A DNA stretch of 64,000 nucleotides from assembly GCA_001247695.2 (NCBI GenBank), contig LGRX02034927.1, positions 1 to 64,000 of the forward strand. Reading direction: 5' to 3'. The notes under the pieces were generated by a model. That model did not search any database. It had not been told where the DNA came from and saw nothing but the letters and a program-made list of their open reading frames with translations. The translations under genes and the position numbers were made by a program. The first letter of the stretch is position 1. The number at the start of each line of letters is the position of its first letter. The DNA is from Cymbomonas tetramitiformis (lineage: Eukaryota > Chlorophyta > Pyramimonadophyceae > Pyramimonadales > Pyramimonadaceae). Below are positions 1-64,000 of this stretch, piece after piece.

Positions 1-1856
1 CGCGCCGCTGCCCCGCCAGGCACACCAGACGCATGGTGCCTCGGGGTAGCGCGCAGCGTGTGCACCGCGTCCAGGCGCATCGGGCCTCCTTTCAGAGGTT
101 GATGCGCGTGCCTGGGAGCAGCACACCGCGCACGCATGCCCCGCCGCCGAGCGCGGAGCGCGGCACCCACACTCGGGTGCTGATGAGGCCGGCGAGCCCC
201 AAGCTCCGGGCGAGTGCACCCGTCTCGACGGGACGCATCGCCACGCGCCTGCAAGGAGGCCCACCCTTGGCATTGGCAGTTTGCCACGAGGTGAGCACAC
301 CGAGGTGGCTCACCCGCGCCCCTCCCCTTAGGGCCACCGAGAGAGTAGCGTCCGGGAGCGGACCGCTTTGGGGAGCGCGCCGCGAGTGGCAGATGGCAAC
401 CACCGCGAGCGCGCCAGGCGCACCGCCATGAGGCAGCAGCTCTCGCTGTGCTGTCTCGGGCTGCGTGACGCGCCGTTGCCCCGCCAGGCACACCAGACGC
501 ATGGTGCCTGGGAGTAGCGCGCAGCGTGTGCACCGCGTCCAGGCGCATCGGGCCTCCTTGCAGAGGTTGATGCGCGTGCCTGGGAGCAGCACACCGCGCA
601 CGCATGCCCTGCCGCCGAGCGCGGAGCGCGGCACCCACACTCGGGGTGCTGATGAGGCCGGCGAGCCCCAAGCTCCGGGCGAGTGCACCCATCTCGACGG
701 GATGCATCGTCACGCGCGTGCAAGGAGGTCCACCCTTGCATGCGTGTCGCCACGAGGTGAGCACACCGAGGTGCTCACCCGCGCCCTCCCCTTAGCAAGG
801 GCCACCGAGAGTGAAGCGTCCGGGAGCGGACCGCTTTTCTTTGGGGGGGGAGAGAGCGCGCCGCGAGTGGCAGATGGCAGCCACCGCGAGCGCGCCAGGC
901 GCACCGCCATGAGGCAGCAGCTCTCGCTGTGCTGTCTCGGGCTGCGTGACGCGCCGCTGCCCCGCCAGGCACACCAGACGCATGGTGCCTGGGGGTAGCG
1001 CGCAGCGTGTGCACCGCGTCCAGGCACATCGGGCCTCCTTGCAGAGGTTGATGCGCGTGCCTGGGAGCAGCACACCGCGCACGCATGCCCCGCCGCCGAG
1101 CGCGGAGCGCGGCACCCACACTCGGGGGTGCTGATGAGGCCGGCGAGCCCCAAGCTCCGGGCGAGTGCACCCGTCTCGACGGGACGCATCGTCACGCGCG
1201 TGCAAGGAGGTCCACCCTTGCATGCGTGTCGCCACGAGGTGAGCACACCGAGGTGCTCACCCGCGCCCTCCCCTTAGGGCCACCGGGAGTGAAGCGTCCG
1301 GGAGCGGACCGCTTTTCTTTTGGGGGGGGAGAGAGCGCACCGCGAGTGGCAGATGGCAGCCACCGCGAGCGCGCCAGGCGCACCGCCATGAGGCAGCAGC
1401 TCTCACTGTGCTGTCTCGGGCTGCGTGACGCGCCGCTGCCCCGCCAGGCACACCAGACGCATGGTGCCTGGGGGTAGCGCGCAGCGTGTGCACCGCGTCC
1501 AGGCGCATCGGGCCTCCTTGCAGAGGTTGATGCGCGTGTCTGGGAGCAGCACACCGCGCACGCATGCCCCGCCGCCGAGCGCGGAGCGCGGCACCCACAC
1601 TCGGGGTGCTGATGGGGCCGGCGAGCCCCACGCTCCGGGCGAGTGCACCCGTCTCGACGGGACGCATCGCCACGCGCCTGCAAGGAGGCCCACCCTTGCA
1701 TGCGTGTCGCCACGAGGTGAGCACACCGAGGTGCTCACCCGCGCCCTCCCCTTAGGGCCACTGAGAGTGAAGCGTCCGGGAGCGGGCCGCTAGCTGTTCT
1801 TTTGGGGGGGAGAGAGCGCGCCGCGAGTGGCAGATGGCAGCCACCGCGAGCGCGCC
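1..1856. repeat. ~480-bp satellite, about 3.9 copies
   Basis: Four head-to-tail copies of a GC-rich unit are visible; a shared landmark (gctgccccgcc or its one-base variant) recurs at 7, 474, 956 and 1435, giving periods of 467, 482 and 479 bp. Copies 2-4 each carry a G-run of seven to nine bases (near 844, 1321 and 1803), which copy 1 lacks at the matching place (near 365). Long open frames exist on both strands but change frame between copies and show no protein-like pattern, so I treat the array as noncoding satellite. It runs off the left edge of the window. Confidence 0.9.
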
Positions 1857-2240
1857 AGGCGACAGGTGAGAACCTGTATAATCCATCCACCAGAGCAGTG
1901 GCTCTAGCCTCGGCATAGCCAGGCGACAGGTGAGAACCTGTATAATCCATCCACCAGAGCAGTGGCTCTAGCCTCGGCATAGCCAGGCGACAGGTGAGAA
2001 CCTGTATAATCCATCCACCAGAGCTGTGGCTCTAGCCTCGGCATAGCCAGGCGACAGGTGAGAACCTGTATAATCCATCCACCAGAGCTGTGGCTCTAGC
2101 CTCGGCATAGCCAGGCGACAGGTGAGAACCTGTATAATTCATCCACCAGAGCTGTGGCTCTAGCCTCGGCATAGCCAGGCGACAGGTGAGAACCTGGATA
2201 ATCCATCCAACAGAGCGGTGGCTCTAGCCTCGGCACTGCC
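1857..2240. repeat. 64-bp tandem repeat, six units
   Basis: The landmark aggcgacagg recurs at 1857, 1921, 1985, 2049, 2113 and 2177 and decays at 2241, an exact 64-bp period. Each unit holds two small inverted repeats, acaggt/acctgt and agagc/gctct, so single-stranded copies could fold into two hairpins per unit. Related but more diverged units occur inverted at about 20170-20490, at the outer end of the matching arm. Confidence 0.9.
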
Positions 2241-3085
2241 AGGCGGCAGTTGGAGATCTCGATAAAAGCTCTGCGCATCCCGAGGAGGCGGTAGGGGTTT
2301 AAAACCTTTCCTCCGGGCCGGCATCCCGAGAACTGCCGGGTAATTGGCAAACCTATTGTCATCACCTGTGGTGTGCCGTGTTGGAAGGTTTGAAACCTTG
2401 AGCGTAGTAATGGATGTGAGATCTCGAGCCTTGGGGGAGCCTGGTAGTGCAGATGGCAGACCGGTGAAAGGCCGACCCTTGTGCTTAAGAGGTTGATCTC
2501 CTTATTGCGGTGTGTGTCATGGGAAGTGTAATGTCATCCCAGACAACAGGCGGCTGAGACCTGTATAATCATCCTGAGCAACAGTAGAAGATCTGTATAA
2601 AAACTTTACTGGTCCGACGTGGTCAGCGTGGACGTGACCTTCTCTAAGGGGGGGGGAGTTGTGCTAGGAGGCAAGCACAAGAGCAAGAAAAACGGCTAAG
2701 TACAAAACGCAAGAGTACTCAGTACGGAGTACAGTAGGACCGATCAGAATGATGTTGATGTGAGGTGCCTAGCCTGTTGTACGGAGTACTCAGTACAGTT
2801 GAGTTATGGAAAGAGTTCCTGAATGTATAAGAACTCGAAGTGTAACCAGTTTCGGGGATGAGAACTGAACTGAGAATTGTAACATAAAAAGTAAAGAGCC
2901 GTAACTGCTGTATATTGTGTATTGAAAGCATGCACTGAAAGCAAAAGCATAACTAGAAGGATTTACGAAACCGAAGTCCGATAGTTGACCAATCGTAACC
3001 ATACCTCGTGCGGTCGCTTAATAAGTGTAGATAGAATAAGTCCGAAACCGTAAAGAAGAGAAAAGCAAGAGTGGAGACTCCTACA
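1857..3085 (+). repeat. LTR-like arm of a second gypsy family (left, plus orientation)
   Basis: This stretch reappears as a diverged reverse complement at 19308-20490, including the 64-bp repeats, a paired tactcagtacggagtac motif, a G9/C9 run and the inner end gactcctaca. The inner end finishes in CA here and starts with TG in the other copy, as LTRs do, and it is followed by leader DNA and a gag-like frame on the plus strand. I infer a 5' LTR; a 1.2-kb terminal inverted repeat of one outer element is the alternative. The outer boundary is unclear because the 64-bp array belongs to the similarity. Confidence 0.6.
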
Positions 3086-3383
3086 TAATAAGACAAAAGA
3101 AATCAGCACGAGCAATAGAAGAAAAGGGAAAGAAAACTCTAGAAGCCAGATGGCCAATGGCCCAAGCTTGAAAGACTGATATATCCTGACTTGAAAGACT
3201 GAAAGACAAATGAAGTAGCTTGTGTACTCAAAGGTGTATCTATTTTTGTGGATTTGTTGATTTTTTTTTGAATTTGCCTCCTGCTTTCTAGCCTTGTGAA
3301 AGTCTACCTTTTTTTAAATGTGCGGTTCATGGTACTTGCCTTGAATGCTTGAACCGACCCTTGGACTTATCATGAGTGTTCCC
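3086..3383. other. Leader-like noncoding stretch
   Basis: AT-rich DNA following the left LTR-like arm, with T-runs near 3262 and 3310. No coding frame, RNA gene or repeat was recognised. Confidence 0.5.
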
Positions 3384-3575
3384 CCATCGATTCAGGATCG
3401 TTCCAGTACTTGGAGCGTTCCAGGATCGTTCCTGTACCTGGAGCGTTCCAAGATCGTTCCCGTACCTGGAGCGTTCCAGGATCGTTCCCGTACCTGCAGC
3501 GTTCCAGGATCGTTCCCGTATACCTGCAGCGTTCCAGGATCGATCCCGTTCCGAGAACACGAAAAGAACGATCCC
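3384..3575. repeat. 28-bp minisatellite
   Basis: About six imperfect copies of a 28-bp unit containing ggatcgttcccgtacctgg, with single-base and two-base differences between copies (one has cgtatacctgc). It is open in several frames because 28 is not a multiple of three, so the apparent short proteins are artefacts. It lies between the LTR-like arm and the gag-like fragment of the interrupted outer element. Confidence 0.85.
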
Positions 3576-3649
3576 GGATCGCCTGCCATTTTCCAGATGC
3601 AAGTCGCGACGCCACAGTGAGCCGAACTTCCAGATATTCAAAAGGAAGT

Positions 3650-3997
3650 CAACCTGTCAGCTGCGGCCCCCGAGTTCCACAACACGACCCTCTGGGCCCT
3701 GGCAACTGGAACGGCCTGTTTGACACCTCCCATGGAGGAAGCTGTACGGTAGCCAAGTGGCGCCCTAATCCGCCCTCGTCATGCAAGAGCGGCGTCACCG
3801 GTGTTGACAGCTGACACCCCTGGTGCAGGGCTGAACATGAGGGCAACCCCCCAGCGTTATGTCAGCATGCTGACCCCTTCCCCTGACATCATGAGGCCGC
3901 CTGGAATCCGCGATAGGAGCCCTCCGCCGCCGCGCCAGCGAAGTCCGCCTGGAGCCCGCGATAGGAGTCCTCCGCCGCCGCGCCAGCGAAGATAGTC
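3650..3997 (+). pseudogene. Gag-like fragment, 5' part, split by the gypsy insertion
   Basis: On the plus strand this stretch matches, at DNA and protein level, part of the first gag ORF of the complete gypsy element (minus strand, about 16600-16770). Shared features are a TPGAGxNMRATPQRYV segment followed by repeats of the type SPPGxRDRSPPPPR. The frame stops at 3994-3996 only because the gypsy element inserted at 3997/3998. It resumes at 19266 with SPPRARDRTPPPPR. The fragment therefore belongs to a related gypsy family in the opposite orientation and is broken; no RT or protease accompanies it. Confidence 0.75.
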
Positions 3998-5321
3998 TGA
4001 ACAAGGCTACAATTCAAGCAATTGCAATATCTTTATGGCAGGAAAGATTGACCAGTAAATTAACAGGTTGAGCAACAGCTCCTCCAAATAGTTACTTCAA
4101 GTTAGAACAGCCTCCAAATGGGCAATATTCAAGTCTTATACTTTCAAGGCGCGCAGTTCATATTCTCTAATCGATCTGTCCCATGTCGGCTGGCATATCA
4201 TCATCTGCCACCTATACAAATCCTAATCAGAGAATATGCATTTGGACAATCCTAATCAAGACAGTTGATTTCATTGTCCCTTGCTGATCTTTGCTTTCTT
4301 CCTACGAGGAGCCACGTCAAGCCCTTCTTCTTCATCACTGTCACTTCTTATGGAATACTTCAATTGAGTTATATACTCATGTGTCCAACATCTCGGATAT
4401 TTCCTAGGTTGCCTCTTCGTCTCTTCAGACACCCCAGCCTCATTCTCACCCATTGAAGTCAATCCAGTATCTGACCCATAAGGTTTCTTCGGTGGTGCAT
4501 GAACAGTCTCCACCACAGAGGCTGGGGCATCCTCAGATATGGCCTCAGACTTCTGCTCGGTAATAGGCTGATCATCGGGCTGAACAGGTGAGGTCGGGGA
4601 GGTGCCCTTTGGTACCCAGTGAAGTTCACCCTTCTCATCCATGATCAATTGCAGTCCCAGTCTCTTCAACCTTCGAGCTTCAGCTTGTTCTTCAGCATCG
4701 TCAGCTACCAAGTCATCGAACTCGCTGACGTCATCCTCGGTGTCATCATATTCAGGCGAAGTTGGCTCCCATTTCGGACTGGCAGTGTCCATGTCATGTA
4801 TGACACCCGCGTCATCTTTGTCATCCGAATCTGGTAGCTTCTCCTTACTGTTAGTGACACCTGCGTCATCATTGTCATCAGAATCTGGTAACTTCTCCTT
4901 GCTCCAGGACACAGCGCCTGTACCCGAATCTTCACTGTTCGTAGACGCTGAGTGTGTAGGCTTACGCCCCTGGTAGGGAATTCCATGATATTCATCATCG
5001 TCAATCACAATCGTCGGATTCCAGTACGCGATCCCAACGCGGCTAATCGGTAATGAGAATGGCGCTACCGGCGCCTTCAACTGAGTGGCGTCTTCTAGAA
5101 ACCAGCCGCCGCCCCTATTACGCTCCCAGCGGCGTAGCGCACCAGAAGGGTGTACGATAATATGCTGCCAGCTATAATCAAGTCCAGGCTTTCGCTCCCC
5201 ATAGTACGAAGTCAATGGCTCGGGAGTCCCCTTCCGAGCCCATTGCCATCTCACTGCCCCAGTATGCATAAATACAATATGCCAATCGAATGGCTTGGCC
5301 GGGCTATTGTTCCCTGGCACA
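3998..5321 (-). repeat. 3' LTR
   Basis: Near-identical to 17942-19265, with an exact offset of 13,944 bp along the whole length. It ends TG/CA, is bordered on the inner side by the polypurine tract and on the outer side by the tagtc target duplication. It contains a long ORF (see 4271-5269). Confidence 0.96.
4271..5269 (-). CDS. LTR-encoded ORF, unknown protein (3' LTR copy)
   Basis: A 332-codon frame starting at the first ATG inside the LTR; it is open back to the LTR edge (another 17 codons). I do not recognise the family. The N-terminal ~110 residues look globular and aromatic-rich (WQW, SYYGERKPGLDYSWQH, ALRRWERNRGGGW). The middle is very acidic with two copies of a segment around KEKLPDSDD. 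The C terminus is a basic tail, PRRKKAKISKGQ, which resembles a nuclear localisation signal. The copy in the 5' LTR is essentially the same. Long ORFs inside LTRs are rare; the mouse mammary tumour virus sag gene is the known precedent for the arrangement only, not for homology. An accessory or regulatory role is a guess. Confidence 0.6.
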   Translation of the reverse strand: MHTGAVRWQWARKGTPEPLTSYYGERKPGLDYSWQHIIVHPSGALRRWERNRGGGWFLEDATQLKAPVAPFSLPISRVGIAYWNPTIVIDDDEYHGIPYQGRKPTHSASTNSEDSGTGAVSWSKEKLPDSDDNDDAGVTNSKEKLPDSDDKDDAGVIHDMDTASPKWEPTSPEYDDTEDDVSEFDDLVADDAEEQAEARRLKRLGLQLIMDEKGELHWVPKGTSPTSPVQPDDQPITEQKSEAISEDAPASVVETVHAPPKKPYGSDTGLTSMGENEAGVSEETKRQPRKYPRCWTHEYITQLKYSIRSDSDEEEGLDVAPRRKKAKISKGQ

Positions 5322-5335
5322 ACTCCTCCCCTCTT
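5322..5335 (-). promoter_or_regulatory. Polypurine tract
   Basis: On the minus strand aagaggggaggagt runs directly into the 3' LTR start TGTGCCAGGG. Position and composition fit the plus-strand primer for reverse transcription. Confidence 0.85.
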
Positions 5336-5401
5336 AGCTTGTTAGTACAAAGAGATGATAACTCAGAGTCATTTGTACAGCAGCTAAGATCCAGACACAG
5401 A

Positions 5402-8400
5402 TCAGCCATGCTTATGGATGCGTGATATGCTTTTCTGATCGAACAGGTGCTCGAAGAGTTGGCGAAGCAATCCAGAGGGCAGAGGGTATACAGCAGCGGA
5501 GACTCCCGCTCCTTGTTGCCCAGGATGAGGCCCCAGTTGAGCAGTTTCCGGATGTGATCCCAGCGTCTGTTGGTGAAGGCAAGGAGTATCCATCGTACAG
5601 TACCGCAGGTCCACTGGAGGAGGCGACTGTGTCCAGATGCAAGTAGGCTTGCGGTAGCCAGTGCCATACATACAGTAAGAGCAATACAACGGAGTGGGTA
5701 ACCGACGAACTACAGGTCGAAATCGCAGCGCAAAGGGAAACCTGCCCATCGGATTTTCCATAAACCAGTGCTTGGGTTTGAGGAAGTCGAAGATTTGGAG
5801 CGTACGGCGTACACAGGCATCAGCCTGTCGCAGTTGTCGCACCCCTGTGGTCTTAGCCTGACTGTATTCAGTGCACGGTGGGCTAGCCCAGATGACGTCA
5901 AAGTAACCAGGCGCGTAACGCTTGAAGTCCCAGTCCTGAACCTTCTCAGCGTAGGTAGGTTGCCAGCGAGGATCATGATCTACGGTGACCACGGTACTCT
6001 TCGGATAACATGACAGGAAACTTCTCTCCACACTACCTGTACCACTGAAAAGTACTAGTAGTCGCAACTCGCGTGTCGAGACCACAGAGTCCAGAAGAGC
6101 CAGATGCGTCACAAAGGCGTCAGAGGAGCGACAGTATTGTTCCCAAGGTAGGCAGTTGTCCAGAGAAAGAGGTTCCCTTTCATCAGCGGTGTCCAGGAAG
6201 GTTAAAGCTCTGGCGCGTTCCCGCCTTTGCTTCCGCTGCATTCTGACCTCCTGTAAGGCTTTTTCGCGGGCTTGTCCTTCTCGGGATAGTCTCAGTTGTT
6301 CAAACTCTGTGAGCTGTTCGAGTTCACCCCCGTAGTTCAACGACTCGCGAGTCTTCCAGGAGTCATGAGCATTAGAGTACCCAGTCCAGCGAACCAGAAA
6401 TTCTTCTACTTCCTTACCTCCTCTCGCAGGTTTCACTCTTCGAGCCAGAATCTTAGACACATGTGTCTGGGATTGTCCATCCACGAGAACCTTGGCAGGA
6501 GTAGGGGTTTGCTGACGCAGCGCAAAAGCTTCATCTGCAGTGCGGTATTCCTTGAGGCGATGCTGCGCAAAAACATCGTGAATACGCCATTTAGGGGGTA
6601 ACTTGAGCCGATAAGCTACCGGAGCACCTCTGTCAATTTCGGGTAGCTCTCGCTGCTGGTCACTGAAGAACCTCTCGGTGATGGGTAAGGGCCCGTGCCA
6701 GCGAGGTCCCAGCTTCCTGAAGGATTCGCGGTTCATGATATTTTCCGTGAGATGCTTGGCATCTACCCAGACCAAGTCTCCCAACTGAAAGGATTTGGCG
6801 GTGTGACGCTGGTCAAACTGATGTCGCTGGCGTTGCTGTGCCAGTTCTAGCTTAGTGCGGGCGTCCTCTAGTTGAGCCGCGAATTTACTAGCCATCTCGT
6901 GGGCAGTACCTTCTCCACCCTTGCGCCTGGAGTGTTGTCCAGCAGCGGCTTGCAGGAACAAATCCAGTTGCGACATAGGCGAGTGCCCCAAGACCAACTC
7001 GAAAGGGGTAAAGCCGGTTACATCGCTCCGCGTATCGTTTATGGCGAACTCCACGTTGGCACACCACAAATCCCAGTCCTCTGGATTGCTGCCTACGAAG
7101 GACCTCAGCATGTCTTCTACCACGCGGTTGGTATGTTCAGCTTGTCCGTCCGAACGAGGGTTATAAGGCGTAGTGGAGGCCACTTTGGTTCCCATAAGTC
7201 TCATCAATTCCTTCCACATAGCATCCTGAAAACGAGGGTCGCGGTCAGAGACAATCTTCATAGGGGTGCCATGTAGTTTCCAGATGTGGTCGAAGTAGAT
7301 TCGAGCTATAACCTCAGCGGAGCTGTCCTGGAAGTTCAACGGGATGATGTGAACCATTTTGCTGAGCTTACACGTGAAAGTAGCAAAGGCATCGTGATTC
7401 CGCGCCGTGACTGGCAGTCCAGTAACAAAGTCCACACTGACCACTTGCCATAGTCGCGTAGGAATAGTGTGTGGGTTCAGCAATCCATCCGGGTAAGAAT
7501 TTCTCGGTCGCACCGCTTGACAGATAGCACAAGATGAAACCCAGCGTCCCACATCTTCTGCTGCCCCTTTCCACCAGAAGCGTCGCAGGACTCGTTCCAG
7601 AGTTTTGTCCCTGCCCGCGTGTCCAGCGGAAACAGAGGCGTGCGCCTCTTGCAGCACTACCTCACGGAGTGGTGAATCTTCTCCCAGTACCAACTGATAG
7701 CGTCCAGCGCTCACCTTCCACAACACATTTCCCACCACGCAGAAGTCACGAGTGCGTTGATGCGGAGCTTCTTGGATTTCTTTCCTTAAAGTCTGTAGGG
7801 GGCCAGGTCGCCCATATTCCGCTTGCAGCGCTTTGAGAAACTGACCTCCTGATATCTGCTGATGCAGGTCTCGAACGCTGGCCGCTTCTCCCGTACGCAC
7901 GATAGGAGGAGGGGAACTCGTCTTCCTTTCCCGCTTGACACGCTGTCGAGCTGGCGGAGCGTACACCACTAGCAGGGGCCAAGGGAGATCCAGAAGGACT
8001 CCATCCGGGGCAGCGAACATCTGCACAGGTTCTCCTTGAGCGTCATGGGTAGGAATAATGTACTCCACTCTCATTCCCGCAGATCTGAACAACTGCCGCC
8101 ACTGTGGCATGCGAGACTGAAAGTCAGGAAGGACAAAGAGAGCTGAAGTATTCTCAGGGTCCAGACGCCATTCTTCCACATATCTCCTCAGTACGGCCTC
8201 GATGGTCAAATGGTTGGAGGAGAAGGGAGGATTGCACCAGACGTTCAACCCTCGCCAGTTTTCCTTCAAGCAGTCCGTCCAGTAGCGGTTGACCTGACGA
8301 TTCTTTCCTCCCAAGTCGCAACAGGCGTCCACCTCGAAAGGTCCATATTCTTGACTCAAGAAGTCGAACATGTCCGCACGGAACTTCCAGTCCTGTCGGT

Positions 8401-11400
8401 CGCTGGGCTCCAGGAGTCTGGTTGAGGCCTCGCTGCACTTTGGCGTTGCTGAGTAGTCAACAGGGGTCTTCCTGGGAGAAGGAGGCGAGGATGCTGTCAG
8501 TTTGCCAGAGCGCGTCTGAACTGCCAGGGTTGCTTCCTCGTACCCGGTTTCGGCCAGCTGCAGGGTATGTAAGGCGTCCATCCAGAGTTGAGGGGAGTCC
8601 ATCCAGGTGAGAGTCCCACTGTACGCGAGAACTGGTTCCGGATCTTTGGTCTTGGCGCTGTTGGACTTGCGCTCCTTCAACTTGTTGGGATCTACCACTC
8701 CCAGGGGCGCACGTCCTTGGCGAGACTCTTTACCAGCGGCAGGTCGAAACTTGTTGGCAGTGTCTGCGGCTGAAGGAGGTCGCTGCGGTTTCCCAGTAAC
8801 CGGGTGCACAAAGCCAGCTTCTACCAGTCCTTCTCTCGCGGAAATTTCCTTGTAGTCGGGTCGCCTGGACAGAGCGTCTGGAACCCAGAGTAGCGCCCCA
8901 GGAATGTACTCCATCTCGGGTACCCCTACCTCCACTAGATCCATGTACCAACGGGCTTGGCGTCGGCTGAGAGGTTGTCCGGGTGCCATTAACCAGACTA
9001 GGGGCTTATGGTCACCCTGCAATTGGAACTCGGTCCAGATGAGGTAGTGTCGCCAAGTTTGAGTAGTGCAGTGATGGAGAGCGCAGAGTTCTCTTTCGCC
9101 AGCATGGTAGTTCTGCTCGGCTCCATTAAACTGTCTGCTCTCAAAGGCGATAGGTTGCAATCCATTTCCTACGTCTTGCATCAGTACTCCCCCCAGCGCC
9201 ACTCCACTGGCGTCAGTTTGTACCACGAAAGGATGCCGTCCTTCGGCCGCCGCTTTCATATCGGGTAGCGCCAGAGTGGGTGAAGAACATAGCGCCTTCT
9301 TAATCTCCTCGAAGGCCCAACGCTGCATGGGTCCCCATAGCCAAGCGACATCCCCTTTGGTGAGCTGAGTCAAGGGTTGTGCTACTTCAGAGAAGCCCAG
9401 CATGTACCGCCGGTAGTACCCAGCCAACCCCAAAAATTGGCGCACATGCGTGGCGTTTTCCAGAGCGGGCCAGTCCCTGATGGCGGCCAACTTGTCATGT
9501 TGAGGTTGACTTCCTTCCCGTGAGATAACGTGCCCCAGAAAGCGTATCTGGGTCTGCAGTAGTTGACACTTAGACTCCTTGAGGTAGATGCCCTGGTTCT
9601 CACAGACTTCGAGAAATTGCTGGAGATGGGAAAGATGCTCCTCCAAGGTGTTGCTGAAGAGGATACAGTCGTCCAGGAATATTCTTACAAAAGGAAGATG
9701 TCCCAGAGCTCGCTGCATGCGTCTCTGATAGCAAGAAGGACTGTTGGTCAACCCCATGGGCATCACCAACCACTCATACGAGCCATAGGGAGAAGTGAAC
9801 GCCGTCTTTTCCACATCCTCAGACGCCATAGCCATCTGCCAGAACCCATCTACTGCATCGAAGGAGGAGAAGTACTTGGCCCCATGCATGGAGTCGAACA
9901 ACTGCTGAATGTCGGGAAGTGGATATTTGTCCTTGACGGTCAGGCTGTTGATGGCGCGGAAGTCGCAGACCATTCTGAGTACTTCAGGTTTCCCTGGCTT
10001 GGGAACCATCAGCACTGGTGCAGCGAACGGACTTGAGGAAGGCCTGATGTAGCCCTTACTCAGGAGTTCATCCAGGCGTTCTCGCAGTTGAGTCAGCTCC
10101 ACCATGGACATCTTATAGGGCCTCTTAGCAGGCGCGATACCATTCCATCCCTCTTGCAGTCTCACATGGGCCACTTCATCTTTTCGCAGGGCGTCAAAGT
10201 TGGGCAGCGCTTCGCGAATTACTCGAGGTGAAAAGGACTCGATCAGCTTTTGAAACTTCTTTCTCCACTCGGGGGAGATTGAAGGGTCCTCCAAACTCTC
10301 GCTGGTGGCCATCGCTGATAACATCGAAGTCCCTACCAAAGGTGTCGCATAGGCCACTAAGATGTCGTGGGGTGTCGCGGCACTGTCCATTCCCGCATAT
10401 CTGCGCCGATAGGCTTTGATCTCCTTGGTCGCTTGGGCCGCTGATAACATTACCATCGGTTCCAGAGCCATCGCGGTTCTCTCGCCTTTGCGTGTGGAGC
10501 TACGCCCCGGCGAACATCCCCGTATCCGCACGGATTTGCCATGATGGCGAAACTTGACTGATCCCCACCCATCATAGGCCAGCGTGACCGGCGAGAGGTG
10601 TCTCAACCACCTTCCTCCGAGTACAATGTCCACCTTGATGCCCAGAGGAAGTACTCGCATCTTGATGACCTCGGAGTAAGTCCCCTCTGAAGTCTCGGCG
10701 GTCAGCTTGCCGTAAGCGACTTGCGCAGAGGTCTGCACTGACCCATCCGCCAGGGTAACGTTCAGCGGCATTCCATTAGTGCGAACTGTGAGGTTCAATC
10801 TCTTGACGCACTCACTGGAGATGAATTCATCCGAGGCCCCAGAATCCACCAGCACGCGCACTCGCTGTCCCTTCAGCAAGGCCCAGAACACCAATAGCAG
10901 CGTTCCCTCTTTGTCCCGAATTGCAGTTAGCTGACTGTCCTGGTTCCACATTACTTGACCATCGCGTCGCAGATGTGCACAGATGGCTGCTCGTACTGGG
11001 TGATGCAAAGGTACGCGCTGCTTAGACCGGATAGGTCTTGTGCGCGGTGGTGCAGGCTGAGAACGATGATCCGGACCAAAGTACCATCCACCTTCCAGTT
11101 CGCGATCTGCTTGTAGCTGTCGCTCCTTGGCGCGTCGCTCCTGTCCTTGAACGCGTCGTCTGGCGCGGCTCTGCGTGCGGCTTTCCAGAGGGTAAGAGCG
11201 AAGAGGTTGGATGGAAATCTCTTCCTCCTCTTCCTCCCCAGAGCTATCTTCTGGTTCGGACTTTGGAGTGAAAGAGGGGGTTTCTTCTTCCCGCGGTGCC
11301 GCCTGAGCGTCGGTGACGTTCGCTGGTGCTGCCACTGCTTCATTACCTTCCAGGATCGGTCGCAGACGATGGCGTTGCTGTTTCTGAATGGTTAGTAGCA

Positions 11401-13102
11401 GTTCCAGGTGGGTTTCCTCCTGGATGGTTTTCAGGGGAGTCGGCTCCACTCCTTCTGTCACCGTTGTCAGCACACATGGATTGTTCTCCGATCTGGCGAT
11501 GGCCAGCTGTCGCTCCATCAACTGCTGCGTGAAGTTGAGCGACCGCTGGGAGTCCTCGAGGTCTGAAATGTCCCCAGAAGTTGCGGCCTGCGAACTGGAT
11601 GGAGATAAGGTTAAATCCAGAGTTGTCGCTGGATTCGCCTCTGATGGTTCCGCTGAGTCCAGGGAGAATGAATCACTTGCTGTTGATGGTAGGGTCAGGT
11701 GAGCCGCCTCTTCCGCAGCTTCCCTTTCTCGCTGGTTCCATTGGTGCACCCGGTATAGACTGCACCAGGCGTCTGGAATTCCTACATCTCCACCAGAACC
11801 TGGGATAGTACCGCACTCGGTCTCCAGAGATAGCTGAACCGCTCCTTCGGTTATCGTCAGGTCAGGGGTGACCTTCCCATGCCATCTGTACCAGCGGCGG
11901 CGATATCTGCGCCACCCTTCGGGTACCCATGCATCTCTCCATTTCTCATTCTCCTTTACCAGCGCTGCCGCGGCCATGTGCTCCGGGTGCGTCATCTCTC
12001 TCCAAGCGCGCGTGCGATCCGCCAGTGACTCCGCTCGAAGTCCTGGGGGTTCCTCTCCCAACCTCGTAACCTCTGCCTCATGCTGCAGTCGGTCTCGTAC
12101 AGTCCTCGGAATTCTGCTGCGAGGTTTTCCAGTGCGCTTGCGCGCTGCGCTCGTAGGGCGCTCTGCGCTTGGGGTTGACGCCCTGTCTGCCCAGGTTGGA
12201 CACGCTGCTGGTCGAGACGTCGAAGGAAACACCTCAGGTCGAAGTTTAAAAGGTGGGGGTTCGGAAGCTGGGCCAGTTTTTGAAGTTACACCCCCTTCCT
12301 CCCCACTGTCGTCCAGAGGGTGTGAAACCGCGGGTAGCGTTACATCCTGAATCCGCTGCCTCAAGGCTCGCATACGCTCCACCGGAGCTTTTCTCGGTAC
12401 CCGCGGTCGAGGAGTGTTCCGCCAGGGGGTGTTGAGTGGGTTGAAGGTCCACTGGGTCTCCTCTCCCTCATCCTCATCCAGTGCTGCCAGTACTGATGCC
12501 TCAGGGTTAGGGTTAGGGTTAGGGTTAGGGTTAGGGTTAGGGTTAGGGTCTGTGGGGTCAACGCGGGGCGTTTCGCCACGCTCGCGTTGTGGAGCCCGAC
12601 GGCGATCACCAGTTCCAAGGGAGCGATCTACACTGAACATAACGGGAGGCTTGGAGCGCTCAGGCGACGAAGTGGGTGACCTTCGTGGCGACCGCTGATG
12701 GCGCCGGGACACTAAGTGATGTTCTCGCCGGCCCTGCTCGGTGGAAAGGTTCGCTGTGTAAACAGCGGTACTGGTCAACGAGGGTTCATCCCGTAGGGTT
12801 CTGGTTCTGTCGAGATGGCGCTGTCGCCTCTGATCAGCAGACCAGGTGAATCCGTACCCTCGAGCGGCCAGAGGGTCGGGGGGTGGCGGAGGCTCTTTCT
12901 GGATATTCCCCCGGTGGTGGGCGAAGGCTGTACTCCTTGCCCAGGGGCGGTTACCCATACCGCCCTGTCGCCGGCGTCTCGCCGGCAGGAAGACACTCAG
13001 TCCTCCTCTTCCGCAGATTGCTGACCCGAGGAGGACGCTGCGGCCGATTCCTCGTTCTGAAAATACTCCAGCGCTTCCGCTTCCTCTTCCAAATCCTCCC
13101 AC
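5402..13102 (-). CDS. Gypsy pol polyprotein with Dam-like and C5-MTase-like domains
   Basis: Uninterrupted frame of 2,566 codons; the first ATG is at 12958. A long disordered N-terminal part includes an NP-dipeptide run (~184-198). Domains follow in this order: retropepsin (LVDSGASDEF, ~754); RT (~970-1200, active site FLDDCILFS, a YxDD variant); RNase H (TDASG ~1292, ERELCAL); a domain at ~1565-1715 like phage N6-adenine methyltransferases (EVDACCD, then WCNPPFS at ~1624); integrase with HHCC finger (~1820-1870) and catalytic core (SDRDPRF ~1954, DGQAEHTNR); chromodomain (~2219-2270, EEFLVRWTGYSNAHDSW); and a C5-methyltransferase-like domain (VLFSGTGSVE ~2350, SPPCTEYSQ ~2407, ENP ~2451). 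Its beginning overlaps gag-B by 106 bp in the -1 frame, so it may be made by frameshifting. All key catalytic motifs are present. The roles of the methyltransferase domains are inferred; either could be degenerate in function. Confidence 0.93.
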   Translation of the reverse strand: MGGFGRGSGSAGVFSERGIGRSVLLGSAICGRGGLSVFLPARRRRQGGMGNRPWARSTAFAHHRGNIQKEPPPPPDPLAARGYGFTWSADQRRQRHLDRTRTLRDEPSLTSTAVYTANLSTEQGRREHHLVSRRHQRSPRRSPTSSPERSKPPVMFSVDRSLGTGDRRRAPQRERGETPRVDPTDPNPNPNPNPNPNPNPEASVLAALDEDEGEETQWTFNPLNTPWRNTPRPRVPRKAPVERMRALRQRIQDVTLPAVSHPLDDSGEEGGVTSKTGPASEPPPFKLRPEVFPSTSRPAACPTWADRASTPSAERPTSAARKRTGKPRSRIPRTVRDRLQHEAEVTRLGEEPPGLRAESLADRTRAWREMTHPEHMAAAALVKENEKWRDAWVPEGWRRYRRRWYRWHGKVTPDLTITEGAVQLSLETECGTIPGSGGDVGIPDAWCSLYRVHQWNQREREAAEEAAHLTLPSTASDSFSLDSAEPSEANPATTLDLTLSPSSSQAATSGDISDLEDSQRSLNFTQQLMERQLAIARSENNPCVLTTVTEGVEPTPLKTIQEETHLELLLTIQKQQRHRLRPILEGNEAVAAPANVTDAQAAPREEETPSFTPKSEPEDSSGEEEEEEISIQPLRSYPLESRTQSRARRRVQGQERRAKERQLQADRELEGGWYFGPDHRSQPAPPRTRPIRSKQRVPLHHPVRAAICAHLRRDGQVMWNQDSQLTAIRDKEGTLLLVFWALLKGQRVRVLVDSGASDEFISSECVKRLNLTVRTNGMPLNVTLADGSVQTSAQVAYGKLTAETSEGTYSEVIKMRVLPLGIKVDIVLGGRWLRHLSPVTLAYDGWGSVKFRHHGKSVRIRGCSPGRSSTRKGERTAMALEPMVMLSAAQATKEIKAYRRRYAGMDSAATPHDILVAYATPLVGTSMLSAMATSESLEDPSISPEWRKKFQKLIESFSPRVIREALPNFDALRKDEVAHVRLQEGWNGIAPAKRPYKMSMVELTQLRERLDELLSKGYIRPSSSPFAAPVLMVPKPGKPEVLRMVCDFRAINSLTVKDKYPLPDIQQLFDSMHGAKYFSSFDAVDGFWQMAMASEDVEKTAFTSPYGSYEWLVMPMGLTNSPSCYQRRMQRALGHLPFVRIFLDDCILFSNTLEEHLSHLQQFLEVCENQGIYLKESKCQLLQTQIRFLGHVISREGSQPQHDKLAAIRDWPALENATHVRQFLGLAGYYRRYMLGFSEVAQPLTQLTKGDVAWLWGPMQRWAFEEIKKALCSSPTLALPDMKAAAEGRHPFVVQTDASGVALGGVLMQDVGNGLQPIAFESRQFNGAEQNYHAGERELCALHHCTTQTWRHYLIWTEFQLQGDHKPLVWLMAPGQPLSRRQARWYMDLVEVGVPEMEYIPGALLWVPDALSRRPDYKEISAREGLVEAGFVHPVTGKPQRPPSAADTANKFRPAAGKESRQGRAPLGVVDPNKLKERKSNSAKTKDPEPVLAYSGTLTWMDSPQLWMDALHTLQLAETGYEEATLAVQTRSGKLTASSPPSPRKTPVDYSATPKCSEASTRLLEPSDRQDWKFRADMFDFLSQEYGPFEVDACCDLGGKNRQVNRYWTDCLKENWRGLNVWCNPPFSSNHLTIEAVLRRYVEEWRLDPENTSALFVLPDFQSRMPQWRQLFRSAGMRVEYIIPTHDAQGEPVQMFAAPDGVLLDLPWPLLVVYAPPARQRVKRERKTSSPPPIVRTGEAASVRDLHQQISGGQFLKALQAEYGRPGPLQTLRKEIQEAPHQRTRDFCVVGNVLWKVSAGRYQLVLGEDSPLREVVLQEAHASVSAGHAGRDKTLERVLRRFWWKGAAEDVGRWVSSCAICQAVRPRNSYPDGLLNPHTIPTRLWQVVSVDFVTGLPVTARNHDAFATFTCKLSKMVHIIPLNFQDSSAEVIARIYFDHIWKLHGTPMKIVSDRDPRFQDAMWKELMRLMGTKVASTTPYNPRSDGQAEHTNRVVEDMLRSFVGSNPEDWDLWCANVEFAINDTRSDVTGFTPFELVLGHSPMSQLDLFLQAAAGQHSRRKGGEGTAHEMASKFAAQLEDARTKLELAQQRQRHQFDQRHTAKSFQLGDLVWVDAKHLTENIMNRESFRKLGPRWHGPLPITERFFSDQQRELPEIDRGAPVAYRLKLPPKWRIHDVFAQHRLKEYRTADEAFALRQQTPTPAKVLVDGQSQTHVSKILARRVKPARGGKEVEEFLVRWTGYSNAHDSWKTRESLNYGGELEQLTEFEQLRLSREGQAREKALQEVRMQRKQRRERARALTFLDTADEREPLSLDNCLPWEQYCRSSDAFVTHLALLDSVVSTRELRLLVLFSGTGSVERSFLSCYPKSTVVTVDHDPRWQPTYAEKVQDWDFKRYAPGYFDVIWASPPCTEYSQAKTTGVRQLRQADACVRRTLQIFDFLKPKHWFMENPMGRFPFALRFRPVVRRLPTPLYCSYCMYGTGYRKPTCIWTQSPPPVDLRYCTMDTPCLHQQTLGSHPETAQLGPHPGQQGAGVSAAVYPLPSGLLRQLFEHLFDQKSISRIHKHG
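12509..12549. repeat. Telomere-like (TTAGGG)n array inside pol
   Basis: About seven perfect ttaggg units on the plus strand, read on the minus strand as alternating Asn-Pro codons in frame with pol. The hexamer is the telomere repeat of many eukaryotes, but here it is coding and stays in frame because six is a multiple of three. Confidence 0.9.
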
Positions 13103-15483
13103 TCTGTTTCCAGCGCTGCGATATGAGATTCATTTGCAGCGCGGCGGCGTGCCAAACGAGCTGGGGCGTCAGCAATCCAGGCTCGTTTCTTGGCCTCGTC
13201 GGGACAGTTAGCCCATAAATGGGAGTCAGAGTTGCAGACGTAACATCGGCGTGGCGGCCTGGTCAATCCCGCCGGGCTGGGCGGCACGGCGTGCTGCACC
13301 CTGAGGTCGGCGGGGTCGGGGTCAGTAGCATCTTCCTCCCCAGCGTCCTGCACGGCGTTAAGTCTGGAGGACGAGCGACCATTCCTCCAGGCAGGACTTC
13401 GATTCGCAGGTGCCGAGGCGGGAGAGGTTCGCGCTGCGGTTAGAGCTTCACTGCGCTCCAATTTGGTGGCCACAGTGATGATATGCTGCAGCGCGGTGGA
13501 TCCGGGATGATTGCTTTCCCAATCCGCTTGACTTTGCAGATCCAACCGATCCTCAATAAGGCGATCCATGACAGCTTGCTTCAGTCGCAGTCCAGACCAG
13601 AACTGATATAATAGCTGCTGTTGGCTGATGGCGGGGCAGTTGGGCATGGCGTCTGCCAATAACTGGACTACCTCGTGCCAGGATACCAGACGAGTAGCGA
13701 ACAAACGCGCAGTCTCTTCTCGTCGCTGCGCCATGCGCATCACTGCCCCCGCTAGTCCTACCAGCGCGATGTCATCCAGTACGCTCCTGGCTACGTCGGC
13801 CAGGAAAGGCGCCAAAGTGGCGTAACGCCGGTTCCAGGCCTCCGAGTTCATCATCCCACCTTGCTTGAGAAAAGTTAGGGATCGCGGCTGTAGTTTGCGT
13901 TGAGCCACTTCCTTCAAGATCTCCGGCATGGTGATCATGGTTAGGTCTAGGCGATAAGCACTCATGCGACCCAGGGCGAAGGTGACTACGCCCATTGACA
14001 GAAAATTGACCAGCGCTTCAGAAAAAGGTGAAAGCGCGGCAATATCTGCGTCAGTGGTGATTAGGTCAGCGGAGGAGGGGTACATAGGAATGTCTCTGAT
14101 CAGCTTGAGCACATCAGCCACTGTCTTGGATTCTCGGTAGACATCACTTGGGGAAGCCGCTCCCATAAGATCGTGGTGCCCTGGGAATTGAGAAAGGCGC
14201 TGGTCTACTGGCAGGAGTCCCGGGGCCGCTGGCAAGGAATTTCCAGGCGATCTGTACTCTGCTGCGCTGGGAACACCAGAGGGAAACCGATTGACGCCCA
14301 GTCTAGCCGGGACTGTGGCGGGAGTTGGTTGGTTGCCAGCCGCCATTCCTCTAAACAAGTACGCCTCGGAAGATGAAAATGTTGCCCAGATTTGGAGTCC
14401 TAGGGGGTCAAATTCTGTCAGCTCGGACTCTAAGGCATTTTCCGCGATGGTTACCCATGAGTACAAGGGCAGGCGTCTCTGCTGAGTTCCGGTACGGCTT
14501 TCCGCGCAACGCCGCGCTTCATCCACTTGCGTTTTCTCCACTTCCAGAGTGAAAGCGTCACTGTCCTCAATCTCAGTCAGGCGCACAGGAGTATGCACTG
14601 ACCCATGCTGCGCCAGGTCTTGGATGTCCACTCCGATGTGCCGCATAGTCATCCAAATCCGATTGGTATCGGTTATGAAGTGACTGGCGCTTCCAGGCAT
14701 GGTTGGCAGTCGGTAAGAGTATTGTGCCTCAGCGCCGTGGCGGACAGTAACTGCGGAGGAAGAGGACAGGTGATTTCTCAACCAGAAGGAGGCTCCTTCT
14801 AAAGTCCATAACAACACATCTAGACGCCGGTGTCGTGGTTCACCATTGTCTGAAGGCGGGGGCGAGTTTCCTGGTGACGGTTGATCAGGCTCAGCGGAGT
14901 CAGAGGGCGAGGAGCCGGTAGCCGGTGGATCTGGCTGAAATGGTGCCGGCGCCGGATGAGCCGGTGCCGGAGCCGGTTGAGCCGGTGCTGGAGCCGGTTG
15001 ATCCGATGCGGGAACCGGTTGAGCCGGTGCTGGTACCAGCCAGGGACCTGATCCAGCTGCTGGCGCCGGTGCACCTGGTAAACCGCTCGCCCATCCTAAG
15101 GTGTGCTGGTAGGGCGTCATAGGGGGAGCGCCCACTGCTGGTAGAACTGAAGTCAGATGTGGATAGTGTTGGAGCACTTGCTGATGCAGATTTTGCATGT
15201 ACTCTGATACCTCTAACATCATCTGATTCTGCATTAGGGATTGATGCTGAGAGTTCAGTGCGGGGACAGAGGCATCTGAGGGCGTTCTCGCTGAGGCGGG
15301 GTCAGAGAAGAGTGCTCTGCGCTGTTCTGCCAGGCGCTGCTGGTTCTGTTCCCATCTCTGATGGCGCCTCTCCCGGCGAGAAAGCTGGTTCACTGAGTCT
15401 GAGTTCAGAGGTAAGTTTCTGACTGGAATTCTGCTGAGGACATCTGCTTGAGATGGGGGTCGATGACTGGTAGGTTGCGGTTA
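12997..15483 (-). CDS. Gag-B with CCHC zinc knuckle
   Basis: About 800 codons. The frame is open from 15483 but has no obvious ATG near its start (the first codon of the block beginning NQLSRRERR is GTG), so it is probably reached by a -1 shift from gag-A, which it overlaps by about 75 bp. A Pro/Ala-rich repeat (QPAPAPA type) covers about 111-154 of the GTG-based numbering. The central part is helical and capsid-like in position. CYVCNSDSHLWANC at ~714-727 is a classic CX2CX4HX4C nucleic-acid-binding knuckle. A Glu/Ala-rich C terminus overlaps pol. It is the structural protein of the element's particle. Confidence 0.85.
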
Positions 15484-17084
15484 AGATGCGGCTGGTAGGC
15501 TGCGAGTCCAATGCTACGCCTGAGTGCGAGGTCTGCGTAACTGACTGAGCTGACTGGCTGCTCCGTAGTTGTTGAGGGCAGCGAGGTAGTCAAAGGGCTG
15601 GACTCGCGGTTCAACAGGGACTCGGGCATATCCGTAGTTGTTGAGGTCAGCGAGGTAGTCAAAGGTCTGGACTCGCGGTTCAACAGGGACTCGGGCATAT
15701 CCGTAGTTGTTGAGGTCAGCGAGGTAGTCAAAGGTCTGGACTCGCAGTTCAACAGGGACTCGAGCATATCCGTAACCGTAGCCGCCTCCGTAGTCGCCTG
15801 AGTCAGTGAGGGCGTCAGTGAAGTTGCCTCGCTGTCTATTTCGGACTCGAAAGTCACCGATAACCTTGCCATAGAGTCACCGATCACCTTAGGTTCGGTA
15901 ACGGTATCGGTAATCGGTGAGGTCAGCGAATGCTCAGAACATGCTATGCTTATGTGGCGTGGGCCACCTGTCAAGCCGGAGCCACCTGTCCTCCCCGCTG
16001 CCCCCACCTCCCCGTAGCTTGTTGAGGAGGGAGTTGGATGCATTGAGTGTGCTATGAGTTCGCCAGCCATGCTTTGGTGCGTGTCCTCTGACCTCCCCGC
16101 TGCCCCCACACCCCCTTGGTTAGGGCGCGGAGTCCAGGCGAGATTCTCACCCGGCTGCTGGCGCTTTCGCCAGTTGGCCACATCAGAGCGGGAAGGAAAT
16201 TGACGAAGTCCTGGTTTCTGCTCATTCGCCTCATTCTGCATGTCCTGCTCACATGCTGCAATTTTGACCTCGGTCATCTCGCGCACGACGATCGGGTCGC
16301 GAGGTGGTCGGTCAGCCGGTAGAGGTTGTCCCACAGAGGCTGCTCCCGCGGACTCAGCCTGAAGCGCGTTCTCGCTGAATGGCGTGGGCAGCTGGCCGTG
16401 CGGGGAGGTCATCACCGTAGCTCCAGACCAAGTGTGTGGAGTCCTGTAGGAGTTCAAAGGACTTCGCGGTCTTGGAGCTGGAGGACTCATGTCGCGCGTC
16501 CGTGGTGGGCTCCTGCAGCGCGGCGGTGGCGGGGTCCGGTCTCGAGTCCGAGGCGGGCTTCGCTGGCGCGGAGCTGGAGGGCTCAGGTCGCGGCTTCCTG
16601 GCAATCGCAGGATGCCAGGGGAAGGAGAGGTCAAGTTGACATACCGCTGGGGAGTCGCCCTCATGTTTCGCCCTGCACCAGGGGTGTCAACAGTCAGCAC
16701 CCTTGGTGACGCCGCTCTTGCATGACGCAGGGGCGGATTAGGGTGCGGTTTAGGTACCGTTACAGCCTCCTCCAGGGAAGGTGTCACACAAGCGGTTCCA
16801 GAGTCCAGAGCCAGAGGAGTCACGCTGTTAAACTCAGTAGCATCAGCTGACAGGGTCGACTTCTTCTTGGGAATCTGGAAGCTTGGCGCACCTGCTGCTG
16901 TCGCAGCCGGTGGCGGCTGACCCGGAGAGGGCGCCTTGTAGGTGCCCTTCGCCCCCTTGCCAGTGGTCCCAGTGGCGGCAGCACCTCTCGTGCTGCGCTG
17001 GCTGGCCTGTCGTCCCCTTGTACGCCGAGGAGTCGACGTAGGCGACGTTGGAGGTGAGCGTCCCGTGTTAGCGTTTTGCATCAT
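15405..17084 (-). CDS. Gag-A, low-complexity first ORF
   Basis: 559 codons from the ATG at 17082-17084 (a second ATG follows directly). The N terminus is Ser/Thr/Arg-rich. Residues ~148-201 hold repeats of SPPRTRDRTPPPPR type, an SR/RS-like basic pattern shared with the gag-like fragment at 3650-3997. Residues ~436-503 hold three 23-residue repeats containing DMPESLLNRESRPLTTSL, encoded by a 69-bp DNA repeat. No known domain is recognised. It is the first ORF after the leader and ends in TGA at 15405-15407 within the open part of gag-B. It may be the N-terminal part of a longer Gag made by frameshift, or a separate protein. Confidence 0.75.
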   Translation of the reverse strand: MMQNANTGRSPPTSPTSTPRRTRGRQASQRSTRGAAATGTTGKGAKGTYKAPSPGQPPPAATAAGAPSFQIPKKKSTLSADATEFNSVTPLALDSGTACVTPSLEEAVTVPKPHPNPPLRHARAASPRVLTVDTPGAGRNMRATPQRYVNLTSPSPGILRLPGSRDLSPPAPRQRSPPRTRDRTPPPPRCRSPPRTRDMSPPAPRPRSPLNSYRTPHTWSGATVMTSPHGQLPTPFSENALQAESAGAASVGQPLPADRPPRDPIVVREMTEVKIAACEQDMQNEANEQKPGLRQFPSRSDVANWRKRQQPGENLAWTPRPNQGGVGAAGRSEDTHQSMAGELIAHSMHPTPSSTSYGEVGAAGRTGGSGLTGGPRHISIACSEHSLTSPITDTVTEPKVIGDSMARLSVTFESEIDSEATSLTPSLTQATTEAATVTDMLESLLNCESRPLTTSLTSTTTDMPESLLNRESRPLTTSLTSTTTDMPESLLNRESSPLTTSLPSTTTEQPVSSVSYADLALRRSIGLAAYQPHLNRNLPVIDPHLKQMSSAEFQSETYL

Positions 17085-17927
17085 GTCGAAATTAAGAGTG
17101 ACAAAGTGCAAATCTGACCGTTGGGGAAGTCAAATCTGTCCAATTTGGCAAATCCCCCCAGAACACTCAGAAAAATATTTCCTTGTAGCAGTGGAAGTCG
17201 TGGTGAATAACGAAATATGCTTTCCAGAGTGAAATGCAAGTTTTGGTGGCCAAATTTCAAAAATGGAGTGTCGATCGGCAGTTTGGCTAATTTCATCTTG
17301 GCGGCCATCCCGGAGCAATCCAGACTAATTGGCCAGGACCCAGTATTGGAGACTATTTTTTTCCTTCAAAGGATATAAAAAAAATGGAAAACTATCCTTC
17401 TGGGCTCCCGTTTCCTTCTATGTAGTCTGCTGGGCTCAAATTGGTCTAATTCTTGCTCTGCCGTGCCGGTTGGCCATCCGAATTTAAAATGTAGCGATCT
17501 ATGAGGACCCAGGTCTCGGGGCCAGGTTCCAAACGATAAAAAACTATCAAGAAACGTCTAGAATTTTTGTGCCTACGTTAAAACGGTCTCCGAGGTCCTC
17601 TTTTTCTCAATCTGCCACTGATCCACTTTTCACTCTCCGTTCGGGTCAATCTGGCTGTTAATCCCGGTAGATCTGAGTTGCTGGCGGCTTCTTTTCCCAC
17701 TTTCTGACCACTTTGCAGCATAACAGTTTTGAAAAATCGCCTGTTTGCATGCAGGGTGAAAGTCAGGGGGCAAAAAGGGCGCAGAGCAATACCACTTCCA
17801 AGTGAAGACTTCTTGAGCACGTGACTGTATCCGAGCCTGAGCTCAAGGGTCAGTCAGAGGTAAATCTTGCTTCAATCTTGGGGCACAGGTCCGTAGTCGG
17901 CAATTTTGCAGTGTACAAAATTGCAAT
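17085..17927 (-). other. Leader (5' untranslated region) of the gypsy element
   Basis: About 840 bp between the primer binding site and the first gag ATG. No ORF with a protein-like pattern is present. It has A/T-runs near 17350-17390 (an aaaaaaat tract) and probably contains packaging signals, which I cannot identify. Confidence 0.7.
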
Positions 17928-17939
17928 GTTCTGATACCA
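17928..17939 (-). promoter_or_regulatory. Primer binding site, initiator tRNA-Met type
   Basis: On the minus strand TGGTATCAGAAC begins two bases after the 5' LTR. It differs by one base from TGGTATCAGAGC, the widespread primer binding site complementary to the 3' end of initiator tRNA-Met. Confidence 0.9.
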
Positions 17940-17941
17940 GT

Positions 17942-19265
17942 TGAACAAGGCTACAATTCAAGCAATTGCAATATCTTTATGGCAGGAAAGATTGACCAGT
18001 AAATTAACAGGTTGAGCAACAGCTCCTCCAAATAGTTACTTCAAGTTAGAACAGCCTCCAAATGGGCAATATTCAAGTCTTATACTTTCAAGGCGCGCAG
18101 TTCATATTCTCTAATCGATCTGTCCCATGTCGGCTGGCATATCATCATCTGCCACCTATACAAATCCTAATCAGAGAATCTGCATTTGGACAATCCTAAT
18201 CAAGACAGTTGATTTCATTGTCCCTTGCTGATCTTTGCTTTCTTCCTACGAGGAGCCACGTCAAGCCCTTCTTCTTCATCACTGTCACTTCTTATGGAAT
18301 ACTTCAATTGAGTTATATACTCATGTGTCCAACATCTCGGATATTTCCTAGGTTGCCTCTTCGTCTCTTCAGACACCCCAGCCTCATTCTCACCCATTGA
18401 AGTCAATCCAGTATCTGACCCATAAGGTTTCTTCGGTGGTGCATGAACAGTCTCCACCACAGAGGCTGGGGCATCCTCAGATATGGCCTCAGACTTCTGC
18501 TCGGTAATAGGCTGATCATCGGGCTGAACAGGTGAGGTCGGGGAGGTGCCCTTTGGTACCCAGTGAAGTTCACCCTTCTCATCCATGATCAATTGCAGTC
18601 CCAGTCTCTTCAACCTTCGAGCTTCAGCTTGTTCTTCAGCATCGTCAGCTACCAAGTCATCGAACTCGCTGACGTCATCCTCGGTGTCATCATATTCAGG
18701 CGAAGTTGGCTCCCATTTCGGACTGGCAGTGTCCATGTCATGTATGACACCCGCGTCATCTTTGTCATCCGAATCTGGTAGCTTCTCCTTACTGTTAGTG
18801 ACACCTGCGTCATCATTGTCATCAGAATCTGGTAACTTCTCCTTGCTCCAGGACACAGCGCCTGTACCCGAATCTTCACTGTTCGTAGACGCTGAGTGTG
18901 TAGGCTTACGCCCCTGGTAGGGAATTCCATGATATTCATCATCGTCAATCACAATCGTCGGATTCCAGTACGCGATCCCAACGCGGCTAATCGGTAATGA
19001 GAATGGCGCTACCGGCGCCTTCAACTGAGTGGCGTCTTCTAGAAACCAGCCACCGCCCCTATTACGCTCCCAGCGGCGTAGCGCACCAGAAGGGTGTACG
19101 ATAATATGCTGCCAGCTATAATCAAGTCCAGGCTTTCGCTCCCCATAGTACGAAGTCAATGGCTCGGGAGTCCCCTTCCGAGCCCATTGCCATCTCACTG
19201 CCCCAGTATGCATAAATACAATATGCCAATCGAATGGCTTGGCCGGGCTATTGTTCCCTGGCACA
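17942..19265 (-). repeat. 5' LTR
   Basis: Near-identical to 3998-5321. On the minus strand it ends in ...CTTGTTCA, two bases before the primer binding site. The promoter should lie here, but I could not assign a TATA box or the U3/R/U5 borders with confidence. Confidence 0.96.
18215..19213 (-). CDS. LTR-encoded ORF, unknown protein (5' LTR copy)
   Basis: This is the duplicate of the ORF at 4271-5269, produced with the LTR. The open frame continues upstream past the LTR border to about 19300 without an ATG, so the ATG at 19211-19213 is the likely start. If the element's promoter lies in U3, this copy would be at the very 5' end of, or upstream of, the genomic RNA, while the 3' LTR copy would lie at the RNA's 3' end. 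Which copy is expressed cannot be read from the sequence. Both copies are intact, but because reverse transcription copies one LTR into both, this does not show selection. Confidence 0.55.
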   Translation of the reverse strand: MHTGAVRWQWARKGTPEPLTSYYGERKPGLDYSWQHIIVHPSGALRRWERNRGGGWFLEDATQLKAPVAPFSLPISRVGIAYWNPTIVIDDDEYHGIPYQGRKPTHSASTNSEDSGTGAVSWSKEKLPDSDDNDDAGVTNSKEKLPDSDDKDDAGVIHDMDTASPKWEPTSPEYDDTEDDVSEFDDLVADDAEEQAEARRLKRLGLQLIMDEKGELHWVPKGTSPTSPVQPDDQPITEQKSEAISEDAPASVVETVHAPPKKPYGSDTGLTSMGENEAGVSEETKRQPRKYPRCWTHEYITQLKYSIRSDSDEEEGLDVAPRRKKAKISKGQ

Positions 19266-19307
19266 TAGTCCGCCTCGGGCTCGTGACCGGACCCCTCCAC
19301 CGCCGCG
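19266..19307 (+). pseudogene. Gag-like fragment, 3' remnant after the gypsy insertion
   Basis: Starts with the duplicated target tagtc and reads on the plus strand SPPRARDRTPPPPR, the same repeat that stops at 3997. It ends exactly where the inverted LTR-like arm starts (TG at 19308). The gag was therefore already truncated, by fusion to an inverted LTR, before the complete gypsy element arrived. Confidence 0.75.
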
Positions 19308-20490
19308 TGTAGGAGTCTACACCCCTTGCTTTTCCTCTTCTTTACGGTTTCGGACTTTGTTATCTATTATCTACTTATTAAACGACCGCACGAGGTATGG
19401 TTTCGGTTGGTCCACTATTCGAAATTCGGTTTCGAAATTCTTCTTAGTATGCTTTGCCTTCAGTGTATGCTTTCATTGCACAATATACAGCGGTTACAGT
19501 TTCTTACTTTATGTTACACTTTCTCAGTTCAGTTCTCATCTCCGAAACTGGTCACACTTCGAGTTCTTATACATTCATGAACTCTTTCCATAACTCAACT
19601 GTACTGAGTACTCCGTACAACAGGCTAGGCACCTCACATCAACATCATTCTGATCGGTCCTACTGTACTCCGTACTGAGTACTCTTGCGTTTTGTACTTA
19701 GCCATTTTTCTTGCTCTTGTGCTTGCTTCCTAGCACAACTCCCCCCCCCTTAGGGAAGGTCACGTCCACGCTGACCACGTCGGACCAGTAAAGTTTTTAT
19801 ACAGATCTTCTACTGTTGCTCAGGATGATTATACAGGTCTCAGCCGCCTGTTGTCTGGGATGACATTACACTTCCCATGACACACCGCAGCAAGGAGATC
19901 AACCTCTTAAGCACAAGGGTCGGCCTCTCACCGGTCTGCCATCTGCACTACCAGGCGTCCCCAAGGCTCGAGATCTCACATCCATTACCACGCTCAAGGT
20001 TTCAAACCTTCCAACACGGTACACTTACAGGTGATGACAATAGCTTTGCCAATTACCTGACAGTTCTCGGGATGCCGGCCCGGAGGAAAGGTTTTAAACC
20101 CTTACCGCCTCCTCGGAATGCGTAGAGCTTTTACCCAGATCTCCAACTGCTGCCCGGTCGTGCCAGGCCCAGAGCCAATGCTCTCATGAAATGGATTATA
20201 CAGATTTCCACCTGTTGCCTGGTTGTACCGAGGCTAGAGCCACTGCTCGGTTGGATAGATTATCCAGGTTCTCACCTGCCGCCTGGTCATACCGAGGCTA
20301 GAGCCACTGCTCGGTTGGATAGATTATCCAGGTTCTCACCTGCCGCCTGGTCATACCGAGGCTGGGGTCAAATGGATTATACAGATTTCCACCTGTTGCC
20401 TGGCTGTGCCGAGGCTAGAGCCACTGCTCTCTTGGATGGATTACCCAGGTTCTCACCTGCCGCCTGGTCTCGCCAAGGCTGGAGCCACCG
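19308..20490 (-). repeat. LTR-like arm of the second gypsy family (right, inverted)
   Basis: Diverged reverse complement of 1857-3085, with collinear similarity from the inner end tgtaggagtc through a C9 run near 19741 and the 64-bp-type repeats at about 20170-20490. It lies directly downstream, in the minus direction, of the second-family pol stop codon at 20516, so it reads naturally as that element's 3' LTR plus 3' untranslated DNA. Confidence 0.6.
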
Positions 20491-20515
20491 CTCTTCTCGA
20501 AGCTCCCCAACGCTC

Positions 20516-22395
20516 TCAATCGCTAAGACCACTCGCGTCAGATTCCCATCCGCCCTCGGGTATGATCGTCACTTCGGCTCGTACTCCCGCTAACGCTATC
20601 GGTTCCGGTTCAAACTCGGGCAGGTCACTCTCAACAACAGCTGACTGGACTAAACCGCTCATCTCGCTTAGATCTTCCCTGACAAGCAGTTCAGACAGGA
20701 ACGCATGCACCTCTTCATGTAGGGTCAGGTTGTGGAAAAGCTGTTTTAACAGTGCTGAAGGAATCCCATACAAATTCTCTCGCGCTCCCATGCCCTTCGC
20801 AAACACACCTCCGGCTCTCATCGCGCGCCCTCCCTGCGCGACCTTCTCGTGCCTACCGTGTTGCCGGAAGAATTCGCAAGGCGTGTCGGCATCGCACACT
20901 CGCAGGGGTGTGCGCAACGGGACGTTGGTCCAGATATGCGTGGGTTTTCTGTAGTCGGTCCCGTATTTACAGTATGTGACGAGGTGCGGAGCTGGTAGAT
21001 TGCGCATGCATCGACGCGTGTGCAGACCGTGGGGCTCTCTTCCCTTCGGGTTCTCAATGAAGTATGCTTCGGGCCTCAAGTACCGGATGATCTCCAATGT
21101 CCTACGAACTCGCCTGTCCGCAGCGCGCAAATCTCGGATGCCTACTGTCTTTGCCTGGCTGTACTCTGTACAAGGTGGGCTAGCCCAGACTACGTCGAAG
21201 TGTCCCGGTCTGAAATGTCGGGAGTCCCATCGCATGATATCCTCGCAATGTGTGGGGCCCCACTTGGGCTGAATGCCTACGGCAACTACTTCGCTATTGA
21301 GAAACTGCTTAGTAAACTGCCTCTCGACTGACCCGGTCCCACAGAACAATACGAGAATTTTAGACTGGCCGACTGGCTCCTTCTCAAGTGCTGCGGCTCC
21401 GTTGACTGGCGGCAGGGTGCCCTGAGCGGCGGATACTCTCGCGAAAGTTCCTACTTTCTCATCAAACCTCTCCTCTAGCACCCATGGCATTGCGCCGTCT
21501 ACCTTGAGCTCCTCCGAAAGTGTGGTCCACATTGCTCCTGCGGATTCGTCGCGCCTCTTACGGACTCTAAGCTTCTCTCGCTCCACTCTCTTAGCCTCGA
21601 TCCTCTCAAACTCCAACAACGCCCGGTTGGGAACGCCGGGCCTACGCCGGCTCCGTCCCACTCCAGATCCTCTCGGGTCTTCCACTCGTTCTCACTGCGG
21701 GGCATCCCTGTCCACTTGACTAGGTACTCCGTCCACCTCCTGCCCTGACGCTGGCGCGTACGCGAACGCTCCACCCTCTCGACGTGGGTTTCCTTGCGTC
21801 CGCTGACGTCCAACGGAGGAGGGGGGATCTCCTTAGCTCTCTCGACAAAGCGGCACGCTACTCGACTCCACCGGCGAAAGCCGGTTCACGGTGAACACAT
21901 CGTGCACTTTCCACTGCTTAGGAGTCTGCAACCTATAGGCCGACGGTGCGCCCCTATCGCTCGCGGGAAGGGCCATCTGCCTGCCGCTGTGAAAGACTTC
22001 CAGCACCCGAAGGGGTCCGAGGCGCTTCTTAAGCAACTTCTTGTGCAACCCGCGGTCGCCCGGCTGGGTGAGGTACGTGGCGTCTACCCAAACCTCATCA
22101 CCTACTGCGTAACTCCTGGCCTTGTGACGCGCGTCGTACTGGGCGATCTGCTGCTGCTGAGCCAAGAGCAGCTTCTCCCTAGCGAGCTGCAACTGGCGAA
22201 CAAATTGGCGGGCTGTCTCGTGGGCTGTACCCTTTTTTACTGCTGCGCCCCTCCCCCCCTTAGCTCGGCCTCTCCGTGATGCAAGTGCTGCCTCCACGAA
22301 GAAGTCTAGTTGAGAGGCCGGAGCGTGACCGTACGTCAGTTCAAAAGGGGTGAAGCCCGTGACGGCGGAACGAGAGTCATTGAGCTGCTGCGAGG
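20516..22395 (-). pseudogene. Second gypsy family, pol C-terminal part (integrase end, chromodomain, C5-MTase-like)
   Basis: Three minus-strand blocks in different frames (about 22395-21833, 21813-21499, 21685-20516) make up the C-terminal part of a gypsy polyprotein. In order they show the integrase C-terminal part (AVTGFTPFELTYGHAP), a region like the linker of the complete element (GDEVWVDATYL), a chromodomain (WTEYLVKWTGMPRSENEW), and a C5-methyltransferase-like domain (VLFCGTGSVERQF, WASPPCTEYSQAKT, ENPKG). The protein is clearly diverged from the complete element, so this is a distinct family with the same domain order. Frame changes near 21820 and 21600-21680 mark it as decayed. It is cut at 22390-22395, where a plus-strand fragment of the first family starts. 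Confidence 0.85.
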
Positions 22396-22481
22396 ACAAC
22401 ACTCCAAGCGCAAGGGTGGAGAAGGTACCGCACACGAGATGGCTAGCAAATTCGCGGCTCAACTGGAGGACGCCCGCACTA

Positions 22482-22987
22482 CAGTAAGAGTGCACCAATA
22501 AGAGAATTCTACGTTAAGAAAACAGCCAGCTTTTTTGGGGGGGGCGGGGGGGGGTCACAAGTTTAGGAGAAAAGCTGGCTGGTTTTAAAAGTTAAGAGAT
22601 TGGCAAAAATAAGAAATATGGAGGCTGGCTAGACCCCAGGACATTTTCTTAAAATATAGCAAAATAAGTACGGCTTTGATGTTAGAAAAGTCATCTTGTG
22701 CGAGTAGACCTTCCCTAACATCACTAATAAGTTACCGCAATTGTGAACGTGTCGCGTCGTCCATCACGGTAGTGGGCGGTTTTTTCGAAGTGAGGATGTG
22801 CTGCGAATCCAATACGAGAAAAACTGATTTTTCACTCTTAAGGATGAGAAAAGCTAGCTGGCAAAATAAGCGGTTTTCTCTTATTTCGTCGGCTCTCTTA
22901 GGTACCGAAGCTGGGGGGGGTCACAAGTTTAGGAGAAAAGCTGGCTGACCCCGAAATCTCTGTTTTCTTATTGGTTGACTCTTACTG
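22482..22987. mobile_element. Tc1/mariner-type MITE
   Basis: 506-bp insertion flanked by TA at 22480-22481 and 22988-22989. Ends are inverted repeats: CAGTAAGAGTGCACCAATAA on the left and CAGTAAGAGTCAACCAATAA on the right (reverse complement). It has no coding capacity. Internally it has a G-run near 22540 and 22911 and two copies of tcacaagtttaggagaaaag, plus aagctggctg/cagccagctt inverted pairs. TA duplication and ends fit a non-autonomous Tc1/mariner element. Removing it restores the gypsy reading frame. Confidence 0.92.
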
Positions 22988-23537
22988 TAAGCTGGAACTG
23001 GCGCAGCAACGCCAGCGACATCAGTTTGATCAGCGTCATACCGCCAAATCCTTTCAGCTGGGAGACTTGGTCTGGGTAGATGCCAAGCATCTCACGGAGA
23101 ATATCATGAACCGCGAATCCTTCAGGAAGCTGGGACCTCGCTGGCACGGGCCCTTACCCATCACCGAGAGGTTCTTCAGTGACCAGCAGCGAGAGCTACC
23201 CGAAATTGACAGAGGCGCCCCGGTGGCTTATCGGCTCAAGTTACCACCTAAATGGCGTATCCACGACGTCTTTGCGCAGCATCGCCTCAAGGAATACCGC
23301 ACCGCGGATGAAACTTTTGCGCTGCGTCGGCAAATACCCACTCCCGCCAAGGTACTCGTGGATGGACAATCCCAGACACATGGGTCTAAGATTTTGGCCC
23401 GAAGAGTAAAACCTACGCGAGGAGGCAAAGAAGTGGAAGAGTTTCTGGTTCGCTGGACTGGGTACTCTAATGCTCATGATTCCTGGAAGACTCGCGAGTC
23501 GTTGAACTACGGGGGCGAACTCGAGCAGCTCACCGAG

Positions 23538-24398
23538 CACTACAATCCATCCGTACCCTAGTCGTACACTAATATGGATAGGTACCCTAAAATATTAGAG
23601 TGCAATCTCAAATATTAGGGGGAATTGTGTCAATTTAGGGAGTGATTCTAGTGTGCATTAGGATGAATAATATCCAAATAGCACCCATAGCAATCAAATA
23701 CATCCTAACTAGACACGCACTAATGCACGCACTAATACACCCTAACTACACCCTAGCCGCGCATGCTATCGCTTCCACATTTTAACATGCGATAGAGTAT
23801 ATTAGTGTTAATTTAGAGTACATTGCAAATGACACCTTAAATCATACTAATGCACCCTACCATACCACGAGGTGATATGGATTACATTCGGATGCATTAG
23901 AGTACAATCCAAATTCACTCTAAAGTACACTAATAAACCATAAGGTGAAATATATACATATCGAGTGCATTAGGGTATTTTAGAGTGCATTAGGTGCACA
24001 TTAAATCTGCCGATTAGAGTGCATTCGGATGCATTAGAGTACTATCCGAATTCACTCTAAAGCACACTAATATACCACAAGTGAAATATATACATATCGA
24101 GTGCATTAGGGTATTTTAGAGTGCATCAGGTGCACATTACATCTGACAATCAGAGTGCATTGGGATTTATTAGTGTACCACGGTTAACAAACAAGTCATT
24201 TTAGTTTAACACTCAGAAGATTCATCGCGGGTGCTCGCGGGTGCTCGGTTTCATCGCGGGTGCCAAACAGTATAGGATGCAGTCAAAATTCAGGTATGCT
24301 ATGCTTACTTAGTTCTCTCGTTCATCAGGCTATGCGTGTAATATGCATGGTTGCACTCAATATTTACACAATCAAGAGTATTACATATTACGTACACA
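23538..24398 (+). repeat. CACTA left terminal inverted repeat
   Basis: Matches 30563-31423 in reverse complement with few differences. It is rich in short repeated words (gagtgcattag, actaatgcac) that recur many times, as expected for subterminal transposase-binding motifs in this superfamily. Confidence 0.9.
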
Positions 24399-24417
24399 TA
24401 AAATGGTAAGCAAGAAT

Positions 24418-26858
24418 TCATAAGTAAGGGTGGTAGTATTCAAATAGGACTTCCGCGCGCGTGAAATCATCATTCCAAATCAAGTTGACGGGAGCAACGA
24501 TATCTGCGAAAGAACGAGACATCCACTGAACACAATGAGTAACGGCAACCAAACCATCGTTGTCCGTATCAGAGGAGAATAACTTCACTAGGACGTAAGA
24601 ATCGAAAAATGTAACCAGCTCACAAATCTCATACGGCCCATAAGGAATTCCCAAGGCAGCATACTTATTTCTCTCGCAATCGAACGTAACAAACCCGTCA
24701 CAATATTTCTTGAAGCAATCTCTCCCGCGAGGCAAGAGGGATTCGATTTCATCCGCGCTTAAGTCCAAGGATTCCCTCAGAGAATCGGCACACCACTTAT
24801 GAAAGATTCGAGGCTGATCGAGTGGTGTGTCACGCGCCTGAGTGCTTGAAAGCTTGACCCTCCACTCAAGCAGCTTACTCCTGCCAAGTGTGACATTGGC
24901 TAAGACTTTGAGTACGTTTTCAGTGTTTGACCTATATTTCACATCGAACTTTGCCATGTGCTGACACCGTTCTCCCCACAAATCGTTCAAAAAATACAAA
25001 ACACCGAAGTGGTCTTCTTGCTCGAAGAGATGAGCAACCATCACGTGCAAGTTGTGAGTCAGTAAGGTCACGTTAAAGGTATCCTCCAACAAACGTGCAT
25101 ACTCCATCAATCTCTCTTGGGCACGTGCACGACGTTCATTCTCGATCTCGCGGCGGTAAGTTATGGCAAAGCTGCACACCTTGTGAAATAAAGCAAAATA
25201 GTCCAGTGGATTGGGCTAAGGAGGCCACGAAAAAGGTATGGTGCGTAGACTACAAACAAGCTTTTGAGGCTCGACATGCTCTGCGACAAAATGTACTTCA
25301 AAGGGTCCTCAAATTTACGAGCGGAATGTCGGCCTCGTGGTATCTGTGCAACGATCCTCGCCACACGACCCGCGACCTCTGTTTGTTGAGGCACCGACAT
25401 TTGTAACTTCAACGTGGATATCAAATCCTTTCCTACTCCTTCCAATAATTTATGATAATAAGGAACCAAAACACTCTTGACGAAATCGAAAGTTGGCAAC
25501 TTGACCAACTCTGGAAGCGGAAACGAATACATAAACGGCCGGATCGGAGACTCCTCCAACTGTTGGAGGAGTTCCACGCTGTATCTAGGGGCTTCCCAAG
25601 CGTGAAAGCTTCTGTCACCAAAAATCATGTACTGCGGGTATGGCTCATTGTAGCCTAAGAAACGAACAGCGCCTTGGTACGAGCTGCCTTGAAAGCAGCA
25701 GTAGTGACACCCCAAGCAAGACCCATGCCCAACCCACGACTTCACTTTTGCTGATGCTGGGGTATCCGCGGAATAGGTCGTGAGAAAAGGGATGTGCGTG
25801 AAGGTTCTCCCAAAACAATCTGTGATTTCTATCCCAGTTTGGCCAAGTTTGCGGAATTCTTCAACGATAATGTTTTGGTAATATGTAAAAGTCGGGATAT
25901 CACCTTCAGGGCTTGCGCGGGCAGGGGGCTCGTGAGGGCCAGGAAGAATCATAAGCAACTTAAAAAATCGGGAACAAGATCTGAAATAAGGTCTAAGGCT
26001 GTGAGATCGGAGCCAAAGTGTACCAAAAGAGTAGGTGTCCACGGTATCGAAGGGCTTAAACCAGTCGACAGTAAGCTCGTACGCCCCATTGACAACGTCG
26101 AAAAGCTGTCCTCCAGTCCGATCATTAGCCTGCACGTAGTGTCCTCCACGCCACATATCATGGACTGTGTTAAGTAAGTCGTGGCGCAATGCTTGCACGA
26201 ACTCCGTGTCCTGAAACAATTCACCTATGCAGCGTTGGACAGTAAAATAGACAAATTTTAGACCAGAGTTGCCAGCCTCACGAACGAACTTGTGATATGT
26301 GTCCACCCCGAGAGTATGAAGCACTTGCTTGTAATTTGCAGGATATAAGTTTTTTTTTGAGGTCAGGTGATCGACAATTGCCTTGTTCCCAACTATTAAG
26401 GAATCCATGTACTTGACAGGTACGCTACCGCTCAATTTCAGCTCCAAAAGGCGAGCACACTCTGTGCCTAGTGAAATTTCGGCGCCTGGATACAACTGGT
26501 AAGTGGCGCGTAATGGGGGCGCCAAGAATAAGGCAAGAGAGCTATACTCGTGCAGAAATCCCGGTGGAAACTCGTAACTAGGTCTCCCTGATTCGGTTGA
26601 ACCATCGTTGCCATACAGGGTGGATTCGTCGAAATCATCAGCAGTATCGATAACCGGGGTATGTGGAATATTGGCAGCGGGAGGATCGGAGACATGACCT
26701 GGTATGGCTGTGAAAGGCTGCTCGAAAACAGGGTCATCAAGGCCACTAGGAGCTTCGCGAGTGGAGTAAAGAGAGTAGACTCGCGTTCCACCAGCATCTA
26801 CAAGAGGTCCCCTGTATAAGAGAAGGGAGACAAGAAAAATGCGGCGAATAATACTCAT
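24418..26858 (-). CDS. CACTA transposase (Tnp2-like)
   Basis: Two exons on the minus strand: 26858-25254 and 25215-24418, separated by a 38-nt intron with GT...AG ends (25216-25253) that joins the two frames in phase. Seen in the first exon are DWFKPFDTVDTYSFGTLWL, LILPGP-type text (LLMILPGPHEPPA), DCFGRTF and the pair GHGSCLGCHYCCFQG, which match the Tnp2/Transposase_21 pattern around the catalytic core. The second exon shows LDYFALFHKVCSFA and LTHNLHVMVAHLFEQE, matching the conserved C-terminal half. ATG at 26856-26858 is the first in frame; the frame extends upstream to 26921, so a further 5' exon is possible. No internal stop is seen, so the gene may be functional. Confidence 0.85.
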
Positions 26859-27140
26859 TGCAAAGTGCTGCTGTAAACGTGCAAGCTGCGTGGTGTGAAG
26901 ACTGAACAGTAGCGCCGCCAAAATTCGTCCGACAGCCGAATTGTCCTACCGCCAAAATTTGACCGACCGCCAAAATTTGTCCGACAGCATCATCCATGAA
27001 TTCAAAGCTCAGTCAGGGCTACGCAGACTGAACGGTACTCTACGGTTCGCGCGCGTTTCGGTTCTGGAGTTTCGATCCAACCTCCCTCGTTTGCGCTGAA
27101 GACGCAAAATAGCGTTACAAATTTATGATGACACTTGACA

Positions 27141-27304
27141 GGTGTCACGCTCTGGGCCGATGCATGAACGGGGATCGTGACGTGGAGGATAAGCTTAGTT
27201 TTTGAAATTCAAATTGCAAATTGTTGAATTCGTCTTGGGTATTTAATCGCGAATTTGGGAGCTATCAGATCATTTCGGGTGCATTTCGGATACTTTTCGG
27301 ATAC
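27141..27304. repeat. Direct duplication, copy 1
   Basis: Matches 27850-28036, from ggtgtcacgctctgggccga to cttttcggatac, minus a ~23-bp piece present only in copy 2. It is separated from copy 2 by the hairpin and a low-complexity stretch. Confidence 0.9.
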
Positions 27305-27308
27305 GAGG

Positions 27309-27385
27309 TAGTTATAGAAGGCACGTCAGACTACATGCCGGAGGCGCAGTCCAGAGCATGTAGTCTGACGTGCCTTCTATAACTA
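27309..27385. other. Perfect 29-bp inverted repeat (hairpin)
   Basis: Arms 27309-27337 and 27357-27385 are exact reverse complements (starting tagttatagaaggcacgtc), with a 19-nt loop 27338-27356. It lies between the duplicated segments of the CACTA element. A miniature insertion, a regulatory hairpin or a small-RNA precursor are all possible. Confidence 0.9.
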
Positions 27386-27766
27386 GCTTGTCGCTGGTAC
27401 GTCTTCGACTCATCACTCGATTGATCGTAGGGCAGTCCTGCTCTCAGAGCTCAAATGGCACTTTTTGCCACGTCACTTTACTAGGTTCCATGTCACTTTT
27501 GTAGTTTTCATGCCTGCTGTCGCTTTTGCACAATGCTCTCGCTGCTGTATTTCAGAATTCAATTATTACATTTTTATGATTTATACAAACGGTGAACGTT
27601 ATATTCCAGCGTTTCCCCCATTACGACCGTATTTCATCGTTTCCCCCATTACGACCGTGGTTTATATATTCACCGCTTCCCATTTCGTTTTTGCAATTTG
27701 GTTTTGCAATTTGGTTTTGCAATTTGGTTTTCGTTTGGTTCAGGTCACTGTCATTTCATTCGATTG

Positions 27767-27832
27767 TCATGATGATGATGATGATGATGATGATGGTCGT
27801 GACCGTCATCGTCATCGTCATCGATCGTCAAG
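27767..27832. repeat. GAT microsatellite with inverted half
   Basis: About nine gat/atg units, then cgtcatcgtcatcgtcat, the reverse-complement type of repeat, so the two halves could pair. It makes a false Asp-run ORF. Confidence 0.85.
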
Positions 27833-27849
27833 CGTCATCGTCAGGTGCA

Positions 27850-28036
27850 GGTGTCACGCTCTGGGCCGATGCATGGACGGGGATCGTGACGTGGAGGATA
27901 AACAGTTACAATTGCAGGGGATAAGCTTAGTTTTTGAAATTCAAATTGCAAATTGTTGAATTCGTCGGGGGTATTTAATCGCGAATTTGGGAGCTATCAG
28001 ATCATTTCGGGTGCATTTCGGATACTTTTCGGATAC
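27850..28036. repeat. Direct duplication, copy 2 (next to the second CACTA gene)
   Basis: Second copy of 27141-27304, ending six bases before the ATG of the plus-strand gene at 28043. It probably contains that gene's promoter or 5' leader. Confidence 0.85.
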
Positions 28037-28042
28037 TTCGCA

Positions 28043-30526
28043 ATGTCTGAGTTTGGAGTTTGCCCCAGCATTGACTTCGATTTTAACCAATCAGGGTTGT
28101 TGTCTGCCACTTCCGGTCAGACCATGGCCGATTTGAATTCTTTGACGGTTCACCTCGTGGCAGCACCAGTAATTACTGCTGGTGCAACCTTGGCGCCAAA
28201 CGAAGATGATTCGCCGTGGACTATTCTGAGGACACGTACTTTCGGGTTTCCGAACGTTGGGCCGCTCACCGACGAGACGGCGGCGATGACCAGTCTGTGG
28301 GACATGGTCAAACGCGACTTGCAGCTTCACACCACAGACGACCCAGAACTGTATGCTGGGCCCACGCCCTCTGCCAGCCGCGTCAGTCTTGAAACTGTTA
28401 TCCGTGTGAGCAACCCTGTTGTTTACTTGCGCCATCACCAGAACTACGGTGATACTGTCCGTGTAGGAAGACCATGTCCTCGTCGGGGAATTGGTCGTGC
28501 GGGTGGTCCTCATGCGGGCTTGGCCGTAAAATCAGTCATCAGGAAGAGCTCAGTGAAGAAGCTCACCCCCAATCAGCAGAAGTTAGCTGGTGTTGCCATG
28601 CTCCAGACCCTGAACTTGACTCCGACAGGTAATTCGTCGATGTATTTTTTTCAGCACCTTTTTCAGTACTTCGTTCGCGCGGTGTCCTCAAATTGATAGC
28701 TTCTCGATTTTTCTTTTTATCTTTATTTGTAATACGTATGCACGTGTGCAGGGAAGCACCCGAGAGTGCTGTCCGAGCAAGGTCCCGCGCAAATGAAGGG
28801 CTACAACGATTGTTGCCGTTCGATGCCCTCGCTGGCTGAGGTCGACGCGGTATTCTTTGATCAACCGTTTTGTTACGGTTGCTGTCAAGAATCGCGACTA
28901 CAAGAAGAGCAAAGCCCGCAAACAATTGCAGACAGGTATGCCACACGTTGCCTTGCGATGCCCGATGTGTTCCCTGTGAAGAAGACATGGGTTATTGCCT
29001 AATACTGTAATTGAGTTGTGTCGAAAGTGTATTATTTTGTGTTAACTTAATTCAAGGCCGCCTTGTGTGCGTTTCCTGCGCAGGGTTGTCCCGCTCGACG
29101 TCCACGGATAGTTCTGGTGACTCTGTCAACCCGCTGCAGCACGCTCCGACGGCCGTTGATCCTGCTGTTTTCAGCCCACCAGCCCAACCTCCTAAGCAGC
29201 GCGTTCCAGCGGCCGTTGATCCTGCGGTTTTCAACCCACCTGCCAACCCGCTGCAGCACGCTCCGACGGCCGTTGATCCTGCTGTTTTCAGCCCACCAGC
29301 CCAACCTCCTAAGCAGCGCGTTCCAGCGGCCGTTGATCCTGCGGTTTTCAACCCACCTGCCAACCCGCTGCAGCACGCTCCGACGGCCGTTGATCCTGCT
29401 GTTTTCAGCCCACCAGCCCAACCTCCTGAGCTGCGCGTTCCGATGGCCGTTGATCCTGCGGATTCCAACCCACCTGCTAACCCGCTGCAGCACGCTCCGA
29501 CTGCCCCTCTCGTATGGGAGACAGCGACGCGGGCTATGCCCGTTAATGGGGGACCAGTTATGCAACGTACGATTCCGTCGATCACTGTTCCGGTCCCCGC
29601 TGCTCATCCCTCCTTATTCCGCTCTATGAACTCCGGTGTTCGCCCTGGAGAACTATTACGTGCGCTGTCTTCCCCGAAGCAAATAGCTCCAAAGGCGCCC
29701 AGTGGCATGAAGGTGCCGACGGTGGTGAAGGAGGCGAACATCCGAGCTGGGAAGCAAAGAGTGAAGGCTGGTGTTGCGGTAAGTTTCGCTATTTTCCAAT
29801 TTCCAGTTCAGCAGTTCACCAGTACTGCAAATTGCGGTACATCCGTGCTGACTAGTTCAGCAGTTCACAAAATAACTGACCGTTGATCCGTGCTGACTAG
29901 TTAAGTAGTTCAACAGTAAATCCTGAATACATTTTTTGACACATGTTGGTTATTTGCCTTTTCAGGTGTGCAGCATGATGAAGAAGTTCCGCGTTGGAAG
30001 AGGGAAGACTGAACTGGCAAAGATCATATCTGGATGCGAGTTCAACAAGTACGGTGAGTGGGCCGGGCAAGACGCTGACTGTGGACTTTCGGTGCCTGTC
30101 AAGGTGTGCAAGATGGTGGTTGACTTGAAGCCGACCGTCGAGGATACACTATCGTACTGGCGTGCCGTTGTCGTCGCTGTCAACGTTTACACCAAGCCCT
30201 GCCCGCCGTCTCAGTGCAAGTGCGGCAAGTGGGCTGATTCGGAAAGCGACGAGGAAGAAGATGTTGTCAGCGATGTTTGTGCGTGTCCTCACATCTCTAA
30301 GTGCCAACTCGTGTTGGACACGCATGTTTTCCACGGCGATAGCTCCTACTTGACTGCCGACTTAGATCAGCTTGTTGAGGAACAGGAGTTGCAACACGTG
30401 CCAGACATCCTGTTAAATGAGCAGTATCAGATCGTGGATGAGCGTGGGGTGCTAGTACCCGTGGAGAGAGCTTTGAGCCGTGAAGATTTCCCCAGTGCTC
30501 CTTTCAAGAAGATCGGTGAAGAATAG
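28043..30526 (+). CDS. Second CACTA gene, unknown spliced protein
   Basis: Exons seen: 28043-28628, one starting at 28752 (ending 28781 or 28935), 29084-29778 and 29966-30526. All borders used are GT...AG; the phase fits best if the second exon ends at 28781. I do not recognise the family. Exon 1 is globular (VHLVAAPVITAGATLAPNED). Exon 3 carries three 39-residue repeats with AVDPAVFSPPAQPP, from a 117-bp DNA repeat (29131-29481). The last exon contains a Lys/Arg patch (MMKKFRVGRGKTELAKI) and a Cys/His cluster (CPPSQCKCGKWAD, CACPHISKCQL). It takes the place of the TnpA-like DNA-binding accessory gene of plant CACTA elements; that role is inferred from position only. Confidence 0.6.
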
Positions 30527-30562
30527 TAGAGGGCTACTAGGCATCAGAACATTTAATATGTT

Positions 30563-31423
30563 TACGTGTACGCAATATGTAATACTCTTGATTGTGTAAA
30601 TATTGAGTGCAACCTTTGTTACACGCATAGCCTGATGAACGAGAGAACTAAGTAAGCATAGCATACCTGAATTTTGATTGCATCCTATACTGTTTGGCAC
30701 CCGCGATGAAACCGAGCACCCGCGATGAATCTTCTGAGTGTTAAACTAAAATGACTTGTTTGTTAACCGTGGTACACTAATAAATCCCAATGCACTCTGA
30801 TTGGCAGATGTAATGTGCACCTAATGCACTCTAAAATACCCTAATGCACTCGATATGTATATATTTCACTTGTGGTATATTAGTGTGCTTTAGAGTGAAT
30901 TCGGATAGTACTCTAATGCATCCGAATGCACTCTAATCGGCAGATTTAATGTGCACCTAATGCACTCTAAAATACCCTAACGCACTCGATATGTATATAT
31001 TTCACCTTATGGTTTATTAGTGTACTTTAGAGTGAATTTGGATTGTACTCTAATGCATCCGAATGTAATCCATATCATCTCGTGGTATGGTAGGGTGCAT
31101 TAGTATGATTTAAGGTGTCATTTGTATTGTACTCTAAATTAACACTAATATACTCTATCGCATGTTAAAATGTGGAAGCGATAGCATGCGCGGCTAGGGT
31201 GTAGTTAGGGTGTATTAGTGCGTGCATTAGTGCGTGTCTAGTTAGGATGTATTCGATTGCTATGGGTGCTATTTGGATATTATTCATCCTAATGCACACT
31301 AGAATCACTCCCTAAATTGACACAATTCCCCCTAATATTTGAGATTGCACTCTAATATTTTAGGGTACCTATCCATATTAGAGTACGACTAGGATACCAT
31401 TAGTGTACGGATGGATTGTAGTG
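30563..31423 (-). repeat. CACTA right terminal inverted repeat
   Basis: Partner of 23538-24398. Differences include a short duplicated stretch next to the terminus (ccgtacactaatggtatcct versus ccgtaccctagtcgtacact, reverse complement), so the two arms are not perfectly matched at the very end. Confidence 0.9.
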
Positions 31424-31811
31424 GAGTTCGAACAACTGCGACTTTCCCGTGAAGGACAAGCCCGTGAAAACGCCTTACTAACAGGAGGTCAGAACGCAGC
31501 GGAAGCAAAGGCGGGAACGCGCCAGAGCTCTAACCTTCTTGGACACCTCTGAAGAAGGGGAACCAACTTCTCTGGACAACTGTCTACCTTGGGAACAATA
31601 ATGTCGCTCCTCTGACGCCTTTGTGACGCATCTGGCTCTTCTGGACTCTGTGGTCTCGTCACGCGAGTTACGACTGCTGGTACTTTTCAGTGGTACAGGT
31701 AGTGTGGAGAGAAGTTTCCTGTCATGTTATCCGAAGAGCACCGTGGTCACCGTAGATCATGATCCTCGCTGGCAACCTAGGCGAGGGGGGGTCGGGCACC
31801 CCCCTATATGC

Positions 31812-32200
31812 AAAGGGGGAGCTGGAACTACGGCAGGGGAACATGGCCAAGACCGTATTGATCACGCAATACGTTGCAGGCAGGCAGGCGAACCACCGCG
31901 ACCACGCACGGTGCGTATGGGGTGCTGTTTGTCATGTCCGACTGCTACCAGTTTCGGGCGTACCCTAATTCGCACTTGGCGGCGAACAAGTCGAGGGTGG
32001 CGTCCATTGAGTCGATCACCCTCCACCTACCGGCGAAGAGCGTGATCGTCTTCAACGGGAAGCTGATACACGGTGCGGTGGAGTACGTGTCCTCCGGCTG
32101 GGCTCGGCTACCAGTCCACTTGTACGTGGACAAGAAGGGGGTGCCGATGCCGGAGGATACCACCTGGCCGGTGAAGGGTAATTTCGGCTTGGATGTGTCG
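31812..32200 (+). pseudogene. 2OG-Fe(II) dioxygenase-like domain, frameshifted
   Basis: Two overlapping frames, with the switch near 31905, give a continuous pattern of the double-stranded beta-helix dioxygenases. TQYVAGRQANHRDHA supplies an HxD-type pair (His-Arg-Asp). AYGVLFVMSDCYQFRAYPNSH fits the central strands. SVIVFNGKLIHGAVEY supplies the distal His, and WARLPVHLYVD the Arg expected to bind 2-oxoglutarate. All metal-ligand positions are therefore present, but the frameshift breaks the gene. The substrate is unknown. The call rests on motif pattern only. Confidence 0.5.
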
Positions 32201-33419
32201 ATCACCCCCCGTGGACTCCCGGCTATTACTCCAAACTCCCCCTCCGCAGCCGTATTGGCTGACGGCGCTGTTTGCGGAGAAGGAGTTCAGCGCCGCGTGT
32301 CCCCAGGGCTGTCACGCCGTGGGGCCTGAACTGGAGGCGCGCCTCACGCTCCGCAACATCACGCGTGGGGACACTGCGTTCGGCCGGGTGGTTGTGCATG
32401 AGAAGCACACCACCCTGTTTTGGATTGCGGGCTGTCCGGTGAAGCCACGGGGGGCACGTGCGGGCAATGGCCTGTGGGTATACGGCCCATGGGAGGTGGC
32501 TCCAGTGGAAGACGCATGGGGGCACGGCCCCCCCAACCGCAGGTTGGTTTTATTCAGGGCTGGGTGCTTGAACAACAAGACGCCCACCCTGAATAAGAGC
32601 CTGAGCGTGGAGGCAGATCGCGAGGACCTGGGCACGCTGTTGCTGGAGGCGGTGGATGCTTTGGAGAAGGGCGTGCGCGAGTTGGCGATTGCCCCGGTGG
32701 AGGCCCTTCGACACCACACGAAAAGCTGTGAGGGGAAGTTCGAAGGGGAGCTGCAGCCCAGTGTCCACTCCCCCAGAACCTCCCCTCAACAAGCGGAAGG
32801 CGCAATCTCCACCGGCACCCCCAGCCTCTCTCCGCCCGAGGCTGCCACGGGGGGCACCATCCCGCAGACTGCCACCCCCCAAGGCACCTCCCGCCTCCGC
32901 CCCCAAGGCACCTCCCGCCCCCGCCCCCAGGAAGCTACCAGCCCCCAAGGCGGCTGTCAGCCTTCCCACCAACAGGCTACCTCTGGTGGGGAACAAGCCT
33001 CCTGGGAGGCCAGCCGGCAGAGCGGCAAGCATGGTGACCACCCCGTGGGAACCGGCTCCCGAGCCAACACCCCGTGCCCCAAAGAGGGCACGGTCGGGTG
33101 TCAGCAGTGAGAACACTGCTGATGGGTCGCCGGAGGTGTCCACATCGCCGCAACTCAAGTTGCCCAGGGAGGAGGTTCGGAGGCCGATTGAGCCTCTGCC
33201 TGTGGACTTGTGGACCCCCCCCCAGGTGCAGACTACTTCCGTGGCGGACGGCTCAGGGAGCCAGTCAACAAGGAGTCAACAGCTCGGGATGCCAGCAGCA
33301 TCACTAGGTGGTGACACTCAGTTGCCAGCTGCAGGGGATGCGACGCTGCACAAGCGTCTGGCAGACCTCAAGCTGCAGCTCGAGATAAAAAACTCGAGGA
33401 GCGGCTACAACAACGGGAG

Positions 33420-34034
33420 GTGACAGCGGGCGGTGACAGCTGTGGAGCTCCAATGGGAGGGAGCATGGCAGCGGTTCCTTCTCTCGTTGAGCTCGTGCAG
33501 CAGGAGCCGCAGACGCAGGAGCAACAGGAACAGGCACAAACTCCTGAGCAGCAACCCTTGCCGCAACCTCAGGCGGTGCCGATGCTCCAGCAGCTCCAAC
33601 AGCTCCAGCAGCTCCAGCAGCTCCAGCAGCTCCAGCAGCTGCAGCCCCTTCTGCTGCAAGCTCCCCAGCCCCAGCTCCAGCAGCTGCAAGCTCCCCAGCC
33701 CCAACTCCAGCAGCTGCAAGCTCCCAAGCCCCAGCTCCAGCAGCTCCAACAGCTCCAACAGCTCCAACAGCTCCAACAGACCCAGCAGCTGCAACCCCTT
33801 CTGCTGCAAGCTCCCCAGACTTTGCAAATGCAGCAGTCCCAGCCCATGCTCCTTCAGCAACCACAGGCCCGACAGCTCCAGCAGCTCCAGCAGCTCCAGC
33901 AGCTCCAACAGCTCCAGCAGCTCCAGCAACTCCAGCAACTCCAGCAGACCCAGCCATTGAATACCTCGGACTTGGGTAGGGCCTCGGGCGTCTCCATAGA
34001 GGAGTTGCAGAATTTGAGCATTCCTAGGTCTTAG
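33420..34034 (+). CDS. Glutamine/leucine-rich low-complexity ORF
   Basis: About 200 codons ending TAG-free at a TAG/TAA-type stop near 34032. The middle is built on ctccagcag-type 9-bp repeats (33587-33960), read as LQQLQQ with PQLQ and LLQAPQ variants. On the reverse strand the same repeat gives Leu- or Ala-rich frames, so the strand choice depends only on continuity with upstream plus-strand blocks. It may be the C-terminal tail of the decayed element's protein. Confidence 0.35.
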   Translation: MTAGGDSCGAPMGGSMAAVPSLVELVQQEPQTQEQQEQAQTPEQQPLPQPQAVPMLQQLQQLQQLQQLQQLQQLQPLLLQAPQPQLQQLQAPQPQLQQLQAPKPQLQQLQQLQQLQQLQQTQQLQPLLLQAPQTLQMQQSQPMLLQQPQARQLQQLQQLQQLQQLQQLQQLQQLQQTQPLNTSDLGRASGVSIEELQNLSIPRS

Positions 34035-36690
34035 GCGTAGTGTACATATTGTACACATTGTAAATATCATTTTCTCTTTTGTTTGTTTGCCTTGTCTTCA
34101 TATTTAAATTGCCTTGCCAATTTTTAGTGTAACACATGCATTCTGAATTTGCACACTTGCATAATTTGCAAGAAATCATTCATAATAAGTTTCGAAAAAA
34201 AGCACTAGGTTGGGAGTATTTGCACAACATTATCTATCACACATATATCATACCCCCAAGCGTGCCTGGAAAAATACTCAAAACGACACAGCTACAAGTG
34301 ATTGTTTGTTTGTACATGGTAGGAAAAAGTTCTTCACAAATAGCATTCAACCATTATTTTGTTTCAATGTGGTCTATGAAACTTCATCATGTGTACTTTT
34401 CATTCCACTCCATACCCCAAAGCCTTCCGCACCTCATATGTGCTCAAAACCATGATTTTTTCGTAAATACTAGCTCTTATGATATTTTTTCTAAAATCCA
34501 AAATTGCGACGTTCATTAATAAAGTCGTGGTGCGGTTGGGAGACCTTCAAAACATGAGTATTACATACCCCACAACCACCCGCTAAGCGAACACAGCCCA
34601 AAAACAGCGATTTCCAGCCCGTTCAGATGAAAAAATCTCCAAAAATCTAAATAAATATATATATATATATACTAATTTTGCCTCTTACAAGGTCTAGTGA
34701 CTTTATAAACCTTAAAAAATGGTCATTATCACCCATTATGCATTTTCCGACGCGGGGGTATGCGACGGCTCACTCGGAATGATGTTTTTGATTGAACGTG
34801 CAAAGGTACACAATTCTGTTTTTATAATATACTGGATCAGGGCCAGACTGAGCTGCAAACGATAGTTTCGGGTCCGAGTTCTGAAGGCCAAGCACTTCTC
34901 AAGTGCTCTACTTATTCACTCGTAACTCGGGCTGCAGGGTCAACCACCCGGCCACCCGATGTCACACCACGGCCCAACGTTCGATTCCTGATCCGATTTC
35001 ATTTCTAATTCCGATTCGTCATTCTGGATTCAGATGTCACATCGACGGGCTGACACGATGACCGTCATACAGTACTGTCATACTACAGTACTGTCATACT
35101 GTCATACTGTCATACCCCAGACATCTGATACTCGATTTCATAGTCTTTCTGATCCCGATGCGAACCTGACCATCCCCCGAGGGTCTGACTAAGTACCACG
35201 ATGACTACCCCACAGTACTGTCATACTACTATAGTGCCATACTGTCATAGTGTCATACTGTCATAGTGTCATAGTGTCATTCTGTCATACCCCGGACATC
35301 TGGTACTCATTCTCATCGTGATTTCAAGCCCAATCTCACTGTCATCGTGTCAATCCCAGATTACTCCCGATGACCCACACATACACACAGATATATCGGC
35401 TCACGCTGTGCCTCCGGGCACACCTTCCGTGCATGCTCGAACCTTTGTAATTAGCCGTCTCTTCGATATTACCCTGATCCCCGGCCTTGGCCTGCGTACG
35501 AGCTCCGCCATTGCCGTGTTTGGTAATAACGTCTGCGGCGCGAGTGCGGTCCTCACAGCTGCTAGCACCGCATCCGCTAGGGATGGTATTCACGTTGCGC
35601 CCTCGTTTGCTGCGCAACCCGATCGTCGGGGACAGTAGCACTTTGCCGTGGACTGCCGTACGTGCAATCCACGGCTGAGTGGTACTGTCCTTACCGCCTT
35701 TGCATGGCAAACTCCCAACAGCGCTGTACGCGATAAGTACATACAGCGCTGGAACATGTTGTACCACCATGCGATCGTGTGGTGGTACTACATACATGAT
35801 CATATTTGAAGTAATTAAATGCATATAATCCCGAACTGTATAAATACATATACATATTCACCCAGCGAATACCCACAAATATGCTCGAAGTGCAAAAATA
35901 CTGCACGATTATATATCGTGTCATTCACCCGCATACTTATATATACTGCAAGTATGCAGCAGTATTACAGGATATGTGAGCTGCGGCATACTTATATGGT
36001 ATGTAAGCTGCTGCATACTTACGGGACTTGGAGTTACAGTTAGCATAATGGCGGGAGGTGAATATTTCTTGTAAATATGCACCGGGTACATACTTATGGA
36101 TGATATATGGAGGGTGCATATTTCCCACATATATATCGAATGTATCTTAACTTTGGCAAATCTACATAAGTTGCATTCTCATGTCAAAGTATACAACCTG
36201 GAGTTATACTTAGCATACTTACGGAAGATGTCGAAAAGCCGAATCTCTACGTAGGTTATGCGGGTCAAAAACCCCCGGATGAATGTGCTCAATCGTTTAC
36301 AGTCCATGCTTTTCAAATCCGCATATGGTACTAGATCCGCATTGTTTTTGGACCAGTCGGTGCGAGTATACAGGAGTCCCTAAACTTTAGGGATTTATGT
36401 CACAAATTTCCCAGGATTGTGAAGAGAATTGTATTTATTCATTGAATTGGATGTCACTTAAACTAGTGTGAAAGCAAGTAGGGTTCAGCTTTGTAATCAC
36501 ATAACTTATGTGCAATAACAATCGATTAGTAAGTTACATCTTATAGCTCTAGCTGCTCACTCGGGAATAACAAAACTGCATGAGCAGTTGACTCTGTCTC
36601 ACTCCAAAGTATACTTGCCGAGTTGCCTTACATCCGCATATAACTGCAGTAGCTTCACGAGTGATGATGGTGCATACTTGGCGAATTTAC
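34035..36690. other. AT-rich intergenic stretch with simple repeats
   Basis: No convincing gene. It contains a TA microsatellite (34653-34672), a tandem region at about 35060-35300 built on cagtactgtcatac and tgtcatactgtcatag words, and a palindrome-rich stretch at 35930-36240 with repeated gcatacttat. Short ORFs here are repeat-driven. Confidence 0.6.
35060..35300. repeat. tgtcatac-type minisatellite
   Basis: Repeats of actgtcatac and tagtgtcatactg occur in two clusters (35065-35125 and 35213-35290), each followed by accccrgacatctg, so a larger unit of about 165 bp containing the short repeats was duplicated. Confidence 0.75.
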
Positions 36691-36696
36691 ACGGCC

Positions 36697-36865
36697 TGCC
36701 TACACACTACACGCGCCTACGGCAAACTACCATCAATTCATCATTCGCCTACGGGTAAACAACCATTTAAATGATTTGCCTACGCGCAGACTACCATACA
36801 ATCCTTTGCCTACGCGCATACTACCATACATGGCATTTGCCTACCCGCATACTACAAATAATCCA
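36697..36865. repeat. ~31-bp minisatellite, cluster 1
   Basis: Units built on tttgcctacgcgcatactac, about five imperfect copies, starting with cacggcctgcctacacacta. The same start and order of units recur at 37268-37505. Confidence 0.85.
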
Positions 36866-36889
36866 TATTATAATGTGTAATTATTTCGT

Positions 36890-37115
36890 GTGAACATCAC
36901 GGACGAGCCCGACGGCAATGCTGAATGCATGTCGAACGAGGAGAATACGAATATCGAGGACGAAGTGCGGCAAGAGAAGGCAGCAGAGCTTCCACGTAAG
37001 GCGAAAGAACCTGTCGAGGCGCAGGCCGGCTTCACTCGGCGAGTTGGTACATGACGAGGCGGAATGGGGAGAGGAAGAAGAGGGAGTGCCAGCGCCAGAG
37101 GAAGAGGCAGAGTAG
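36890..37115 (+). other. Possible acidic coding remnant
   Basis: Between the two minisatellite clusters. One frame reads ITDEPDGNAECMSNEENTN up to a TGA near 37054; the next frame continues as LGELVHDEAEWGEEEEG to TAG at 37113-37115. Codon-like composition and a frame switch near 37020-37050 suggest a decayed or spliced acidic protein piece. Not recognised. Confidence 0.25.
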
Positions 37116-37267
37116 AATGTGCATCACGCAGTGTGAAAGGCCGGTCTTGAACATTGAGATCCAACCGCTATATATGTTCACTGTGGTCAGATGTTGATAT
37201 CTACCGGTTGAATTTACATAATAATGTTCACATGCAATATTATGAAGGGTCAAGCGTCATGAACACG

Positions 37268-37505
37268 CACGGTCTGCCTACACACTACAACTTGCCTACG
37301 GCAAACTACCATTAATTCATCCGTCATTTGCATACGGGTACACTACCATGAAAATCATTTGCCTACGCGCAGACTACCATTAAATCATTTGCCTACGCTC
37401 AGACTACCATTAAATCAATTGCCTACGCGCATACTACCATATATTGCATTTGCCTACGCACATACTACCATATATTGCATTTGCCTACGCACATACTACA
37501 ATTAA
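37268..37505. repeat. ~31-bp minisatellite, cluster 2
   Basis: About seven units of the same family as 36697-36865 (tttgcctacgcacatactac), beginning with the same cacgg-tctgcctacacacta leader. The two clusters and the DNA between them look like a segmental duplication. Confidence 0.85.
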
Positions 37506-37891
37506 CCCAATTAAATTATATCCCATACCCTGCATTGGTCCATTTGCCTTTCCCCCCCCTTCTTCTTCTGTTCATTTCTACACAATGCTTTCAACAAATT
37601 CTGCTGAAAGAGCCATGCCGACAAGGAAATCAAAACGGAGCGGACATAGCCAAGGAAGCCAAAACGCACGAGTAGACATATAAGGGGAAACGAGTATCTA
37701 TTCATTGCTCGACAACTGAAACATATATCAAAATAAGCAAATTTGCAAAATTAGCTGGCCTATTTAAACTGCGGTACAGCGCTGATGAGACGACATTATC
37801 CAAGATCCAGGTTCCTGCGTTCAGCAAAAGTGACTATTGACTGCAGTGAATGATGCTTGATATATGTGGTGACTGCAACACAATTAGTGGT

Positions 37892-39608
37892 CTACACCGA
37901 ATGCTTTCGCATAGAAAAATTGTAGTCGTAGTTCGCAACAGAGAAACCATCACTCTCAAAGTACTTAGCCTCAGTGTCCTGAAGAAAGGCGCTAACCCGC
38001 TGAATCCCCGTAACTTCTCCTTCTAGACCCCGCTGATATACAGTAATCACCTTGTACTGAGTTACCAGGCCCTGCTCCAAATTATTTTGAGAGAACACTT
38101 CAGCAGTGATCGTCCGTGTTTCATCAATCTTGTAGCTCTCGCCGTAAACTACCCGGAGATCCACTTGCTGCTCAACTGCCTGCTTCCAGGCAATTGTGTA
38201 TGATCCGCGTCCGGTCAAATTAGTTGCAAACGTTTGACAGACACGGGGTTTCTCAAAACATGGGGGATTGGGCATTACTTTGATCGTGATCAACTTGATT
38301 TCATCGAGAACTTAGATACTATGTTATCATGATCACTTTGATGCATAACACTGAAGGAGCCTATATAATTAACGTTCTGAGGTCGAGTTGTGCCTCGCTG
38401 CTATCTTCAAAACTCAGAAGTCACAAGGCAAAGCGTTGGTCTGCCATTGTAGTCATAGCTCTGACACTTGACAGAAGTCACAAGGCAAAGCGCTGGTCTG
38501 CCACTTGACAGAAGTCACAAGGCAAAACGTTGGTCTGCCACTGCAGTCATGGCTCTGACACTTGACAGAAGTCACAAGGCAAACAGCCGTGTGATTCATA
38601 GTAATAACACAGAGTCGGTACCGCGTGCACAGTGCTCTTTTTCAACAGTTTCTACAGTCTCAAAGCTGGCAAACACCATGCTTTACTCGCTGATTGACTG
38701 TTAACAGGAATAGATGACAACCCAAAAATGTCTGAGACAAACCCCAAAAAGGTTTGTGGTTCTGCAACATAGAATGTTTCTCCGTATGTGATATGTGGTG
38801 GAATAGATTTGATCTGGTGGAATAGATTTGATACAAGGTTACCAATGGCTGAAATAGGTGGGCCAGTGTGGAAGTGGTTCAAGCGCACCTTCTGCCTCGC
38901 AGTTGGGCCCTCATATTTCATTTGCACACTTGTTGGCTCGGAGAAAACAGACGTCACCGTCGCATCTGGCCAAAAGGCCTCGAACTTTTGGCACAAGCTG
39001 AAGGCGCGATCTTCCACGACGTCACCTGTGAGGTCAGGGAGAATGAAACGAGTGTCATATTCGGGCTCCTTCCCAATGTTCGGCAGTACGAGAATCGACG
39101 CCACACGATAGCCAGGCACGGTGTCGGAGATGAATTTTCGCCCGAGGGGGAATTTGACGTCTCGTAGCTGCGTGCTGACTCGCCATGTTCCCTCGAGCCA
39201 CGTGGGATAGGTCACTGGCGCTGCCAGGCTTGGCGGACTGAGCTCCCGAAGCGCGCGACTCCACGGCTCCACCCCCCAGTACCGAATCGACCTCTCACCC
39301 TGCAACTCTTCAATCAAAATTTTCGCGCCGCGCTCGATATCTTCCGGAAGCTTCGTAAGGCAGGCTTCGGAGGGGTCTATGCCGAGCATGCGTTGAAAGA
39401 GGTTGACCTGGAGAGTGCATCAAGCCCGCAGAACGACATTTTTCACACGAAAGTACTGAGACCCCGTTTTAGAGAAGATTATGAAAACGCGCCTCGACTT
39501 CCGGTCATTTGACGTTTGTGAGTCTGGTATCTGCCTGCGCTTGTGAGAACCATTCAAGAAGAGTTTATTCGAGTGACTAGAAGCACGACTGGCACTGTGC
39601 TTCCTCAT
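37892..39608 (-). CDS. DUF6816-like plastid-type protein
   Basis: Minus-strand spliced gene. The main exon (about 39408 to 38750) includes PWSRALRELSPPSLAAPVTYPTWLEGTW, then VKFPLGRKF, VLPNIGKEP and DLTGDVVEDRAFS (no more than short pieces quoted together). The 3' exon (about 38250-37892) has GSYTIAWKQAVEQQVDLRVV-type text, TRTITAEVFSQNN, RVSAFLQD and YDYNFSMRK before the stop. This series matches, from memory, the DUF6816 family of plants, algae and cyanobacteria, whose function is unknown. A frame at 39608-39440, rich in Ser/Arg/Lys and nearly free of acidic residues, may encode the transit peptide, joined through an acceptor ctccag at about 39409. The intron between the main exons holds tandem repeats; its exact ends are not fixed. 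Confidence 0.7.
38395..38590. repeat. Tandem repeats in the DUF6816-like gene intron
   Basis: Four copies of acagaagtcacaaggcaaa with kgttggtctgccac spacers, partly nested in a longer unit with cagtcatrgctctgacactt. The unit lies inside the intron, which may therefore vary in length between individuals. Confidence 0.8.
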
Positions 39609-41242
39609 CCCCCTGCTGGTAACCGGACCACGAACGTCTGTTCAAATCCGCGACGGTTCAACCGCACGTATGTTACAGGTCCGAGATGACAACCTTAAAA
39701 TTTAGGGCACAACGTGCTTTCATAACGAATGCGAGGATCCAGGTCAATGCGGGCGCAAAGTATCCCGCAACACAGGAACCTCGATCCGTGTTTGTAACTT
39801 GGGTACCTTACAGGGGAGCAGTTCCAAGATAGCATTCAATAGGTTCCCAACTTCAAATTCCCCGGGCGATACATGCGATTGATACCGTGCGCTCACGACG
39901 CATTGCCAAGTCCGCTTGCCCGCATTCTCAGCACTCAACAAGCAACACAACACATCACAAGTCAAGTTGAAAAGCCCTCAAGGTGCCCGTCTGCCACTTA
40001 ATGCGTGCATACCGTTGGAGAAGCTTCAGCCTGCTGAACAACTATGAGCTCACTGCAAGCCGCAATCACGTATTGGAGGGTGCCTCGTCGCGAGCACTGC
40101 GAAGAAAACCTCCGGCATAAGACGGCATCCGAACTGACCGTTCCTGATTTACAAGCAACTCGCAACCGTGTTTGTCGTACTGGGACTGAAATACCCTGTA
40201 CGATCACTTTCGAAACAGCTAAATCTGCGGTTGAAAGGTTCATTCTCTTTGTGCTATACTGTACTAACGAGCTAACAACGAGGTAAAAAGTCAGATGTTC
40301 TGTAACAGCCTCAACGTCGTGAAAAAGAACTTGATTCCGGCCAGTTGTGTGAGAGCCCTTATCGACCCTCAAATTCCAATTCGTTCACTGCTCACAACAC
40401 TGTGCTGTGTTTGGTCTCTACTCGGTGTTACTGAACGAATTTATTTAAGATGACATTTGTGACGTCACAGGCCGTTGCATTGCGAAGCGCACCAAGCCAA
40501 TGCTGCAATTTGATATCCCACGGAAAACTTGTCTGACAATTTGGAAATACTACGAAAGAAAGCAAACAATTCTATGGGCACGATAGTCGGTAATTCGCTG
40601 GATCTATGCTCTCTATCGTATGCAGGAAAGATCGAATGTGCAGCTGAGTTTCAGTTAGGAAGGAAAGCGTGTCACCCTAACGTCAAACGTGCGGTGGCTT
40701 CGTGGCAGAGAGGCCGAGGGCGAACGGAAGGGAAAACTCGTTCATTCCCCTTCGATTGTCGTTGTGTCACCTGACCGACCGATCATCTAAACACTTACAC
40801 TACCGATCGACCGATATCACCAAGTGGGATAAAATACCGGTAAAAGGGAAAAATTCAGTTCAGTCATTCACTCATTCTCAACGGCTATAGTTGAGGCTCA
40901 CCCACACGATTCAAGAAAAGAATAAACTGTTTGCAGTCTGTGATTGGCGATTATCGATTGCGTAGATTTTCTTAATGTATCTATTCACCGATAATGCTCC
41001 TACATACCGTTAGATAGTCCTACCGAGATTTAAAGATATCCATCCAAAGGCTTAAGATGAACTTACGATTCCTCTTCAGCAGGGCTTCACAGTCCCCGAA
41101 GACAGTCTCTATCCACCATCACGACTTCACGAGGTATCGTGATAAAACATTGTATCCAACCCACACACGGCGGCCAGAGCTCGTGTCCTCTCTTACAACA
41201 AAATCTAAGCCACATTATTCGGTACTTATAAACAAGTGAAGC
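39609..41242. promoter_or_regulatory. Divergent intergenic region
   Basis: About 1.6 kb between the starts of the DUF6816-like gene (minus) and the decarboxylase gene (plus), so both promoters should lie here. No repeats, TATA boxes or coding frames were recognised with confidence. Confidence 0.4.
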
Positions 41243-42075
41243 ATGTTTGCCGCACGTCAGTCAGCGTGCCTCCAGACGAAGCAGAATGTTGGTCCCCGGG
41301 TCGCGGAGCGCAAGCCGGTACCATTCTCCTCCTCCATAATCTGTGAACTGTATGATCTGCCAGGCATCCGGTCATGCAGTCGCCAAAAGCGGAAGCAGAC
41401 ATCCACGTCGGGACGCCAGTGTCGCAATATGTTCGAAACGTGGAAAGTTGATATCCTGGCTGGTGTGCAAAAGTCACAAGTTTGCGCCGACATGCGCAGA
41501 TCCTTTTGGCACGTTTTGATTTTGACTTGTGAGTCAAGTGCACAGCACTTAGCACAAGTGGCTAGCCTAAGAAATCGTTGACACCTCATGGACAGCTTAT
41601 AGAATTTTAAAACTTAACCGAATATTGAAAAACCGTCGCAGAGTTTCACGCACAGAGTGGCCTGCGGCGAGCTCGCGCTATATCGTTCACCTCTCATCAT
41701 ACATCCAAAGTATCTCTCACTTTTAAAGAAAGTAAACTGCTATATCTATAAGTCGCACGTTGCTTTCATGTACACGAATTTTACCGCTCGTGTTTTAATG
41801 TTACGCTTTGGCCTTCCTTGATAATCTACTCTAGACATCCGCTGTGTCTCTATTTCCTCCTGCAAGTCAAACAGTCCAATTCGAACTATGAACACATGAG
41901 AACCTGCGATGCCTTAACCTGTGGTCGCAGGTATTTTAGTCTTGCCTCGATAGCAAACTATGCAGTTTGCACTCATTATTTTGTGAAACACGAATGCCTC
42001 TTCTACAACTTTTGAATAGTACAGAACAGAACGAGTGTCTGGCTGTTAACGGTTGCGGCTACCTTCTGTGTGCAG
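41243..42075 (+). other. Probable first exon and first intron of the decarboxylase gene
   Basis: The first recognisable exon of the decarboxylase begins at 42076 with an AG acceptor and no ATG, so an upstream exon is required. A candidate starts at 41243 (MFAARQSACLQTKQ), which has transit-peptide composition; another starts at 41057 (MNLRFLFSRASQSPKT). The donor site was not determined. Confidence 0.3.
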
Positions 42076-45000
42076 CTTCAGGTGAAGGCGCTGGCCAACC
42101 AGAAGCCGGCGAATGATAATATGGTACGCCTCTGGCGCTCATCGCGTGCGGTAGAGTTTCTACCTTGCAAGCACGTAAGGTGTTCTTTGCTCCAAGTGTT
42201 TGAAGCGCGGCATCGGGGTCTGCATTTTGGATCTCACAACGCATCTGAAAATTTCTGCGCCTCTGACTGTGCTCGCCTTTGTTCTCTTTTTGCTGCTTGC
42301 GAAGCCGTACCGAATAACGCGCACAACGCCAGAACCCCACGGGAACACAGTTTCTCGTAGAACCACTCCCCACCCACAAAACTTATGCAGCAGGAATCCT
42401 ATTTCAGGTGCGGGTGGCAAAAGGTGAGGCGACCGACAAAACCCCGGTGTGGTTGTTCCGTCAAGCCGGTCGCCACCTTCCTGAGTACAACGAATATAAG
42501 GTACTCGGACCCTATACTTGCCTTCCTCCCGTGTTTTTACGTCGTTTCCGGGTGTGACGTGGCGAATCATCCTGCAGGCAAGATTTGTCTGGGTGCGAAA
42601 GCGGCCGACTTCAGGACCACTGGCCCGCGCTCCTGGATACGAATTCGCTTGGCACTTATGCATATCGGAGTAGTCGATTCCTGAAAGTCTCCGTGGAATG
42701 CACGATCAAGTCTTGGACTGCCGGAGAAACGCATACCACCTGCTCACATATACAGTGCACCGAGTGAGCACTGAACACTTCACATGCATACTTCCTTACA
42801 CACTTTTACTGGCGGTTGACTCTATCCGAATACGGCTGACAGCGTTTTTTTCACGCAGAAATCCACTGGGAAGGCTTTCCTCGATATCCTCGAGAGCCCC
42901 GAATGCGTGGCCGAGGTCAGCTCTTATGCCTCTAGCTGTGCTCAGCTGTGCTCTCTACGTGTCAGCGTATCTTTCTTTCCGAATACTTTGGCTATCACCC
43001 TTGCTGGCAGTTGAATGTGCCTGTATAGATGGTATCCTAGTTTGGGAGAGTCCGAGCGAAGCCTCTTGTGCTCAGCATCTTTCCGTCAGTCCCTAAAGCT
43101 GAACGAGTATTAGGAAGCGAAACATATTGTGAGTGTAGATGACGTCACTACATTTCGCCCTTTTGTCGCCCTTTAATTCTGACAGGGCGTGGCGTGCTTC
43201 TGAGTGCTCACCACAGGTGACCATGCAGCCGCTGCGGAGGTACGACCTAGATGCAGCGATTCTGTTCAGCGACATCCTGGTTGTATCGGATGCGCTTGGG
43301 GTAAAGTGTGAGATGCCCGGAGGGGTGGGAATCACCATTCCCAAACCTTTGGAGACGCCTGCTGACCTTAAGCGCCTGCCAGACCACGTGGACATTCAGA
43401 AAGAACTCGGTCATGTGCTGGAGGCATGTGAGCGCATCAACGAGTCTATTGAGAAGGAGGGCCACGAGGTGCCCCTCATTGGTTTCAGCGCCTGCCCTTG
43501 GACCCTATTCTTCTACATGGTGCGCCTGCCTGCCCGTCCCCTCCACCTCCAGCTCCCCTGCCTCCTTGCTTGTGCCTGCTCACCCGCTGCCGCCTAAGAT
43601 CTCTTCATTTCTCCTTCCTTTCCTACTTGTACTCTCTTCCTCTGCATCGAACCTGCCTGCGTAGGCTTCGCCAGCATTGTTATATCCAGAAAGATGAGCA
43701 ACGCAGAAAAGACTTGAGAGACCTCCAGGAACCAGTTCAAAAAGCACCTGCCCGACGAGGCTGAGGCAGGAGGGGGGAGGTGTTTCAGGTCGGCGGCAGC
43801 AGCAAGAACAATAACCAAGCGGGCATGGACTGGTTGAAGAAGTACCCAGAGGTGCGGCTTAGAGAGGGGAGGGGTGTAAGATAAAATCCTACTGATGATT
43901 TGGCAACGTTGGCAACGTACGGTCGGAAAGGAGAAGGGTTATTGCTGGGAGGTCTGTCAGGAGAGTTTGCCGCACTTTAGGACTGAGATTAGAGAATCAC
44001 TGAACAATTCCCTCAGCAAATTGTATGGAGCCTACAGCCAGGGGTGGGAGCAAGCTTGATCTCTCTACGTTTAATAGAAGTTAGGTTTATCGCCGCACTG
44101 CAGGACTCCAAGATGGTGCTAGATCTCTTGACTGACACCGTCATCGAGTACATGAGTGCTCAAGTCGATTCAGGCGTTCACATGCTCCAGGTATGGTTGA
44201 CCTGGCATTCTCTCGCTTCGCATTTTTTAAATTTTGGTTACTGGCCGCTTATTGAACACGTTCCCTATCGTTGTGCTCCTGCTATTCCCTATGATATATA
44301 GCCTACCTACTATCCTCTAGCATAGGATTGCACTCTTTCATATTTATAGAGTGCAATCCCAGTTATAGTTTCGTCCTCGCCCAGTGTAGCTTGGAAGAGA
44401 TTTGCGTAGAGCCGGGTTATGTTGATGAGAGGCTGATGTGTCAAATATGACGGCGCGGCCGAGCTTGTGCAGGCTTTCGAGGCGATGGGGCAGTACATTG
44501 AGGAACCAGAGTTCAATGAATTTGCACTGCCCTGCATCCAGAAGATCGTGAAGGAGCTCAAGTCACGGCATCCGGACATCCCCGTCATGCAGTTCACGCG
44601 CGATGCTATGTACGGCCTCTCGGACTGCCAGGTAATGCTCAGTGCCTGCTCCAAGAATAAAAAGTTTCCTTTTGGGATCACGTATTCAAGTGATCTGGTG
44701 CTGCTTGCTGACGGCTTATCACATTCCAAGAGAAGGATTTTGAGTACCGTTGTAGGATTTTAAAAACGGTGCTGCTGTAGGGATTAGGACCCAGTGCTTT
44801 AACAATCGAGAGGTGGGAGGGCGTGTAAGGATCGAGCCTGACCTCCGATTGTTATTTTCGGTCGAGGTGTCCTTCTGCGGTTGGAAGTTGTCTCACCCAT
44901 AGAAACATAGGATGCGTCCGACGAAGCCGCTAGGGACTACTGGGAAAACCCGTGATCTGCTGTGCCTGAGGCTGGGCCCAACCTGTGCTCAGGCGGCTGG

Positions 45001-45947
45001 CTATGACGTCATCACTTTGGACACAAGCATCACAGACCGCCCAGCGACCAGGAGCCGGCTGGCCTCCGAGGCGGAAGCTGCAGGCACGTGCCCTGAGGAT
45101 GGCCTGCAATGCCGGGTTCTTCCCCAGAACCAAAGAGCAGGATGCACAGGGCACTTCACCAGCGAATACAAGGGGATAGTCGCGTGCACCGAGGGTGCTC
45201 TCTGAGCTTCAGGATATGTTTGGACTGGCATGAGTGCACAGTTTCTCATCAGCTGATCCGACAGCCTGTGCTGCTGCAGCATGTTGCAAACTCTACGTTT
45301 TGTGCGCTTGCTACGCCTGTGCAACTTTCCATTGTAGAGAGAAGCCTCTTGGAACACATATATACACAGTGTGCGTTGGCCTCTCTGGGACCCTCTTTGA
45401 ACAAGAAATACAGGGTAGGCATTCACTACTTGAAAGGTGGAGCCTAAAGTGGGAAATTATTTCTTGTTTGAGAAGATGGGTTGAGAGGAGCGCAGGGATC
45501 CAGCCTGCACGGCTGCAAGGTAACTTCGACCCCGTGCTGTTCTTGCCGGACACCGACTTGCAAGACATTACGGTGCGCTTTGTCCCTCTGCACAGACTCC
45601 AGTCTACTCCATAGATGTCTTTTGGACTGGAGGAAGCCAGAACTCACCTTATCCGCAGTGGACGGTATTTGGGGTGTACTGCTCGCATGCCTCAAGGGGA
45701 GTAGTTTGGGTGGCCTTTCGCGGATAAAATGCCGATTCTCTGTATGAGAGTCCCAAGTAATGTATGGGAGGGGCCTATGCTTTTCGGCGTGCAGGATGCG
45801 ACAAGAAGCATGCTACAAGAACTTGGGCCGCAAGGCCTCATTGCAAACCTTGGTGCCGGGTTAATGGGCAAAGAAGACCCTGTCAGGGTTGCACATTTCA
45901 TTGATTCCGTCCATTCCATTAGTGCAGAGATGAATGCTGAGAAGTAG
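42076..45947 (+). CDS. Uroporphyrinogen decarboxylase
   Basis: Decarboxylates the four acetate side chains of uroporphyrinogen III to give coproporphyrinogen III in haem and chlorophyll synthesis, normally in the plastid of algae. Exons: 42076-42123, 42408-42500, 42859-42915, 43217-43519, 43789-43851, 44104-44190, 44473-44631, 44993-about 45090, 45504-45572, 45795-45947 (TAG). All measured exons are multiples of three, so the introns sit in phase 0. Family motifs are clear: [31 protein letters not shown] with the catalytic Asp, [22 protein letters not shown]-type text, LQGNFDPVL and LIANLGAGL. The end of exon 8 is not resolved; no simple GT restores phase, so it deserves transcript support. 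Length (about 375 residues plus transit peptide) is normal. Confidence 0.93.
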
Positions 45948-46393
45948 ATACAAGTAGCGGGTTGAAAAACTGGTTCTTGGATGTACCAGGTTAATGTAAA
46001 ATGATAGAATGCTTTCTGCCATTTATTAGATGTTCTTGCTGCATACATGAAGAACTTGGTACTCAAAGTTTAGTTCAGTGTGTCCGCTGCATACAGCGTT
46101 ATACAAGGACTCTTTCCATTTTTTCTCTCATTTTAATGAGATGAACAGAGTTCAGCAAAACTCCTGTTACCGTAACAATTTGATAATGTTGTCTGAGATC
46201 GATATCGACGTATCAATTCCAAATTCGTTTGGCGCCGCCGTGTGCTCGTATAACTTTCGTCTCAGGTACTTAGAACTGTCGCGGAACGCTTCGCTAGAAT
46301 GGCATATAATATGACATCGGACCTGAAATCTCCCAAAGAAATACTGTTTGTGTACGGTATAAAATATGTACAATGCTGCAATGTTACCATCAA

Positions 46394-46466
46394 GCGGCGA
46401 TAGCTCAGTTGGGAGAGCGCCAGACTGAAGATCTGGAGGTCCCCAGTTCGATCCTGGGTTGCCGCA
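46394..46466 (+). tRNA. tRNA-Phe (GAA)
   Basis: 73 nt with full cloverleaf: acceptor GCGGCGA/TTGCCGC, D-arm GCTCAGTTGGGAGAGC, anticodon loop CTGAAGA, T-arm CCCAGTTCGATCCTGGG. No intron and no encoded CCA, so a nuclear gene. Confidence 0.96.
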
Positions 46467-46471
46467 TGACG

Positions 46472-46544
46472 GCCTCTTTAGCGCAGTCGGTAGCGCGTCG
46501 GTCTCATAATCCGGAGGTCATCAGTTCGATCCTGATAGGGGGCA
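46472..46544 (+). tRNA. tRNA-Met (CAU), elongator type
   Basis: 73 nt: acceptor GCCTCTT/AGGGGGC (two G-T pairs), D-arm GCGCAGTCGGTAGCGC, anticodon loop CTCATAA, T-arm ATCAGTTCGATCCTGAT. The anticodon stem has a T-T pair next to the loop, as in yeast elongator tRNA-Met. Starts 5 bp after the tRNA-Phe, so the two may be one transcript. Confidence 0.93.
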
Positions 46545-48235
46545 ATAAAAATATTTTAGATTCGGCCTTAAAATATGCCCAAAGTATAATCCATAAAACA
46601 TCACCGGCGGGCGATCCCGACGATGATGTCAAAAGCCCTACCATAACCCAAAATCTCCGAATCCAAAGGGACTCCGTCGGTGACCTTCGTTAACTTGGCC
46701 CGTCACACACACATAACACTGCGTGCGATATCGTGCAACTGCTAGTTCTGGCAATCTCATATCGATAGTTCGACACCTCACACAATATAATTTCCATAGA
46801 GGCCAGGATGCCCATGTTTAATATCGAGGTGAAAGGGGATAAAATAAGCAATTCTGGAAGCCAAAATCGAGAGCAAACCTATAAAGACAACTTGACCAGA
46901 AAATCTTTGAAGCAGCCTGAGCAGTGTCGAGCAGAATAGTTGATATTTGTGTCATAGTATGGCAATAACCGCAAACATTACCGTAGTTTTATGTGCTCGG
47001 GTGGGCGAAGGCGAGTGGGAGATGAGCAAACGTGGGATTAACGTGGGATTTGCAGAATTAAGGAGGGGGCGGGAGAGGGAGGGCACACATGGTGATACGA
47101 GAGGGAAAAGGGGGCGGGAGAGGGACCCGCGACTAACCCCAAGGGCCTAGCGATAAGCCCCAAGGGACCCGCGCCAAGTCCCTAGGGCCCCGCGACAAGC
47201 CCCAAGGGCCCCACGGCAAACCCCAAGGACAAGCCCCGCGTGCCCCACGAGAGGCCCCAACGGTGGTCGAAAGCCCGCATTTTGAAGGTGGTACCTTAGC
47301 GTGCCACTTTTACCACGAATCTTGGGCACACGCTTCCGAGGATTGACAGTGGGTGGGGGTGGGGGGGTGGGGGGCAACAGTAGTTCAAGAAATACCCCCC
47401 CCTAGGACTTACATTTTGCCCCTAGGGGTAAGCAACCCCCCTGCCCTAGAACTTGTTTTAACCCCTAGGGGTAAGCACTCCCTAGGACTCGCCTTTTGCT
47501 CCTCCGATCGGATATCGAGCCCGCCGCGCCCGCAAGCCCAATCGCAACCGCGCTACCGGGCGTACCGCGCCCGCGTACCGCACCAACGCACCGCGTACCA
47601 ACGTACCAACGTACCGAGTTTTTCAATATTACCATTATTTTCGTTGAACTATGGGGTTATTCGGTGAATTCCGGGTCAAGGGCGTGTGCTCTCCCTCGTC
47701 CCGCTCCCCCCTAGGACTTGCATTCTATCTCCAGAGGGTACGGACCCCTCCCCTAGAAAGTCAAAGAACCGCCGCTTACCCCCCGGCTATCAATCCTCGG
47801 AATCTTCTACCTCTAGGTTTGGTGGAGGGTTCATGCACTTTTGAAGGGACTTCGCCTCAGTTCTTAGTCTAGAGAGTCTAACATACAATTTATTCCGAAA
47901 TTTTTTGGTATTTTTTTGGTATCTATTCTAAAATTCTATTACATCGGTTGTTTTGGCTTGTTTTGGTTATAATAGAACTGCGGATCAACATCCAATTTCC
48001 ACCTCAATATTTTTAAACATGTTTGCGTTTTGTTGCCGTCTGTAAGCGAAGGGCAAGGCCAAGGGCAAGGGCAAAGGCAAGGAAAACGGCTTAGGATAAA
48101 GGCAGTTGCATATGGTTTAGGAGCATATGAAAATTATTTTCGTTCGGAAATATTTCTCATGTGCTTCTAAAATCGCATAGATACTGAGACCGCTGACGGG
48201 AAGGGCGACTCGCAAGCATCTTTGCAGCTATCGAG
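46545..48235. other. Intergenic, with GC-rich palindromic repeats
   Basis: No convincing gene. 47147-47260 holds degenerate repeats of ccccaagggccccgcga. 47390-47500 and 47708-47760 hold cccctaggggtaagca and ccctaggactt words, centred on the palindrome cccctagggg. The rest is AT-rich and featureless. Confidence 0.55.
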
Positions 48236-48239
48236 TTTC

Positions 48240-48830
48240 AAAGATGCGTTTTGTATTTTGGGTGCGACTACCCAAATTACAAATCAGCCGAGCGCTTCCC
48301 GTTAGCGCGGGATATTCAGCATCAAACTGTTGAATATTCATAAGGTTGCGACTCAGTATCCAAGCGCACAAAGGCATCGGGCGAGTATCTTGGACACGAA
48401 CAAGATTATACAAGCCGTGTTTTGGGTTTGGGTTTGAATCTCTACCCAAATCCAAAACTGAGTAGCAGAATAGGAGTTCTCGTGCGTTTCAGCACGCGGG
48501 ACTCTGCACAAATATTCATAGCAATAATATAAGTTGTGCCCCCGAAGCTCAAGGTCTGATGTTGAGAACTCGCGAGACGAGAGTATGTCAACATCGCGCG
48601 TTTTGGGTTTGGGTTTGAATCTCTACCCAAACCCAAAACTGTCTAGCAGAATAGGAGTTCTCGTACGTTTCAGCACGCGAGACTCTGCATAAATATTCGT
48701 AACAACAATATGAGTTGTGCTCCCGAAGCTCAAGGTCTGATGTTGAGAACTCGCGAGACGAGAGTATGTCAACATCGTGCGTTTTGGGTTTGGGTTTGAA
48801 TCTACCCAAACCCAAAACCGCCTCGCACCG
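48240..48830. repeat. 181-bp satellite with hairpin core
   Basis: The word tttgggtttgggtttgaatc starts at 48421, 48602 and 48783, an exact 181-bp period; a diverged unit precedes at about 48245. Each unit contains ttttgggtttgggt and, ten bases on, acccaaacccaaaa, a 14-bp hairpin stem. A partial core (caaacccaaacccaaaac) lies at 48966. Confidence 0.9.
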
Positions 48831-49212
48831 CTTGAGATCTCGTGTGTTTCAACGGACGAAACTTATCACGAATATTTACATCAGTATTGTGAACTTATCT
48901 TGTGAAACACAAGGCTTGGGGTGAAGTATAGGTGAAACATAATGATATCCTACGAGACATGTCAATCAAACCCAAACCCAAAACATGTCGCAACCGTCGC
49001 TGGCGGTGGCGTAACCGTAGTCGCGGCGGTGGTGTGCATGCACGTGTTGAGGGCGAGGCCTTGCGTATCACCCCCGACGCGGAAGCCCCCCATGCTCGTG
49101 TCCACGGGCTGGCAGTACTACCTCGTGTACTCGCCCACGTCGTCGTCAATGTCCTCGCCCACGGCGAAGGAGCAGGCGGAGAAGTGGCTGACGATCTCAG
49201 GCTTACCGCCCG

Positions 49213-49761
49213 CTAGAAGACATAACGCGCGAAAGCGCTCGTTGTCGTCGTTGTCGATGGCCTGCTGGAACTGCGCACGGCGTAGAAGTCCTTCTCAACG
49301 TCCTCGGGGACGAGCGTATGCGCCGCGCCGACTGCAGCACCGTTGGCCCGCTTGCCGCCACGCGGGCAGTCGCGGTGCCAATGCTGCAAACGGGTCTCCA
49401 TGCACGTAGTGTTCCCGCAAAGCGGGATAGTCACACCGGTCCCCTTGTGGAAGGCGACCTTATAGTTGGACACGCCCTGCGACCAATTCCGCCCTCCCTC
49501 GCCCAAAGGGCCCGCACCAGTCATGTAGCCCCGGTTACCATGACGAATGGCCATCGGCTTCTCCGCTCGCGGAATAAAGTCCTTACCGTTGACGCGGTTG
49601 GAGAGTGTCTTGACGTGCTGAGCGGTCTCCTTGACCTGCTCACGCAAGTCCATGATGATCTCGAGGAGGTCAGCGTCCGCACTCCGCTCCACCTCCCGCT
49701 CGGTCGTCGTCCATGTTATAGTAGTTTCCAATAAACCCCAATGTGATGGTTGCACACGCAC
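49213..49761 (-). pseudogene. Possible retroelement gag fragment
   Basis: A 182-codon minus-strand frame. A heptad-like stretch (ADLLEIIMDLREQVKETAQH) is followed downstream by CGNTTCMETRLQHWHRDCP, a Cys/His cluster similar in spirit to a CCHC knuckle but with irregular spacing (C-X4-C-X8-H-X2-C). The same strand continues after the stop in another frame (PEIVSHFSACSFAVGEDIDDD). No RT follows. The call is tentative. Confidence 0.3.
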
Positions 49762-51540
49762 TGATCCCAGCCGAACGCCGCACGATATGCTAAAGCTGGA
49801 AATGTACCATTATAACCCTTATCTGAATTGTGGAAGTGGCCATAACTATGTGTAATAGGCCGTACAAATCAAACTTATGTCAACATTTCGCTCGTGAACC
49901 AACAATCATTAAAACTTGTCCGTATCGGATTTTGCAAGCATTTCCCCCTTTGAAACACAGCGATCAAAGGTAATACCGGTGGTTAACGAGAAACTACTAG
50001 CCATAAGCCCAGCTATTTCGTGCTATAGTTCTTTAAAAAGCGTTGGGGTAGCATGTGAAGGTCGTTCTCGTACAAACGGATTAGTCGAAGGGCCTTACAA
50101 CATGCCATTGATGAACCGTTGGGGCCAAGAAGACTATCATGCGGTCATACGTGTCCATCGAAGATACAAGGATGTGAACTTATATGACCCATGTCCAAGC
50201 ATGCCGTATATGTCGGATTTCCTATCTTCTATTTGCATTGGCATGTGACTGCGGGCCTACATGAACTAATCAACGGGAATTTTCGCTCAACCACATCCAG
50301 ATAGCTCAATCATTCCATTGCATTCCGCATTCTCACAACACAATGCCCGTATTGCAACTTTAGGGACCGAATACTTATGTGCAGGAAGCTTGGTCTTGGC
50401 GATATCTATAATATCTATCAGAAGAAAGGTACGTAATGGTTGGGCGTAATCGAGATATCGTACTTGCCGTTAAGAACACATTCACTGCGAAACATGGCTC
50501 ATCTACAGTGATCACTTCGTGCCACCAGCCGCTGCGACACAGTACACACGCACATATGAAAAATCGTCCAAAATAAATACTTGGCTTTCACCACTAATGG
50601 GAAGCCACCAAATTGAAAAATCTCATTGTCACTGCATGTGAACCACCAATGCAACGTGTAGCAGGCAGACTCCTCTGCTAATATCAACCCTCTTGCCTTA
50701 GGTCCAGAGCATAAAGGGGAAAATAAAAAAAGAGCGACAACAGATGTGATTTGCCTTGAAGGGATGAAATGGCCCACTACCTTGGAATGACAAGTGCTTC
50801 GTTCGGGCCGACCTGCACACAGCAAGCAGCACGTGCCTCAAATGCTAAGAAATGCCTGCACATCTTGCGTCCTTCACGTGCCTTTGAAAACGACGGACCA
50901 AAATGCAGTGTGTGATCCCAATGTGCAACCACACCCACACAGCCAATGCTAGCCTAGCGATAAATCAACTCCAACACTTAACACTGTGTCCACCATACCT
51001 ATTCACCGCAGCTCGTCAGGGGTGCAAAAAACGCGCTTCGTCAATATGGATCTCTTCAGCAGGGCGGATGCTCATCTTTCTCGCCTCTGTGTCACAGGGC
51101 GCGCTGCTTGCCTTTGCTACGTGCAGTTGACCTCGCTGACCATCACATGGAGGAACTGTGCTTCCTTCGTTTGGTTCAAGTGTAGTCCCCAGCCTCGCTT
51201 TATTGTTCAACCCCTATTTGCGCGCTTCACCCAACCCCTTCACTCAAGTTTCTCCCCCCAAATTCCAATAGTACTCCACGACTGAGCCGTCTGGGGTCCT
51301 CTATATACTATATATTAGCCTGATGATCTGATCTGGTAATGAGCTATGTGCATGGAAGCAGATGCGGAGAAAGACTTTCGAAGGAATCCTTTGGCATCAG
51401 GCTTTCACGGTGAACATCGCAATTCTAAATCCCGTGTACAACTGCACGCTACCCTCCACTGGTGACTGTGGGTCCAAGCGCGCTCGAGTCTAGTCACCAA
51501 CGGGTATCTGTATTTTAGCGTAGGCCATGCTCCGAGTCCG
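49762..51540. other. Intergenic, nothing recognised
   Basis: Balanced composition and no repeat array. The frame at 49916-50248 (110 codons, RWGQEDYHAVIRVHRRYKD) is the only one with a protein-like look, but I recognise no family. Confidence 0.4.
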
Positions 51541-51775
51541 TAATCCAGGCCCTTGGTTAAGCAGTCCGTGATCCAGGCCCTTGGCGAAGCAGTCCGTGAT
51601 CAGGGCCCTTGGCGAAGCAGTCCGTGATCAGGGCCCTTGGCTAAGTAGTCCGTGATCAGGGCCCTTGGCTAAGCAGTCCGTGATCAGGGCCCTTGGCGAA
51701 GCAGTCCGTGATCCGGGCCCTTGGCGAAGCAGTCCATGATCAGGGCCCTTGGCTAAGTAGTCCGAGATCAGGGAT
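51541..51775. repeat. 28-bp minisatellite
   Basis: About eight units of gtccgtgatcagggcccttgg with cgaagca or ctaagta endings and a 28-bp period. Units alternate between a few variants, which suggests amplification of pairs. Confidence 0.9.
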
Positions 51776-51930
51776 CTTACCTCCGCTTTCCAGGGCTCCG
51801 GCAAAATAGTGTCGTCGAATGGGGGGTACAAGTGGAAGGTCTTACATCCGTACAACACTATGTATAGATTATCCCTGAGCCACACACGACACATGCCCCC
51901 AGAGCAGCGTAAAGTAAACATGCGAAAGCC
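51776..51930 (-). pseudogene. Possible JmjC/cupin-like fragment
   Basis: On the minus strand the frame reads CRVWLRDNLYIVLYGCKTFH and LYPPFDDT, the pattern of the JmjC/cupin strand that follows the metal-binding His-x-Asp (DNLYxVxxGxKxFxLxPP). The HxD itself is not seen upstream. The frame runs into the 28-bp repeat. A captured exon or decayed gene is possible; the match is short. Confidence 0.3.
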
Positions 51931-52132
51931 GGAGGAGCCAAACTCGGGCACCAAACTGCCGCTGCCTCTAAGGCAGATTCGAAGCGCCAAACCGCCACTA
52001 CATGAGGCAAACTGGATCACGCGGCACCCTCCACTCAATCTCGGCACAAGATGACCTCCGTTGACCGCCAGCAATCCAATCCGCAACATTCGCTTCGGTG
52101 CACCAGCACACCTCGCTCGCTTGGCTGTGGCT

Positions 52133-52445
52133 TATCCTTGGACCGATTCCTTTGGCACCATGTAGCCGCAGAAGATCGGTTGAGCTATGTACCCACGCCG
52201 GGGATCAAAGGATTCAGCGCACACTTCGGGACACTTATCCGGATTTTCCAGAGATCACTAGTGAAGAACGGGACCCCCTAAGCCTCGCTGGGCCACTAAA
52301 ACGCCTCTCCAACTGCACCGCCTGCGCACTAATGCTATGCCCCAGAAGCCGGTTCACCTCTGACCCCCTGAGCTGCCCGAGCCATCTCTCCTTGACCAAG
52401 CCTGCGCTCAGACCCACCCCCCTACTCTGTGCCTGCCCCAAGGCT
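52133..52445 (-). mobile_element. LINE copy D, 3' end only
   Basis: Reading on the minus strand, 52445-52290 matches the 3' part of the LINE copies at 61519-61680 and 62664-62820, and 52290-52133 matches their terminal tail (ggcttagggggtcccattct to ataagc). It is a strongly 5'-truncated copy, diverged from the other two. Confidence 0.65.
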
Positions 52446-52624
52446 TGGTCTGAGGGGAGGGCCTGGAGGTGGGTCTCAGGGGAGGGCTGGTTCCATGTGA
52501 CGCCGGCGAGACTCGGTGAGATACCGGAGTTCCTCTGCGAAGCTTCCCAAGAGCGATGGTGGCTACCAGCGCGAAAGCTGGCCGCCTTCAGGCTGTCTGG
52601 TAGTGCCCACAGTAGGAAATAGAT

Positions 52625-55559
52625 GTGGGAGAGGATCGCCGGCGGGAGCTTCGGGGCCAGGCGCTTGAGCTGGATGCGAAGACGTTCGATGATGTAATGC
52701 GTAATTCGCCGCGGCCCTCGGGACCGGGCAGCTCTCAGTGGCGCTGGGAGCATATGTGGGCGGTCCATGCGGGCAGCTTCCGAGGACGACGCACTTGTGG
52801 GCTCCGAACTGTCATCGGAGGAAAGCTGACCAGGGCTCTTTCCCTTGGCTACCTTTGGGAGTTGACGCCACCCTCAGAGACATCTCCCGACCAACTGAGT
52901 CATCCGGTGTTCCCGGGCTCCAACCCACCAGGTACTCCTCTCTCTGGCAAGAGCCGACTGTTGTTATCATGCCCTGAGAAGCCTCGGCCCGACGCCGACA
53001 TCCCTTAGCAAACAGGTGTTGCAGCCGTGAGACTTGCAAGGTGACAACAGACCACGCTCGAAAGGCTAGGGCGCGGAGCTCGCGTTGTTGCGCTGCACGA
53101 TCCGCCCTGGTCTTCCAAGCAAACCAAACGCATCGCATGGTGGCGCGCTGGCGTGATGCTGTCCTTAAGCGGATCTCGCGCAGCCGCCATGACCATCGCT
53201 CCGCCTCAGTTTTCCAAGCAAGCCAAGCGAGACGCTTGGTTGCACGGCGGAATGCTGCTCGCGCACTCCATTGGCTGTAAGCTAATGAAAGCTGCAACAA
53301 AGGTTGCTCCCCTTGGGCCAGCTCAAATCCTCGGATTCCTCCTACTGGGTTCCTCCTAGGATTGATGAGGTTTACACTGGCCTCGTGCTCCTTGGGCGCC
53401 TCTGAGTACGACTGCAGGACTGTGACAAGCACGTCATCAAACAGGAGCAGCCTGTGATCTGAGTTCTCGAGGCGCTCAAGGGCACTGCTGAAGTTCTCGC
53501 TCACATGAGGGATCACGGATGGCGTCACAGAAGCTGACTCTGGGACTCGGCGAGCGAGCCCTTCATTGGCGCTGTTGCCGGACACCATGCAGAAAAGAAC
53601 TGCTGTTGGGTTAAGACCTCTCGCTGAGAGATCCGAATCTGACTCTGAACTAGCGTCCGACGCCGCCAGAGTTCCCCTCAAATTCGACCCTGAACTGACG
53701 CGATGAGCAATGGTGGACTGCGGGCGGCCCAGATTGGGGTTGCGGTGAAGGGAGGGGCGGATCTGGGGTCCACAGTGTTCAGGCGGCCCTAGACCGGCAC
53801 CCGGAATGGGTCTGTGTCAAGGCAGATGCCATGAATGTCTTCAATGAGGGGCACCATGAGGCAATGTTTGAGGCTATCGAGCGGGACTTCCCGGATCTGT
53901 GGGCATGGACGGACCTTTGTTATGGGGTGGATGCGAACCTGGAGTTTCGGCTGGGGGGCGTTGATGGCTCGGTGATGCGATTTGTCAAGTCGAAGGAGGG
54001 CACGCAACAGGGGGACCCACTGGGGCCACTTTACTTGGCTGCCCCGTTGCAGGTGGTGCTGGAGCGGGTTCAGGAGGGACACCCTAGCGTGGCCATCTTT
54101 GCCTACTTGGATGCCGCTTTCTTCCTGGGCCCTCCGGTTGAAGCGGCGCTCGCGTATGAGACTTATATGGAGGAGGCAGTGGCGATTGGCCTGGATATTC
54201 AGCCGGTGAAGTCAGGGGTGCCGGTGGGGAAGGCAGAGGCGGTCAGTGTGGAGATGTTGAAGAAGGTGGAGGAGTTATGTGGCATCGTGACCCTCTTGAA
54301 CAAGCTTGGGCATGCGCAGGCCCAGGGGCTCCTGCTTCGATCCTGTGCCCACCCGAGGTTGGGGTTCTGGCTGCGAGGTGTGCCGCCGGAGAGGAAGCAG
54401 GAGGCGGTTGAGGAGCATGACAGGAGGATGTAGGGGGCGTTGCGGGACTTGCTGCCTGGCGGTGGATTGGCGTGGCATTCTTGTGAGTTTGCCACCCTCC
54501 CGCATGGGATGGGCCTGACTAAGCCGGCGAGGGTGAGCAGTGCGGCCTGGCTTGGTGGGTTTGCGCAAGTCTGGGAGGATATGCGGGAGCTCTTTCCAAC
54601 AGTGACGGCGGGGACCGAGGACCTCGGGGCTGAGAGCGACTTGCCGTATGTAAATTCTTTGCAAGCGGCCATGCAGAAGGTGTCGGAGGCGATGGAGGTG
54701 ATTGGGGAGGCGAGGGGAGCAAATGAGCATTTGCCACCACAAGTGCCAAAGGCGGACGACGCCAAGAAGTTGAGTGATTACAGCAGGTCTCAAAAACGTG
54801 CCCAACGGGTCTATGCTGCTGTCCTCCACTCTGCGGATTGGCTTTGGCTGGCTGGGCACGTGGGGGTGTCTCGGCTCCCCTGGCTTTTCTCGGTGACCTA
54901 CAACAGCATTGGGCCTGCTTTCTTGAGGGGTGTTCCATGCTGCCCAGCCCTGGAGCTCAGTTCGGCGGAATACCGGGTGGCCCTGCGGCACATTCTTCAT
55001 GCGGAGCAGCCCCTCCTTGGCCAAGTGGAGGAGTGCCCCGATTGTGGAGGAGAGCGGGATCCCACCGGGACACACTTACTGGCATGCCGGGGGGGAGTGG
55101 GGCTGGGGGAGGAAATTGGTACTCTTTCATCCACCACAAACTGCAGAGGGTGCTGTTCGAGGTGGCCAAGTCTGCCTATCCCTTGGCGTCTGCATTGCAC
55201 GATGACTTCGCGGGCTACCTGACCTACTCACGGAATCATTGCACGGATGTGACAGTGCTGGATGCGGAGGGACCGGGCCAGCATGTGCTGCTTGATGTGG
55301 CCACGGCGCGGCCGATGTAAGACGCACACCTGGGAGCGGCCATGATGGCCCCCGGGGCGGCGGCGAAGAAGGTAGAGGAGAGCAAGGTGGCGACGTACGG
55401 GGATGTCCGCCCACATCACTTCATCCCCTTTGGGGTGGAGGTGTACGGTGGGTTGGGGCCTGCGGCGTATGGATTCCGAAGGAAGACGCAGCGGCGCTTC
55501 AGGGAGCGGCGGTGCATGGAGGCGAACGCGGAAGGGGGAGAGCCGGTGGATGGCAATGG

Positions 55560-55591
<32 letters not shown>

Positions 55592-57145
55592 CAGCGGCAC
55601 GTGGCGGGGTTGTGGGCTGGAAGGAGAAGTGGGTCCGGCTGCTTTCTTTCGCGCTTGCACGGGGGGTTGCAGGGCTGATCATCAGGCGGGCTGTAGGGAG
55701 ATGTCCAGCCGGAAGTGGGTGGCGTTGGGCTGGCGGAGGGCGTGTGAGAGGAGGCATGGGCCCGGACCTGGATCGGGGGGAGGCAGATCGACGGGAAGGG
55801 GCGGAGAGGTTGGCACTGATGGACAGAGCGTGGGAGGACGCGTTCGAGGAGACAGACTATGCCATGCAGGATGGGTCTGGCGGTGGGACGCAGGAATCTG
55901 AGGGAACGCAGCGTGAGCGGTCTCGGCAGGCTCCCGATGAGGCAGGCAAGGCAGGCGCGATGGCATCGAGGCTTTTAGAGAGCATGAAGGACGTGCGGCG
56001 GGAGGTGGAGCATCTGGGCACTGTGGGGGGTCAAGGAGGGGGCACCGCCGAGGCGCGATCTGGAGGGGCGCGGGCGGGCATAGTCGGGCTCAGCCAGGCG
56101 GCGTCAAGTGTCGAGGATATCTTGAATGAGTGGGATGACCTTTTGTCGCCGGGCGCGGGGAGTGGGGTCTGGACTCAGGAGCAGAGTGGGGCCTCGCCGG
56201 AGCAAGCAATGGCCTTGGCTGAGGGAGGGGTGGCCACCTTGATGGGGGCGAGCAGGCGGGTGGCCGGCCTTCTTGGGGGGATTGATGGCATGGGGGGAAC
56301 TGATGAGGATGACGGGGGAGATGTGGGGAGGTCCGCGGGTGGAGTTGACACACGCCGGGCCCCTCAGAGCCCAGGGGCCCATCCCGGCAGCGATGACCAC
56401 TTACAACAGGTTGCACGGCAGCATACGGCATCTCATCAGCTTCCGTGCCCACCGGGCGAGGTTGCTGGCCGTGCCGGAACTAACAGTGAGCAGCTGTCGG
56501 GAAGGCGACGACCGGGTGGTGAACTATCGGCCACCGGGAGGGCTTGGGACACACAGGCAACTGTGGGGATGGGACCCCAAGTAGGAACAGTGCGGCACGA
56601 CAGTTACAGCGCAAGTGTGGAGCGCATTGCTCAAGTTCGCGGCCACCTCGCAAGGCAATCAACGCAAGGGCTCCAGTCACGGGGAGTTGGTTCTGGGGGT
56701 CGAGGGCTACAGGCGCAAGTCGGTGGCGGATGCGCAAGTTTGGATGAGGGCAACCCAGTTTATCATTCTCAGCCCCTTGGGAAAGCGCTTGGGCATTCTG
56801 GCCGTGGCGTGGGTGGGCAAGCTCTCTTGAGATCAGGCTGTAGGGGGCAGCGGGGTGATGTGGGATGTGGGCTTGGTGGTGGAGGGGTGATTCGATTGGC
56901 GGAGGTGAGCCGGCTCCAGAGACACAACAGCAGTGCGCAGGCAGGAAGGACAGCCGCAGAAGGGCTCAGGTGGCCCAGTGAGGCTCAGGGAGCAGAGGGG
57001 TGGTCTTGCGCGTGGGCTTGGTGGTGGAGATATGGCTCACGCAGCTCGGGGGGCAGGGATGAACCGGATTCAGACACAAGGCGGCAGTGCGCTGGCGGTG
57101 CAGATGCAGAGGGGCTCGGGTGGCTCAGCGAGCCATACACTCGCT
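52625..57145 (+). pseudogene. LINE copy A: RT and endonuclease-like C terminus, broken
   Basis: Plus-strand frames make one non-LTR retrotransposon protein. 52640-52780 holds the pre-RT motif (SPRPSGPGSSQWRWEHMW). 53740-54433 holds the RT: DAMNVFNEGHHEAMFEAI, KEGTQQGDPLGPLYLA and AYLDAAFFLG, where the second Asp of YxDD is Ala. Further on come CPDCGGERDPTGTHLLAC, a zinc-finger-like motif, and TDVTVLD with LLDVATARP, which fit a restriction-like endonuclease. The C-terminal part (55342 on) has VRPHHFIPFGVEVYGG. Defects are TAG at 54431-54433, TAA at 55318-55320, a frame change near 55115 and an unrelated insertion at about 52780-53720. From 56150 on, the frames are low-complexity and shared with copies B and C. 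Confidence 0.75.
52812..53681 (-). CDS. Sfi1-like Trp-repeat ORF inside LINE copy A
   Basis: A 289-codon minus-strand frame that occupies the segment interrupting the RT. The middle shows spaced motifs RLAWLAWKTEAERW, RCVWFAWKTRADRA and ALAFRAWSVV about 30 residues apart, rich in Ala, Arg and Trp. This resembles the helical centrin-binding repeats of Sfi1-type proteins. The rest is Ser/Glu-rich. It is probably a captured gene piece; introns or truncation are possible and the call rests on three repeats. Confidence 0.35.
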   Translation of the reverse strand: MRGTLAASDASSESDSDLSARGLNPTAVLFCMVSGNSANEGLARRVPESASVTPSVIPHVSENFSSALERLENSDHRLLLFDDVLVTVLQSYSEAPKEHEASVNLINPRRNPVGGIRGFELAQGEQPLLQLSLAYSQWSARAAFRRATKRLAWLAWKTEAERWSWRLREIRLRTASRQRATMRCVWFAWKTRADRAAQQRELRALAFRAWSVVTLQVSRLQHLFAKGCRRRAEASQGMITTVGSCQREEYLVGWSPGTPDDSVGREMSLRVASTPKGSQGKEPWSAFLR

Positions 57146-57151
57146 GTATGA

Positions 57152-57322
57152 ACCCGAAGCCACAGGAGACCGCACTATGTACCCACGCCGGGGATCAAAG
57201 GATTCAGCACACACTTCGGGACACCTATCGGGATTCTCCGGAGATCACTAGTGAAGAATGGGACCCCCTAAGCCTGTGCGTGTATGCTTATCCTTGCGAC
57301 TCCTTTGGCATCACATAACCAG
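57152..57322 (+). repeat. LINE-tail-type repeat in reversed position
   Basis: Contains tatgtacccacgccggggat...ccccctaagcct as at 52195-52290, 61422-61518 and 62574-62664, followed by gtgtatgcttatccttgcga, which precedes the core in the other copies. Here the core follows the plus-strand LINE copy A in the orientation opposite to that at copies B, C and D. Confidence 0.8.
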
Positions 57323-60300
57323 ACAGGATCCTCGAACGGTGTGTGCGTGTGTGAAGGTAGATGAAGGCGGGCTGGAACAACGGGTTTTACATGCCATCGA
57401 CTTGCAAGTGCCAGGTGAGGGGCATACGCGCCATCGAGATTGCCAATAACAGCTGACAAATGTGACACACCATCGGATTTCAGGCGCAGGGTGACGGGCG
57501 TTACATGCCGTCAAAGTGCAGGCGCGAGGTGACATTCAGCCCCCACCACACGTTGCATTGCTTCACGCGTGCCTGATCGACGAAGCGTGGCAAGGCTGCA
57601 GCTGAGAGCAGGGCGATGAACTCCTGCAAGACCCTCATCCAGCCGCCGTTTCCATCAGGATTTGACGTCACGCATAGCTCAGAGAAGCTCGGCTGTGAAA
57701 GAGCGTTGCGCGTTCATCCAATATACATCAAAGGTGCCGATGCATCCCCGTGAGCGCTTTGCGAGCTGGGTCAGCGGAAGTGGTGTGCCGCGTGCTGCGT
57801 GGCGCTCGAGGGATAAAGGGGCAGAAGCAGCAGGGAGCCCGCAAATGGAGATCCTTGCTTTCGGGCCAAGGGATCCTATTGGCCATGAACTGTCCGATAG
57901 TAACCAGGCAAGATGTTGCTTTTGGGAAGGTGATGCAGTTGACCATGGTTCAAGCTACAGAGCGTCACCTTTAGGTCGGGTTCCCCGCCTCCTTCTGCTC
58001 CGTTATCTTGACGCCCATCTTCTACTGATGGTACACCCTCCAGCCCCTGCCACAGATAGCCGTGTGAATTTAGGATGACACAGGTGCGTCAGCCGGAGTA
58101 AGTCGAGGGTGGGCAAGGTGAGTATCCATATCGCCACGTCCTCGACGCACCGAAGTAGAGGCTGATTTGTGCTGTCAACTGTGAGATGAGCTCAAAAACA
58201 ACACTCCTGCTTACTTTGGCTTGCCCGGAAAAGAGAGTTTGCAGAAGATGCCTCAGGGAAGGGGAGGCTGCCAGCTCACCTGCTTCTGCCGCGCGCGCCT
58301 GGAAGGATCCTCGTCCACTTCCTCATCCACCGAGCTGGTAAGAGGTCGGGGCCGCTTGCGGGAGCCTTCTTCGCCCTGCTGCATGGAACCTTCCGCAGTG
58401 TGAAACACCGTGGCGAGGCAATGAAGGCGCAACTCGCGAGCCCCCGCGAGGGCAAGGGTGTGAGCCACGAAGCAACAAAACCGGCGTGTCGAGAGGCGTC
58501 CTGCGCGTCACCTGAGCCGGGGACTCAACTGGGAGGCCCCTCCATTGGAAGTACAATAGGTCGACGCCAGGAGAGGTCGAGCAGAGGTCCAGCTCCGCAT
58601 TCATCTGGCTGCAGAGCATCTCCTCTTGGGTCACCACTTCCGGAAGGGGGCATATCTGGCCGGAGCACTGAGAGAGGGCAAAGCCACCAAGTTGCACGCA
58701 GTCATGTTTCCAGCAAGGTGAGCCCCTTCTGCTCAAGACGTCGATGACACGAGTAAAAGCTGGTTGCACCGATTGGGCGGTTTGTGCACCTGTGCTACAT
58801 CTACCCCGCTGTCGTACGTGACATTCGTCGCAGAGTGAGGAGGGGCACGCGCAGAGCACTGTGGGCATGATGACGTGGCGGAGCGTGGATGATATCGCAG
58901 CCGCAGTGGGCGAAGTAGACTCTCTTGCAGGAGTGCGGCCAAGCGCTGTCACGCGACCCACAGCACTCGCACACCGTACCCACGTAGTGAGAACGAGCAG
59001 TGGAGACAAGCCGCGAAAGGACGTTCGCGGAGACAAAATGAACATATCGGAAATAATAGTAACACGACGAAATGATATAATACAATTCACCGGTGTTCAC
59101 ACAAAAAACGCTTTCGCTGCATCGCATTATTGCGCTAGAATTAGAGTTTCCATAAGGAACGACATTGGACGAACAGTTCACAATTGACTGCCTTGGACGG
59201 GCTGCGATGCATGCAAAGATGAGAAAACCTAAATCGAGTCCATGAGGCCCTCCGCGCTCGTTCCAAAGAAGGCCAGCGCTACAGCCTGGACGTACCGCTG
59301 CTCTAGCATCTACATTAGCACCGAGGAAGGCATCTACCTGCGAGCGTGCGCAGTTAGAGAATGTCAGATTTGACAGTGGATACATGGGATGCGTCTTGCG
59401 GGTGCAGAAACACAAACCATGGGCTGCATATCAGTGCGCTGAGCGGCCCTGAGCGTTCGACCGGAGGGTAGCAGCAGCGTTCATATGAAAGACAGTCCCC
59501 AAAGTACCTGGTCTTTCCAAGCATCCGTTATGCGCATCAATGCTGGCTGGGCTGAATAGACGTCAAAAAGCTTATGAAAATTGACAGCATTCTCGGGAAT
59601 TGTGTTAAGATAGTTTACGCTTTGAACGATTTGCTTATTCTTATCCTCCACAACAGATCTGAAAAATTTCAGGACGTCTGCCATGGTCTCCGCTGGATTA
59701 GTTCGGTCTCCGAAGAGCATAAAAAAGTAGTACAACCTCAAAGTGATAAGCGAAGTGATATGGCCGACGAGAGGGAATGCTCAGGATGAGTTCTTTGAGG
59801 ACCGTGACCCATGACATAAAAATGGTTTAGTATGTTCAGCTACAGTTTAAACATAAAATTATCCTCACGTGTGGAAGTGTTGAAGCTCAAGTGGAAATTT
59901 CAATGTAAAGCTCGTTTCGATCAACACCCGCAAAATGAAATGAGGAAACGTATGACAATAGTACTGTGGCTGCGAGAACTGGAAAACTTGTGGCTGTGTG
60001 ATAACTGGAGAATGCACAGAGCTCTAATATACTGGAAACTTGACCAACTTTTTACCAAACCCAGACCAGAGTCAGGCGGGGCAAGTGGCAATGCGAATGG
60101 CATATATCATGGCTCATAGGCTCGGCATCAAATAGCAACTCACACCCACGTCGAACATAAAAACGTATCCTAAATTAAGTTAGGGTTAGGGTTACGTTCA
60201 TGCTAACAAATCGGGACGGCTTTCTTTGCGTGATAGGGTGTCACCCGACCGATACGGTGGTTTCAAGTATGTTACTCTCTCATGTGAGGTCGTCTATTTG

Positions 60301-60363
60301 GCGCCTCTAACGTAAGGTAAGCGTGAATTTTTGTCGTGCGACAGCAGCTGAGCAGCAGTAAGT
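57323..60363. other. Mostly unannotated stretch, possible host exons on the minus strand
   Basis: No recognised gene. The best candidates on the minus strand are 58690-58525 (QLGGFALSQCSGQICPLPEV, ending at a possible donor gtgacg) and 58430-58290 (KRPRPLTSSVDEEVDEDPSR, ending at gtgagc), which could be neighbouring exons, and 59760-59481 (RLYYFFMLFGDRTNPAETM). A short ttagggttaggg stretch lies at 60180-60195. Confidence 0.3.
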
Positions 60364-60707
60364 ATGGAAACTTTGGAAGAAAAAGTCAGTGCCGCTGCGA
60401 AGCTCATTGTCGAGGCTGAAGGTCAAGTTGTTGCATTCACTGGCGCGGGAATATCGGTTGAAAGTGTGTCCACGTTTATTTGCCCTCCGAAAGTTTTGAG
60501 TGATCGGAGAGGACGGCAAATAAACAAAGCGCGTTCCTGCTTATGTCAATATCGCGCCGTGCAATTTCAGTTTTGAGTGTTTTCGCTATCTGCTTTCAGA
60601 GGTGTATTGTGCCGCAGTGGCCTCGGGTTGTGACCCTGAACCCCCAATTGTAGGTGGGATACCTGACTTCAGATCAGCTGGCGGATTGTGGACAAAGTAC
60701 GACCCAG
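60364..60707 (+). CDS. Sirtuin (Sir2-family deacylase), first two exons only
   Basis: Exon 1 is 60364-60463 and exon 2 is 60654-60707, joined by a phase-1 GT-AG intron that splits a Ser codon. The joined protein starts METLEEKVSAAAKLIVEAEG and contains VAFTGAGISVES and GIPDFRSAGGLWTKYDP, the NAD-binding GAGxSxxxGIPDFR signature of NAD-dependent protein deacylases. The GLWxKYDP ending is like bacterial and archaeal-type sirtuins. Exon 2 ends in a good donor (gtaggt), but I found no later exon (catalytic HG, zinc cysteines) before the LINE copies begin at about 61364. The gene is thus either truncated or has a very long intron filled with LINEs. Confidence 0.75.
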
Positions 60708-61310
60708 GTAGGTATCATTCGATAATCGTGCTTCACTCTGACTATGTGAACAAAGTACAACCCCGTGGGGCAACGGGTCAGTTTTGCGGGCTACCTTATT
60801 CCCGCGCGGAGCTCGCGATCCCCACACAGAAGTGCGAGGGGCGAAAATCCCCAAAGACCCTGCATTCTGAGACGGTCTGGGGGCTTACAAAGTCTCGGTG
60901 CTGAAAGTATTCGGCTCGCCTGTTGAAGTCGTATCCAGTAACTTTGCTTTGCCCTCGAAAAACGTGCAGCGGCTCGAGCAGCGGCTCGAGCAGTGGCTCG
61001 GCTTTTGAGGTCGCGGGACTTGCCTTTGTCTGCAACAGAACTGTACTGCTCGATGGACGTTTTTGAAGAACAGCCAGAGCTCTTCTGGTAAAATCAATGA
61101 GGCTCATAATGCAGTTTGCCTCACGCCCTTATATATGCCCTGAAGGTCCACCTTGATTTAAATTGTGGCCTTGGACTGAACTCCTGACGAGTTGTTGCGC
61201 ATCCCTCCCTATTTTATCACGTCACCTGTCGTGACCAAGGTGCCTGCCGTGTTTAGCAACCACAGCTCATCTCAACACAGTATCGTTTCGATTAGACACG
61301 CAGTAGAATT
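60708..61310. other. Downstream of sirtuin exon 2, no feature
   Basis: Intron or degraded DNA. It contains a short repeat cggctcgagcag (60970-60993) and no recognisable sirtuin exon. Confidence 0.4.
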
Positions 61311-61376
61311 ATATGTGTGTGTGTGAGTGCTTATCCTTGGATTATATGTGCGTGCGTGTGAGTGTGTGTATGCTTA
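61311..61376. repeat. TG-rich microsatellite at the LINE 3' end
   Basis: tgtgtgtgtgtgag and gtgcgtgcgtgtgagtgtgtg tracts precede gcttatccttgcgaatcc. Read on the minus strand, this is an (AC)n tail following the LINE terminal sequence; a shorter tract does the same at 62511-62525. Confidence 0.8.
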
Positions 61377-62510
61377 TCCTTGCGAATCCTTTGGCACCCC
61401 GTAGCCACAGGAGACTGCACTATGTACCCACGCCGGGGATCAAAGGATTCAGCACACACTTCGGGACACCTATCCGGATTCTCCGGAGCTCACTAGTGAA
61501 GAATGGGACCCCCTAAGCCTCGCTGAGCCACCCGAGCCCCTCTGCATCTGCACCGCCAGCGCACTGCCACCTTGTGCCTGAAGCCGGTTCATCCCTGCCC
61601 CCCGAGCTGCGCGAGCCATATCTCCACCACCAAGCCCACGCGCAAGACCACCCCTCTGCTCCCTGAGCCTCACTGGGCCACCTGAGCCCCTCTGCGGCTG
61701 TCCTGCCGGCGCACTGCTGCTGTGTCTCTGGAGCCGGCTCACCCCCGCCAATCGAGCCACCCCTCCACCACCAAGCCCACACCCCACATCACCCCGCTGC
61801 CGCCTACAGCCTGGTCTCAAGAGAGCTTGCCCACCCACGCCACGGCCAGAATGCCCAAGCGCTGTCCCAAGGGGCTGAGAATGATAAACTGGGTTGCCCT
61901 CATCCAAACTTGCGCATCCGCCACCGACTTGCGCCTGTAGCCCTCTACCCCCAGCACCAACTCCCCGTGACTGGAGCCCTTGCGCTGATTGCCTTGCGAG
62001 GTGGCCGCGAACTTGAGCAATGCGCTCCACACTTGCGCTGTAACTGTCACGCCGCACTGTTCCTACTTGGGGTCCCATCCCCACAGTTGCCTGTGTGTCC
62101 CAAGCCCTCCCGGTGGCCGATAGTTCACCACCCGGTCGTCGCCTTCCCGACAGCTGCTCACTGTTAGTTCCGGCACGGCCAGCAACCTCGCCCGATGGGC
62201 ACGGAAGCTGATGAGATGCCGTATGCTGCCGTGCAACCTGTTGTAAGTGGCCATCGCTGCCAGGATGGGCCCCCGGGCTCTGAGGGGCCCGGCGTGTGTC
62301 ATCTCCACCCGCGGACCTCCCCACATCTCCCCCGTCATCCTCATCAGTTCCCCCCATGCCATCAACCACCCCAAGAAGGCCGGCCACCCGCCTGCTCGCC
62401 CCCATCAAGGTGGCCACCCCTCCCTCAGCCAAGGCCATTGCTTGCTCCGGCGAGGCCCCACTCTGCTCCTGAGTCCAGACCCCACTCTCCGGGCCCGGCG
62501 ACAAAAGGTG
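61377..62510 (-). mobile_element. LINE copy B, 5'-truncated
   Basis: On the minus strand 62510-61519 matches copy A from about 56147 to 57138 (GSGVWTQEQSGASPEQAMAL onward), followed by the terminal tail (61518-61377) and the AC-rich tract. Everything upstream, including the RT, is missing, the usual outcome of incomplete target-primed reverse transcription. The long open frame is low-complexity Gly/Gln/Arg and continues into the tail. Confidence 0.8.
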
Positions 62511-64000
62511 TTTGTGTGTGTGTATGCTTATCCTTGCGAATCCTTTGGCACCCCGTAGCCACAGGAGACTGCACTATGTACCCACGCCGGGGATCAAAGG
62601 ATTCAGCACACACTTCGGGACACTCATCCGGATTCTGTGGAGCTCACTAGTGAAGAATGGGACCCCCTAAGCCTCGCTGAGCCACCCGAGCCCCTCTGTA
62701 TCTGCACCGCCAGCGCACTGCCACCTTGTGCCTGAAGCCGGTTCATCCCTGCCCCCCAAGCCGCGCGAGCCATATCTCCACCACTAAGCCCACGCGCAAG
62801 ATCACCCCTCTGCTTCCTGAGCCGCACTGGGCCGCCGGAGCCCCTCTGCGGCTGTCCTGCCGGCGCACTGCTGCTGTGTCTCTGGAGCCGGCTCACCTCC
62901 GCCAATCGAGCCACCCCTCCACCACCAAGCCCACACCCCACATCACCCCCCTGCCGCCTACAGCCTGGTCTCAAGAGAGCTTGCCCACCCACGCCATGGC
63001 CAGAATGCCCAAGCGCTGTCCCAAGGGTCTGAGAATGATAAACTGGGTTGCCCTCATCCAAACTTGCGCATCCGCCATCGACTTGCGCTTGTAGCCCTCT
63101 ACCCCCCGCACCAACTCCCCGTGACTGGAGCCCTTGCGCCGATTGCCTTGCGAGGTGGCCGCGAACTTGAGCAATGCGCTCCACACTGGCGTTGTAACTG
63201 TCACTCACGCCGCATTGTTTCTACTTGGGGTCCCATCCCCACAGTTGCCTGTGTGTCCCAAGCCCTCCCGGTGGCCGATAGTTCACCACCCGGTCGTCGC
63301 CTTCCCGACAGCTGCTCACTATTAGTTCCGGCACGGCCAGCAACCTCGCCCGATGGGCACGGAAGCTGATGAGATGCCGTATGGCTGCCTTGAGGCCGCT
63401 TGGCTGAGCCCGCCTATGCCTGCCTGTGCCCCTCCAGATCGCGCCTCGGCGGTGCCCCCTTCTTGACCCTCCACAGTGCCCAGATGCTCCACCTCCCGCC
63501 GCACGTCCTCCATGCTCTCCAAAAGCCTCGATGCCATCGCGCCTGCCTCGTCTGCCTCATCGGGAGCCTGCCGAGACTGCTCACGCTGCGTTCCCTCAGA
63601 TTCCTGCGTCCCACCGCCAGACCCATCCTGCGTGGCATAGTCTGTCTCCTCGAGCGCGTCCTCCCACGCTCTGTCCATCAGTGCCAACCTCTCCGCCCCT
63701 TCCCGTCGGTTCGCCTCCCCCCGATCCAGGTCCGGGCCCATGCCTCCTCCCACACGCCCTCCGCCAGCCCAACGCCACCCACTTCCGGCCGGACATCGCC
63801 CTACAGCCCGCCTGATGATCAGCCCTGCAACCCCCCGTGCAAGCGCGAAAGAAAGCAGCCGGACCCACTTCTCCTTCCAGCCCACCGCCCCGCCACGTGC
63901 CGCTTCCTCGTCCTCGTCCTCGTCCTTGTCCCCATTGCCATCCACCTGCTCTCCCCCTTCCGCGTTCGCCTCCATGCACCGCCGCTCCCTGAAGCGCCTC
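62511..64000 (-). mobile_element. LINE copy C, internally deleted, runs off the window
   Basis: On the minus strand it matches copy A from about 55475 on: ERRCMEANAEGG, an Asp/Glu run, then GWKEKWVRLLSFALARGVAG. At about 63390 it jumps from GIGGLSQAAS to sequence equal to copy A 56416, a deletion of about 310 bp relative to A. It then runs to 62665, followed by the tail (62664-62526) and a short TG tract. It sits directly upstream of copy B in the same orientation, so B and C form a tandem pair. Confidence 0.8.

Follow-up and report, generated by a model that had tools for sequence, protein, structure and literature searches.

Cytosine methylation is a classic host weapon against transposons, and the locus described here raises the question of why a transposon would carry DNA methyltransferases of its own. 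It lies within the window (the whole stretch of DNA that was analysed, 64,000 nucleotides from Cymbomonas tetramitiformis), in which the initial annotation had recognized a C5-methyltransferase-like domain beyond the chromodomain of a polyprotein that also carries a Dam-like domain.

Architecture, copy number and selection

The polyprotein is encoded by a full-length Ty3/Gypsy (chromovirus-type) LTR retrotransposon of 15,268 bp, at positions 3998..19265 of the window on the minus strand (Table 1); the order of reverse transcriptase (RT), RNase H and integrase, the chromodomain, the LTRs and the target duplication all conform to this class. The two LTRs, which have TG...CA ends, are mismatched at 2 of 1324 bases, and the element reads as a recent insertion. 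Its primer-binding site, which we take to resemble the initiator tRNA-Met type, did not match the tRNA-Met gene of the window (46472-46544). The upstream frame, the gag-like frame and pol follow one another on the element in successive −1 frames, the gag-like frame overlapping pol. The 349-codon frame in each LTR matched, among 267 proteins compared, CYMTET_48393 and P0078 only, and the CYMTET_48393 protein itself runs from part of the C5 domain on into this frame.

Table 1. Positions of the features of the element, with the viral Dam–C5 loci. Positions are those of the window, except for L001–L003, which are numbered on their own contigs; residues are those of Pol.
Feature	Position	Strand	Remarks
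Target-site duplication	3993..3997	.	5-bp GACTA (TAGTC on +)
3' LTR	3998..5321	-	1324 bp
Open frame, 349 codons, most of 3' LTR	4274..5320	-	Pfam: no match
Polypurine tract AAGAGGGGAGGAGT	5322..5335	-	Adjoins 3' LTR
Pol polyprotein, PR-RT-RH-Dam-INT-SH3-CHR-C5	5402..13102	-	2566 aa, intact frame
C5-cytosine methyltransferase domain (predicted), residues 2330-2566	5405..6115	-	Last 237 residues; profile match, predicted fold, residues
Motif X candidate YPLPSGLL	5465..5488	-	P213 in 68/72, L216 in 66/72 rows
Conserved C148, C173, C179, H188	5552..5674	-	Kept in 67-70 of 72 rows
Motif VIII candidate YRKPTCIW	5633..5656	-	K156 in 68/72 rows, others gaps
Motif VI ENP	5750..5758	-	Glu codon 5756-5758
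Motif IV ASPPCTEYSQ	5858..5887	-	Catalytic Cys codon 5873-5875
Motif I VLFSGTGSVE	6026..6055	-	
Chromodomain, residues 2214-2258	6329..6463	-	Pfam
Integrase H2C2 + core, residues 1810-1982	7157..7675	-	Pfam; core PF00665 25 bits, below cut-off 32.6
Dam-like N6-adenine methyltransferase domain, residues about 1560-1735	7898..8425	-	PF05869; NPPF at 8222-8233
RNase H, residues 1256-1390	8933..9337	-	Pfam
Reverse transcriptase, residues 1033-1193	9524..10006	-	Pfam, E 8e-32
Aspartic protease, residues 743-834	10601..10876	-	Pfam
Gag-like frame	12997..15480	-	CCHC knuckle CYVCNSDSHLWANCPDEAK (by eye); Pfam: no match
Upstream open frame, 574 codons (stop to stop)	15405..17129	-	Pfam: no match
Primer-binding site TGGTATCAGAAC	17928..17939	-	Adjoins 5' LTR
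5' LTR	17942..19265	-	1324 bp
Open frame, 349 codons, most of 5' LTR	18218..19264	-	Pfam: no match
Target-site duplication	19266..19270	.	5-bp GACTA (TAGTC on +)
Locus L001	2650-6648		Dam ~2.9 kb from C5
Locus L002	5115-6700		Dam ~550 bases from C5
Locus L003	4080-5256		Dam and C5 frames overlap

Within Pol, where Pfam also matched SH3_Tf2-1, the Dam domain is placed between RNase H and integrase; it scored 36.4 bits against PF05869 (cut-off 28.1) over residues 1567–1636, corresponding to profile positions 7–78 of 169, and has NPPF as its [DN]PP[YF] motif. Together with the predicted C5 domain, this agrees with the proposal that one polyprotein carries two different methyltransferase-like domains.

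Elsewhere in the window, a second, different element remnant (20516-21691 and 21833-22513, both on the minus strand) carries a C5 domain (P0080) that is complete and about 50% identical, and in which the Asp of motif II reads Gly, the sole such case in 72 rows. Two fragments belong to the same family as the full-length element, one extending from the end of the integrase to the chromodomain (22902-23561, plus strand) and one covering the linker and the start of the C5 domain (31388-31778, plus strand; 53 aa, 98% identity), while two long overlapping open frames at 24418-26945 on the minus strand are, we presume, reminiscent of a tnp2/CACTA-type transposase.

The genome (851.7 Mb, 25,745 contigs) was searched with the C5 domain, and the 150 places that were scored, the best of 8185 candidates and including the window's own, were all at least 98% identical, with 61 fully identical and 147 without a stop. 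The element is thus present in high copy number, with at least 150 C5 copies at this level of identity in one genome. With whole Pol, all 18 scored places (of 30,213 candidates) were 97–100% identical and 15 had no stop. Such numbers of near-identical copies, along with the relatives in metagenomes described below, turn the question of why a transposon would methylate DNA into one that can be tested.

Of the 149 other C5 places 110 were fetched, and 109 passed the placement filter; these copies had been ranked by protein score, a procedure that biases towards low dN and for which the only check is the Pol pair described below, and they yielded 30 synonymous and four nonsynonymous variants occurring in at least five copies (pN/pS 0.04), 62 and 15, respectively, in at least two copies (pN/pS 0.08), and 45 and 47 as singletons, including one stop (pN/pS 0.33). 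Values of dN/dS for each domain were obtained from one pair, the window Pol and a single 97% identical copy (L151), and were 0.049 for C5, 0.045 for Dam, 0.038 for integrase, 0.082 for protease, 0 for both RT and RNase H, 0.102 for the SH3–chromodomain region and 0.083 for the linker between RNase H and Dam, compared with 0.53 for the linker before C5 and 0.27 for the N-terminal 700 residues. From these values, the C5 and Dam domains are, in this pair, constrained about as tightly as the integrase. Captured genes can, as a general consideration, ride along temporarily, but the idea that the C5 domain is a decaying passenger with no present role is hardly credible, being contradicted by the purifying selection that distinguishes both methyltransferase domains from the linker preceding C5, and by the retention of the catalytic residues in relatives at down to about 35–60% identity.

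The same comparison with L151 gave a dS of 0.23 for C5, twice the value for whole Pol (0.115), although dN was low; recombination between subfamilies possibly lies behind this elevation.

The C5 domain and its catalytic residues

From its sequence and model, the C-terminal region of Pol is predicted to be a complete, small and divergent C5-methyltransferase domain. The AlphaFold model is confident (pLDDT 91), has the Rossmann-type C5 fold and, on structure alignment (VIA-align), best matches DNMT3A/B and M.HhaI, the DNMT3 enzymes at 14–17% identity; we read the DNMT3 match as one of fold and size. The profile search of this region that the initial annotation had proposed gave a match to the PHROG_757 ‘DNA methyltransferase’ family (E 9.4e-17) over most of the domain (residues 14–184 of 237), along with a weak match to NCBIfam dcm and a score of 19.8 bits for Pfam PF00145, under the cut-off of 22. 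Searched against PDB chains, the domain alone had no match with E below 0.4, and the C5 profile found DNMT2-type tRNA methyltransferases (DNMT2/TRDMT1) first, at E 2e-5, with DNMT1 weaker; no DNMT3 chain was among those matched by the domain (E ≤ 1) or by the profile (E ≤ 0.1). Fold and sequence both point to C5 methyltransferases rather than to a non-DNA methyltransferase family, though the closest solved sequences are of the DNMT2 type.

Because of this last result an RNA target has to be considered, in which the C5 domain would methylate genomic RNA, the tRNA primer or an RNA:DNA hybrid instead of double-stranded DNA, as RNA has been suggested for SymbioLINE-Dnmt (PMC5890265). We regard this as very unlikely, because the best structural alignments of the model are to DNMT3 and M.HhaI and because DNA phages and viruses are where the standalone relatives occur, with a Dam gene near at least three of them.

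Both predicted catalytic residues are in place. In an alignment of 72 element-borne domains, the catalytic Cys81 of the PPC motif and Glu120 of motif VI are kept in all 72, the former as had been claimed from the window alone; the invariance of the Cys, the predicted fold and the PHROG_757 match together bear out the assignment of a C5-methyltransferase-like domain. Motif VI reads ENP rather than ENV, from which membership of a divergent group had been suspected, and that group is, judged by sequence, the small phage/virus-type C5 family. Motifs VIII, IX and X had been called not obvious; for VIII and X there are now candidates (Table 1). The candidate for motif VIII, the QxRxR arginine, was placed by motif order and not by residue-level structure alignment, and the letters listed for the 72 rows at position 155 are R (42), K (12), Q (7), M (5), gap (4) and A (1). 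The conserved C148, C173, C179 and H188 might possibly constitute a zinc site in the target-recognition region.

Some related elements seem to have kept the fold and lost these residues. A search with the RT region gave 1849 matches, of which 120 were listed, 76 of them new, and 30 near relatives were picked from these on identity and source. A C5 match was present in five, and eight had Dam together with a post-chromodomain tail of 228–282 residues lacking the C5 motifs; the other 17 end before, at or shortly past the integrase or chromodomain. In profile–profile comparison with C5, the tails of P0239, P0241 and P0245 gave E 4e-7 (probability 93), P0243 E 5e-7 (92), P0238 E 2e-5 (76), P0233 and P0237 E 1e-4 (57), and P0238 together with P0025 E 7e-8 (95), compared with E 0.09 or more for eight controls (reversed tails and other segments) and E 0.055 and 0.09 for the unrelated tails of P0065 and P0069. 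The tail of P0262 was also considered as a C5 relic and was not supported (E 0.32). None of the C5-like tails has PPC or ENP, and P0025 has a live-type C5 domain at its N-terminus as well as the C5-like tail at its C-terminus. In the RT tree the tail-bearing elements fall inside the Dam-bearing group (58 rows, support 100), in more than one place.

The apparent retention of the fold without catalytic residues in these sister elements suggests that the scaffold can matter without catalysis, and the C5 fold of the window element might likewise be mainly a scaffold or DNA-binding module, in the manner of DNMT3L, with catalysis secondary. The tails of seven sister proteins and P0025 speak for this, but they went undetected when the whole proteins were searched with an ordinary profile (best stretches E 0.005 to 9), and with Cys and Glu invariant and a dN/dS of 0.049 in the lineage of the window itself, we consider the idea distinctly unlikely.

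Relatives and origin of the C5 domain

A search with the C5 region gave 71 related proteins, some of them from public metagenomes, in which C5 lies at the C-terminus in 65, Dam (called by phmmer at E ≤ 0.01) is present in 52, both hold for 50, and 19 have no Dam. Only nine carry an organism name, in each case C. tetramitiformis, the closest being CYMTET_48393 (93% identity over 52% of the queried region). The C5 domain is placed first in P0025, P0065 and P0069, between RT and integrase in P0071 and inside a Ty1/Copia polyprotein in P0070, and the domains listed for P0072 are not those of a retroelement. Two proteins with a C5 domain, P0125 and P0142, come from Prorocentrum. P0092 is a standalone-like Cymbomonas gene, a PHD finger (PF00628) is also listed in some of the polyproteins (e.g. 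P0016, P0021, P0026 and P0039), and several metagenome contigs encoding a related Pol measure 12.3–12.8 kb, as would result from assembly of the internal part with a single LTR.

The closest relatives found are phage and virus enzymes of approximately 210 residues (PHROG_757), not eukaryotic DNMTs. They include those of Haloferax tailed virus 1, Bacillus phage BM15, a PinkBerry phage and inoviruses; matches were obtained in 14 phage records, five of which were inspected. With the alignment as query, 25 loci with a C5 relative were found on IMG/VR contigs; a single standalone protein used as query of the viral contigs gave 13 pattern matches and no relative. At least three of the 25 (L001–L003; Table 1) have a Dam gene on the same contig as the small C5 gene, confirmed by the Pfam Dam model, the scan with which covered these three loci. 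Three is a lower bound, because the profile used for scanning (A3) was built from L001–L003 themselves, with the window and L026; an independent retroelement Dam profile matches L003 only among them. L026 (1-9867) encodes RNase H, Dam (27.4 bits, slightly below cut-off), integrase, chromodomain and C5, followed by an open frame of 1825 codons. It is filed under a Verrucomicrobiaceae MAG, but its domain content is that of a retroelement, and a bacterial origin was rejected; it looks like a misplaced eukaryotic retroelement.

In a quick C5 tree of 134 rows, from which 41 fragment rows and near-duplicates had first been removed and which drew a warning of long branches, P0070 and P0071 among them, one group (SH-aLRT 93) took in all but one of the 58 retroelement rows, along with the two window copies, L026 and 19 of the 52 standalone rows. 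A second (SH-aLRT 99) consisted of P0071, 16 of the 21 viral rows and 26 standalone rows, leaving five viral and seven standalone rows outside both. A careful tree of 63 rows chosen from the first, with P0070 and P0071 left out, supported the retroelement group at 90/89 and its larger, mainly Dam-bearing part at 99/97, and within this part eight standalone proteins of about 210 residues formed one clade (99/90). The RT tree shows nearly the same division between elements with and without Dam. From these groupings, a single old acquisition of C5 by the main lineage is likely, and it may be that retroelement domains gave rise to some of the freestanding C5 genes, although the tree is not securely rooted in either case; P0071 and P0070 may represent separate acquisitions. 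Capture of a host DNMT, as in Klebsormidium nitens, appears less likely on sequence, because no DNMT3 chain was among the matches and PHROG_757 was matched; the rows of these trees are of retroelement, standalone and viral proteins.

Function and comparison with known systems

The window thus presents a young, high-copy transposon equipped with cytosine and adenine methyltransferase domains of viral style, on which selection is about as strict as on the integrase, and the element may mark its own DNA. The explanation we put forward, and hold to be about evenly poised between right and wrong, is that a small virus-type C5 domain, captured long ago by a Ty3/Gypsy chromovirus, has been maintained beside a phage-type Dam domain, both methylating the element's own cDNA. 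The two domains would accompany RT and integrase within the particle or pre-integration complex and would place 5mC and 6mA on the newly made double-stranded cDNA, either ahead of integration or during it, with the chromodomain steering insertion. The marks could make the cDNA resemble host or already-handled DNA, shielding it from nucleases or foreign-DNA sensing, or, alternatively, could set its chromatin state upon landing. This account builds on the fold predicted for C5 and its catalytic residues, on a frame that is intact, on the youth and copy number of the element and on the purifying selection on both domains; against it we count the PF00145 score below cut-off, the DNMT2-type closest solved sequences, the tails without catalytic residues, the dependence of the selection estimates on copies ranked by C5 score and on one pair, and the 19 relatives of 71 without Dam.

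The same methyltransferases could instead act in trans, marking insertion sites or the wider host genome and reshaping silencing to the benefit of the element. Fusion of C5 and Dam near integrase and chromodomain would suit such a role, as would the high copy number, and for Symbiodinium de Mendoza et al. raised the possibility that the host methylome is affected (PMC5890265); however, action in cis on the cDNA is simpler, no Cymbomonas methylome was found in the open literature searched, and we think the trans role unlikely. Defence of the host cell against DNA viruses, which would help the element indirectly, has been proposed for retrotransposon methylases generally (PMC6338049), and the Cymbomonas genome has numerous endogenous viral elements (PMC10675990), but there is no restriction enzyme among the Pfam matches of the element and this proposal appears highly improbable. 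Returning to methylation of the element's own cDNA, a broader and more tentative picture, which we would not yet favour, is of an LTR retrotransposon lineage, seemingly widespread in metagenomes, that gained a virus-type 5mC/6mA pair as a double self-mark on its cDNA, and in which C5 changed position, was in some members stripped of its catalytic residues (as DNMT3L-like partners, once beside a live N-terminal copy) and may have been released again as a freestanding gene.

Capture of C5 methyltransferases by retrotransposons, which the initial annotation mentioned for charophytes and dinoflagellates, is indeed published: KnitGypsy-Dnmt3 of K. nitens and SymbioDIRS-Dnmt3 and SymbioLINE-Dnmt of Symbiodinium are under purifying selection, and the KnitGypsy and SymbioDIRS domains, which like that of the window lie within the Pol polyprotein, are classed as Dnmt3 of host origin (PMC5890265), whereas the C5 domain of the window belongs by sequence with the small enzymes of phages and viruses (SPPCTEYS, ENP) and shares its Pol with Dam. 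A Dam-like methylase is known from DIRS-type retrotransposons (cited in PMC5890265 and PMC6338049); the window element has a similar adenine methylase, but belongs to the LTR Ty3/Gypsy class, encodes an integrase and a chromodomain, and pairs Dam with C5. Ty3/Gypsy and DIRS elements encoding DAM and DCM are described from several groups including green algae, the available text not stating that both occur in one element (PMC6338049). Copia and DIRS elements with DNMT3 are reported in a DNMT survey of 2025, the available text of which makes no mention of Cymbomonas (PMC12344493). Chromoviral pol genes are mentioned in the Cymbomonas paper of 2023, where the word ‘methyltransferase’ does not occur in the main text (PMC10675990). 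An m6A demethylase in an orchid Ty3/Gypsy element (PMC9289625) and the methylome of an algal giant virus (PMC12700378) leave our reading unchanged. The Ectocarpus DNA transposon Sola1-1_Ec32 likewise brings a prokaryote-type DNA methyltransferase into an algal mobile element, but as a separate ParB-methyltransferase gene predicted to be of the N4-cytosine or N6-adenine type (PMC12477816). In one open library, the search not extending to subscription papers and repeat databases, we found no report of a virus-type C5 and Dam in one Pol, in keeping with the earlier impression that the double set is new; Dnmt3-type C5 in Gypsy/DIRS elements and Dam in DIRS elements are already published (PMC5890265), and it is the virus-type C5 together with Dam in one polyprotein that is apparently new.

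Among the small PHROG_757 enzymes, those of Haloferax tailed virus 1 (gp60) and Bacillus phage BM15 (gp128) share the size and core motifs of the window domain at 28–32% identity, but are standalone genes of phages and archaeal viruses, whereas that of the window is a fused retroelement domain. The best viral fold match is the putative cytosine DNA methyltransferase of Tetraselmis virus 1 (A0A2P0VN45; 218 aa, TM 0.81/0.88, rmsd 1.8, 36% identity), presumably a giant virus of a green alga, and this too, unlike the fused domain of the window, is a standalone viral gene.
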